NCBI GenBank assembly: GCA_903904515.1
Contig: CAIVCR010000021.1
Location: 1-40,776 of the forward strand
From: an uncultured Bacteroidia bacterium
Lineage (GTDB): Bacteria > Bacteroidota > Bacteroidia > Bacteroidales > Prolixibacteraceae
Reading direction: 5' to 3'
Length of the DNA stretch: 40,776 bases
Every line of letters starts with the position of its first letter. Within the stretch, counting starts at the first letter, position 1. A program made the position numbers and the translations under genes. Positions 1 through 40,776 of the stretch are shown here, in pieces. Under the pieces are notes generated by a model. It saw only the letters and a program-made list of their open reading frames with translations, was not told the DNA's origin and did no database searches.

Positions 1-20
1 AGACATTCAAGAACTCTCTG

Positions 21-107
21 CGGAGAGAGGGTGATTCGAACCCCCGACACGGTTGCCCGTGCGGCAGTTTAGCAAACTGCTGGTTTCAGCCACTCACCCA
101 TCTCTCC
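21..107 (-). tRNA. tRNA-Ser (anticodon GCU)
   Basis: Read on the minus strand this is an 87-nt serine-type tRNA. The 7-bp acceptor stem pairs 101-107 with 22-28, with a G discriminator at 21. The anticodon GCU corresponds to plus-strand 71-73 inside a loop reading TTGCTAA. There is a long variable arm, as in class II tRNAs, and a T arm with GGTTCGAATCC. It decodes AGC/AGU. The 3' CCA is not encoded. A strong Bacteroidota-type promoter lies directly upstream. Confidence 0.95.
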
Positions 108-123
108 TTATTTTTGGGTGGTG

Positions 124-154
124 CAAATGTAGGAATCATTTTCACTTGGGCAAA
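124..154 (-). promoter_or_regulatory. Bacteroidota-type promoter of the tRNA-Ser gene
   Basis: On the minus strand a -33 box TTTG (plus 151-154) is followed after 19 nt by the -7 box TACATTTG (plus 124-131), a perfect match to TTTG-N19-TAnnTTTG. The start would fall about 7-10 nt before the mature tRNA 5' end at 107. Confidence 0.75.
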
Positions 155-343
155 ATATTTCCCAATAAAAATCGAATAAAAATCAACTTTCTTTCATTAT
201 TTTTCCAATCCCTTCATACTCAATATTTACCAAAGTAATATTTTATTCAACCAATAAAATGTCAATATTTGTTGCAAAATAGATAAAACAATATTAATTT
301 AGTGCTGTAATAATAAGCAAACGTTCTTTCAAAATACGATATT

Positions 344-522
344 ACCGTGTTAATTCGCAAGATTGGTAAACTCAACATTTCCATTTAACTGAGAAAGCTT
401 TTGACCGCTAAAACAGGCCTTATCCCGCATGCGGGAGTAGCATTGCTACCATTGGAAGTTTGATCAGTCAGGCACTCAAATCCTGTTCTTTCGGGGTTTT
501 ACTCAACGCGAATTAATACGGT
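344..522. repeat. Non-coding 179-bp element with terminal inverted repeats (MITE-like)
   Basis: Within the gene-free stretch 155-535, the ends 344-358 (ACCGTGTTAATTCGC) and 508-522 (reverse complement ACCGTATTAATTCGC) are 15-nt inverted repeats with one difference. Inside lies the perfect palindrome CCCGCATGCGGG (424-435) and a small TAGC/GCTA stem at 438-448. No open frame of note is present. A run of nine T follows at 522-530. The remainder of 155-343 is AT-rich and I see nothing in it. It may be a small non-autonomous mobile element or a structured regulatory region before the amidase; only one copy is seen here. Confidence 0.4.
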
Positions 523-535
523 TTTTTTTTGTTTA

Positions 536-1396
536 ATAAAGCAACATCTTATCATCAGCAAGTTTCTTCTGTCACTTCAGCTATTCGCATCCCTGCTCGT
601 TGGAAGCCGCCTTGTCGGTCAGGAAGGCGACAAATCGACCTCTTCTCCCAAATTCATAACTGAACCATTGTTTGGAAAAGATTTTGAATTGGTGAATTTA
701 ACCGATTACCAGTTAAGGGGGAGCATATTTTATCTCGTAAGCGGCCATGGAGGGCCCGATCCGGGAGCGATGGGAAAAATCGGCAATAATATACTCTGCG
801 AAGATGAATATGCCTATGATGTGACGTTAAGATTTGGAAGAGAACTTCTGCGTCACGGTGCCAAAGTCTATTTTATTATTCGTGATCTCCATGATGGAAT
901 CAGGAATGACCTTTATTTGCGCAGCAGCAAGGATGAGGTTTGCTTTCCCGGCAACGAAATACCATTGAATCAGGTTAAGCGATTAAAGCAGCGCGTAGAT
1001 GCAATCAATACACTTTTTCGCAGTGAAAAGCTGGGAAGTTACAAAAGATGCATTGAACTTCATGTGGATGCCCGTGAGACGAAGAAAAACATCGATCTGT
1101 TTTTTTATTACCATGAAGGGTCTAAAAACGGGGAAAGACTGGCCTCGACTCTTAGAGGCGCCATAGAGCGAAAATATCAACTCAAACAACCGGGAAGAGG
1201 CTACAGCGGCGATGTCTCCACGAGGGGGCTCTATATGCTTGAAAAGACAATTCCAACAGCCGTCTTTATAGAGCTTGGGAATATTAACCATTTCCGCGAT
1301 CAGCAACGTCTGATCTATGAAAATAACAGGCAGGCCCTGGCAAAATGGCTTTGTGAAGGGGTAATCGAAGATTTTCAGAAATCGAAAAAGGATTAA
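536..1396 (+). CDS. Exported N-acetylmuramoyl-L-alanine amidase (Amidase_3), apparent ATA start
   Basis: Zinc amidase that would cleave the amide between N-acetylmuramic acid and L-alanine in peptidoglycan. Amidase_3 signatures are visible: SGHGGPDPGA (first zinc His), a Glu in CEDEYAY, ELHVDA (second zinc His) and VFIELGNI (catalytic Glu). The first ordinary start codon is TTG at 668, but the same frame stays open upstream and encodes a clear signal peptide. Starting at ATA 536 it reads M/I-KQHLIISKFLLSLQLFASL and continues to LVGQE, a typical exported N-terminus. I therefore place the real start at 536 (286 codons), with ATA probably replacing an ancestral ATG. The TTG at 668 would give a 242-residue protein with no export signal. 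The stop codon overlaps the convergent hslR by 4 nt. The enzyme class is secure; the state of the start is the open point. Confidence 0.8.
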   Translation: MKQHLIISKFLLSLQLFASLLVGSRLVGQEGDKSTSSPKFITEPLFGKDFELVNLTDYQLRGSIFYLVSGHGGPDPGAMGKIGNNILCEDEYAYDVTLRFGRELLRHGAKVYFIIRDLHDGIRNDLYLRSSKDEVCFPGNEIPLNQVKRLKQRVDAINTLFRSEKLGSYKRCIELHVDARETKKNIDLFFYYHEGSKNGERLASTLRGAIERKYQLKQPGRGYSGDVSTRGLYMLEKTIPTAVFIELGNINHFRDQQRLIYENNRQALAKWLCEGVIEDFQKSKKD

Positions 1397-1773
1397 TCCT
1401 GGTCTTGAAAACGATCCAGATCACGCCGGTCTTTTTTAGTTGGTCTCCCGGTTCCCCGATCCCGGTCAAAAGAACTCATTTGCTGCCTTATCTCAAGAAT
1501 TTTCAACTCTTCGGGTGGGGTTATGTCCAAAATAAACTCGTGAACCAATTTGGCACCCACACGCTTTCCTGTAATACCAATTACTTTATACGAATAGGTG
1601 ATCGGGTTTTTACGAATTTTAATCACCTCTCCGGGTTTAGGCACCCGTGACGGCTTTACTGAAACTCCTTCAATAGTTACACGACCCTTTTTGCACTCTT
1701 CGGTTGCAAGAGTCCTGGTTTTGAAGAGACGCACAGCCCAAAGCCATTTATCAATACGTACAGGTTCGTCCAT
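1393..1773 (-). CDS. hslR: S4-domain RNA-binding protein, HslR/Hsp15 family
   Basis: Small basic cytoplasmic protein of 126 residues. The N-terminus VRIDKWLWAVRLFKTRTLAT is the hallmark of an S4 RNA-binding domain (about residues 5-65), followed by a lysine/arginine-rich acidic-basic tail (KKDRRDLDRF). Characterised Hsp15 binds stalled 50S subunits that carry nascent chain-tRNA and helps recycle them. That role fits the next gene of the strand, pth, a peptidyl-tRNA hydrolase, although 167 nt of repeats separate the two. The start ATG at 1773 sits at the edge of a 15-bp tandem repeat array. The 3' end overlaps the convergent amidase gene by 4 nt. Confidence 0.85.
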   Translation of the reverse strand: MDEPVRIDKWLWAVRLFKTRTLATEECKKGRVTIEGVSVKPSRVPKPGEVIKIRKNPITYSYKVIGITGKRVGAKLVHEFILDITPPEELKILEIRQQMSSFDRDRGTGRPTKKDRRDLDRFQDQD

Positions 1774-1779
1774 GAAATT

Positions 1780-1872
1780 AAAAATGAAGGAATTAAGAAT
1801 GAAGGAATGAAAGAGCTAAGAATGAAAGAGTTAAGAATGAAAGAGTTAAGAATGAAGGAATTAAAGAATGAA
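1780..1872. repeat. Tandem repeat array, about 15-bp unit GAATGAAAGAGTTAA
   Basis: About five to six imperfect copies of a purine-rich 15-mer (variants GAATGAAGGAATTAA, GAATGAAAGAGCTAA) fill the space between hslR and pth. The array begins a few bases upstream of the hslR ATG, so unit number would change the hslR 5' leader. The period is a multiple of three, yet no supported coding sequence spans it. Confidence 0.8.
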
Positions 1873-1916
1873 ACAAACAGCTAATTTGCAAAGTTTAAAA
1901 TCAAACACTCGAAATC

Positions 1917-1943
1917 GCTAACAGCCTAAAGCCTAAACACCTA
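1917..1943. repeat. Short AGCCTAA-type repeat
   Basis: Three degenerate copies of the heptamer motif AGCCTAA / ACCTAA lie just after the pth stop codon (on the pth strand). The same motif forms the much longer array at 23735-23885, so it is a dispersed simple repeat of this genome. Confidence 0.55.
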
Positions 1944-2504
1944 ATTCTTGTTGTATTTTGTCATGACCTGGTTTGCTCCCATGGTAACAAATGCTTTGAT
2001 AATCTCGATACAGCTTTCCATTTTTGAATTGACGACCTCCTCCTCTTCCCGCGACCAACTTCCCAAAACGTAGTCGACCTGTCTCCCGCGCTGAAAGTCA
2101 CTTCCGATACCAAACCGTAACCTGACGTAATCAAGGCTACCCAGGATCTCATGAATACTTTTCAACCCGTTATGTCCTGCATCGCTCCCTTTTAAACGCA
2201 TACGCAGCTTTCCTAGTGGCAGGGAGAGATCATCGACAAGAATTAATACTTTCTCCAGTTCAATTTTCTCCTTCTGCATCCAGTATTGGACAGAGCGCCC
2301 GCTGAGATTCATGAAAGTATTGGGCTTAAGCAGGATAAGAGTCCTGCCGGCATACTTCATTTCGGCCACTGAGCCATATCGCTTTTCGCTAAAAGAAATA
2401 TTGGACGCCCTTGCGAGGGCATCCAATATCCAAAATCCTATATTGTGACGGGTATTTATGTATTCTTCCCCGATATTTCCAAGACCAACAATAAGGTACT
2501 TCAA
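1941..2504 (-). CDS. pth: Peptidyl-tRNA hydrolase
   Basis: Cytoplasmic esterase that releases tRNA from peptidyl-tRNA that has dropped off the ribosome. The 187-residue length is normal for bacterial Pth. The family's key residues fall at their expected positions: Asn10 in VGLGNIG, His20 in TRHNIGF, Asp92 in ILVDDLSLPLG, and Asn112 in DAGHNGL. The 12-nt gap to the upstream L25 gene suggests one transcript. The rplY-pth pair is a conserved bacterial arrangement, which supports both identifications. Confidence 0.96.
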   Translation of the reverse strand: MKYLIVGLGNIGEEYINTRHNIGFWILDALARASNISFSEKRYGSVAEMKYAGRTLILLKPNTFMNLSGRSVQYWMQKEKIELEKVLILVDDLSLPLGKLRMRLKGSDAGHNGLKSIHEILGSLDYVRLRFGIGSDFQRGRQVDYVLGSWSREEEEVVNSKMESCIEIIKAFVTMGANQVMTKYNKN

Positions 2505-2516
2505 AACTTAAAGTCT

Positions 2517-3107
2517 TTATTTTTTCTTACCTGTTGTAGCTGTATCGGCCATTGCAGCACGAGCAGCACGTGTTACCACAACAGTTGCAACGGGAACAGA
2601 TTTTGCATTTAGAATTTCAATACCCGGAACTTTCACATCCCCAACCCTGATGCTTTCGCTCAGGCCAAGATCTGTTACATCAATGATAATCTCATCAGGG
2701 AAATCTTTTGAAAACCCTTTTGCTTTTAGGGTACGAAGATTCGATTTCAAACGTCCACCCTGCTGAATACCCCTGGCATAACCATCCAGACGGACAGGAA
2801 TCTGTAATTTAACCGGCACATTTTCGCGTATTTCCAAAAAGTCAATATGCAACAATTTGTCGGTAACCGGATGAAACTGTAAAGCTTGCATAAAGGCCTG
2901 GTAAATTTTACCATCAACATCAATTGCAGTCTGATATACTTTAGGGGTATAAATCAGTTTGCGGAATTCGTTTTCGTGAGCCTGGAAATGGATCACATTT
3001 TCACCACCATAAATCACACATGGAACTAAGTCGTTTACTCTCAATGCCTTGGTGTCTTTTTTACCAACTCCCAAACGAGCGGTACCTTTAATTTGAAATG
3101 ATTTCAT
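2517..3107 (-). CDS. rplY: 50S ribosomal protein L25 / general stress protein Ctc
   Basis: 5S rRNA-binding ribosomal protein of the long TL5/Ctc type, 196 residues. The N-terminal L25 domain (about 1-95) contains the VPCVIYGG motif and the HIDFLEI strand. The C-terminal TL5-type beta domain (about 96-185) contains VPVKLQIPVRLDG and IIIDVTDLGL. A short basic tail ends in KKK. It lies 12 nt before pth. A -7-like sequence TATCTTTG is present on this strand at plus 3215-3222, so it may have its own promoter in addition to reading from prs. Confidence 0.95.
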   Translation of the reverse strand: MKSFQIKGTARLGVGKKDTKALRVNDLVPCVIYGGENVIHFQAHENEFRKLIYTPKVYQTAIDVDGKIYQAFMQALQFHPVTDKLLHIDFLEIRENVPVKLQIPVRLDGYARGIQQGGRLKSNLRTLKAKGFSKDFPDEIIIDVTDLGLSESIRVGDVKVPGIEILNAKSVPVATVVVTRAARAAMADTATTGKKK

Positions 3108-3214
3108 TGCTTTTAAAAAATTAACTAATTTGTAATTAAGTGTTTACTCAGATCTCCTCCCGGAAGGCAAGGTATCCGCATCACACCATCAAAGGTATGC
3201 TGTAAAACAGGGCG

Positions 3215-3222
3215 CAAAGATA
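3215..3222 (-). promoter_or_regulatory. Candidate -7 box of the rplY-pth operon
   Basis: The minus strand reads TATCTTTG, a perfect TAnnTTTG, about 108 nt upstream of the rplY start. No clear TTTG is seen at the matching -33 distance, which would lie in the 3' end of prs, so this is only a partial promoter match. Confidence 0.4.
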
Positions 3223-3229
3223 ACTATTC

Positions 3230-4162
3230 TTAAATAAATGCAGTGCTTATTGACTTATTTTCGTAAATCTTTTGTATCACATCCGCAAATAGAGGTGCGC
3301 AGGATAAAACGGTGATCTTTTTTGACTCATGTCGTAACGGAATCGAGTCGGTAACAAGTACTTCATCGATGTATGAATTTTCGATCCGCTCAAATGCAGG
3401 ACCTGAAAGCACTGCATGGGTAACGCAAGCCCTGACAGAATTAGCCCCTTTGGCTTTCATCAGGTCGGCTGCCTTTGTTATGGTTCCTGCAGTATCAATA
3501 ATATCGTCTACAATAATCACATCTTTCCCCTCGACATCCCCGATAAGGGTCATTGAGTCGATATGATTTGCCTTGCTGCGTGATTTATGGCAGATCACAA
3601 GGTCAGTTTTGAGATGTTTGGCAAAAACATTGGCCCGCTTTGTTCCTCCAACATCGGGGGATGCCACCACAATATCGCGAAGACCCATTTGCTGAATATA
3701 TGGGATAAACAAAGCTACTGCACTCAAATGATCAACAGGAACATCGAAAAATCCCTGAATCTGATCTGCGTGAAGATCCATTGTAATAAGCCGGTTGATT
3801 CCTGCAGTTGACAACATGTCGGCCACCAGTTTGGCTCCGATTGAGACCCTGGGTCTGTCTTTCCGATCCTGGCGGGCAAAGCCAAAATAAGGCATTACTG
3901 CGATAATCTTATAAGCAGAAGCTCTTTTGGCGGCATCGACCATTAAGAGTAATTCCAATAAATTATCTGCAGGCGGAAAGGTTGACTGAATAATAAAAGT
4001 GAACGAGCCCCTTATTGTCTCCTCGTAACATGGCTCAAATTCTCCGTCTGAGAATCGGGGACAGGAGGCTTTACCCAGGGCAATTCCTGCATTTTCAGCA
4101 ATCTTCTCGGCCAGATATTTTGATTCTGTACCGGCGAATATTTTGATAAATCCTGTGGACAT
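3230..4162 (-). CDS. prs: Ribose-phosphate pyrophosphokinase (PRPP synthetase)
   Basis: Makes phosphoribosyl pyrophosphate from ribose 5-phosphate and ATP, the precursor of purines, pyrimidines, histidine, tryptophan and NAD. The 310-residue class I enzyme shows the N-terminal FSDGE strand, the PYFGFARQDRK flexible ATP-binding loop, MDLHADQIQGFF, and the PRPP-binding motif with Asp219-Asp220 in IIVDDIIDTAGT. Length and motif order are standard. A near-perfect Bacteroidota promoter is present upstream. Transcription may continue into rplY-pth after a 122-nt gap. Confidence 0.97.
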   Translation of the reverse strand: MSTGFIKIFAGTESKYLAEKIAENAGIALGKASCPRFSDGEFEPCYEETIRGSFTFIIQSTFPPADNLLELLLMVDAAKRASAYKIIAVMPYFGFARQDRKDRPRVSIGAKLVADMLSTAGINRLITMDLHADQIQGFFDVPVDHLSAVALFIPYIQQMGLRDIVVASPDVGGTKRANVFAKHLKTDLVICHKSRSKANHIDSMTLIGDVEGKDVIIVDDIIDTAGTITKAADLMKAKGANSVRACVTHAVLSGPAFERIENSYIDEVLVTDSIPLRHESKKITVLSCAPLFADVIQKIYENKSISTAFI

Positions 4163-4209
4163 AGCTGGAGATTTTATGTTTTTGAATTTAAAGCAATCCT
4201 ATCTGGGAG

Positions 4210-4239
4210 CAAAAGTATACATAATGAACTAACAACAAA
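4210..4239 (-). promoter_or_regulatory. Bacteroidota-type promoter of prs
   Basis: On the minus strand a TTTG -33 box (plus 4236-4239) is followed after 18 nt by the -7 box TACTTTTG (plus 4210-4217). It lies about 48 nt upstream of the prs ATG, leaving a leader of roughly 40 nt. Confidence 0.7.
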
Positions 4240-4307
4240 TCCGATTGTGAATCTTTTTTCAGATATTTCAAGATTCTTCAGGGTCTGAATTTTCATATCA
4301 TTCTCCT

Positions 4308-4907
4308 TCAGGCAGTTGGAGAGACAATATTGTCAATAAAACCCAGCAGTTCGTCCCTGCCTAATTTATTACCTGAAGAGGTGACAAAAAGCGGAGGTAA
4401 CTCTTCCCATGTTTTGAGCATCTCATCCTTGTAAATCGCCAGATTTTTATCCAACTGCTTACGCGACAGTTTATCAGCCTTTGTAAAAACCATTGCAAAC
4501 GGAATTTCATGATATCCCAGGTAGTTCATAAACTCCACATCATTGGCCTGCGGTTTATGACGTGAATCGATTAATGCAAACACGCAATAGAGATTTTCCC
4601 TGATTTGAAGGTACTTGCGAATAAAAGTGAGCCATTGATCGCGCGAAGATCGTCCCACCTTGGCATAACCATATCCGGGTAAATCCACAAGTAACCACTC
4701 ATCGTTGATATTAAAGTGGTTGATCAGGCGGGTTTTTCCCGGAGCTGTCGACACCTTGGCCAAATCGCCAAAACCGGTTAACATGTTAATCAGCGATGAT
4801 TTGCCAACATTCGACCTTCCTACAAAAGCAAACTCCGGCTTATCGGTGACAGGACACAGCTCCGGGTCAGTATTGCTGATTACAAATTCGGCTTTTTTAA
4901 TGATCAT
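4308..4907 (-). CDS. engB: Ribosome biogenesis GTPase YihA/EngB (YsxC)
   Basis: Cytoplasmic TRAFAC GTPase needed for late 50S assembly. All G motifs can be read in 199 residues: G1 GRSNVGKSS (residues 30-38), G3 DLPGYGYAK, G4 TKADK and G5 TSS near the C-terminus. Length is typical of the family. It stands between prs and manA with about 70-145 nt on each side, so it is likely its own transcription unit or part of a loose minus-strand series. Confidence 0.95.
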   Translation of the reverse strand: MIIKKAEFVISNTDPELCPVTDKPEFAFVGRSNVGKSSLINMLTGFGDLAKVSTAPGKTRLINHFNINDEWLLVDLPGYGYAKVGRSSRDQWLTFIRKYLQIRENLYCVFALIDSRHKPQANDVEFMNYLGYHEIPFAMVFTKADKLSRKQLDKNLAIYKDEMLKTWEELPPLFVTSSGNKLGRDELLGFIDNIVSPTA

Positions 4908-4979
4908 CCTTCTCTTTTTGAAACTAATTGACTGAAGCGTTCTACTTCAGTTAAATTCGGATTCGCACTGATGTTGCGA

Positions 4980-5966
4980 TTATTTGATATAAACTTCCAG
5001 TAATTTTGCCTGCTCTCCGTTGTTTGCCGAAAAAATGAAATTACTGATCAGCGCAGGAACCAGAATCGAATCTCCTTTCGAAACCGGAAGAATCTGGTCC
5101 TCCCAGGCAAGTGAACACTCCCCTTCAAGGCAGGTATAAATTACAAAAGTGTCGAGGCCGGTAAAATCGCACTCAACTTCGGCTGTTATTGATAAAAGAT
5201 TAGTTGTAAAGTAGGGACATTCAACCAATTTTGCGGACTTGTTAATTTGGGACTCGTATTCGGTCCGGTAATTGGTTTCAAAGGTGTAATCGATTGCATC
5301 GATTGCCAGTTCAGTATGAAGTTCACGGGGATTACCCTTGTCATCCACCCGGTTAAAATCGTAAATCCGATAGGTAACATCGGAGGTTTGCTGAATTTCA
5401 GCCACAACGATTCCTTTTCCGATGGCATGCACCCGGCCGGCTGGCATAAAGAAAACATCACCCGCTTTGACCTCTTCGAAATTGAGAATCTCCTCCAGTG
5501 TTCCGTTTTCCACACAATGGAGATATTCCTCCTTATCTATTTTCCGGTTAAATCCAGCTATCAGCTGTGAGCCCTGATCAGCCTGTACGACATACCACAT
5601 CTCCGTTTTACCGAATGAATCATGTCTTTCCAGAGCCAGTTCGTCATTGGGGTGTACCTGGATTGAAAGGTTGTCGTTGGCATCAATAAATTTGACCAAC
5701 AGGGGAAATTCCGTTCCAAATTTCTCGTAAACTTTCTCTCCAACCAGATCACCCATATAAACTTCAATCAACTCTTCCAAATTGTTACCTGTGAGAAAAC
5801 CATTTGAAACAACCGATATATCACCCTGAACACCAGACATTTCCCATGATTCCCCACAATTGGACAGCTCCGGAAACTGTTTATTCAGCAAATCGTGTAG
5901 TTTATTCCCTCCCCAGATTTTGTCCTTGCAAATTGGAGTAAATTTAAGCGGATATAGATTATTCAT
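4980..5966 (-). CDS. manA: Mannose-6-phosphate isomerase, class I
   Basis: Zinc-dependent cupin enzyme that interconverts mannose 6-phosphate and fructose 6-phosphate. The 328-residue protein is of the short bacterial class I type. It shows the metal-binding strand SIQVHPND, then GKTEMWYV, and the active-site strand PAGRVHAIGKG followed by EIQQTSDVTYRIYDF. A C-terminal cupin half ends in KGDSILVPA. The upstream Dabb gene ends 14 nt before the manA ATG, suggesting co-transcription. Confidence 0.94.
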   Translation of the reverse strand: MNNLYPLKFTPICKDKIWGGNKLHDLLNKQFPELSNCGESWEMSGVQGDISVVSNGFLTGNNLEELIEVYMGDLVGEKVYEKFGTEFPLLVKFIDANDNLSIQVHPNDELALERHDSFGKTEMWYVVQADQGSQLIAGFNRKIDKEEYLHCVENGTLEEILNFEEVKAGDVFFMPAGRVHAIGKGIVVAEIQQTSDVTYRIYDFNRVDDKGNPRELHTELAIDAIDYTFETNYRTEYESQINKSAKLVECPYFTTNLLSITAEVECDFTGLDTFVIYTCLEGECSLAWEDQILPVSKGDSILVPALISNFIFSANNGEQAKLLEVYIK

Positions 5967-5980
5967 TGAAAAAATTTGAT

Positions 5981-6283
5981 TTAAAATTCAAAGTCAACAG
6001 CAGCCTTACTGCTGGTATTAGCTTTTACTAATTCAATCACTTTAAGATGTTCAGGATGGATCTGGTAGGCAGCCAAATCCCCGAGTGATTCAAAATGGGT
6101 AATCAGACATATATCATTTGCGGAAGTTTTAAGGTCATAATTCTCACCTACCTGCATATATTGAATCTCCTGAATCTTATCTTTTAGTGCCAGTAAAGCA
6201 TGGGTTAATTTACTCCTCACCACTGCCTTCAGATCTTCATTTTCAAATTCCTTTAATTTAAAAAGGACTACATGATTAATCAT
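5981..6283 (-). CDS. Dabb (stress-responsive alpha/beta-barrel) domain protein
   Basis: Small single-domain protein of 100 residues with the opening MINHVVLFKLKEF, typical of Dabb (dimeric alpha/beta barrel) proteins, and the GENYDLKTSANDICLITHFE strand region. Bacterial members are mostly uncharacterised and some bind or transform small aromatic or oxylipin ligands. No substrate can be named here. It sits 12 nt downstream of the YgiT-type gene and 14 nt upstream of manA, so it may be transcribed with either. The family call is solid; the function is unknown. Confidence 0.85.
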   Translation of the reverse strand: MINHVVLFKLKEFENEDLKAVVRSKLTHALLALKDKIQEIQYMQVGENYDLKTSANDICLITHFESLGDLAAYQIHPEHLKVIELVKANTSSKAAVDFEF

Positions 6284-6295
6284 AAATCAACTAAT

Positions 6296-6526
6296 TTAGG
6301 CTGTTTTCTTCATATTAATTACCTCAATTTCAGCTCCGTTTTTACAAGCTTCATCGGCCTTCTCAAGTACTTTTTGGGTTGTTTCACTGTCAAGATAATA
6401 TTCACCGCAATTATCGCAAATACTGGCGTCAACACCCTTTAATACAATAATTGACCCGTTTCGCTCAAGAGTCACAATTGTCTTACCTTTAATCGTTTCG
6501 CCATTTTTACAAATCACACATTTCAT
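6296..6526 (-). CDS. YgiT-type zinc-finger antitoxin-like protein (MqsA N-terminal domain only)
   Basis: A 76-residue protein with two CxxC knuckles, CVIC at residues 3-6 and CDNC near 37-40, and the GEYYLD segment that marks YgiT/MqsA-type zinc domains. MqsA itself has a second, HTH domain; that is missing here, as in many stand-alone family members. The start lies 1 nt beyond the stop of the DUF4258 gene, so the two are translationally linked as a toxin-antitoxin pair in the order toxin then antitoxin. The antitoxin role is inferred from pairing. The lack of an HTH suggests DNA binding, if any, would differ from MqsA. Confidence 0.82.
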   Translation of the reverse strand: MKCVICKNGETIKGKTIVTLERNGSIIVLKGVDASICDNCGEYYLDSETTQKVLEKADEACKNGAEIEVINMKKTA

Positions 6527-6527
6527 C

Positions 6528-6806
6528 TTATTTTTTTTTAATCGTGAAATCGCTACTCCATAAATTATGATCAGGTTTATAGGCTATAATTATAATATTT
6601 TGCCCAAAGTCATTAACTGCATATACAACATGCAACGGCATACTTTCGATATAACCTAAAATCAAAAAACTAGGATATGGTTTATCATCACAATATTCCT
6701 TTATTATAATACCATTTTTTAATATATCCTCAATTTGCTTTTCAGTAATGTTTCTTTTAAACATTTGACTGACTACATGTGCAGAATAGATGATTCTTCC
6801 CTTCAT
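6528..6806 (-). CDS. DUF4258 protein, probable toxin of a type II toxin-antitoxin pair
   Basis: A 92-residue basic protein with the DUF4258 layout: SAHVVSQMFKRNIT (family His and Arg), a central strand YPSFLILGYIESMPLHVVY, and a C-terminal IIIIAYKPDHNLW. DUF4258 proteins are commonly found beside YgiT-type zinc proteins and resemble RelE/MqsR-fold mRNA interferases. Nuclease activity is inferred from that. Upstream, TATTTTTG on this strand (plus 6822-6829) could be the -7 box, leaving a short leader. Confidence 0.8.
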   Translation of the reverse strand: MKGRIIYSAHVVSQMFKRNITEKQIEDILKNGIIIKEYCDDKPYPSFLILGYIESMPLHVVYAVNDFGQNIIIIAYKPDHNLWSSDFTIKKK

Positions 6807-6944
6807 GATATTTCAGTTATGCAAAAATAACACATTATCCTCAAAATTAATTTAAAAAAGGTGGAACGCAACAGCGAATCCTCCGGAATGGGAAAATAAA
6901 TCGCTAATTTTGAATATAGAGTATAATCTAAAAAATTAAACGAC

Positions 6945-7679
6945 ATGCTGCTAAAACTTTTACCTGAACATGTATTATTTATTGATATAGAGACTGTTCC
7001 GCAACATCCTGAACTTACTGATGCCCCGGAGAATATTCAAAAGCTATGGACCAAAAAGGCGGGACAGATTGGGAAAGAGGGGGAAACTGCTGAAGCGTTA
7101 TATAACAGGGCAGGAATTTATGCAGAATTTGGGAAAATCGTTTGCATCTCGGCAGGGAAGATGTTTCGTAAAGGGAAAGAACGGGCCTATCGTGTAATCT
7201 CTTATGCCGGAGATGATGAAAAGAAAATTCTTGAGGACTTTTCGATGATGGTCACCGGATTTATGACCAATCCGATGCATAAGTTATGCGCTCACAACGG
7301 ACAGGAATTCGACTTCCCCTATATTGCCCGCAGAATGTTGATCAATGGGCTGCCGCTTCCACAGGTTTTAGACATTGCCGGAGCCAAACCGTGGGATGTG
7401 AAAGAGGTGATGCTTGACACCCTTCAGCTTTGGAAATTTGGGGATTACAAACACTACACCTCCCTTGAGTTGCTCTGCGCCGTATTTAATATTCCAACCC
7501 CCAAAGATGATATCGACGGCAGCCAGGTAGGGAATGTTTACTACAAAGAATTTGATATACAACGCATTGCACGATATTGCGAAAAAGATACCTTCGCTAT
7601 TGCCCAATTGCTGCTCCGGTTTAAGGGTGAACCCCTGATCAGCCAGGAAAATTACGAAATTGCCACAAAGGAAGATTAG
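6945..7679 (+). CDS. Predicted 3'-5' exonuclease, DEDDy family (PolB exonuclease-like)
   Basis: Ribonuclease H-fold exonuclease of 244 residues related to the proofreading domain of family B polymerases, without a polymerase part. ExoI motif FIDIETVP gives Asp and Glu, ExoII HNGQEFDFPYIARR gives Asp, and ExoIII YCEKDTFA gives the Tyr and last Asp of DEDDy. These four metal-binding acids plus Tyr predict an active enzyme. The substrate is unknown; a role in DNA repair is likely. It is divergent from the toxin-antitoxin pair and has a TAATTTTG -7-like box at 6905-6912. trpS follows after 58 nt. Confidence 0.88.
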   Translation: MLLKLLPEHVLFIDIETVPQHPELTDAPENIQKLWTKKAGQIGKEGETAEALYNRAGIYAEFGKIVCISAGKMFRKGKERAYRVISYAGDDEKKILEDFSMMVTGFMTNPMHKLCAHNGQEFDFPYIARRMLINGLPLPQVLDIAGAKPWDVKEVMLDTLQLWKFGDYKHYTSLELLCAVFNIPTPKDDIDGSQVGNVYYKEFDIQRIARYCEKDTFAIAQLLLRFKGEPLISQENYEIATKED

Positions 7680-7703
7680 CCTGCACTATTTGAATGGTTT
7701 TTA

Positions 7704-7711
7704 TATTTTTG
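7704..7711 (+). promoter_or_regulatory. Candidate -7 box for trpS
   Basis: TATTTTTG fits TAnnTTTG and lies 26 nt upstream of the trpS ATG. A TTTG at 7689-7692 is only 11 nt away, too close for the usual 18-21 nt spacer, so the -33 element is uncertain. Confidence 0.35.
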
Positions 7712-7737
7712 CACCATAAAATCTAAAGCAAAAACAG

Positions 7738-8733
7738 ATGCCAACAGTAGTAAGCGGAATTCGTTCAACAGGAAACCTGCACCTGGGAAATTATTTTGGA
7801 GCGGTGAAAAACTTCATTGAGATGCAGAATGAACACCAGACTTTTTTCTTCATTGCAGATTTTCATTCACTCACTACCCATCCAACTCCGGCCGACCTCC
7901 ACACCAACGTAAGACAGGTGCTGGCCGAATACCTTGCGTGTGGCATCGATCCCGAAAAAGCAACAATCTTCATACAGAGCGACGTCCCCGAAATTCCTGA
8001 GCTTTACCTGCTTCTGAATATGAACGCCTATCTTGGGGAACTGGAACGGACTACCTCCTTTAAAGATAAGGCACGTCAGCAGCCTGAGAATGTTAATGCC
8101 GGTCTGCTCACCTACCCTGTGCTGATGGCAGCAGATATCATTATTCACAAGGCTAATCTTGTTCCTGTGGGAAAAGACCAGGAACAAAACCTTGAGATGG
8201 CGCGTACATTTGCCCGCAGATTCAACCGGATATACAATGTTGAAACATTTCCCATTCCCAGGGCTTACACTTTCGAAGGAAAAGATATGGTGAAGATTCC
8301 GGGACTTGATGGTTCAGGTAAAATGGGGAAATCTGAAGGAAATGCGATCTCGCTGGCAGAAAAGCCTGAGAGTATTCGTAAAAAAGTGATGCGGGCAGTT
8401 ACGGACGAAGGTCCCAAAGAGATGAATCAGAAAAAGCCTGAGGTAATCCGAAACCTGTTCACCCTGATGAAGGTAGTTTCTGCCCCGGATGTGGTTAGCC
8501 ATTTTGATACTACTTACAACAATTGTTCAATCCGTTATGGCGATCTGAAAAAACAGCTTGCGGAGGATATCATCAATTTTACTAATCCGATTCGTACCCG
8601 GATCGAAGATATTTCGAAAGATAGCGATTACCTTTCCAGAGTAGCGAAAAACGGGGCTGAAAAAGCGCGTGAATCTGCCTCCAAAACGCTCAAAGAGGTT
8701 CGCGAAATCATTGGGTTCCGGAAGTTTTATTAA
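7738..8733 (+). CDS. trpS: Tryptophanyl-tRNA synthetase
   Basis: Class Ic aminoacyl-tRNA synthetase that charges tRNA-Trp. The 331-residue bacterial form shows the HIGH-equivalent TGNLHLGNYFGA near the N-terminus, DFHSLTTHP, the tryptophan-binding region with ADIIIHKANLVPVGKDQEQ, and the KMSKS-equivalent GKMGKSEGN around residue 200. The C-terminal anticodon-binding helices are complete. It follows the exonuclease gene by 58 nt; the GntP gene begins 120 nt downstream. Identification is unambiguous. Confidence 0.97.
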   Translation: MPTVVSGIRSTGNLHLGNYFGAVKNFIEMQNEHQTFFFIADFHSLTTHPTPADLHTNVRQVLAEYLACGIDPEKATIFIQSDVPEIPELYLLLNMNAYLGELERTTSFKDKARQQPENVNAGLLTYPVLMAADIIIHKANLVPVGKDQEQNLEMARTFARRFNRIYNVETFPIPRAYTFEGKDMVKIPGLDGSGKMGKSEGNAISLAEKPESIRKKVMRAVTDEGPKEMNQKKPEVIRNLFTLMKVVSAPDVVSHFDTTYNNCSIRYGDLKKQLAEDIINFTNPIRTRIEDISKDSDYLSRVAKNGAEKARESASKTLKEVREIIGFRKFY

Positions 8734-8853
8734 GCCTGAATCGGTATGGATAGCTAAGAATAAAACCATCTTTTCGAACTAAATATTCACCGTGCATTTC
8801 TTAATCGGCTCAATTTATTCTACTTTCGTAAGATATTGACTAATTGACCGAAT

Positions 8854-10170
8854 ATGCCGCTGATTATTATTGTTGCAGGAATAATCCTGCTTTTTGTCCT
8901 GATAACTTTCTTTAAAATCAGCGCTTTTCTCTCTTTGCTAATAACCTCATTTGCTGTTGGTTTACTGAATCACATGGAGCCAGCAACAATTTTACAGTCA
9001 ATTGCGGCAGGTCTGGGGAGCACAATGGGAAGCCTGGCGCTGATTATTGTTTTTGGGGCAATGCTGGGTAAGCTACTCGAAGAAAGTGGTGCCGCATTTC
9101 AAATCACCCATAAACTTGTCACTCTTTTTGGATTAGGGAAGATTCAGATTGCAATCATGATAACCGGGTTTCTTGTAGGATTGCCAATGGTTTACAATGC
9201 CGGTTTTCTCGTTTTGATTCCACTTATTTATGCCCTTGCCCACTCAACCAAATTACCACTAATCTATCTTGGACTCCCTTTATGTGCTGCACTTTCGGTA
9301 ACACACGGGTTTCTCCCTCCCCATCCGGCACCAACTTCCATTGCCTTTATCTTCCATGCCAATCCCAATCTCACCCTGCTTTATGGTTTGATGGTAGCTA
9401 TACCAAGTATCATTATTGCGGGCCCGTTATTATCCCGATTATATACAAAATGGGATCTTGTACCACCTAAAGAATTATTTATTCCCCGTGAATTCACCAA
9501 AGCGGAGTTACCCACACTTGCCGCCAGCCTGATAACTGCACTGACTCCAATAGTTCTGATGCTATCCGGTGCCATTATCGAGATGATTTTACCTGCAGGT
9601 AATGGAAATATTAAACTGTTGAAGTTTATCAGTGATCCGTCGGTTGCCCTTTTCGTTGCCGTTTTTATTGGAGTCTATCTTCTGGGAATACGAAAAGGGA
9701 GGGAAATGCCCGATCTTATGAAAAGCTTATCTGCCTCAACATCGGCCATTGCCATGATCCTGCTCATAATCGCATCGGGAGGGGCTTTCAAGCAAGTCAT
9801 TACAGACAGTGGAACTGCGGAGTACATTAAACAGATTGTAAGTGGATTAAACATGTCTCCGTTGGTGCTTACCTGGTGTGTAGCGACCCTGATCCGATTC
9901 GCAATCGGCTCGGCAACAGTTTCTTGCATCACTGCAGCCGGATTAACACTTCCATTGGTTGAAGGGACAGGGATCTCACGTGAACTTATGGTGATTGCAA
10001 CAGGTGCAGGAAGTTTGATGTTCTCCCATTTCAATGATACAGGTTTCTGGATGTTTAAAGAATACTTTAATACTACGATCAGGCAAACATTTATGGTTTG
10101 GACCGTTATGGAAACCATTATAGGAATTTCGGGACTTGTGGGCGTGTTGATTTTAAACCAATTCATATAA
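8854..10170 (+). CDS. GntP-family gluconate/organic acid:H+ symporter
   Basis: Inner-membrane permease of 438 residues with about twelve hydrophobic segments from the very N-terminus (PLIIIVAGIILLFVLITFF). The GntP family pattern is visible: GSTMGSLALIIVFGAMLGKL, the LPMVYNAGFLVLIPLIYAL helix, HGFLPPHPAPTSI and the C-terminal SHFNDTGFWMFKEYF. Known members import gluconate, related sugar acids or hydroxy acids with protons; the substrate here cannot be fixed. Only 11 nt separate it from the PLP enzyme that follows, so the two are probably co-transcribed. Confidence 0.92.
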   Translation: MPLIIIVAGIILLFVLITFFKISAFLSLLITSFAVGLLNHMEPATILQSIAAGLGSTMGSLALIIVFGAMLGKLLEESGAAFQITHKLVTLFGLGKIQIAIMITGFLVGLPMVYNAGFLVLIPLIYALAHSTKLPLIYLGLPLCAALSVTHGFLPPHPAPTSIAFIFHANPNLTLLYGLMVAIPSIIIAGPLLSRLYTKWDLVPPKELFIPREFTKAELPTLAASLITALTPIVLMLSGAIIEMILPAGNGNIKLLKFISDPSVALFVAVFIGVYLLGIRKGREMPDLMKSLSASTSAIAMILLIIASGGAFKQVITDSGTAEYIKQIVSGLNMSPLVLTWCVATLIRFAIGSATVSCITAAGLTLPLVEGTGISRELMVIATGAGSLMFSHFNDTGFWMFKEYFNTTIRQTFMVWTVMETIIGISGLVGVLILNQFI

Positions 10171-10181
10171 AATCGTCGATT

Positions 10182-11288
10182 ATGCTGGTATTGGAAAGTG
10201 GAGTTGGAAATTATATCCAGGCTGAGGGGCACCAATATTCCTGTTTTGCCGGGAATAATTACCTTGGACTGGCCAACCATCCCGAAATAGTGGAGGCAGC
10301 CATTCGGGGGATAAGAAAATATGGGATTAACTTTTCAGCCTCCAGGCAAACCACCGGAACTTCAGAGATTCATCTTGAACTTGAACAACAACTTGCCAAA
10401 TTCAAACAACAGGAAGATGCGGTTGTTTTTGCCTCAGGTTACCTTGGAAATAAAATTTTACTTCATATTTTAAAAGGGGAATATGACACCCTGTTTGCGG
10501 ATCAATCCGCCCATTCAAGCATCCTTGACGGGCTACCCAATGATAAAACCAGAGTCTGTTTTTATACCCATTGTGATTGTAAAAATTTGGAATATCAGAT
10601 CAATAAAAGTAAATCAATCAAACCGCTTGTTATTACGGATGGAATTTTTGCCCTCACGGGTGAGATTGCCCCTCTGGATGAAATTTATCGGGTCGTAGAA
10701 AACAAAAACGGATTATTGATCGTTGACGATGCCCATTCAACGGGAGTTCTTGGCGAAAATGGAAGAGGCACGCCTGAATATTTTGGTCTCGGAGGTGCAC
10801 CCCGGATTTACCAGAGTGAGACCATGAGCAAAGCGATTGGAGTCTATGGGGGATTTATTTCCGGCAGCAAAGAGCTAACCAAAAGAATTAGGGAGAAATC
10901 TCCGGCTTTCGGGGCTTCAACCTCCTTACCTCCGCCACTTGTATCAGGTGCTATTGCTGCTATCAGGATCATAATGGAACACCCCGAATTAAGAACCAGC
11001 ATGTTTTTAAATGCGGGAAGGATTCGGGAGGGGATAAAAAGTCTGGGATATCAATCCTCAAGTAGCGCCACTCCAATCATTCCGATTTTATTTGAAAACC
11101 AGGCAGATGCAATCAAGCTATCTGACTTTCTTAAAGCTCACTTTATCCTGGCTCCATTTGTAAGTTACCCGGTAAAAACCGATCAATTTATAGTCAGGAT
11201 TACAGCCTCGGCTGCCCATACGGAAGAACAAATTGATGAATTACTCGCGGTCCTTGGGAAGTGGAAAAAGGATAGTGTTAATCAGTGA
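10182..11288 (+). CDS. PLP-dependent alpha-oxoamine synthase-like enzyme (BioF/Kbl family)
   Basis: Fold-type I PLP enzyme of 368 residues. Visible family features are NNYLGLANHP, GTSEIHLELE, the aspartate motif VDDAHSTGVLG that contacts the cofactor, and SETMSKAIGVYGG whose Lys should form the Schiff base. I start at ATG 10182: the longer frame from 10098 would overlap gntP by 73 nt and its extra 28 residues look unlike the family. Homologues join an amino acid to an acyl-CoA (BioF, Kbl, SPT) or act as aminotransferases. No bio genes are nearby and the partner is a GntP permease, so biotin synthesis is not implied. Confidence 0.85.
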   Translation: MLVLESGVGNYIQAEGHQYSCFAGNNYLGLANHPEIVEAAIRGIRKYGINFSASRQTTGTSEIHLELEQQLAKFKQQEDAVVFASGYLGNKILLHILKGEYDTLFADQSAHSSILDGLPNDKTRVCFYTHCDCKNLEYQINKSKSIKPLVITDGIFALTGEIAPLDEIYRVVENKNGLLIVDDAHSTGVLGENGRGTPEYFGLGGAPRIYQSETMSKAIGVYGGFISGSKELTKRIREKSPAFGASTSLPPPLVSGAIAAIRIIMEHPELRTSMFLNAGRIREGIKSLGYQSSSSATPIIPILFENQADAIKLSDFLKAHFILAPFVSYPVKTDQFIVRITASAAHTEEQIDELLAVLGKWKKDSVNQ

Positions 11289-11344
11289 TAGTTTCATTTC
11301 GAGTGAAACTATCACTGACCAATAACCCAAGTGAAACTATCACT
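11283..11344. repeat. REP palindrome (family 1) plus one half-site
   Basis: A hairpin 11283-11317 has arms of about 15 nt (AGTGATAGTTTCA against TGAAACTATCACT) around a short loop. A lone right arm, AGTGAAACTATCACT, follows at 11330-11344. The unit matches the palindromes at 12072-12106 and 12730-12762 that frame the RAYT gene. It fills nearly all the space between the PLP enzyme and alkD stop codons, where it could also end transcription from both sides. Confidence 0.85.
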
Positions 11345-11347
11345 CAT

Positions 11348-12058
11348 TCAATCCTTTTCCATCGCCATTGCCTTTAATTCAGCCGGCATTTTCTCGATGG
11401 CGTACCGCAGTGCTGTCCTGGGCATAGTACCTTTATTTGCAATAACATATTCGAAAATATCTTCCACATGTTTTTGGCTTGCAACTTTCAGCATCCATCC
11501 ATACCCTTTCTGAACCATGTCATCCTGATCCAATAGCAAAAGTCCGGCAATCTCAAGGATATCATTCAGAAATTTCCCCTGACGGGCCGGCACAATCAGC
11601 GACACAGCCGCTGCACGGCGCATCCAGCGGTTGTCGGATTGGGTCCATTGCTTTAATTCCACCAGGTAAGACGGATACATATCGATGAACTTACCTACAG
11701 TATGATTGCAAAAGGTATCACAGGAGGCCCAATTATTCACATAGGTAGCGATCCATCTTTCAAAAACCTTAAAATCATCCGGTTCAAACTCCTTATGGAC
11801 ATTATACGACCAGTCGCAGGCAATAATCGATTCTTCGATATAACCCGACTGCCATAATTCGGTACATAAATCAAAGATTTCAGCTTTGGAGGTACCCTTA
11901 ATGGTTTTAAAATATTCCTTTCCGATCTTGCCAACAGTTGCGCTCCTGATTCCATAGCAACTGACACCCTCCTTAAAGAAATGTTGCGTGCTGATTTTAA
12001 GCTGTTCGTTACTGTTTTCGGTTAATGTCTGGCGGAGGTTTTCGATTGTTTTGTTCAT
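11348..12058 (-). CDS. AlkD-like DNA alkylation repair protein (HEAT-like repeats)
   Basis: All-helical HEAT-like DNA glycosylase family protein of 236 residues, which would remove bulky or cationic alkylated bases. Family residues can be seen: NWASCDTFCN, whose Asp matches the catalytic acid of AlkD, RWMRRAAAVSL, and YGWMLK with the conserved Trp. Length equals that of characterised AlkD. It is enclosed by family 1 REP palindromes (11283-11344 and 12072-12106) and is followed upstream by the RAYT gene on the same strand, so it may share REP-affected transcripts. Confidence 0.88.
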   Translation of the reverse strand: MNKTIENLRQTLTENSNEQLKISTQHFFKEGVSCYGIRSATVGKIGKEYFKTIKGTSKAEIFDLCTELWQSGYIEESIIACDWSYNVHKEFEPDDFKVFERWIATYVNNWASCDTFCNHTVGKFIDMYPSYLVELKQWTQSDNRWMRRAAAVSLIVPARQGKFLNDILEIAGLLLLDQDDMVQKGYGWMLKVASQKHVEDIFEYVIANKGTMPRTALRYAIEKMPAELKAMAMEKD

Positions 12059-12071
12059 ATTTTATTTTATA

Positions 12072-12106
12072 AAGTGATAGTTTCACTCCAAGTGAAACTA
12101 TCACTT
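12072..12106. repeat. REP palindrome (family 1), overlaps RAYT stop codon
   Basis: Perfect 16-bp inverted repeat (12072-12087 and 12091-12106) with loop CCA; one arm reads AAGTGATAGTTTCACT. The TGA stop of the RAYT gene is plus 12101-12103, inside the right arm. Confidence 0.95.
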
Positions 12107-12715
12107 ACCAGAATTTAAACGGAGTCCAAAAGCATTAGCCCTATACCGGTTAATCAATTTCCCCTTGCGTAAACCAGAATAGTCGCAATAGGAAGAAAAT
12201 TCCCAATCTTCAGGACTATGCACTAATTTTGCCTTTATTGGGTTATTGTGAATATAATTAAAACAAATTTGGGGATATTCCTCTTCAGAGAATAAACCAT
12301 CTTTTTCGTCTTCATTGATAAGATTGAGAAATTCAGGCTTGATTCCCTTAAGGTCATTTAAACATTCAGCATGAGTATGAGTTTTGAATAAAGAACCTGA
12401 TCTGTTCTCTTGTTTATTGATACCGCGAGTATATGTCCTTAATAATAAACCAATAGAATCATTTAAATTCCGAATATTCACCGAATTTAGAATTTCTTCC
12501 TTCTGATCATTTATTGGAATTACGAAAGTATGAACATAAACCATCAAATGAAAATGATTCGGCATCAAACACCAGGCTAGAATATCAGCATATGGTAAAA
12601 TATAAAGATTCACTTTCTTTAAAAAATAAAGATAATTCTCGCGGCAATAGAAAATCCTCTGCCTATTATTTCCCTGGTTATAAATATGATACAATTTATC
12701 AGTCTCTAAAATCAT
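12101..12715 (-). CDS. REP-associated tyrosine transposase (RAYT, Y1/HUH), family 1
   Basis: Single-strand DNA transposase-like protein of 204 residues from the IS200/IS605-related TnpREP group. It shows the RAYT opening LYHIYNQGNNRQRIF, the HUH motif in LMPNHFHLMVY, the RSGSLFK segment, and the typical CFNYIHNNPIKAKLV followed by DWEFSSY. It is bounded by palindromes of the same sequence on both sides (12072-12106 and 12730-12762), the standard layout of a domesticated RAYT acting on its own REPs. RAYTs are thought to spread or maintain REP elements. No inverted terminal repeats of a classic IS are seen. Confidence 0.92.
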   Translation of the reverse strand: MILETDKLYHIYNQGNNRQRIFYCRENYLYFLKKVNLYILPYADILAWCLMPNHFHLMVYVHTFVIPINDQKEEILNSVNIRNLNDSIGLLLRTYTRGINKQENRSGSLFKTHTHAECLNDLKGIKPEFLNLINEDEKDGLFSEEEYPQICFNYIHNNPIKAKLVHSPEDWEFSSYCDYSGLRKGKLINRYRANAFGLRLNSGK

Positions 12716-12729
12716 ACTGCTAATTTTTA

Positions 12730-12762
12730 AGTAATAGTTTCACTTTGAGTGAAACTATTACT
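12730..12762. repeat. REP palindrome (family 1), upstream of RAYT
   Basis: Perfect 15-bp inverted repeat AGTAATAGTTTCACT with loop TTG. Relative to the copy at 12072 the GATAG core is AATAG in one arm and CTATC is CTATT in the other, a compensatory pair that keeps the stem. The rest of 12716-12872 is AT-rich without a gene. Confidence 0.93.
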
Positions 12763-12872
12763 ATTGCACCTAACAGCCAATTCCCAAATATAACGAATAT
12801 TTTGACGTTAATGATTCGTAATTTCGTCGATTTATCATACTTTTAACCAACTCAAACCATCACTTTATCATC

Positions 12873-14255
12873 ATGAGATCTATTCGAATTAAAATCATCT
12901 TTCTGTTCACATTTGCCACCCTGCTTTCAGGATGTTTTCTCTTTAAAAAAGAGGCCCCTAAAGCTACACCTTACCCGGATTGGGTGAAAAACAGCGTGAT
13001 TTATGAGACCAATACGCGTCAATATTCGGCTGAAGGGACTTTCAAAGCGCTCGAAGCTGACCTTCCAAGAATAAAAGATTTGGGAATTAATGTCCTTTGG
13101 CTGATGCCGATTTACCCGATCGGGGAGATTGGTCGTAAAGTTCCCGCAGGGGCAAAAACGAGCCTGGGAAGTTATTATTCAATAAAAGATTATGAAGCGA
13201 TCAATCCCGAATTTGGAACAGCGGAAAATTTTAAAAGTCTGGTTACCAAGGCACACGAAATGGGATTTAAGATTATGCTGGACTGGGTTGCCAATCACAC
13301 TGCCAGGGATAACCACTGGATTACAGAACACCCCGATTGGTACAAAAAAGATAAACAAGGAGTTATAGCAACTCCATTTGACTGGACCGATTGTGCGCAA
13401 CTCGATTACAGCAACAAAAAAATGCGCCAGGCAATGGTCAGTTCAATGAAGTTTTGGGTAAATAATTATGATATTGATGGGTTCAGATGTGACATGGCTG
13501 GGTTAGTCCCAACCGATTTCTGGGAAGATGCACGAACAGAGCTCTTGAAAATCAAACATCTTTATCTGCTTGCCGAGAATCAGGATAAACCGGAGATGTG
13601 CAAAATAGCATTTGACTCAAATTATGGATGGGAGATGCACCATCTGATGTCTGATGTAACCAAAGGGAAGAAAAAAGCCGATGAAATCCTGAAATTACAG
13701 TCAAAAATTGATTCAACCATGCCGCAACGGGCTTTCAAACTGAATTTTATCACTAATCATGACGAAAATTCCTGGAATGGAACAGCCAAAGAGAAATTCG
13801 GGAATGGTGAAAATTGTTGTGCTGTGCTCACTTTTACACTTCCGGGGATGCCATTAATCTATAACGGCCAGGAAGCAGGCCTAAATAAACGTTTAAGCTT
13901 CTTTACCAAAGATCAGATTGACTGGAGCGATACACGAATGGTCCCCTTCTACAAGAAACTCATCAGTCTGAAGCACCGTAATCAGGCGCTGTGGAACCCT
14001 CCCTACGGAGGGAAGCTCATTCCCCTCACCAATTCAGCACCTGACAAAATAATTTCCTTCTTCAGATCATCAGAAAATGCAAGGGTGATGGTGCTGATCA
14101 ATATGAGTCAGGACACAATTACTGCCAATATTACAAGCACTCTGGCAGACGGGAAATACATCAACACTCTGAATAAGAACAAGATTAATTTTGATGCGGA
14201 TAACCGGACCTGCTATTTTGAGCCGTGGGAATATATTGTGATGGAAGGGGAATAG
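12873..14255 (+). CDS. Alpha-amylase family (GH13) lipoprotein
   Basis: Secreted glycoside hydrolase of 460 residues anchored by a lipid at Cys21 (lipobox LLSGC). The GH13 conserved regions are all present: region I DWVANH (Asp137-His142), region II GFRCDMAG with nucleophile Asp207, region III LLAENQ with acid/base Glu235, and region IV TNHDEN with Asp297. The protein is short for a SusG; the C-terminal beta domain is present but there is no added carbohydrate-binding domain. No SusC/SusD pair is next to it, so it is not in a classical PUL. It probably cleaves alpha-glucans at the cell envelope. It is flanked by REP and simple repeats. Confidence 0.93.
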   Translation: MRSIRIKIIFLFTFATLLSGCFLFKKEAPKATPYPDWVKNSVIYETNTRQYSAEGTFKALEADLPRIKDLGINVLWLMPIYPIGEIGRKVPAGAKTSLGSYYSIKDYEAINPEFGTAENFKSLVTKAHEMGFKIMLDWVANHTARDNHWITEHPDWYKKDKQGVIATPFDWTDCAQLDYSNKKMRQAMVSSMKFWVNNYDIDGFRCDMAGLVPTDFWEDARTELLKIKHLYLLAENQDKPEMCKIAFDSNYGWEMHHLMSDVTKGKKKADEILKLQSKIDSTMPQRAFKLNFITNHDENSWNGTAKEKFGNGENCCAVLTFTLPGMPLIYNGQEAGLNKRLSFFTKDQIDWSDTRMVPFYKKLISLKHRNQALWNPPYGGKLIPLTNSAPDKIISFFRSSENARVMVLINMSQDTITANITSTLADGKYINTLNKNKINFDADNRTCYFEPWEYIVMEGE

Positions 14256-14306
14256 GAGAAGGAGAGAGGGAGAGAGGGAGAGACGGAGAGACGGAGAGAC
14301 TCTGAG
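14256..14306. repeat. GGAGAGAC/GGAGAGAG simple repeat array
   Basis: About five to six copies of an octamer, GGAGAGAG then GGAGAGAC, directly follow the GH13 stop codon. The reverse complement, GTCTCTCC, recurs at 14727-14798, so the four-helix-bundle gene lies between inverted low-complexity arrays. Confidence 0.8.
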
Positions 14307-14368
14307 ACCGTGTGTCTAGTCCTGAAATAGGTTTGCGGGAAAAGTAAATTAAAATCAGGATTATGAGG

Positions 14369-14617
14369 TTAAAATGTCCAATTTTCAGGATGAAGAGACA
14401 TATTGACTAATTTGCCAATAATGTTATTGTATTTCTCAAATAGACTGTTATATTCTTCTATTTTAATGTAATTGCATGCCAAGGCGAAATCAAGCCATGT
14501 TTGAGTTTCTGCTGCCTCACCTTCAGAATCAGTGAGTTTTGATATTTGGTATATTTCCATTGCCGATTCAAATGCTAACTTGTATACATCCAAATCTTTA
14601 TGTGATCTTATTTTCAT
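14369..14617 (-). CDS. Four-helix-bundle protein (23S rRNA IVS type), internally shortened
   Basis: An 82-residue protein whose ends match the S23/IVS-encoded four-helix-bundle family: the N-terminus SHKDLDVYKLAFESAMEIY and the C-terminal half SEGEAAETQTWLDFALACNY. Full family members are about 115-125 residues and carry, between these blocks, a helix pair with the conserved arginine-rich and AEG/AEA segment. Here QISK runs straight into KLTDSEGE, so about 40 residues are missing while the frame stays open. It is most likely an in-frame deletion that removes helix two; the fold may be lost. The function of the family is unclear. It is isolated between repeat arrays. Confidence 0.75.
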   Translation of the reverse strand: MKIRSHKDLDVYKLAFESAMEIYQISKLTDSEGEAAETQTWLDFALACNYIKIEEYNSLFEKYNNIIGKLVNMSLHPENWTF

Positions 14618-14726
14618 TTTATTCCGTATATTAATTTAAAATAATTTAATATACGACATTTTTTTCAATAATGGCAACCTGACTCGTAGACATTTCTTAA
14701 TCCTAACCCGTAGACTGTCTGACTCA

Positions 14727-14800
14727 GTCCATCTCTCCATCTCTTCGTCTCTCCATCCCTAAGTCTCTCCATCACTAAGTCTCTCCATCACTCCATCCCA
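14727..14800. repeat. GTCTCTCCATC-type simple repeat array
   Basis: Repeats of CTCTCCATC with spacer variants CTAAGT, TTCGT or CC lie between the four-helix-bundle gene and the membrane protein gene. The array is the inverse of the GGAGAGAC run at 14256-14306. 14618-14726 is AT-rich and holds nothing else I can identify. Confidence 0.75.
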
Positions 14801-14804
14801 AGCA

Positions 14805-15548
14805 CTATTTCAAAAACTTTTCTCTGCGTTGCAAATTCGTCAGTCCGCCAAGGAAGAAGATGATGCTTGACACGGCAAGAAACAACCTGTTTTTCTGGGA
14901 AATCTGAGCCCAGATCATCTCATTCATCTTGTCGGGAATAGAATAGGGATTATGGAAAACATTCCACTGAGTACGGTCGAGGGTCTCGGCGAACATCATT
15001 AAAAGTACGCCAATAATAATCATTACTACTGCTGTTCCATTCCCATTTTTGACCATTGTAGAGACTAAAAAAGCGAGCGATCCAAGGAAAAGGACCGGGA
15101 ACATTAGTTGCCACGACATCTCAAAGACAGGGAAAGGGGTTAAGCCATAATAGCCTACCCAACAAAAGAGGTACAGGAAGAACCAGGTCAATAGAAAGAT
15201 CATCACCAGCCGAACCATCCAAACTTTGTAGCGATAATTGGGAATTCCGAAAAGAATCTCAAGAATCCGTGTATCGGCATCACTTTGGATACCAAAAACA
15301 GTGGGGTAAAAAACCAACAATAAGCCTGGAAATAGCAGCATTCCATAAACAGTGGAGGAGTCGTAACTCGGAAAATTGAATACCACGTTAATGGAGAGCA
15401 AAATAAAAATCACCAGAGCCGCGGCGACGAACCAGATAAAACGTCCGGCAAAAATGATTTTAAGGTTATACCGGGCCATTTTATAGATCAGATCGAACCA
15501 AAAATATAGGCGACTCTGCTTTGAAAATATGTTGACTGACTTATCCAT
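14805..15548 (-). CDS. ABC-2-like inner-membrane permease, last gene of the transport cluster
   Basis: Integral membrane protein of 247 residues with about six hydrophobic spans, starting after a short cytoplasmic N-terminus (FVAAALVIFILLSINVVF, YGMLLFPGLLLVFYPTVFGI, LVMIFLLTWFFLYLFCW and others). The sequence SDADTRILEILFGIPNYRYKVWMVRLVMI, with its DxRxLE..FG and short amphipathic region, resembles ABC-2 permeases in which the ATPase contacts the first loop. It is the nearest membrane partner for the ABC domain fused to the RND protein upstream, but a 301-nt gap with a GC-rich element separates the two. The permease role is inferred from topology and context; no substrate can be named. Confidence 0.7.
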   Translation of the reverse strand: MDKSVNIFSKQSRLYFWFDLIYKMARYNLKIIFAGRFIWFVAAALVIFILLSINVVFNFPSYDSSTVYGMLLFPGLLLVFYPTVFGIQSDADTRILEILFGIPNYRYKVWMVRLVMIFLLTWFFLYLFCWVGYYGLTPFPVFEMSWQLMFPVLFLGSLAFLVSTMVKNGNGTAVVMIIIGVLLMMFAETLDRTQWNVFHNPYSIPDKMNEMIWAQISQKNRLFLAVSSIIFFLGGLTNLQRREKFLK

Positions 15549-15659
15549 CGTGTAATTTATCGTATTAATAATATTTCAGGTTTCTTTATAAATTTAATTA
15601 CAGGATTTTACGCTATGTATTCTTAATTTAATTTTTTTTCCCGTTTAATAACTATTCGC

Positions 15660-15835
15660 TTTTTTTAGGTGCCCAAATTGCGACGCGTAGGGCTGAAGTA
15701 TTTCAATCAACTTTGGAAGACGCGCCGCGTCCGTGCACCCTATTCCTACCCCGGGCTGCGTCGTTCCTCCTTACCCGGGGCCATTCATATTAAACCCTTT
15801 CAGGGTAATGAATTGTCCCTAAGGTTCTCCTCGTC
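15660..15835. repeat. GC-rich structured intergenic element
   Basis: The 301-nt gap 15549-15849 has an AT-rich half (15549-15660) and then a GC-rich half unlike its surroundings. The latter contains CGCG-rich symmetry near 15720-15730, a CCCCGGG...CCCGGGG inverted repeat spanning about 15751-15782, and an ACCCTTTCAGGGT hairpin near 15794-15806. It could be a small dispersed element or a terminator between the RND-ABC gene and the permease. A 66-codon frame across it has no family features and is not called. Confidence 0.45.
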
Positions 15836-15849
15836 TCCCCCTCTTAAAG

Positions 15850-18800
15850 TCACTCCTTTCTCACTTTAATACCTTTCAGCAGGCAAAGGTAGGCCTCCTC
15901 AAGCACCGGTTTTACCTGAATAGCATCTTCCGATGGCTTATCGGCAGAGAGGAATCTCAGTTTGATGTTGTCACCGTCCCTCATGTGGTGGACCACCCGG
16001 TCTTTTGCCGGGAATGCATCAAAATCGCTGGCTGGAATGGTATACTGCCAGACTAATCCTTCGGCAAGTTTTACCATGTTGGCCGGATTTCCGGCATAGT
16101 GAAGTTGGCCACGGTTAACCACTGCCACCTGGTTGCAGGAGCTTGAAATATCCTCAATGATATGGGTAGAGAAAATCACGACCCTTTCGCGGCTCAGCTC
16201 GACCAGCAGGTTCCTGAACCGTATTCTCTCGCGCGGGTCAAGTCCGGCTGTAGGCTCATCAACAACAAGTATGCGGGGCAGATGGAGCAGGATCTGGGCA
16301 ATTCCTATCCGTTGCTTCATTCCGCCTGAATAACCTCCAATTTTATCGTCCTTACGATCCCAAAGATGGACTGATGATAATACATATTCAATGCGCGCGT
16401 CGCGTTCCACCGGATTAGTCAGCCCTTTTAAAATTCCCTGATAATCGAGGAATTCATAGGCCGACATATTTTCGTAAGAGCCAAATTCCTGGGGCAGATA
16501 TCCTATCAGTCCCTGCAGCTCCTCACGTTTAACCTGTGTGTCGATTCCATTAATCCATACTTTGCCGTAGCTTTGCTCGTATATTCCGCAAATGACACGC
16601 ATCATGGTCGACTTACCCGCGCCATTGGGACCCAATAACCCGATCATCCCTGTTTCGATTTCGAGTGAGACCCCCTTCAATGCTTTAAAAGCATCCCGCT
16701 TGCGGCCAATAAGCGGCATCTGTTCGACTAATTTAAAGAACACCCGTCGTGACCGGGCAAAGCGACCCTGTAACCGTTCGATATTCACATTCTTGTTATA
16801 AAGCATATCGGCAGTCTTTTGAATGGAAAGGGCTAAATACCACAATATTCCAATCATAACTACTGAACCAATCGACCTCCATTTCAAATAGAAAAGGATG
16901 AGAAAGATAAGTGGCAGCAACCAAAAGATGATTGTGTATCCGCCATTAGCCAGTTGGTCCGGCCATTTTAGGCCGGATTTCTCCCCTTTATATTTAAGAT
17001 ATTCCTTTATCGGCCCCCACAGGAAAAGGGAGAAAAAGAAGATCAGATGGGCCATAATAAACATAAATAACCCATTTTTCAGGTAACTGAATGTGAAATA
17101 GAACAAGAAACCAAGTATGGGTAATTCCCATACAAAGTCATCAAAATCAATCCAGTGCCGGTAATATTTTATTTGGCCCGCTCTCTCCCTGATATTTCGG
17201 TTACCAATCCATTCGCGCTGGAACCGGCTCCCCCAGTCATAAATTTTAACCAGGTTTTGTACCGTAATATGAATCGGTTCTGCCGGATCAATAACCGACT
17301 CTTTGGCCTTGCGCAAACTGTTCATGATAAACCAGGTAGAACCTGGAACAACAAGCACAATGGCAATCATGTCGAGCATCTGCCACAGGAATGCATCGAC
17401 ACGGGTATAAATAAGAAATATTCCCAAAACCATTAATACCACCTGGATAATTCTGATTCTAAGTGACAGACCCTTCATCCAGGCAATTGCATTTTGGAGA
17501 CCAAAATAGAAGGTTGGAATAAATATCAAGGTAAGGAGCGTACTCATGCTTAGTCCCCCGATTACAGTAATGGCAAACGGGGCTCCAATAGCACCAACAT
17601 ATTCATTATCCCCCATTGCCAGCGGAAGCATGGCTACAATAGTTACAATGGCTGTAATCAGAATAGGTCGGATACGCGACATCCCTGCAAGTATTAACGC
17701 GCGCTCAGTCCGGTATCCGCGTTTTCGGAGAATATTAGTATAGTCGATAAGTATAATTCCATTATTGACCACAATACCAATCAATATGATAAACCCGATA
17801 AGGGTATTTGCACTAAAGAGTGAATTACCCGTGAGGATCAGGGCGACAAATGAACCTATCGCTGCGAGCGGGATAGAGAACATAAGCACAAACGGGGTAG
17901 CAAGTGATTCAAATACAGAGGCAAGAATCATGAAGATAAGTATAAATGCAGCCAGGATCAAAAAGTAGAAATCCTTCAGCTCATCTTCTTCATGAATCAC
18001 TTGGACGGCAACACCGGCGGGCAATTTATAACTTTCCACGACCCGGTCAACCTCCTGTCGGTAAGTTGTCAGCAACTCCTTGGAGTCCTGAGCGGCTGCA
18101 ACAAATGAAAAGGTCACCTCTATCTGCTTTTCGCGGTTAACCCGTGTAATGTTAGCTGCACCCGATGAATAAACGATTTCGCTGATACTTTGAAGTTCAT
18201 GCAGACCACCCTTTGTGTCAGGAATGGGAAGGGTACGAAGATCATAAATTGTACGGGGTTTCTTCTGTTGCTCCAGGGTTGTCCCCAGCTTGGGCATCTC
18301 CTTTATGATAATATCGTATTCATCTGTACCCTGCTTAAACTTAATATTGGTGTTCGTCTCCTTGCTAAATGAGTTTAGTTCGCCTGCGATACCAGCCAGG
18401 GAGATATTATTCTCATTCATGGTTAGAGGATGAAACCTTAGGTGGACTTCGGGACGATTGTCAGAATAACTAACCCGTACCCTGTTCATCGACTCGAGCG
18501 ATTCCAGGAAATACTGAAGATCACCAGCCACATTTTTCATCACATCAAAATCCTGCCCCTTGATTAAAATCCGTTCCTGATTCGCTCCGACTCCCAACAA
18601 TTTCATCATGCTCCCGGTTCCCCCGGAACTTTGACGCCCTCCTGCCCCGCCACCGCCACCCGAACTGGTGGTTGTTTCAGATGCATCGGCAATATCGATT
18701 ACAGCCCCGGGAATATTCTCAACCCTTTTCTGAACGTCTTCCCTAATCTGGGCTATCGTTCTTTTACTTGTCTTCTTAAAGTTTTCCTTAAGTATCACAT

Positions 18801-20604
18801 TAAGAGTCGCACTTTCGAGTTGAATATTACTCGTAATATCCTCCTTTTCAGGGATCGTATCAATCCTGCTTTCAATCTGTGATACAATTTTATCTGTTGC
18901 CTGGATGGACGATCCTACCGGCATTGTAACACTTATCCGAAATGCATTGGTTTCGACTTGCTGAAGATTATTCATACTTACTGCAAGACATAGAAATATG
19001 GTCACGAAAAAGAAGATCAATACTCCAACAATTGTTTGCGCCGGCTTTCTTAACGAGTACTTCATCAGCATCACGTATGCCTGAACCAGCTTATTCCGCG
19101 TCGAAACCACATTAAAGCTGAGATCCTTACTGCTTTTTCTCTTAAGGAAAGAATAAGCCATCATTGGAACAAGCATGACAGCCACAAATAAGGAGATGGA
19201 AAGGGTAGAGATGATCGATACTCCAATATTTTTCCCCAGAAGGGTAATCAGAAAATTACTGGAGAAAAGAAAAGGAAGAAAAACAGTCACCGTGCAGAGT
19301 GTCGAGGAAAAAACAGAACGCCACACCTCGGTGGTACCCTGGACCACCGCATCCCGGGGAGACTTTCCGAGACCCCGCAGCCGATATATATTCTCCAGCA
19401 CCACCACACTATTATCGAGCAGCATCCCTACTGCCAGCGCTATTCCTACCAGGGTCAGACTATTAATGGAGATGTCGGCACCATAGAAAAAATTGAATGC
19501 CGTGAGCACTGAAATCGGAATTGCCAGGGCTATTATAGAGACCAATTGAAAGTTTTTAAGAAATATCCAGAGGACCATTATCGCAAGCAACCCACCAATC
19601 AATGCGAGTTCCCCGATCTGGTTCAGGTTTTTCTCCATCGTATCTGCCGCATTGTTTTGCACCTTGATCTGGATATCCTTGGAGGCAAGTGTTTTATTTA
19701 ACCTGGCAATAACAGCAAGTGTGTTGTGGGACAGATCGATTAAATTGGACTGTGCATCGTTTACAAGCGTGATAGAAACTGAATTCTTCCCGTTTACCCG
19801 CGAATAGGAGGTCTCCTCCTTGGTTCCGAAATAGACTTTTGCGACATCTTTCAGCAGAATAGGCCCTGGGGCAATTACAAGGTTACCAATCTGTTTTAGA
19901 TCATCGAATTCTGAGGTCACCTGAACAACGAACTCTTTTTTAGCCTCATACACATTTCCGGCAAATGCTCTCGCCTTATAGTTCTGTGATAATTTACTTC
20001 TGATCGTTGCAGCCGTAATATGATAAGCCTGACAAACATCCATATCAAGCTGAATTTCAATCGATTTCTCATGACCACCGAACACATTGACGCCGGCTAT
20101 ACCATCGATATTCTCTAACTCTGTCTTGATTTTGAGATCTGTTATATTTCGGACCCTGTCAACATCACCGCTTCCAAGAACCTGAAGTTGCATAAACTGG
20201 TTCTTCATCTGGTTGAGATCAACCTTGACGACCGTAACCTTAAACTGTTCAGGCAGGGATGCCTTGATCTCGTCGACTTTCTCCTGAACTTTTAGATAGG
20301 TATATTTAAAATTGATATTCTTATTGAATTCAACCATGATTGATCCCTGTCGTGACTCAGCAGTCGATTCCATATTCTGGATTCCCTGAAGGGCTCCGAT
20401 GGCACCTTCCAAAGGAACAATCGCCTGGCTCTCCATATATTTCGGGTCGACCTCGAGCTGACTGGAGATCTGAACATAAAGCATCGGGAGTTCAGCATTC
20501 GGAAACAGCTCCATGGAGAGGTTTTTCCATGAAAAATATCCCATCATGCTTAGTCCGAAGAATAGCATGCTGATCAGAACCTTTCTGTTTATAATGGAAT
20601 TCAT
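15850..20604 (-). CDS. RND efflux permease fused to an ABC nucleotide-binding domain (1584 aa)
   Basis: One uninterrupted chain. Residues 1 to about 1010 are a full RND permease: N-terminal helix, LFPNAELP, porter domains, TM4 VGMLLDNSVVVLEN with Asp397, a glycine-rich loop at 647-665, and TM10 GIVVNNGIILIDY with Asn947-Asn948 where AcrB has Lys940. Two more spans follow (about 1030-1090), then a strand-like EPIHITVQNLVKIYDW (1109-1124), about 180 residues with four predicted spans, and an ABC ATPase: Walker A GPNGAGKST 1325-1333, signature YSGGMKQR with Ser1426, Walker B ILVVDEP with Asp1449-Glu1450, H-loop His1481. All ATPase residues are intact, so it should bind and hydrolyse ATP on the cytoplasmic side. 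ATGA overlap with the upstream RND gene gives translational coupling. I know no standard family with this architecture. Confidence 0.9.
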   Translation of the reverse strand: MNSIINRKVLISMLFFGLSMMGYFSWKNLSMELFPNAELPMLYVQISSQLEVDPKYMESQAIVPLEGAIGALQGIQNMESTAESRQGSIMVEFNKNINFKYTYLKVQEKVDEIKASLPEQFKVTVVKVDLNQMKNQFMQLQVLGSGDVDRVRNITDLKIKTELENIDGIAGVNVFGGHEKSIEIQLDMDVCQAYHITAATIRSKLSQNYKARAFAGNVYEAKKEFVVQVTSEFDDLKQIGNLVIAPGPILLKDVAKVYFGTKEETSYSRVNGKNSVSITLVNDAQSNLIDLSHNTLAVIARLNKTLASKDIQIKVQNNAADTMEKNLNQIGELALIGGLLAIMVLWIFLKNFQLVSIIALAIPISVLTAFNFFYGADISINSLTLVGIALAVGMLLDNSVVVLENIYRLRGLGKSPRDAVVQGTTEVWRSVFSSTLCTVTVFLPFLFSSNFLITLLGKNIGVSIISTLSISLFVAVMLVPMMAYSFLKRKSSKDLSFNVVSTRNKLVQAYVMLMKYSLRKPAQTIVGVLIFFFVTIFLCLAVSMNNLQQVETNAFRISVTMPVGSSIQATDKIVSQIESRIDTIPEKEDITSNIQLESATLNVILKENFKKTSKRTIAQIREDVQKRVENIPGAVIDIADASETTTSSGGGGGAGGRQSSGGTGSMMKLLGVGANQERILIKGQDFDVMKNVAGDLQYFLESLESMNRVRVSYSDNRPEVHLRFHPLTMNENNISLAGIAGELNSFSKETNTNIKFKQGTDEYDIIIKEMPKLGTTLEQQKKPRTIYDLRTLPIPDTKGGLHELQSISEIVYSSGAANITRVNREKQIEVTFSFVAAAQDSKELLTTYRQEVDRVVESYKLPAGVAVQVIHEEDELKDFYFLILAAFILIFMILASVFESLATPFVLMFSIPLAAIGSFVALILTGNSLFSANTLIGFIILIGIVVNNGIILIDYTNILRKRGYRTERALILAGMSRIRPILITAIVTIVAMLPLAMGDNEYVGAIGAPFAITVIGGLSMSTLLTLIFIPTFYFGLQNAIAWMKGLSLRIRIIQVVLMVLGIFLIYTRVDAFLWQMLDMIAIVLVVPGSTWFIMNSLRKAKESVIDPAEPIHITVQNLVKIYDWGSRFQREWIGNRNIRERAGQIKYYRHWIDFDDFVWELPILGFLFYFTFSYLKNGLFMFIMAHLIFFFSLFLWGPIKEYLKYKGEKSGLKWPDQLANGGYTIIFWLLPLIFLILFYLKWRSIGSVVMIGILWYLALSIQKTADMLYNKNVNIERLQGRFARSRRVFFKLVEQMPLIGRKRDAFKALKGVSLEIETGMIGLLGPNGAGKSTMMRVICGIYEQSYGKVWINGIDTQVKREELQGLIGYLPQEFGSYENMSAYEFLDYQGILKGLTNPVERDARIEYVLSSVHLWDRKDDKIGGYSGGMKQRIGIAQILLHLPRILVVDEPTAGLDPRERIRFRNLLVELSRERVVIFSTHIIEDISSSCNQVAVVNRGQLHYAGNPANMVKLAEGLVWQYTIPASDFDAFPAKDRVVHHMRDGDNIKLRFLSADKPSEDAIQVKPVLEEAYLCLLKGIKVRKE

Positions 20605-23600
20605 TCTAGTTCGTCTTGTTTCATTGGCTTGCTACTGGTCATCAGGTCGTAAACACATGGAATCACCAACAAGGTAAGTATTGTACTTGTGATCATCCCC
20701 CCGATTACTGCGTATGCCATTGGTGAACGCAATGAGGTACTCTCCCCGAATCCGAAGGTGAGCGGAAGTAATGCGATAATTGTAATAATGCTGGTCATCA
20801 GAATTGGTCGTAACCGCTGTTGGCTTCCCATTGAAATAGCGAGACGTTTTTCCATTCCTCCCCTTCTTAACTGGTTAATCCGATCAATGAGAATGATTGA
20901 ATCGTTCACTGCAATTCCTCCCAGCATAATGATACCGATAAGGGCCATAATGTTAAATGTCTGACCCATTATAAAAAAGAGCAGAATTGTTCCCACAATG
21001 GCGAAAGGGATGGTTAGCAAGACAATAAGCGGGTGTATCAAGGACTCAAACTGGCTGGCCAGAACCATGTAAACCAATACAATAGACAACAGTAAAGCAA
21101 ACTTAAGATTTGTCATCGACTCCTGTCGTTTCTGTTCTTCACCGGCCACCTTGATCGAATAATCGGCCGGCAAATCGATTGGTGCAATTTTTGTCTGAAC
21201 CTCACCTATTACCTTATCGAGAGCCTTGTTTTTATACAGTTGGGCCATGACCTTTCCAATCCGGCTCTGGTTGCGTCTGTAAATTTCAGTTGGGGCAACT
21301 GTTTGCTCAAGTTTGGCGACTTCATATAATCGGATTACAGAGGTACCATTTTTAATGATCATATCCCCAAGTGCGGCCACACCAATTTTAGGAACATAGA
21401 TTGTGATATCCCTTAACTCACCTTCCTTATCCATCTGTCCGGCTGTCTCACCTTTCAGTTTTGCAGTTACCTGGCTTACGATATCAGTCACAGCGAGCGA
21501 GTATGAACCTGCCCTGAAACGATCAACCTGGACATTTATTTCTGGGTAACCTCCCTCCATATTTGTCTGAATATTATATAATCCAGAAATATCCTTAACG
21601 GAAGTCTCCACCTGTTTGGTGATTTTTTTGATTACCTCCAGGTCTGCCCCTCTCACCTCAACCACAACTGGCGCCTCCTGCGTTCCTAGAATACTTTGCA
21701 ATGCCGTTTCATCCTGAGTAAAGGTTACCTCAAACTGTGGATTTCCGGCATACCATTTCGCAATTGCAGCAGTTACCTGCGACGCTACGTATGCCCCTTT
21801 GAGCTTAAGAATGACTTTTACCTGAGCCGTATTTTCCCCTTCATAAACGGCAGTAGCCGATGTTGTTGTTCCTGTTGAAGGACCAATTCTGGAATAGACT
21901 GATTCAACATTATCACCCAGAAGCTCTTTAATCATTTTCTCCAGTGAGCCAACGGCCGTAGAGGTTCGCTGGAGCGATGTTCCTTCCGCCATTTTCACAT
22001 TTACAGTAAACTCTTTACTGTCACTTTTAGGCATAAACTCAGAGCCGATATAAGGAACTAAAAGAAAAGACAAACCCATCAGCAGTAAAGAGGAGATTGT
22101 AATTATCCAGCGGTGCGGTAAAAGACCAGATATAAAATTCCCGTAACCGGCAAATTTAGCACCCTTAGGTGCCTGAAGCCCTTTCTTTTTGAAAAACTGA
22201 TGATACAACATCGGGATCAGGAAAATCGCGACAAACAGTGAGGAGAAATGCGAGAATGCCACTGTCCATGCCTGATCTTTAAAGAGTTCTCCGGATGCAC
22301 CATGAATATAGACAATCGGTAAGAATACCACAATAGAAGTTAATGTTGAGGAGGTGATTGCCCCGCCCACTTCGGCTGTCCCAACGATGGCCGCCTCCTT
22401 GGCTGACATTCCCAGTTCGTGGTTGCGGAATATATTCTCCATCACCACAATTGCATTGTCAACCAACATTCCCGCTCCGAGGGCAAGCCCTCCCAGGGTC
22501 ATTATATTCAACGATAAATGATTGAAATACATCAAATTGAAAGTTGCAATAATTGAAATAGGTATTGCAAGACTCACAATTAAGGTTGTGCCAATCTTCC
22601 TTAGAAAAATAAACAGGATAAGTATTGCCAGGATAATCCCGATAACCATTGTGTTCTGTACTTCATCGATCGCTGTGCGGATAAAAGTCCCCTGGTTGGT
22701 AACAAGGGTGAATTTGTATCCGGGAAGCGCTTTGGTTATGCTGACAAGTGCCTTTTGAATATCCTCAACAGCTTTAACGGTATTGTATCTGGTCTCCTTG
22801 AAGATTGACAAGGCAAGACACCGAACCCCATTAATCCGGACGATATTAACCGGTTCCTTGTTTGCAAAACTGACTGTAGCCACATCACGCAGGTAAGTAG
22901 CCGATTTTTGAGCCGTTGTGCTTCCTGCAACAGGTGACTGATACCCGATGATCAATTTTTCGAAATCCTCCTTTTGCTGAAGAAGGCTAACACCTTTAAC
23001 CACATATTGAAGCCCGGTCTCGGTAATTGTGCCACCCGAAATACTGCGGTTGTATGCCTGAATTTTCTGAGAAAGCTGATCTACAGTGACATTATAGGAC
23101 TCAAGTTTATACGGATCGGTATCAATTCTGACCTCATTTTCCTCCACACCTGAAAGCTCAACATCTGCAATTCCTTCAAGTCTGACTAATTCATTCCGGA
23201 TATAATTGGTAGCCACCTTGCGAAGCTCGTTCATGTCGGTGATAGACTCGTGCGTAAGCCCTACAATGATAACTGGCTGTGTATTTGGATCAAGCTGCGT
23301 AATTGTCAGAGCATCGATGAGGCTATTCTGGGAAAAGCTTGTGAGCGCTTTCTGAAGATCGAGGAAAGCTTCATCCATATCTTTATTCCAGGCGTATTCG
23401 ACTGTAACCTGAGCAGAACCTGTCCGCGAAATAGATGATACCTCCATCACCCCATTCTGACGGATGGCTACAGCTTCCATCTTTTCGATAAACATCTTCT
23501 CCATCTCTTCGGGAGGCCGTTCCCCAGATTTTATCTCGACAAAAATCCTTGGAGATGTAAGGTCAGGGAACAGGTCAATTCCCAATTTCTGGTACGAAAT

Positions 23601-23687
23601 TACTCCCAGGAGCAAGATCCCCATAATGGCCATTAATACTGTTACAGGATAATTGACTGCAAAAGAAGTCAGTTTTTTCATTAGCAA
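20601..23687 (-). CDS. RND efflux permease (HAE/AcrB-like)
   Basis: Inner-membrane proton-driven pump subunit of 1028 residues, the usual RND length, with TM1 near residues 13-32, a first periplasmic loop, TM2-6 (about 340-480), TM7, a second large loop and TM8-12. TM4 carries GAGMLVDNAIVVMEN with Asp410; TM10 reads GGIAVNDSIILIDR with Asn928-Asp929, lacking the AcrB-type Lys. RND pumps work as trimers with a fusion protein and a TolC-type duct; both are encoded just upstream. Together with the overlapping RND-ABC gene it could form a mixed trimer of two RND chains, as in MdtBC. The substrate is not predictable. Confidence 0.93.
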   Translation of the reverse strand: MLMKKLTSFAVNYPVTVLMAIMGILLLGVISYQKLGIDLFPDLTSPRIFVEIKSGERPPEEMEKMFIEKMEAVAIRQNGVMEVSSISRTGSAQVTVEYAWNKDMDEAFLDLQKALTSFSQNSLIDALTITQLDPNTQPVIIVGLTHESITDMNELRKVATNYIRNELVRLEGIADVELSGVEENEVRIDTDPYKLESYNVTVDQLSQKIQAYNRSISGGTITETGLQYVVKGVSLLQQKEDFEKLIIGYQSPVAGSTTAQKSATYLRDVATVSFANKEPVNIVRINGVRCLALSIFKETRYNTVKAVEDIQKALVSITKALPGYKFTLVTNQGTFIRTAIDEVQNTMVIGIILAILILFIFLRKIGTTLIVSLAIPISIIATFNLMYFNHLSLNIMTLGGLALGAGMLVDNAIVVMENIFRNHELGMSAKEAAIVGTAEVGGAITSSTLTSIVVFLPIVYIHGASGELFKDQAWTVAFSHFSSLFVAIFLIPMLYHQFFKKKGLQAPKGAKFAGYGNFISGLLPHRWIITISSLLLMGLSFLLVPYIGSEFMPKSDSKEFTVNVKMAEGTSLQRTSTAVGSLEKMIKELLGDNVESVYSRIGPSTGTTTSATAVYEGENTAQVKVILKLKGAYVASQVTAAIAKWYAGNPQFEVTFTQDETALQSILGTQEAPVVVEVRGADLEVIKKITKQVETSVKDISGLYNIQTNMEGGYPEINVQVDRFRAGSYSLAVTDIVSQVTAKLKGETAGQMDKEGELRDITIYVPKIGVAALGDMIIKNGTSVIRLYEVAKLEQTVAPTEIYRRNQSRIGKVMAQLYKNKALDKVIGEVQTKIAPIDLPADYSIKVAGEEQKRQESMTNLKFALLLSIVLVYMVLASQFESLIHPLIVLLTIPFAIVGTILLFFIMGQTFNIMALIGIIMLGGIAVNDSIILIDRINQLRRGGMEKRLAISMGSQQRLRPILMTSIITIIALLPLTFGFGESTSLRSPMAYAVIGGMITSTILTLLVIPCVYDLMTSSKPMKQDELE

Positions 23688-23734
23688 TTGCTAGTTAAAT
23701 TTATTGAGTATTTGATCGAAATTAGACTGTTAGT

Positions 23735-23885
23735 GATTTAGGCTGTAGGCTAATAGGGGTTTAGGGATTTAGGCTGTTAGGGTTAATTGTTAATCTAAAT
23801 CAAATTCCCAGTCCTTTTCCTAATAGCCTAATTACCTAAAAGCCTAAAACCTAATAGCCTAAAAGCCTACAGCCTAATAGCCTAT
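23735..23885. repeat. TAGGCT/AGCCTA repeat arrays in inverted orientation
   Basis: Between the fusion-protein and RND genes, 23741-23790 has copies of TAGGCTGT/TAGG and 23819-23885 has many copies of CCTAATAG, CCTAAAAG and AGCCTA. The two halves are complementary and can form a long hairpin inside the operon transcript (23688-23881 is otherwise gene-free). Confidence 0.75.
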
Positions 23886-24952
23886 TGATTAATAATCTTT
23901 ACCTTCGAATTATTCCGAAGCGTTTCGAAACCTTTAGTGACCACCCTTTCATTCTTTTTCAGCCCTTCAATCACCTCTACAGAAGTTTCATTCTCAAGGC
24001 CTGTTGTTATAATGCGTTCCCGTGTAGCTCCCTTCTCCACGATAAATACTGTTTTCCCTCTGTTTCCGGAAACGATAATATCCTTAGAGATAACGATCGC
24101 ACTATCGCGACGGGCAACTTCGATATCTGCTTTTACAAACATCCCCGGGCGGAGTTTTAATCCCGGATTATCGATCACTAATTTCCCTTTAAAAGTCCTG
24201 GTTTCAGTGCTTACAACAGGGGAAAGCTCATTTATCTTTGCTTTGAGCGTGTCTTTAGGCAAGGTATAATTTGTTATCGCAACATCCTGTCCAATATTAA
24301 TTGTCGAGATATTCTTTTCAGGAAGATTAATCTCCATGAGCAATTTGCTGTAATCCATCAGTGTAACAGATGCAGCATTGGCAATAACACGTGTCCCGTT
24401 AGTGACCTGAGGTAAGTCGACAATTGCTCCCCGGAAGGGAGAGATAATTTCAAACTTGGTTAATTGAATTTTTGCATTCTCATAATCTGTATTAGCCTGC
24501 GCAAGGGCAACTTCTGAATTTTTCATTTCGCGTAATGTGACACCCCCTTTTTCATAAAGAGACTTCTGCTTCTGAAACTCCAGTTCCGAAATATCCAGAT
24601 TCAACTTCTTGGTCTTAACGGCAATTGTATTCTCGGTTTCAGGATTCTCCAGCCGGATGATAACCTGCCCTTTATCGACAATGTCGCCTAATTTGAATGG
24701 GGTTCCTGTCTTAGGATTCTTACTTAAAAAATAAATGCCGGCCATTTCTGTATTCAAAGTAGTCTGACTGGCAGCTGTAGCGGTTCCCGTGGTGCTTATA
24801 AACTGAACGATAGGCTTTTTTACCACATCGGATACCGAGACCGGGATAGCGAGTTCTGTATTGACCTGACTTCCCTGATTACCGCATGCAGCCATAACAG
24901 GAATCAAGAAAACTAAAAACCATCTGCCACTTTCTTTCAATGTAAATTTCAT
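23882..24952 (-). CDS. RND periplasmic adaptor (membrane-fusion protein), lipoprotein
   Basis: HlyD/AcrA-type adaptor of 356 residues that joins the RND pump to the outer-membrane duct. The signal peptide ends in a lipobox with Cys23 (VMAAC), so the protein should be lipid-anchored in the inner membrane. After it come the beta-barrel start (VSVSDVVKKPIVQFIST), a lipoyl half motif (GDIVDKGQVIIRLENPE), a short alpha-hairpin (about 105-165), the second lipoyl half (EIISPFRGAIVDLPQVTNGT) and the barrel and membrane-proximal domains. The hairpin is short, as in many Bacteroidota adaptors. The next gene, RND, starts 194 nt downstream beyond a repeat array. Confidence 0.92.
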   Translation of the reverse strand: MKFTLKESGRWFLVFLIPVMAACGNQGSQVNTELAIPVSVSDVVKKPIVQFISTTGTATAASQTTLNTEMAGIYFLSKNPKTGTPFKLGDIVDKGQVIIRLENPETENTIAVKTKKLNLDISELEFQKQKSLYEKGGVTLREMKNSEVALAQANTDYENAKIQLTKFEIISPFRGAIVDLPQVTNGTRVIANAASVTLMDYSKLLMEINLPEKNISTINIGQDVAITNYTLPKDTLKAKINELSPVVSTETRTFKGKLVIDNPGLKLRPGMFVKADIEVARRDSAIVISKDIIVSGNRGKTVFIVEKGATRERIITTGLENETSVEVIEGLKKNERVVTKGFETLRNNSKVKIINQ

Positions 24953-24976
24953 TTTCTGGGCTATTAAAAGGGTTGA

Positions 24977-26470
24977 TTATTTTATCTGATTGACCTGAAG
25001 ATCCTTCACAAATTTGTCGGGAATCACAGGCTGATTGGTGCTAAAGTCATAGAGTGAAACGACTTTAAGGTTTAACAATGCTATTTTGTAGTTGATAAGA
25101 GACTGGGCATAAGCCATTTTTTTACCTGAGAGCTGTTGTTGAAACAGGTTTAGATCCATACTGGTAAGGTCACCGTTTTTGTATCGTTCAAGGTTAATAT
25201 CGTAAGTAAGCTGGGAGTTTTTCTGATTCTGAAAAGCAAGTTCAATCTGGTTTTTCAGATTACCAAGACTTCGGATTGCCTGACGGATATCCATTTTAAT
25301 CTGTGTCTCCTGGTTTGAAAGGCCTAGTTCCAGTGTCTTGATCACGGCCTCCTGTGCCCTGATTTTGGCTTTCCGCTGACCCCAGTCGAAGATTGGGATG
25401 TTAAAACCTAAGGTATAACGCGGACTTTGTGTCGGTTTATCATAGATATTTGCTAAAGTGGGATCGTCACCTGACAGACCAACCGAAAGAGTTGCCGTTC
25501 CGCTAAACTGATTAAAAGCTTTCACTACGATCAAGTCCAATTTGGAAGTTTCAATATTTATTTTGCGTTGCCGCAATTCCATTCTGCTGGATAAACCGTG
25601 TTCCATTGCCTTCTTGCCATCAATTTCAATCGGATTTACCACCACATCGGCCATAACAGTAATTTCACTAAATATATCCATCCCAATATATTGTTTGAAG
25701 CTATCTTTTGCATTTTCCAATGCGACACGACCAGACGCAACAGCCGACTTTGAAGTTGCAAGATTTACTTCTGCCTGGTAGAGTTCCTCCTTGGCTGCGA
25801 GTCCGGCATCGACTTTATTTTTAATAATCTCGTAACTTTTTTCGGTATTGGCCAGCTCATCATTATTGATAGTGAGGCTCATCTGAGCCATATAAACATT
25901 ATAGAAATATTGTGATACACCCATTTCGAGTGTCATCCGTTGTATCTTGTAGCTGAGTAAGGCTGTTTCGTTGTCGTACTCCACATTCTTGATCCCCATC
26001 TTTGTTTTGTTGTACATAAACAGTGGCTGCATAAGACTCAGGTTCAGGTTATTGAAAAATGCCCTGTTTTCATTGGTTGCACCTGCCACCTGTGAAGTAT
26101 TATTTTGCCAGCCGAACTGATTGTTCAGGGTGATTACTCCATCGGTATAAAGAATTGGCTGAGCGACAGTAAATGTGCCGGAAGTTGTAAGACTCCGGTT
26201 AGTAAACCATTGTGAAAGACGGGTGTCGAACTGACGGCTGTTACTGTAAGCGATCGGATTAACGCCCAGTGAGAACTGCGATTTCAAAGCTGCGCGTTGT
26301 GCATTTAGGGTCTCTGTAGTGCGCTCCAGGTTGTACAATGAACTCTGCAAACTTGGGCTTCCCTTGCTCGCCATTTCAAGCGCTTGTTCGAGCGTAATAA
26401 TTGATTGTGCCTCTCCCTGAAAGGACATAAGTGAAAGCAAGATGAGCACCAAAAATTTCTGTTTCTTCAT
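24977..26470 (-). CDS. TolC-family outer-membrane efflux protein
   Basis: Outer-membrane factor of 497 residues with a cleavable signal peptide (KKQKFLVLILLSLMSFQGEAQS). It has two internal OEP repeats rich in coiled-coil helices, the marker LEQALEMASKGSPSLQSS at the mature N-terminus and the second-repeat motif YTLGFNIPIFDWGQRKAK. It would form the trimeric exit duct for the adaptor and RND pump. It lies 24 nt upstream of the adaptor gene and 16 nt downstream of the permease-peptidase gene, so all are one operon. Confidence 0.92.
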   Translation of the reverse strand: MKKQKFLVLILLSLMSFQGEAQSIITLEQALEMASKGSPSLQSSLYNLERTTETLNAQRAALKSQFSLGVNPIAYSNSRQFDTRLSQWFTNRSLTTSGTFTVAQPILYTDGVITLNNQFGWQNNTSQVAGATNENRAFFNNLNLSLMQPLFMYNKTKMGIKNVEYDNETALLSYKIQRMTLEMGVSQYFYNVYMAQMSLTINNDELANTEKSYEIIKNKVDAGLAAKEELYQAEVNLATSKSAVASGRVALENAKDSFKQYIGMDIFSEITVMADVVVNPIEIDGKKAMEHGLSSRMELRQRKINIETSKLDLIVVKAFNQFSGTATLSVGLSGDDPTLANIYDKPTQSPRYTLGFNIPIFDWGQRKAKIRAQEAVIKTLELGLSNQETQIKMDIRQAIRSLGNLKNQIELAFQNQKNSQLTYDINLERYKNGDLTSMDLNLFQQQLSGKKMAYAQSLINYKIALLNLKVVSLYDFSTNQPVIPDKFVKDLQVNQIK

Positions 26471-26486
26471 CGGATATAGAATTCTG

Positions 26487-29400
26487 TTAATTTACTTTAA
26501 TGAGCTTGACAGCATCGGCATAAATTGTCTGAGCTTTTGATAGATTAGTGAGCTCAATTTTTACAGTATCAGGGGACAGGTGATAGGATCCAATCTCCAT
26601 CCAGCCACCATCGCTATTTTTCATTTCAACAACCTGATGATCCTGGCCATCATCATGATAGACTGTAAAGTGGTAATCCTCATCAGCCTTCTCGTCGTGT
26701 CCCCACCCTTTTCTGATTTTGGGAACATATGCCAAAACTTTATAATAACCCGGATCTTTAATCCGGACATTCCAGGTCGCCTTGCGCTCACCCTTGCCCC
26801 CCCTAAGGTAGTAAGCTGATCTGATTTGCCTTCCATAAAATTGCTCATTCGTGGTCAGGGTCCATTCAACAGGCTGATTCCAGAATACCATTCCCTTATA
26901 CTTAAACTCCTTCTCCTTTTTAAATACACCTCTGGATGACTTCTGAGAATCTGAGGAAGGCAAAAATATCTTCTGAATCAGACTATTGGTCTTTGGCTTA
27001 CTAATTTCAAAACCAGGATCTTCATTATCCAGAATAATTTCATTAGGCTCAGTCCCCTCATTATAGGCAATAACCTCTTCTGCCTCTGTTGCCTGCAGCT
27101 TCTCGTCAATTTCTATCTTCCCGAACTGTTGTGTGATACTCGAAGGAATATTATGAGAAGCGAAAGTATTGAAAGTTATGGACCGGGGCTCCCGGTTAAA
27201 CAGGTAGGTGATTTTTTTGGAAATTTTTCCGTTAATGAGGACGGTTTTTTCAATATTATCGTCAGGGCTGCCACCTCCACGCATACGAAAGCCCCTTTGT
27301 CCGCCGCCCATCCTAAAGCTTACAGAGACGGCACCCGGATCCTTTTCAGTATTTGTAATTACAAAGGATACCATTGTTTTTATCTGGTCATCCTTTTTTA
27401 GTTTTTCGGTATTTATCTTACTGATAATATACCCTGGAAGTGATTTCGAATTATACCATCCGGGAAGATATTGATCAAGGTCCATATTGAATGAACTCTT
27501 TAACTGCATATTCAAATCATCGACAGAAAATGACCTGAACCGCTTTCCTTCAATAAATTTATGAATAAACTCATCAAATTTATCGGGGCCAACAGCTCCT
27601 TTCATAAGCGCGAAAAGAAATCCGCTCTTGGTGAGAATTACATTGCTCACAACATCCGGATCATCCTGTTTGTCAAGAATTTCAGCGAAAGAGGCATCCT
27701 GTAAGGCGATATTCCCCTTTTCATTATCAGAAAGCCCGTTCATGTTACGCATCCATGGATTTCCGGTTTCACTCGCAGCTTTGGATAAATAGGATTCAAC
27801 AGCCCTGTTGGTAATAGGGTATTTATCCGATCTGATATAGGTTACAAAAGTATAGTACTGAGGAAAAATAAAATAGGGGTTAATCTCTTCTTTGGTTGAC
27901 TGAGGTCCTCCAAGTTGGATGCCGGGACCACCTCCACTTCTTGGAGGAATGGTTTTACTACTGAGCAATACTTCGCTCACAAACCGTTTAAAATAATTTT
28001 CTTCGTTTTCACGAGGACTGATAGTCTGGTTATCGTGGCCTCCCCAATGTTCCGTCATTTTTTTCTGTGCCGCGAAATTGGCGCTGCCAAGTTTGAAACC
28101 ACCTTCGGGAAGATAAACCGTTTCGGGCTGTACCTGTTCACCTGCACCACTCCATACATGGCTGAATGAACAAAACTGTACAGGAATCTCCACAAGGTTC
28201 AACCGTTTGTAGGGATAAGTAAACTGAACTTTTGCCTCCCAGGTCTTGCGCAAATCGCGGATTACAGGCTTTATTGAATCTTTGAGAATTTTAAAATAAG
28301 GATCAAAAATCTTATTATGGCCGGCAATGAAATTCAAGGTATAGGTAACACTATCTACGTCAATGGATCGCGATAAGTATCTGCCTATCGCCAGAGACAT
28401 TTGGGGTAACTTCTTTTCAGGGGTAAAATCAAAAGTTCCGTTCCCTTCATCTTTGACATTACCTTGTGAGATTGCCTTTAGTCCATTAAGCGTCTTTACT
28501 TTGAGGTGAAAGTCAGTAAACTGCATCGTCTGCCATTTCAGACCTTCCGTCGAATAACTTATTCCGGCTGAAGGATACCAACGTGTTTCCGGCGTGAGAA
28601 GCACATAATCGCTTTGAATAAATGCATGTTTCCTGTCTGCTAGTCCATTCCCCCGCTGCTGTAATAACTCCAACCGCTCACGATTCATATCCAGGTAGCA
28701 AAAAGTTTCGTCTATTGTTCCGTGATAGTTTATCTTAACATTTAGCTCTCCCCCATTTGGCAACGGAGAATCGGGTTTAAGTTTTAAAAGCTGAAGTTCA
28801 CGGCTGAAATTCGCTCCGCTAACAGAGGTGACCTCAAGGCCTGGATTAAGCGTAAGGATTATCTCACTCATCGGCCGGCTGTTTAGATTTGTTAAAGTCA
28901 TTTCAGCTTCGCCAACAATTCCTTTACCAGTATGCTCGAGAATCAGGCTGCATTTTTTTAGTTCAACAACTGGAGTTGCCGCATATCGGTTATTTAACTC
29001 AAGCATTTTATCCCGGCGGTTGTCACTCTGATTAATTTGACTGATGTACTTTATTCCCAATCCCAAACCTACAGACAGGAACAAGATGCTAAAAACAAGT
29101 GTCACCCGCTGGGTAAACACAACCTGAGGAAGACGTTGCAACAATAAAATAGTCAATCCAATAAAACCAAGCCCCAGAAAAAGATAGATGCCGCGATGAA
29201 TCAGAATATCGTTCAGAAAGCCGAAACCGACAAAGTCAGAAAACGACATTGGCAGGTGAAATGCCATGTAATCGAACAGATTATGATATATGCTCTGAAG
29301 ATAGAACAGTGTTGCAGCTATATATCCCAGCAATATCACAAAGGTCACTGCCTGGTTTTTAATCACTGACATCAGAAAAAAGGAGAAGCCCAGGATGAAA

Positions 29401-29876
29401 ATCAATGTTGGAAGACTAATGAGCAAAAAATAGTAGAAATATGGGGCGAGCGAGAATTGAGTGAATGGAGAGGCTAGATTAAAAACAGCAACCATCCCCA
29501 GAGCAACAAAGTTCAACACAAAAAAGACCCAGACATTGCCGATTGTTTTCCCGATTACATAGTCTGCATTGGTCATAGACCGCATATAAATCACCTCTGT
29601 GGTATCGAGCTTTTTATCCCGCTTAAGGAAATCGGAAGCGAGAAATACAGCTATAACTGCCTGCGCGACATTGATGATATAGAGATTTATAAAGGGAATC
29701 ATCGAGGGCAGTGCAACCATATCGCCGTTTGGCCAGCCAATGCTGGTTTGCACACCAAGGTTAAACAGGAAGACAAAAAGCAGTGCCAAAATGGAGAAAA
29801 TCCGGAAGAACCAGCTTCTGAAAAGGGTTTTTGACTCGTATTTCGAAACTGTCAGAATATTGTGAATTGCCATCAT
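26487..29876 (-). CDS. ABC-2 permease fused to a degenerate M1-peptidase-like domain and a golvesin-type domain
   Basis: Protein of 1129 residues. Residues 1 to about 290 form an ABC-2-type permease with about seven spans (opening SKYESKTLFRSWFFRIFSIL). About 300-790 has an M1-like layout: beta domain, then SGAGEQ with Glu580 at the GAMEN position. The zinc motif HEXXH is missing: 30 residues on the sequence is MTEHWGGHDN (607-616) and no NEG-type Glu follows. It should therefore not be an active aminopeptidase. A low-complexity Gly/Arg stretch follows, then about 1010-1129 resembles a golvesin/Xly-type beta domain (YYKVLAYVPK, IYADAVKLIKV). With the ATPase 59 nt upstream it forms an ABC system; the large domains should be periplasmic and may bind peptide or glycan. 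Confidence 0.85.
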   Translation of the reverse strand: MMAIHNILTVSKYESKTLFRSWFFRIFSILALLFVFLFNLGVQTSIGWPNGDMVALPSMIPFINLYIINVAQAVIAVFLASDFLKRDKKLDTTEVIYMRSMTNADYVIGKTIGNVWVFFVLNFVALGMVAVFNLASPFTQFSLAPYFYYFLLISLPTLIFILGFSFFLMSVIKNQAVTFVILLGYIAATLFYLQSIYHNLFDYMAFHLPMSFSDFVGFGFLNDILIHRGIYLFLGLGFIGLTILLLQRLPQVVFTQRVTLVFSILFLSVGLGLGIKYISQINQSDNRRDKMLELNNRYAATPVVELKKCSLILEHTGKGIVGEAEMTLTNLNSRPMSEIILTLNPGLEVTSVSGANFSRELQLLKLKPDSPLPNGGELNVKINYHGTIDETFCYLDMNRERLELLQQRGNGLADRKHAFIQSDYVLLTPETRWYPSAGISYSTEGLKWQTMQFTDFHLKVKTLNGLKAISQGNVKDEGNGTFDFTPEKKLPQMSLAIGRYLSRSIDVDSVTYTLNFIAGHNKIFDPYFKILKDSIKPVIRDLRKTWEAKVQFTYPYKRLNLVEIPVQFCSFSHVWSGAGEQVQPETVYLPEGGFKLGSANFAAQKKMTEHWGGHDNQTISPRENEENYFKRFVSEVLLSSKTIPPRSGGGPGIQLGGPQSTKEEINPYFIFPQYYTFVTYIRSDKYPITNRAVESYLSKAASETGNPWMRNMNGLSDNEKGNIALQDASFAEILDKQDDPDVVSNVILTKSGFLFALMKGAVGPDKFDEFIHKFIEGKRFRSFSVDDLNMQLKSSFNMDLDQYLPGWYNSKSLPGYIISKINTEKLKKDDQIKTMVSFVITNTEKDPGAVSVSFRMGGGQRGFRMRGGGSPDDNIEKTVLINGKISKKITYLFNREPRSITFNTFASHNIPSSITQQFGKIEIDEKLQATEAEEVIAYNEGTEPNEIILDNEDPGFEISKPKTNSLIQKIFLPSSDSQKSSRGVFKKEKEFKYKGMVFWNQPVEWTLTTNEQFYGRQIRSAYYLRGGKGERKATWNVRIKDPGYYKVLAYVPKIRKGWGHDEKADEDYHFTVYHDDGQDHQVVEMKNSDGGWMEIGSYHLSPDTVKIELTNLSKAQTIYADAVKLIKVN

Positions 29877-29935
29877 GATTAAGCAGTTGAAATTTAAGAA
29901 ATTAAATCTTTAAATGCGTACCGGAATTAACAGCA

Positions 29936-30832
29936 TCAGATCTCGTGCCAGTGCTGATTAAGCTCATTCTCCATGAAATTTACATAAGCGTGTTCCAGAT
30001 TGGGCTCAATCTGTTCGCCTGCATAGCCATTGATATTTTTCGACACAACCTGCACTTCCCATCCCTCTTCGGATGGAATTGAGGAGATAATCGGGTATTT
30101 ATCCTGGATTTCCTGGTATTCGGTTTCGTTGGCAGTAATCCGCCATACATTATTTCGCGCCTGGTTGATCAGCAATTCAGGAGACCCTTTGAAGGCAAGA
30201 GTCCCTTTGTTCATCAGGGCCATATCATTGCAGGTACTGGAGATATCACCAACGATATGGGTGGAAAGAATGATCACAACATCGCGCTCACTGATACGGG
30301 TAAGCAGGTTGCGGAACCTGATACGCTCTTCAGGATCGAGCCCCGTTGTGGGCTCATCCACAATAATAATCTGAGGATTGCCGATCAGTGCCTGGGCAAT
30401 TCCAAGCCTGCGTTTCATCCCTCCCGACAGGTTATTGGCAAAACGGTTCCTCGCTTCATACAGACCAACCTCCTCAAGCATCTTCTCAACCGCATCATTC
30501 CTTTTCGAAGACTGGTTCATCCCTGACAACCTGGCAATATAATCGAGAAATTCATAGGTGCGTAACTTGGCAAAGAACCGAAAATCCTGGGGAAGATAAC
30601 CGAGCATGGTGCGTATCTCTTTCCTGTTTTTCTGTAAGTCGAGCCCGTTAACCAGAACCTCTCCCGAAGAGGGTTTTGCCAGAGTAACAAGTATACGCAT
30701 TAAGGAAGATTTGCCGGCCCCATTAGGTCCCAAAAGACCAAACATCCCGTTCTCAATGGTCATTGTGACATCTTTTAGTGCATGATTGCCGTTCGGATAG
30801 ACCTTATTCAGACCATTTATCTCGATTTTCAA
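29936..30832 (-). CDS. ABC transporter ATP-binding protein, first gene of the transport cluster
   Basis: Cytoplasmic ATPase of 298 residues with Walker A GPNGAGKSS (35-43), Q-loop in GYLPQDF, signature LSGGMKRR, Walker B IIIVDEPTTGLDP and H-loop STHIVGD, then a C-terminal extension of about 75 residues. It should drive the permease-peptidase encoded next. It resembles the ABC domain of the RND fusion closely in sequence (GLLGPNGAGKS, EFLDY after the Q-loop, ERIRFRNLL after Walker B), which points to duplication. No convincing TAnnTTTG box was found upstream on this strand. Confidence 0.94.
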   Translation of the reverse strand: MKIEINGLNKVYPNGNHALKDVTMTIENGMFGLLGPNGAGKSSLMRILVTLAKPSSGEVLVNGLDLQKNRKEIRTMLGYLPQDFRFFAKLRTYEFLDYIARLSGMNQSSKRNDAVEKMLEEVGLYEARNRFANNLSGGMKRRLGIAQALIGNPQIIIVDEPTTGLDPEERIRFRNLLTRISERDVVIILSTHIVGDISSTCNDMALMNKGTLAFKGSPELLINQARNNVWRITANETEYQEIQDKYPIISSIPSEEGWEVQVVSKNINGYAGEQIEPNLEHAYVNFMENELNQHWHEI

Positions 30833-30948
30833 TCTTTGATGGTTTTAAAGGTTTGGAATAAATTTGATTTTCAATGCACTTTTGACCTTTTGAAAATAGA
30901 AAGGTTTAATATTAGAATGCTAATTCACCGGAATTTTAGAAATTATAT

Positions 30949-30956
30949 TAGATTTG
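30949..30956 (+). promoter_or_regulatory. Candidate -7 box for the YqhA-family gene
   Basis: TAGATTTG matches TAnnTTTG 61 nt upstream of the ATG at 31017. Another match, TAAATTTG, is at 30859-30866. No TTTG is found at the -33 distance for the first, so support is weak. Confidence 0.3.
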
Positions 30957-31016
30957 ACCTTAGTTATCATTTTATGCTTATCAAAATTCAAATAATCTGA
31001 TTAATCCTGTTAAAAC

Positions 31017-31535
31017 ATGAGAACCATAGAAAGAGCCATAGAGAATTTCATTTTTTTCAGCCGCTGGCTGCAATTACCCGTCTATTTAGGGCTTATTATT
31101 GCCTCAATACTCTATGCATTAAAATTTCTGGCAGAGTTGTGGCATTTACTCGTTGAATTCTCATCAATGACAGAAAATACATTCCTTCTAACCGTTTTAG
31201 GGTTAATAGACATCTCAATGGTGATCAACTTATTGGTAATCGTATTTATTGGCGGCTATTCGACTTTTGTAAGTAAAATAAATTTTGAAAACCACGAAGA
31301 TAAACCCGATTGGCTTAGTAAAATTAACGCAAGCTCTCTTAAAATCAAACTCATTATTTCGCTTGTAAGCATCTCGGGGGTGCATCTGTTAAAAACGTTT
31401 ATTGACATTCATAATATTCCTTTACAGGATGCATTGCTACAAATCGGAATTCATATGGTATTTATTATCTCGGCATTACTCCTTACAATTACAGATAAGA
31501 TCATGCATTCGGATGAAGCATCAGTCGGGCATTAG
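31017..31535 (+). CDS. YqhA/UPF0114-family membrane protein
   Basis: Membrane protein of 172 residues with four predicted spans, matching the UPF0114 (TIGR00645) family. The opening ERAIENFIFFSRWLQLPVYL, the second-span LGLIDISMVINLLVIVFIGGY, and SLKIKLIISLVSISGVHLLK are characteristic. The family's function is unknown. The gene stands alone between the start of the efflux cluster (divergent) and the GntR/ABC operon (convergent). Confidence 0.9.
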   Translation: MRTIERAIENFIFFSRWLQLPVYLGLIIASILYALKFLAELWHLLVEFSSMTENTFLLTVLGLIDISMVINLLVIVFIGGYSTFVSKINFENHEDKPDWLSKINASSLKIKLIISLVSISGVHLLKTFIDIHNIPLQDALLQIGIHMVFIISALLLTITDKIMHSDEASVGH

Positions 31536-31540
31536 GAAAA

Positions 31541-31626
31541 TTTACCACGGAGGATCGGAGGTCACAAAGGTTCACGGAGAAAAGTTTACTCTGTGTACCT
31601 CTGTGTACTCCGTGTCTCCGTGGTAA
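31541..31626. repeat. CACGGAG-type inverted repeat after the yqhA-like gene
   Basis: Arms TTACCACGGAG (31541-31551) and CTCCGTGGTAA (31616-31626) are a perfect 11-bp inverted repeat enclosing further GGTTCACGGAGAAAAGT / CTCTGTGTACC copies. A relative lies at 37439-37535. It sits between two convergent genes and could act as a terminator. Confidence 0.8.
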
Positions 31627-31648
31627 AAAAGGTCCTCCCGGATTGTTA

Positions 31649-32344
31649 TCAATAATCATTAATATTTATCTTGCTCGTAGCATCTTTTTTTAGCCAAACC
31701 TCCTGAGGCTGCCTGGCCTGAATCCTGGAACTATCAGCCAAAGTCCCACCCAGCTTTAATGTAATGCCATCCAGAGATATTTCTGAATGTTGAAGGGCGA
31801 TTCCCATTGAATCGACATAAAATTCTCTTCCATAAACATTGGAATGGTTGTTCGCCCGGATTTCCAAAAAATGGATCCTCGATTTATAGGGCTCGCTCTC
31901 GCTCAGGACTACATTACTTTGATTAATCGTAAGTGACAACTCTTCCGTACTAAAGCTTTCAAGAGTCAGATTGGAATTTTTCAGTAGAACATGCCTCAGT
32001 GAATTGTTAGCGTGAATCCGGATCGATGCATTGCTATGCGACAACTTCTCAAAATCTGAAATTTTCAAAGTATCGTCATTCATCGAAAAATTTACCGTTT
32101 GTGATATCGAATCCTTCAAACTGGTTATCTCAAAAAACGAAGAATCATTTTTCACCAGGGTGACATTCATACTATTTGTGATAGTCAGCGTCCTGAAAAA
32201 CTTCAGAGAGTGCTTATTCACCTTAAAATCAGAGGAGATATCGCTATCCCGGCGGCCATTAATGCGCAGGTCAATCATTGCAGCCAGGATAAGACCTGCA
32301 ATTGTTCCAACGAGAACGAAAAATATTATTTTACTGGTTTTCAT
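31649..32344 (-). CDS. Membrane-anchored beta-helix protein, DUF2807/GIN-domain-like
   Basis: Protein of 231 residues with one N-terminal membrane anchor (KIIFFVLVGTIAGLILAAMI) and a repetitive beta-rich body with alternating short strands (SNLTLESFSTEELSLTINQS), as in DUF2807 putative autotransporter/adhesin domains. I start at ATG 32344 (MKTSKII): the longer frame from 32371 overlaps the GntR gene by 41 nt and adds residues without a membrane or signal function. It is the last gene of the GntR/ABC operon. Role unknown; context suggests envelope stress or export. Confidence 0.65.
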   Translation of the reverse strand: MKTSKIIFFVLVGTIAGLILAAMIDLRINGRRDSDISSDFKVNKHSLKFFRTLTITNSMNVTLVKNDSSFFEITSLKDSISQTVNFSMNDDTLKISDFEKLSHSNASIRIHANNSLRHVLLKNSNLTLESFSTEELSLTINQSNVVLSESEPYKSRIHFLEIRANNHSNVYGREFYVDSMGIALQHSEISLDGITLKLGGTLADSSRIQARQPQEVWLKKDATSKININDY

Positions 32345-32711
32345 GAGGATTTGAATTAATAGGGGATTCAAAATAGGGTTTTAGTTCGTCAAGAGTGATG
32401 TCAAGTATCCTGGTCTGCCGAACGATTAAAGGAAGTTCTATTTCAAAAAACTCTTTCCGTTTCCATTTCCGGATGATTTCTACGGCATCAGCGCTCACAT
32501 AATAACCTACACCGCGCTTATTATCAATAATTTCGCGTGTCTGGAGCTCGCTGTATGTGCGCATTACAGTATTGGGATTGACCCCCATTTCGGCTGCAAG
32601 ATCCCGCACTGAGGGGATTTTCTCACCGGGGGGATACTTCCCCTCCACCACTTTCTCCGAAATGCTGTCTGCAATCTGAAGAAAGATTCCTTTTGTATTT
32701 TTAAATTCCAT
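32331..32711 (-). CDS. GntR-family regulator, YtrA subfamily
   Basis: Short regulator of 126 residues: winged HTH (about 10-75) with KYPPGEKIPSVRDLAAEMGV and NPNTVMRTYSEL, then a short helical C-terminus typical of YtrA-type GntR proteins, which lack a large ligand domain. Such proteins usually repress the ABC operon that contains them. The gene is third in its operon rather than first, 1 nt after the permease gene. A candidate operator covers the operon start (34346-34369). Confidence 0.92.
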   Translation of the reverse strand: MEFKNTKGIFLQIADSISEKVVEGKYPPGEKIPSVRDLAAEMGVNPNTVMRTYSELQTREIIDNKRGVGYYVSADAVEIIRKWKRKEFFEIELPLIVRQTRILDITLDELKPYFESPINSNPHENQ

Positions 32712-32712
32712 T

Positions 32713-33507
32713 TTAAGCCTCCTTCTCTTTTAAACTGAACCACGCAATTGCCAGAAGCGCTAAATTGACAATGACCATTCCTATCCCAAGGAGTTTGATG
32801 ACTGTTTGGCTATCTTTCATGAAAATTAAACTGTTTCCTACCGGATGCAATCCTTGAAGATTGAGACTCTTAGTTAGTAAAAAAGTGAAAAGAAAATAGC
32901 TCAGAATAACGATCGAGAAGGTCAGCAATGTTTTCACCAACGGTGATTTTGAAAAGTAGCCTGCTCCGGCAAACGGGGCAATAAACATAAACAGGATTCC
33001 CTGCAGCGTTAATATCAATGCCCAGAACTCAAATTTTCCATCCTTGACAATTGCCAAAAAGCCGTCCCGAAATGAAAATTTATAATTCACTAATTCAGGG
33101 AAATAGTAATGAAAAACTGCACCTTCCAGGTTCGCAAGGATCCAGTAGAGCAATGGCATCAGTATAATAAATGCAACAATCCTCGAAAGTATTTCAAACA
33201 CAAATTTCTCACTGTTTGTTGCCGGAAGCATCAGGTAAACCATGCTCTTCTCTTTTGATCGGAAGGGGGGAAATGAAAATGCTGAATAGGCAATTCCCAC
33301 AATTACAAATACTGAAATAAAGGTAGACACGAAATGCATGTTGCTCCAATTTCCAAAATTGTTGATTGTCTGAGCAAATACAAATGAAATAATCAAACCT
33401 CCGGAAAATGCGGCTATGGCTAATGGGTAACGCCTTTTGTTAATGATCAGCTTTTGTTTGAATAACAACATCAAACGGTGAAACGAAAATGAATTGTTTG
33501 TTTGCAT
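32713..33507 (-). CDS. ABC transporter permease of the YtrA-type operon
   Basis: Integral membrane protein of 264 residues with six predicted spans (IAAFSGGLIISFVFAQTI, FISVFVIVGIAYSAF, IVAFIILMPLLYWIL and others) and a cytoplasmic start HRLMLLFKQKLIINKRRYPL. I use ATG 33507, 4 nt after the ATPase stop; the longer frame from 33585 would overlap the ATPase by 74 nt. It forms the membrane part of an ABC-2 system with the upstream ATPase. The substrate is unknown; related GntR/ABC operons answer to cell-envelope antibiotics. Confidence 0.82.
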   Translation of the reverse strand: MQTNNSFSFHRLMLLFKQKLIINKRRYPLAIAAFSGGLIISFVFAQTINNFGNWSNMHFVSTFISVFVIVGIAYSAFSFPPFRSKEKSMVYLMLPATNSEKFVFEILSRIVAFIILMPLLYWILANLEGAVFHYYFPELVNYKFSFRDGFLAIVKDGKFEFWALILTLQGILFMFIAPFAGAGYFSKSPLVKTLLTFSIVILSYFLFTFLLTKSLNLQGLHPVGNSLIFMKDSQTVIKLLGIGMVIVNLALLAIAWFSLKEKEA

Positions 33508-33511
33508 AGCT

Positions 33512-34324
33512 TTATCCGATTTTATGACCATTGGTGATCGCGTTAAAAAGTAATTCAATATCGACCTCAGTCTCTTCAAGACCATTAGGGATCATCAGCC
33601 GGTATCCTCCCGGCACAGCTTCACTGTAGATCGCCTCTTCCCGCTCTTCGGAAGTTCCGGAGATAAAAGCAACCTTTTGTGAGATCTCCTGGATGGTCTG
33701 GTGAAAGATTACCTCCCCATTATCCAGAATGATAATTTTATCAATGAGGTTCTCAACATCTTTTACCTGATGTGTAGAAATCAACACCAGCTGGTCCTCA
33801 TCAAGTGATCCCGCCAGAATCTTACGGAACAGCGCCTTTGAAGGAATATCGAGACCATTGGTAGGTTCATCGAGCACCAACAGCCGGCATCGTGTGGCAA
33901 GAGCAAATGCAATGAGGAATTTCTTCTTCTGTCCGTGTGAGAGGCGTTGCAATTTTCGCTCATTACCCAGTTCAAATTCGATCAGGATACGGTCCAAAAG
34001 TTCGTGATCAAACCGGGGATAGAATGGGGTGTAAGCTTTCACGTAATCGCGGATTGAAATTGAAGGGAAAAAGAACTCCTCCGGGACCATATAAATGTCG
34101 TTTAACAGCGACACCTCCCTCTTCCGGGGTTGGTGATCCATTACTGAAAGCTCACCCGAGACGGGATGAAGAAGTCCAGTGAGAAGTTTGAGCAGGCTGG
34201 TTTTGCCCGCACCGTTCTTGCCGAGCAATCCGGTAATGCTCCCCGCTTCGAGGTGCACCGACAGGCTGTTGAAGAGTGCCTGTTGCCGGGGATACGCAAA
34301 ATGAAGGTCTTTAATCTGAATCAT
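33512..34324 (-). CDS. ABC transporter ATP-binding protein of the YtrA-type operon
   Basis: Cytoplasmic ATPase of 270 residues: Walker A GKNGAGKTS near residue 35, signature LSHGQKKK (His for the first Gly of SGG), Walker B LLVLDEPTNGLD and H-loop STHQVKD. The substitution in the signature is frequent in this small YtrB-like group. First gene of a four-gene operon, with a good promoter and operator upstream. Confidence 0.93.
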   Translation of the reverse strand: MIQIKDLHFAYPRQQALFNSLSVHLEAGSITGLLGKNGAGKTSLLKLLTGLLHPVSGELSVMDHQPRKREVSLLNDIYMVPEEFFFPSISIRDYVKAYTPFYPRFDHELLDRILIEFELGNERKLQRLSHGQKKKFLIAFALATRCRLLVLDEPTNGLDIPSKALFRKILAGSLDEDQLVLISTHQVKDVENLIDKIIILDNGEVIFHQTIQEISQKVAFISGTSEEREEAIYSEAVPGGYRLMIPNGLEETEVDIELLFNAITNGHKIG

Positions 34325-34345
34325 TTTTTGCAGTTTTATTGTTTT

Positions 34346-34369
34346 AGTGTACTACTTTACTAATACAGT
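34346..34369. promoter_or_regulatory. Candidate GntR/YtrA operator
   Basis: Imperfect inverted repeat AGTGTACTAC - 4 nt - CTAATACAGT; 7 of 10 positions are symmetric. It resembles the TGTATTA/TAATACA-type half-sites of YtrA repressors and covers the expected transcription start, where a bound repressor would block the operon that contains the GntR gene. Confidence 0.5.
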
Positions 34370-34370
34370 G

Positions 34371-34403
34371 CAAATATAAAACTATTTAATTCAGATTTCC
34401 AAA
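34371..34403 (-). promoter_or_regulatory. Bacteroidota-type promoter of the GntR/ABC operon
   Basis: On the minus strand TTTG (plus 34400-34403), 21 nt, TATATTTG (plus 34371-34378). It lies about 50 nt upstream of the ATPase start and directly upstream of the candidate operator. Confidence 0.7.
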
Positions 34404-34426
34404 TTATTTTGAAAAAATTATTTTTT

Positions 34427-35623
34427 TTAATAGAGGAATCCAAATAACCACAAAGGGATAAAATTTTTATATCCGATCTCAATATCGTCCTGTATGATAT
34501 AACTATTTTCAATCCCTGCTATTTGCTTTCCTGTCTTACCTTTACCCCCAATTTCGAAAACAAATTGATTATCGATAAGAAAGTCTCCTTGCTGGGAAAT
34601 ATTTACCAAATGGTTTTCCCTAAGTTGGTTTACAAAGAATGTTTCCCTTAAGGTTCCCTTCTCCGGATTTTGGTTCTGGGTTAAGCAATATAATAAGGCC
34701 GTATTGTGAAGATAGATCATCTCTGGCTTAGTAAGATAACCTGTTGGCGAAGAGTCTTGCTTCAGAAGAATAAGCAAGTCTGACTTTTCGAGTAAATCGA
34801 TAAGGCGGAGTAGAATATCGCGACTCACCCCTGTTTTCCGTCCCAATTCTGAGATATTTGGCTTAAAAGGAACACTATCTGCTATAAAGGCGAGTATACG
34901 TCTGATATTTACCAATGTGCCATATGAAAAACGTTCAATGGCCATCAAATCATTCTCAATGACGACATTCACCGTGCTCATTAAACGTTGCTCAAATTTA
35001 GCACTAGATTCAACGAAGAATGGATAGACTCCACCCCTTAGATATTTAGTAAAAGCCGGAATTGGTTGAATTTTTTGTAGAATTTCGGTAGCAATCGGAA
35101 CATGATCCTTGAGTATCTCACCCAACGTCAAACTGCCTATATTTACCTTATGCCTTAAGGCAATATATTCGCGAAGCGACATCGGTCCCAATTTGTACAT
35201 TACTGCACGTCTGCTTAAATCTGCCTCCGCTTTAAAAATCTGTAACGCTGAAGATCCTGAAAAAACTATTTTTAATTCAGGAAAGTTATCGTATATATTC
35301 TTTAGTTCTGATGACCATGTTGGATAACGATGTACTTCATCAATAAATAAATAACGACCGCCATTGATATAAAATTGCTCTGCAAATGCAAACAGATTAT
35401 TTTTCAGAAAATAGAAATTGTCAAGTGAAACATACAATGCGAGCGAACTAATTCCGTAGGTTCGACGAATATATTGAATCATAAGTGTAGTCTTACCAAT
35501 GCCACGAGCACCTGTAATGCCAATTAACCGATCATCCCACTTAATCGTATCGTACAAGTACCTGGTGAAATCTAGATTCACCCCGGATATTAACGCATTG
35601 GAATATCGAATTAAATTTTGCAT
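34427..35623 (-). CDS. AAA_14/DUF4143 ATPase
   Basis: Protein of 398 residues of the widespread, poorly understood AAA_14-DUF4143 family. The N-terminal P-loop domain has GARGIGKTTLM (Walker A), YLFIDEVHRYP (Walker B) and VFSGSSALQIF (sensor). A winged-helix part has ISELGRKTGVSRDILLRLIDLLEKS and the C-terminal DUF4143 has a nuclease-like FEIGGKGKTGKQI strand. I start at 35623 (MQNLIRYSNALIS) because a -7 box TATATTTG on this strand (plus 35644-35651) lies between this ATG and the earlier one at 35674. Function unknown; relatives are mobile, patchily distributed genes. Confidence 0.88.
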   Translation of the reverse strand: MQNLIRYSNALISGVNLDFTRYLYDTIKWDDRLIGITGARGIGKTTLMIQYIRRTYGISSLALYVSLDNFYFLKNNLFAFAEQFYINGGRYLFIDEVHRYPTWSSELKNIYDNFPELKIVFSGSSALQIFKAEADLSRRAVMYKLGPMSLREYIALRHKVNIGSLTLGEILKDHVPIATEILQKIQPIPAFTKYLRGGVYPFFVESSAKFEQRLMSTVNVVIENDLMAIERFSYGTLVNIRRILAFIADSVPFKPNISELGRKTGVSRDILLRLIDLLEKSDLLILLKQDSSPTGYLTKPEMIYLHNTALLYCLTQNQNPEKGTLRETFFVNQLRENHLVNISQQGDFLIDNQFVFEIGGKGKTGKQIAGIENSYIIQDDIEIGYKNFIPLWLFGFLY

Positions 35624-35643
35624 ATTCTGTTGTTTTAATACAA

Positions 35644-35651
35644 CAAATATA
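35644..35651 (-). promoter_or_regulatory. -7 box of the AAA_14/DUF4143 gene (decides its start)
   Basis: The minus strand reads TATATTTG, a perfect TAnnTTTG, 20 nt upstream of the ATG at 35623. Only a weak GTTG is present at the -33 distance. Small TGTTGT/ACAACA inverted repeats flank it. Confidence 0.45.
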
Positions 35652-35759
35652 ACACCAAAATGTTGTTTTTGCACAACGTATTTAGCGTGAAATTATTGTT
35701 TTTAAAAACCAAAATTGCGCAGGTAATATATTATTGTTTAAGATCAGTTATTTGAAGAA

Positions 35760-37331
35760 TTATCGCTTAAAATCCAGATCCTGAAAATCGAAACTGAAAT
35801 CGGTCTGCGGAGAGATCGCTTTCATTTTCATTCCACACACTTTACCTGTATGATCGAGATCGAAAATAACAAAAGCGTCAGCATCCATACTTCGGTTAAT
35901 CCATTTTACGACAAACGTATTCCCTTTGTAGTAGAGCATTTCCCCGGTGAGGGAGAACGACCTTTTTGAATCAAACCAGAGTTTCCCGTTTTTTTGTGAA
36001 ATGAGAACTTCACCAAACCATGGATCCTTATAGCTGCCGGAATAGAGACTATCTCCATCATTGGGGGACCCTGTTTTCTCTTGTTTTTCAATATCATTCC
36101 AGATCTCATCCGTAATTTTATGGGCATTGCCGGTACGTTTTGCTAAAGATTCCTGGTATTGTTTGACCCTGTCAATCCCTTTGATGCCAAAATAACTGTC
36201 TTTTATGGTATTTGTAATTGCGTTAAAAGCGGCGCCTGACTCCTGGTTCGTCAAAACAATAATACCCAGTTTCATTTCAGGGATCATGGTTACCTGGGTG
36301 ACGATACCGGCCAGCCCGCCCGTGTGGGTCACTTGCTTATATCCTTTCACATCACTTAAACCCCAGCCAAGGCCGTAGCCCGAGAAATGGGTGTTATATA
36401 TTGTCGAATCCGCGACAGGAATAATGGTTTGCAGCGACCACATATCCTTTTGGACCTCCCTGCTAAAAAGCTGTTTATCGAGGGCGTCACCATATTTTCC
36501 ATGATTCATCTGCATTATGATCCACTTGCTCATATCCGCAACATTACTGTAAATACCAGCCGCCGCATTGAACACTTCAGTAAAATCGCGGTGTATAACC
36601 TCAACCTTACCATTAACTGGGGCATGAGGATCAATAACGTTGGCTTTATCGTTTAACCGGCTAAACGTTGAAACGGTTCCTGTCATATTTAGCGGACGCA
36701 GGATCCGGGTTTCTATGAAGTTTTCCCAGCTTATTCCTGAAACTCTTGCAATCACCTCCCCTGCTACAATATACAAAAGATTGTCGTAATCGTATTTAGT
36801 CCGGAATGAAGAGACCGGTTTTAAATAACGCATGTTGTGAATGACATCCTGAAGTGTAAAATTGTTATTTCCCGGAAAGATCATCAGGTCGCCGGCTCCC
36901 AGTCCGAGGCCGCTGCGATGGGTCAACAGATCGCGGATCGTGAACTCTTCTGTCACATACGGGTTGTACAACCGGAATTCAGGGATATAATCAATAACCT
37001 TATCATCCCATTTTAACTTCTTCTCATCGACCAGCATGCCAAGAGCTGCAGAGGTAAAGGCTTTACTATTGGATGCAATTCCAAATAACGTATTGCTGTC
37101 AACTTTCTCATTGGTTTTTAGTGAACGGACTCCATATCCTTTGGAATGAATAACCTTGCCATCCTTGACCACTGCGACTGCAATACCCGGGACATCAAAT
37201 GTTTTTAAGGTTCTTTCCGCCAGGCTGTCGATACCGCCAGAGTTGATTATCTGAGACTTAACAGTCAGGACGCTAAATGATAAAAATAAGAAAAGTGACA
37301 AACTTGCTGAACGCAGAAGGGTATTTTTCAT
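35760..37331 (-). CDS. Exported serine hydrolase, class C beta-lactamase/penicillin-binding-type
   Basis: Protein of 523 residues with a signal peptide (KNTLLRSASLSLFLFLSFSV), a beta-lactamase-type domain (about 40-390) and a C-terminal beta domain. Active-site motifs are Ser87-Asn-Ser-Lys90 (SxxK), Tyr182-Asp-Asn184 (YxN) and HTGG in place of KTG. Such proteins include D-aminopeptidases, esterases and peptidases as well as AmpC; this one is long and unlike AmpC, so resistance is not implied. The start at 37331 is preferred over 37400 because the earlier ATG would precede the -7 box TACTTTTG at plus 37378-37385. Confidence 0.87.
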   Translation of the reverse strand: MKNTLLRSASLSLFLFLSFSVLTVKSQIINSGGIDSLAERTLKTFDVPGIAVAVVKDGKVIHSKGYGVRSLKTNEKVDSNTLFGIASNSKAFTSAALGMLVDEKKLKWDDKVIDYIPEFRLYNPYVTEEFTIRDLLTHRSGLGLGAGDLMIFPGNNNFTLQDVIHNMRYLKPVSSFRTKYDYDNLLYIVAGEVIARVSGISWENFIETRILRPLNMTGTVSTFSRLNDKANVIDPHAPVNGKVEVIHRDFTEVFNAAAGIYSNVADMSKWIIMQMNHGKYGDALDKQLFSREVQKDMWSLQTIIPVADSTIYNTHFSGYGLGWGLSDVKGYKQVTHTGGLAGIVTQVTMIPEMKLGIIVLTNQESGAAFNAITNTIKDSYFGIKGIDRVKQYQESLAKRTGNAHKITDEIWNDIEKQEKTGSPNDGDSLYSGSYKDPWFGEVLISQKNGKLWFDSKRSFSLTGEMLYYKGNTFVVKWINRSMDADAFVIFDLDHTGKVCGMKMKAISPQTDFSFDFQDLDFKR

Positions 37332-37377
37332 CTCAGAACTCGTTAAAATTGGTGTTTCATATTTTGGTGCAATTCTA

Positions 37378-37385
37378 CAAAAGTA
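37378..37385 (-). promoter_or_regulatory. -7 box of the beta-lactamase-type gene (decides its start)
   Basis: The minus strand reads TACTTTTG 46 nt upstream of the chosen ATG. A TTTG is found 12 nt further up, shorter than the usual spacing, so only the -7 element is convincing. Confidence 0.4.
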
Positions 37386-37438
37386 GAATAAACGTATCAA
37401 AATATCCGGATTGTTTTAACCGGATCTTTGCGGGTTTT

Positions 37439-37535
37439 TACCATGGAGACACGGAGGATACTAAAGTTCACAGAGAGAAAAGTAACCACGGAGTGTTTAC
37501 TTTTCTCTGTGAACTTATTTTACTCTCTGTACCTC
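37439..37535. repeat. CACGGAG-type repeat, second copy
   Basis: Contains TACCATGGAGACACGGAGGATA, AAGTTCACAGAGAGAAAAGTAA and the inverse TTACTTTTCTCTGTGAACTT, which form a hairpin of about 18 bp (roughly 37464-37484 against 37497-37517). It is a variant of the unit at 31541-31626. Its right end runs into the 3' end of the flavin reductase gene. Confidence 0.7.
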
Positions 37536-38185
37536 ATTTCCATCTCAGTTGGCTCCGTATCAGGTTTAGCATAGGTTAACCGGGATAGCCTGACTGTTTT
37601 ATGATAGCTGTCGAGTCCGCTGCAAGTGACCGAATCTGCTTTTTCAATGTCGAGAAAACCATCCTCACAGAGACAATTTTCAGGAAAGTTAATAAGCCGG
37701 ATCTCCCCGATCATTAACGTTGTGCCATTAAGTGCGATATCAATCCGCTCCTTAAACTCAACGCCAAAGGAGACATTACTTTCGGCTACAAATGGGGCCA
37801 AAAAATCATTTTTAAACTCTGCGGTTAAACCTGTAGCATCAAATTCTGAGATCTCCCCGGGATAACGCGCAGAGGTCTGGTGCGCCTTTTTGTAAATCCC
37901 TTCGTTGATATGATTGATTGTGTAATAGCCTGTCTCCAGGATATTTTCGAGCGTATGCCGTTCAACAGAATCTGGCCGGATGATAAATGCGACCAGCGGT
38001 GGATTTGCCCCTAAATGAATCACAGAGTTAAATATTGCGAGATTCGTCTGATTCTGATTATTTACTGTTCCGATCAGGTTAACACTTTTAAATCCGCCAA
38101 GGGAATTTATCAGTTGTGCTCTTTTGCGTTGTTCCCAATCCGCTAGATCAGAAAATGTAATCGTTGTTGTTTTAACCTTATCCAT
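37520..38185 (-). CDS. Flavin reductase-like (FMN-binding split-barrel) protein
   Basis: Cytoplasmic flavoprotein-fold protein of 221 residues. Visible features of the flavin_reduct family are LINSLGGFKSVNLIGTVN, a TNLAIFNSVIHLGANPPLVAFIIRP strand pair and the NILETGYYTINHI segment. It overlaps the upstream SDR gene by 8 nt, so both were one transcript. The pair resembles small oxidoreductase clusters of Bacteroidota that often accompany photolyase-like genes, but none is in the window. Substrate unknown. Its last residues lie in the CACGGAG repeat, so the C-terminus may be newly formed. Confidence 0.85.
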   Translation of the reverse strand: MDKVKTTTITFSDLADWEQRKRAQLINSLGGFKSVNLIGTVNNQNQTNLAIFNSVIHLGANPPLVAFIIRPDSVERHTLENILETGYYTINHINEGIYKKAHQTSARYPGEISEFDATGLTAEFKNDFLAPFVAESNVSFGVEFKERIDIALNGTTLMIGEIRLINFPENCLCEDGFLDIEKADSVTCSGLDSYHKTVRLSRLTYAKPDTEPTEMEMRYRE

Positions 38186-38870
38186 TTTTAAGTGTGTTCA
38201 TTCCGCCGTCAATCGCCATTACCTGTCCCGTAACCCAGGAGGAATCCTCCAAAAGTAAGAAAAGAATAGCATTTGCAACATCTTTAGGAGCTCCAACTTT
38301 TCGCAGCGGATTGCGTTTTTGCATTTGCTCCAGCTTTTCGGGAGTATTGAGAAACCGGCTTCCGAGGGGGGTATCGACCAGGGAGGGTGCCACACAGTTG
38401 ACGCGGATCGATGGTGCTAACTCTGCAGCCAAAGCTTTTGTCAGCCCTTCGATTGCCCCCTTTGCCATTGAGATGGAGGCATGAAAAGGCAGACCTGTAC
38501 TTACAGCTACAGAACTCAGAAAGACAATTGACCCATTCTCCGATTTCTACAGATTACTCAGGTATGCCTGGACAAAGGCCACCGCACCGAGTGAATTGAT
38601 TTCAAAGTCAGTTACAAATTCACGTTCTGTTAAACGTGCGAAAGGTTTCAGGTTGATAGTTCCCGGGAAATAGACAAGGCCGTCAATAGCACCTTCAATA
38701 GCAGGGAATTTCCCAAAATCATATTTATCAATGGTATGAAAATCATCATACGCGGAATGATCCGATTTGGTGCTTATTCCTATTACCTGATGCCCTCTCC
38801 CCTTCAGCATTTCGGCAGTCTCCCTCGCAATAGCGCTTGAAGCGCCGGCCAGGATAAATGTTTTGCTCAT
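38178..38870 (-). pseudogene. SDR-family oxidoreductase interrupted by an in-frame TAG
   Basis: A complete 230-residue SDR can be read from ATG 38870 to the stop at 38178 in one frame, broken only by TAG at 38547-38549 (codon 108). Before it come the Rossmann start TFILAGASSAIARETAEML and the NNAG-like VYFPGTINLKPF; after it GSIVFLSSVAVSTG, MAKGAIEGLTKALAAE and the C-terminal WVTGQVMAIDGG. Family-like sequence resumes at the very next codon (KSENGS), so the loss is one point change from a sense codon such as CAG or AAG. The catalytic Tyr position (four before the Lys) is Ile, so even the intact protein may be atypical. It may be translated as two pieces. Confidence 0.82.
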
Positions 38871-38914
38871 TCTCTTTTTGATTTAAAACAGATGGGAGGG
38901 GCAATTGTTTACTT

Positions 38915-38953
38915 TTAAGCCCTGACAGGGTTCTAAACCCTGTCAGGGCTTAA
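38915..38953. repeat. REP palindrome (family 2), overlaps second RAYT stop
   Basis: Perfect 18-bp inverted repeat TTAAGCCCTGACAGGGTT with loop CTA. The TGA stop of the RAYT gene is plus 38943-38945, inside the right arm, the same arrangement as in the first RAYT locus. Confidence 0.95.
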
Positions 38954-39617
38954 ATCCCAACCAACTTTCAATATCGTTAATATCACCTTTTTTATCGTGT
39001 GCCATTTTAAAATTGGCCATATCATCAAACCATCCAATTATTGTATCTCGTTGTAAATTTGTTGACTTCACCGAAATGTAGGCCAAGTATGATGACCAGG
39101 GGTAATCCATTGCATGTTCGGTAAATTTATGATGGACTGGATTATTGTGGATATAGATCACCAGGGTTTTTAAATATTCCTGATCCGTTATCTCTTTCCT
39201 ATGAAAAGGGTGTTCAAACAGACTGCCGGTGCGTTTATTTCTTTTATTATAAGCCTGCGCATAAGCATTGAATAGATGGGAAAATTGATGAGAAGGAATA
39301 TATTTTTTTTGACAGCCCCCATTGGGGTTTAAAACCACCGATGGGGCGGTTTCTACCCTTTCGGTGGTTTTGGACCCCGAAAGGGTTTTCTCTGATATAA
39401 AATTAATTTTCTTCTCTTCTTTAATCCTCACCAAAAAATGAAAATGATTTTTCATTAACACCCAGGCATAGGTGTCTGCGACAGGGGAAATATGTTTTTC
39501 ATATAATGATAAGAAGTATTGATAATTTGCTGCATCGGAAAAAAGATCGCAACTATTTATTCCCCTATTATAAATATGGTAGAATTTCCCGTAGGTTAAT
39601 GGTTCAATCTGTTGCAT
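38943..39617 (-). CDS. REP-associated tyrosine transposase (RAYT), family 2
   Basis: TnpREP-group protein of 224 residues: opening FYHIYNRGINSCDLF, HUH motif in LMKNHFHFLV, KRTGSLFEHPFHRK, then YIHNNPVHHKF and DYPWSSY. It has the same plan as the RAYT at 12101 but differs strongly and serves a different palindrome. It carries an extra segment (about residues 78-101) encoded by internal palindromes at 39317-39386. Its cognate REPs lie at 38915-38953 and 39632-39664. It follows the broken SDR gene on the same strand. Confidence 0.92.
   Translation of the reverse strand: MQQIEPLTYGKFYHIYNRGINSCDLFSDAANYQYFLSLYEKHISPVADTYAWVLMKNHFHFLVRIKEEKKINFISEKTLSGSKTTERVETAPSVVLNPNGGCQKKYIPSHQFSHLFNAYAQAYNKRNKRTGSLFEHPFHRKEITDQEYLKTLVIYIHNNPVHHKFTEHAMDYPWSSYLAYISVKSTNLQRDTIIGWFDDMANFKMAHDKKGDINDIESWLGFKP
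39317..39386. repeat. Cluster of palindromes inside the RAYT coding region
   Basis: Within the RAYT gene: CCCC-ATT-GGGG (39317-39327), AAAACCACCGA (39331-39341) against TCGGTGGTTTT (39361-39371), and ACCCTTTCGG (39355-39364) against CCGAAAGGGT (39377-39386). They keep the frame open and encode a loop that the first RAYT lacks. Confidence 0.85.
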
Positions 39618-39631
39618 ATCTATCTTCGATC

Positions 39632-39664
39632 AGCACTGACAGGGATTGGAACCCTGTCAGTGCT
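39632..39664. repeat. REP palindrome (family 2), upstream of second RAYT
   Basis: 13-bp perfect arms AGCACTGACAGGG and CCCTGTCAGTGCT around a 7-nt loop. Compared with the other copy, GCCCTGAC/GTCAGGGC has become GCACTGAC/GTCAGTGC, a compensatory change. Confidence 0.92.
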
Positions 39665-39672
39665 TTAATTTT

Positions 39673-40161
39673 TCATTCCGTTCTCTTCAACCCCGGAGGG
39701 GTATTATCCACCGGCTGTTTATCGAGGTAAGTTTTGATCTTGTTCATCAGCCCCATGGCCCAGGTTTGGGTTAGCTGCATCTGGTCCATCATCATTTTAG
39801 GCGTTGCTTCGGCGAGCTTCTTCCCTACTGGTGTCTCGTAAAATGCAATAATCTCCTTAACTTCCGCCTGGGTATAATACTTTTTAAATACGGGGATTAA
39901 TTGTTCATTCAGGGAGGAGACCTCTGCATCAAAAACATCGAGTTTCAGCGCAGACACCTGGGCATCGGAGAGATCGGGTTTCGATTGTCTGAGCTGTGCA
40001 ACGATACGTGGGAACAAGGCGTTGGTGGAAGCGACAGAACCATTCACCTGCTGCATCTTCATAATGTCGGAGTCGAAGGAATCGGCTTGTGCCTTAACGG
40101 CAAAGGAGGCAAAAATAAATCCTGCCATACATAATACGGTAAACATCCGGGTTGTCTTCAT
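39673..40161 (-). CDS. Exported DUF2059 protein
   Basis: Protein of 162 residues with a signal peptide (MFTVLCMAGFIFASFAVKAQA) and a helical DUF2059 domain with the signatures LIPVFKKYYTQAEVKEIIAFYETPVGKKL and TPKMMMDQMQL. It should be periplasmic; function unknown. It stands alone, divergent in neighbourhood from the RAYT, whose REP lies just after its stop. Confidence 0.9.
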   Translation of the reverse strand: MKTTRMFTVLCMAGFIFASFAVKAQADSFDSDIMKMQQVNGSVASTNALFPRIVAQLRQSKPDLSDAQVSALKLDVFDAEVSSLNEQLIPVFKKYYTQAEVKEIIAFYETPVGKKLAEATPKMMMDQMQLTQTWAMGLMNKIKTYLDKQPVDNTPPGLKRTE

Positions 40162-40224
40162 AAGATTTATGTATTAAATTGAAGCGCAAGTTAGATCCTA
40201 AGTGTGCAGCCAAATTGCACTCTT

Positions 40225-40449
40225 TCAGAAAAGGAAAGTGGTATGCTGTTTTTTCTCGAAAAGGTAACTGTCTGCCGTGTGGCTGTAGGAAATCGTGTAT
40301 CCTTTCCCTTTGAGGAAGTCAAGGTCATTAAAGACTGTCCTGCGTGAGACTCCTAGTCTTTTGGCCAGGACCTGGGCGGTCCCGGTGTTGTTGCAGTCAA
40401 TCAACCAGATTAATGTTTCGATCCGTGAGGTTTGCTCTTCGAAGCTCAT
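40225..40449 (-). CDS. Small HTH (HTH_11/DeoR-like) DNA-binding protein
   Basis: Protein of 74 residues, essentially one winged HTH: RIETLIWLIDCNNTGTAQVLAKRLGVSRRTVFNDLDFLKGKGY. No ligand domain follows. The start codon lies inside a 12-bp perfect inverted repeat (40447-40478), which suggests self-repression or a translation-blocking hairpin. Neighbouring genes give no further hint of its target. Confidence 0.78.
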   Translation of the reverse strand: MSFEEQTSRIETLIWLIDCNNTGTAQVLAKRLGVSRRTVFNDLDFLKGKGYTISYSHTADSYLFEKKQHTTFLF

Positions 40450-40478
40450 TATCTTTAATTCTCTTTTTAAAGATAATG
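40447..40478. promoter_or_regulatory. 12-bp perfect inverted repeat over the HTH start codon
   Basis: CATTATCTTTAA (40447-40458), 8-nt spacer, TTAAAGATAATG (40467-40478). The first three bases are the complement of the HTH gene's ATG. Two-fold symmetry of this kind fits a dimeric regulator site. Confidence 0.6.
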
Positions 40479-40553
40479 AAAAAAATTAAATAACTTGGAA
40501 AAAATGTAGGTATTGGTGTTTTTCTTACTGTACCAAAAATAGTCAGATATTCG

Positions 40554-40561
40554 TATCTTTG
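40554..40561 (+). promoter_or_regulatory. -7 box before the partial antitoxin gene (decides its start)
   Basis: TATCTTTG is a perfect TAnnTTTG. It ends 2 nt before the first ATG (40564), so transcription would begin at about 40567 and translation most likely at the second ATG, 40585. A matching -33 TTTG is not evident. Confidence 0.45.
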
Positions 40562-40584
40562 AAATGGTTAAAAATAATTTGGCT

Positions 40585-40776
40585 ATGGTAACAGTGGAGA
40601 TGACTGAGACAGAATATAAGGCGTACCAACTATACTTAAAAAGCGTCAAGGTAATGGTTGAGTCGAAGAGGAAGAATTCAAAAAAGTCTTCAGTGGCCGA
40701 TTATTTGGCTGATCCGGATAATATAGACGCTTTGGAAAGGGGTCTAAGAGATGTTGAGGAAGGTAAGATAAGTTAT
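40585..40776 (+). CDS. Partial antitoxin-like protein, cut by the window end
   Basis: Sixty-four codons without a stop reach the end of the window. The sequence VEMTETEYKAYQLYLKSVK, then VADYLADPDNIDALERGL and EEGKISY, is acidic and helical with a C-terminal part like the toxin-binding tail of Phd/YefM- or RelB-type antitoxins (ADPENIxxLxxxxxxxxxGK). I choose ATG 40585 over 40564 because the latter lies upstream of the expected transcript start. A RelE/ParE- or HicA-like toxin gene should follow. Family assignment is tentative. Confidence 0.55.
   Translation, partial: MVTVEMTETEYKAYQLYLKSVKVMVESKRKNSKKSSVADYLADPDNIDALERGLRDVEEGKISY

Follow-up and report, generated by a model that had tools for sequence, protein, structure and literature searches.

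A complete RND permease and a complete ABC ATPase are encoded as one uninterrupted chain of 1584 residues in the window, i.e. the whole stretch of 40,776 nucleotides that was analysed. The fusion gene is the sixth of seven genes found in a conserved order, NBD0-PERM_M1-TolC-MFP-RND2-fusion-ABC2c (Table 1). On balance, and with moderate confidence, the gene content speaks for these seven genes encoding one envelope-spanning exporter, in which an ABC heterodimer would be tethered to an RND heterotrimer.

Table 1. Position of the fusion gene, its segments and its operon partners in the window.
Feature	Position	Strand	Remarks
RND-ABC fusion gene	15850..20604	-	ATG start, 1584 aa, one uninterrupted frame
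RND permease part, residues 1-1036	17497..20604	-	ACR_tran; D397, R977, T984 and N947 in 96/96 fusions, N398 in 92/96
Linker, residues 1037-1110	17275..17496	-	two extra predicted TM helices, ~1055-1073 and ~1076-1094 (family-averaged hydropathy, AlphaFold2 model)
First NBD strand and A-loop Tyr1122, residues 1111-1124	17233..17274	-	on the RND side of the insertion
Membrane insertion within the NBD, residues 1125-1305	16690..17232	-	cytoplasmic helix, four predicted TM helices (1157-1263), basic tail
NBD core, residues 1306-1520	16045..16689	-	Walker A, Q-loop, SGG, Walker B, D-loop, H-loop
C-terminal tail past the NBD, residues 1521-1584	15853..16044	-	mean top-residue frequency 0.60
NBD0, separate ABC ATPase, first gene	29936..30832	-	ABC_tran, E 2.4e-32
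PERM_M1	26487..29876	-	ABC-2-type membrane domain (7 predicted TM), M1-peptidase-like fold without HEXXH, Golvesin_C
TolC-type outer membrane channel	24977..26470	-	OEP, E 3.1e-42
Periplasmic adaptor (MFP)	23882..24952	-	RND_mfp TIGR01730, 174.5 bits (cut-off 94.9)
RND2, second RND permease, full length	20601..23687	-	ACR_tran, 707 bits; conserved neighbour
ABC2c, last gene	14805..15548	-	247 aa, six predicted helices; possible ABC-2 half permease

The fusion protein and its split nucleotide-binding domain

The first-pass annotation had described an RND and an ABC part in a single 1584-residue chain without a stop, and this frame was confirmed on the complement of 15850-20604. The annotation gave no strand; frame 1 of the plus strand is full of stops over the same interval. 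The ATG of the fusion overlaps the stop codon of the preceding RND2 gene (ATGA), so that both proteins are likely translated in step. The Pfam profile ACR_tran matches residues 3-1034 (profile positions 4-1018 of 1021, E 1.4e-161, 539.9 bits), a full-length match by which the protein is classified as an RND superfamily permease, and ABC_tran matches residues 1309-1453 (E 1.3e-28). The RND part is thus full-length as annotated, but the twelve spans attributed to it were not recovered, hydropathy giving 11 with no N-terminal span above threshold. The motif positions had been read correctly: Asp397, Walker A from residue 1325, SGG at 1426, Asp1449/Glu1450 and His1481. Among the best 25 of 190 NCBIfam matches, no model for the RND or the ABC part scored above its cut-off; the best of the multidrug RND subfamilies was RND_permease_2 (451.1 bits for a cut-off of 1250), and the drrA model matched the fused nucleotide-binding domain (NBD) with E 3.3e-47 and 161 bits, under its cut-off of 312. 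The closest paralogue of the fused RND part in its own genome is RND2 (308.8 bits, the next one 167.5), and that of the fused NBD is NBD0 (225.3 bits, the next one 204.3).

Residue conservation was counted on 119 complete fusion frames, reduced to 96 distinct ones (window included) by counting identical proteins once; 13 partial or broken frames were dropped. The sets for NBD0, RND2 and the other partners are without frames open at contig ends, short frames and low-scoring ones, and the RND2 set includes one row with an X. The Walker A Lys, Q-loop Gln, SGG, Walker B Asp, catalytic Glu, D-loop Asp and H-loop His are present in 96/96 fusions, the sole variation in these motifs being a Ser or a Thr at the end of Walker A (88 and 8, respectively). 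The same catalytic residues, from the Walker A Lys through the H-loop His, are found in 44/44 distinct complete NBD0. Judged by its motifs, the fused domain is an ABC transporter NBD, A-loop aromatic included. Its structural model matched TM_1403, TM0544 and LptB first; chains of NosDFYL and ABCA were also among the top 50 matches, and the ATPases of MetN, Atm1 and MacB appear in the list as well.

Selection on the chain was estimated by comparing the window with five relatives. In the RND part, the linker and the NBD, dN/dS was 0.013, 0.049 and 0.014, respectively, against the nearest one (L039) and 0.023, 0.073 and 0.009 against L042. For the other three (L040, L041, L048), synonymous change had reached saturation in two segments (linker and NBD) or in all three. 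According to these codon comparisons, all three segments of the fusion are under purifying selection.

By hydropathy, the linker contributes about six TM helices (about 1055-1094 and 1157-1263). The order along the chain is RND part, two TM helices, NBD strand with the A-loop, four-helix insertion and rest of the NBD. Alignment and modelling place part of the linker within the NBD, between the A-loop tyrosine and Walker A. The tyrosine is aligned in 96/96 distinct fusions. When a profile of the NBD0 strand and A-loop was scored over the whole linker, the best score fell exactly at Tyr1122 or its equivalent in 94/96 fusions, with a median of 18.4 bits there and -4.0 at the second-best place. 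Two of the 96 fusions and seven of the 44 NBD0 lie outside the text pattern used, those fusions being scored as misses. A-loop and Walker A are 203 residues apart in 73/96 fusions and never fewer than 131 in the 94 measured, as against 23 in NBD0 (37/44 caught by the pattern); such a short distance is usual for ABC NBDs and not defining. The match of the GldA model starts at model position 16 in the fused NBD and at position 3 in NBD0. That of the drrA model starts at positions 4 and 5, about alike in both, and is therefore uninformative on the split.

AlphaFold2 predicts a strand at residues 1113-1122 and helices in the other linker parts (model of residues 1031-1584, mean pLDDT 84.9). This strand would pair with the NBD sheet, to which it was assigned since no other strand is at hand; the pairing is not visible in the Foldseek matches. 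The positive loops 1095-1158 and 1263-1306 agree with a cytoplasmic NBD in the hydropathy analysis. The number of insertion helices is not fixed, as the shortest insertions (L201 and L203) have one or two predicted ones. A profile of the linker found no sequence relative among solved structures. To our knowledge, an NBD with membrane helices beside its ATP-stacking tyrosine is an unusual link between ATP binding and the membrane.

Recurrence of the fusion and its operon

Recurrence was searched with the 274-residue linker, a query chosen so that ordinary RND and ABC genes give no match. Its own genome included, the linker was found in 37/61 genomes of the relatives sample, 40/295 of the order sample and 7/395 of the phylum sample, where G176 and G405 lie outside the class. 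Another of the seven phylum matches (G311; E 8.8e-4, a 320-aa frame, no PERM_M1) was treated as chance. Matching frames in the relatives sample are mostly of 1566-1620 aa, the others being shorter and mostly located at contig ends. A scan of genome_contigs gave 304 stretches encoding a relative of the linker, the best 80 of which were kept, in partial overlap with the genomes of the 36-locus set described below. Among these 80 loci, 74 have a closed frame with RND and NBD parts, 70 have a frame of 1566-1606 aa and 75 have an ABC2c-like frame after the fusion. The fusion is present on the complete chromosome of the type strain Draconibacterium orientale FH5T (L102), and other named isolates carrying it belong to Prolixibacter, Mangrovibacterium, Maribellus, Mariniphaga, Sunxiuqinia and Tangfeifania. 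The linker had no match among plasmids at E 1e-5.

The first-pass annotation had made its claim depend on the join existing in some other genome, and with 37/61 genomes and 119 complete frames it clearly does. The probability of an assembly or annotation artefact, or of a chance read-through of two genes, is thereby close to nil. Frame breaks do occur in the fusion on some contigs, e.g. L054 and L097, but 96 distinct complete frames, the Draconibacterium chromosome and the position of the first NBD strand on the RND side of the insertion all argue against it. Chance read-through and misassembly were rejected on recurrence, single frames and purifying selection.

The neighbours, which the annotation had proposed to compare, are kept in relatives too. 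All seven genes, in unchanged order and orientation and each as a single frame, are found at 20/36 loci of the relatives-sample matches other than its own; of the remaining 16, 12 are cut by contig ends, three contain a frame break and one (G030) is dispersed. Of 20 further loci picked for distance or oddity, 18 are complete and two are cut or broken near a contig end. These operon counts are conditional, the loci having been selected by a linker or PERM_M1 match. G030 keeps the seven genes at three places. One holds NBD0, PERM_M1 and TolC and seemingly runs over two contig ends, a second holds MFP and RND2, and the third holds the fusion and ABC2c. In a 99-genome order sample, a strong PERM_M1 match was found in 12 genomes, the linker in 12 and both in 11. 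PERM_M1 without the linker occurs only in G050, where the contig ends within the fusion, and the linker without PERM_M1 only in G047, which is 61% complete. Five more of the 99 genomes gave weak, partial PERM_M1 matches only. Neither linker nor PERM_M1 was found in G028 (one contig, 99% complete), in G036 (95%) or in the incomplete G002 and G017. Unfused RND and NBD genes in the same operon were not encountered in the loci read, the sole candidate (G050) being a contig end.

With an adaptor and a TolC-type channel, the operon of the fusion contains the genes of a tripartite efflux system. For an ABC-2 or type V exporter, it offers two NBDs together with PERM_M1 and ABC2c, moderately and weakly supported, respectively, as ABC-2 membrane halves. 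PERM_M1 matches ABC2_membrane_2 in 37/42 members at E up to 0.1 (best 6.5e-08); the copy in the window does so with E 0.0015, below Pfam's cut-off. Seven helices are predicted, with which the rest of the protein would lie in the periplasm. This rest adopts an M1 aminopeptidase fold in a model of pLDDT 83, and the 50 listed PDB matches are M1-type peptidases by title. The HEXXH zinc motif is absent in 44/45 PERM_M1; the single one (L071, residue 885) lies beyond the segment covered by the M1 model in the window's copy, and the assignment of PERM_M1 as an M1 aminopeptidase was rejected on this motif. A Golvesin_C domain ends 42/42 members. PERM_M1 shares with ABC permease/M1 aminopeptidase fusion proteins the ABC-2-type membrane domain followed by an M1 fold and differs from them in the missing zinc motif and the Golvesin_C end. 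Its periplasmic domain is probably a binding domain. ABC2c matches ABC2_membrane_3 in 6/61 members and Acyl_transf_3 in 7/61 at E up to 0.1. It gave nothing useful in NCBIfam and no sequence relative among the solved structures of the PDB, and its hhalign comparison with PERM_M1 was not significant (probability 0.4%, E 0.16). Operon position and weak matches suggest that ABC2c is an ABC-2 half.

A candidate ABC-RND exporter and its source of energy

The operon codes for two RND proteins, an adaptor and a TolC-type channel, which are the parts of a tripartite pump, along with two ABC ATPase domains and at least one ABC-2-type membrane protein, and one of the two ATPase domains is covalently part of one RND protein. 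The two NBDs are both complete but unlike each other and are encoded along with two membrane proteins, which suggests a single ABC heterodimer; in it, the fused NBD and NBD0 would form a type-V-like engine on the membrane domains of PERM_M1 and ABC2c. Likewise, as the two RND proteins are unlike and come with a single adaptor and a single TolC, RND2 and the fusion may form a heterotrimer in the manner of MdtB and MdtC. One fusion per trimer would bring one NBD, closing with one NBD0, and the tether would dock the ABC unit beside the RND trimer, the fusion uniting both assemblies. The ABC half may move a substrate from the inner membrane or the cytoplasm to the periplasmic side, where the peptidase-like/golvesin domain of PERM_M1 probably holds it; the substrate would then be passed to the RND-adaptor-TolC duct and leave the cell. 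Lying beside the A-loop, the membrane insertion would hold the ATPase at the membrane and may signal its ATP state to the RND helices. Assembly of the complex, NBD pairing and transport are what we infer from gene content. More tentatively, and with doubt outweighing confidence, this would be the first known coupling of an ABC engine to an RND trimer in one chain, with ATP driving or timing the RND cycle and partly or wholly replacing the proton relay.

The relay itself is altered at two of its three core positions. The equivalents of AcrB D407 (Asp397), R971 and T978 are invariant in 96/96 fusions, and the position of D408 is an Asn in 92/96 fusions and 87/89 RND2, that of K940 an Asn in 96/96 and 88/89, respectively. 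With both these positions as Asn, the fusion does not qualify as an AcrB-type (HAE-1) drug/proton antiporter, and a conventional proton-driven RND part was rejected as a given. The first-pass annotation had described RND pumps in general as proton-driven and had named Asp397; the aspartate holds throughout the family, the two other positions do not. Order genomes without a linker match served as a control: 14/24 of them yielded 23 RND homologues (E up to 1e-60), 22/23 of which keep D-D-K/R. The exception (L241) is a stand-alone RND with D-N-N in a TolC-MFP-RND operon, where the stretch read contains no ABC gene. Of seven further RNDs in the window's own genome, three also lack both relay residues (D408 and K940 positions); in this panel L230 was not alignable at the TM10 position. 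By their motif these three resemble metal pumps, which are generally regarded as proton-driven. Because of them, loss of the relay residues is no proof against proton drive; the claim that these losses prove ATP drive was rejected, the three metal-pump-like RNDs and L241 showing the same loss.

It is unlikely that ATP is the sole fuel, both RNDs having given up proton drive to serve the ABC engine as a moving conduit or scaffold. The Asn at both positions in nearly all fusions and RND2 and the intact relay of 22/23 controls point in this direction, while the persistence of the D407 and R971 equivalents in 96/96 fusions, which a dead relay would not need, points away from it, as do the metal-pump-like RNDs and L241. 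In AcrB, as described in an excerpt of PMC8277102, D408 is protonated and deprotonated through the cycle and replacement of one conserved triad residue or of R971 abolishes extrusion, which favours ATP as the only fuel. So does MmpL7, which is without a proton relay and has been proposed as a scaffold with DrrABC (PMC11539658, excerpt). A doubly energised pump, one of the options in the first-pass annotation, is possible since both ATPase motifs and Asp397 are kept in 96/96 fusions, proton drive not being a given. The annotation's other option, an RND scaffold carrying an ABC module, fits best of its readings because ABC partner subunits are encoded beside the fusion. The six additional spans, the split NBD, the seven-gene operon and the relay Asn go beyond that annotation.

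The fused NBD could also pair with itself. It would then work outside any ABC transporter, dimerising with that of a second fusion protomer and directly gating or driving the RND part, a quite improbable arrangement to which the covalent join, the insertion next to the A-loop and the weak resemblance of ABC2c to an ABC-2 half lend some weight. A second ATPase and an ABC-2-type permease are nevertheless present in the operon wherever the loci reach, and G030 keeps them elsewhere; moreover, a mixed RND trimer could contain an odd number of fused NBDs. The chances are slim that the join serves co-expression or regulation only, tethering separate ABC and RND pumps for related substrates. Each half does have pump parts of its own kind, ABC2c being the weak case, but the operon encodes only a single adaptor and a single TolC, the covalent join persists throughout the family and turns up in other classes of the phylum, and purifying selection acts on the linker.

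Comparison with known systems

Neither an RND-ABC single chain nor the seven-gene operon was found described in the titles and abstract starts of the papers listed from one open-access library, and within that scope nothing contradicts the earlier statement that no characterised transporter unites RND and ABC. All single domains being known, the novelty lies in their joining. Tripartite pumps are sorted by their inner-membrane engine as ABC, RND or MFS, a sorting that is broken by a conserved chain belonging to two of these classes (ABC and RND). The fusion is a natural test of whether ATP can work an RND trimer, and its family occurs in cultured environmental bacteria. If borne out, it would offer a covalent, structurally tractable case of the ABC-RND cooperation suspected in mycobacterial lipid export.

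The MdtABC-TolC system likewise has two different RND permeases in tandem with an adaptor and TolC, MdtBC being a rare heterotrimer (PMC8277102, excerpt). Here, one of the RNDs has six more predicted TM helices and an ABC NBD, and ABC subunits are encoded in the operon. The positions of AcrB D408 and K940 are Asp and Lys in MdtB and MdtC, in contrast to Asn in the fusion and RND2. MacAB-TolC is not known to involve an RND protein. It is likewise a tripartite exporter of ABC, adaptor and TolC (PMC8277102, PMC5985334, excerpts), in which MacB carries the NBD on its own permease (PMC8277102, excerpt). With ABC-2/type V exporters and LptB-like ATPases are shared the NBD fold and motifs, and PERM_M1 has an ABC-2-type domain; unlike in these exporters, the fused NBD is split by a predicted membrane insertion and joined to an RND permease. 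The nearest described case of ABC-RND cooperation is DrrABC-MmpL7, in which mycobacterial PDIM export requires an RND protein together with a type V ABC exporter (PMC11539658, excerpt); the fused NBD matches the drrA model, below cut-off. The scaffold formed by MmpL7 and DrrABC is a proposal of the authors, who state that there is no direct evidence for it yet (PMC11539658, excerpt). DrrABC and MmpL7 are separate proteins helped by the lipoprotein LppX (PMC11539658, excerpt), whereas here the ATPase is fused to the RND permease, and an adaptor and a TolC channel are encoded with it.

Variation in the fusion and in the operon

Of all the fusions seen, those at loci L201 and L203 (genomes G506 and G696, respectively) have the smallest segment inserted between the A-loop Tyr and Walker A of the fused nucleotide-binding domain: it counts just 112 residues, and one or two helices are predicted in it. 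In genome G030, the seven operon genes are split over three groups (L219, L220, L224, L065), namely NBD0/PERM_M1/TolC, MFP/RND2 and fusion/ABC2c. The operon of L116, from a contig titled Chitinophaga pinensis, resembles those of Prolixibacteraceae and the name of the record may be wrong. In genome G714, a further frame resembling PERM_M1, though only distantly (23% identity), immediately precedes the operon and is open at the start of the contig stretch.

The Asp-Asn-Asn pattern in a stand-alone permease

The relay pattern of the fusion, Asp-Asn-Asn, was also found in a stand-alone RND permease (L241 and L257, G060:C16) that is encoded in a TolC-MFP-RND operon with no ABC gene within the stretch that was read. 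Its presence there serves as a control against over-reading the lost relay residues.

Flanking genes and over-long RND frames

In the window, a second ABC cassette lies a short way past the operon; a Pfam search with its 290-aa protein returned no match.

Coordinates of flanking genes and additional frames
Feature	Location	Strand	Remark
UPF0114 membrane protein	window 31017-31535	+	upstream of NBD0, divergent
Second ABC cassette	window 32331-34324		GntR-type regulator; 290-aa protein; 270-aa ABC ATPase
Beta-lactamase-family (serine hydrolase) protein with DUF3471	window 35760-37400	-	
Second PERM_M1-like frame	G714, L209 3-1757		
RND frame L233	G000:C111, 701-5092		1463 aa
RND frame L230	G000:C76, 646-4653		1335 aa

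The window's own genome, G000, contains two further RND frames of excess length, L233 and L230. Metal-pump/TolC fusions of similar lengths occur in Bacteroidota.
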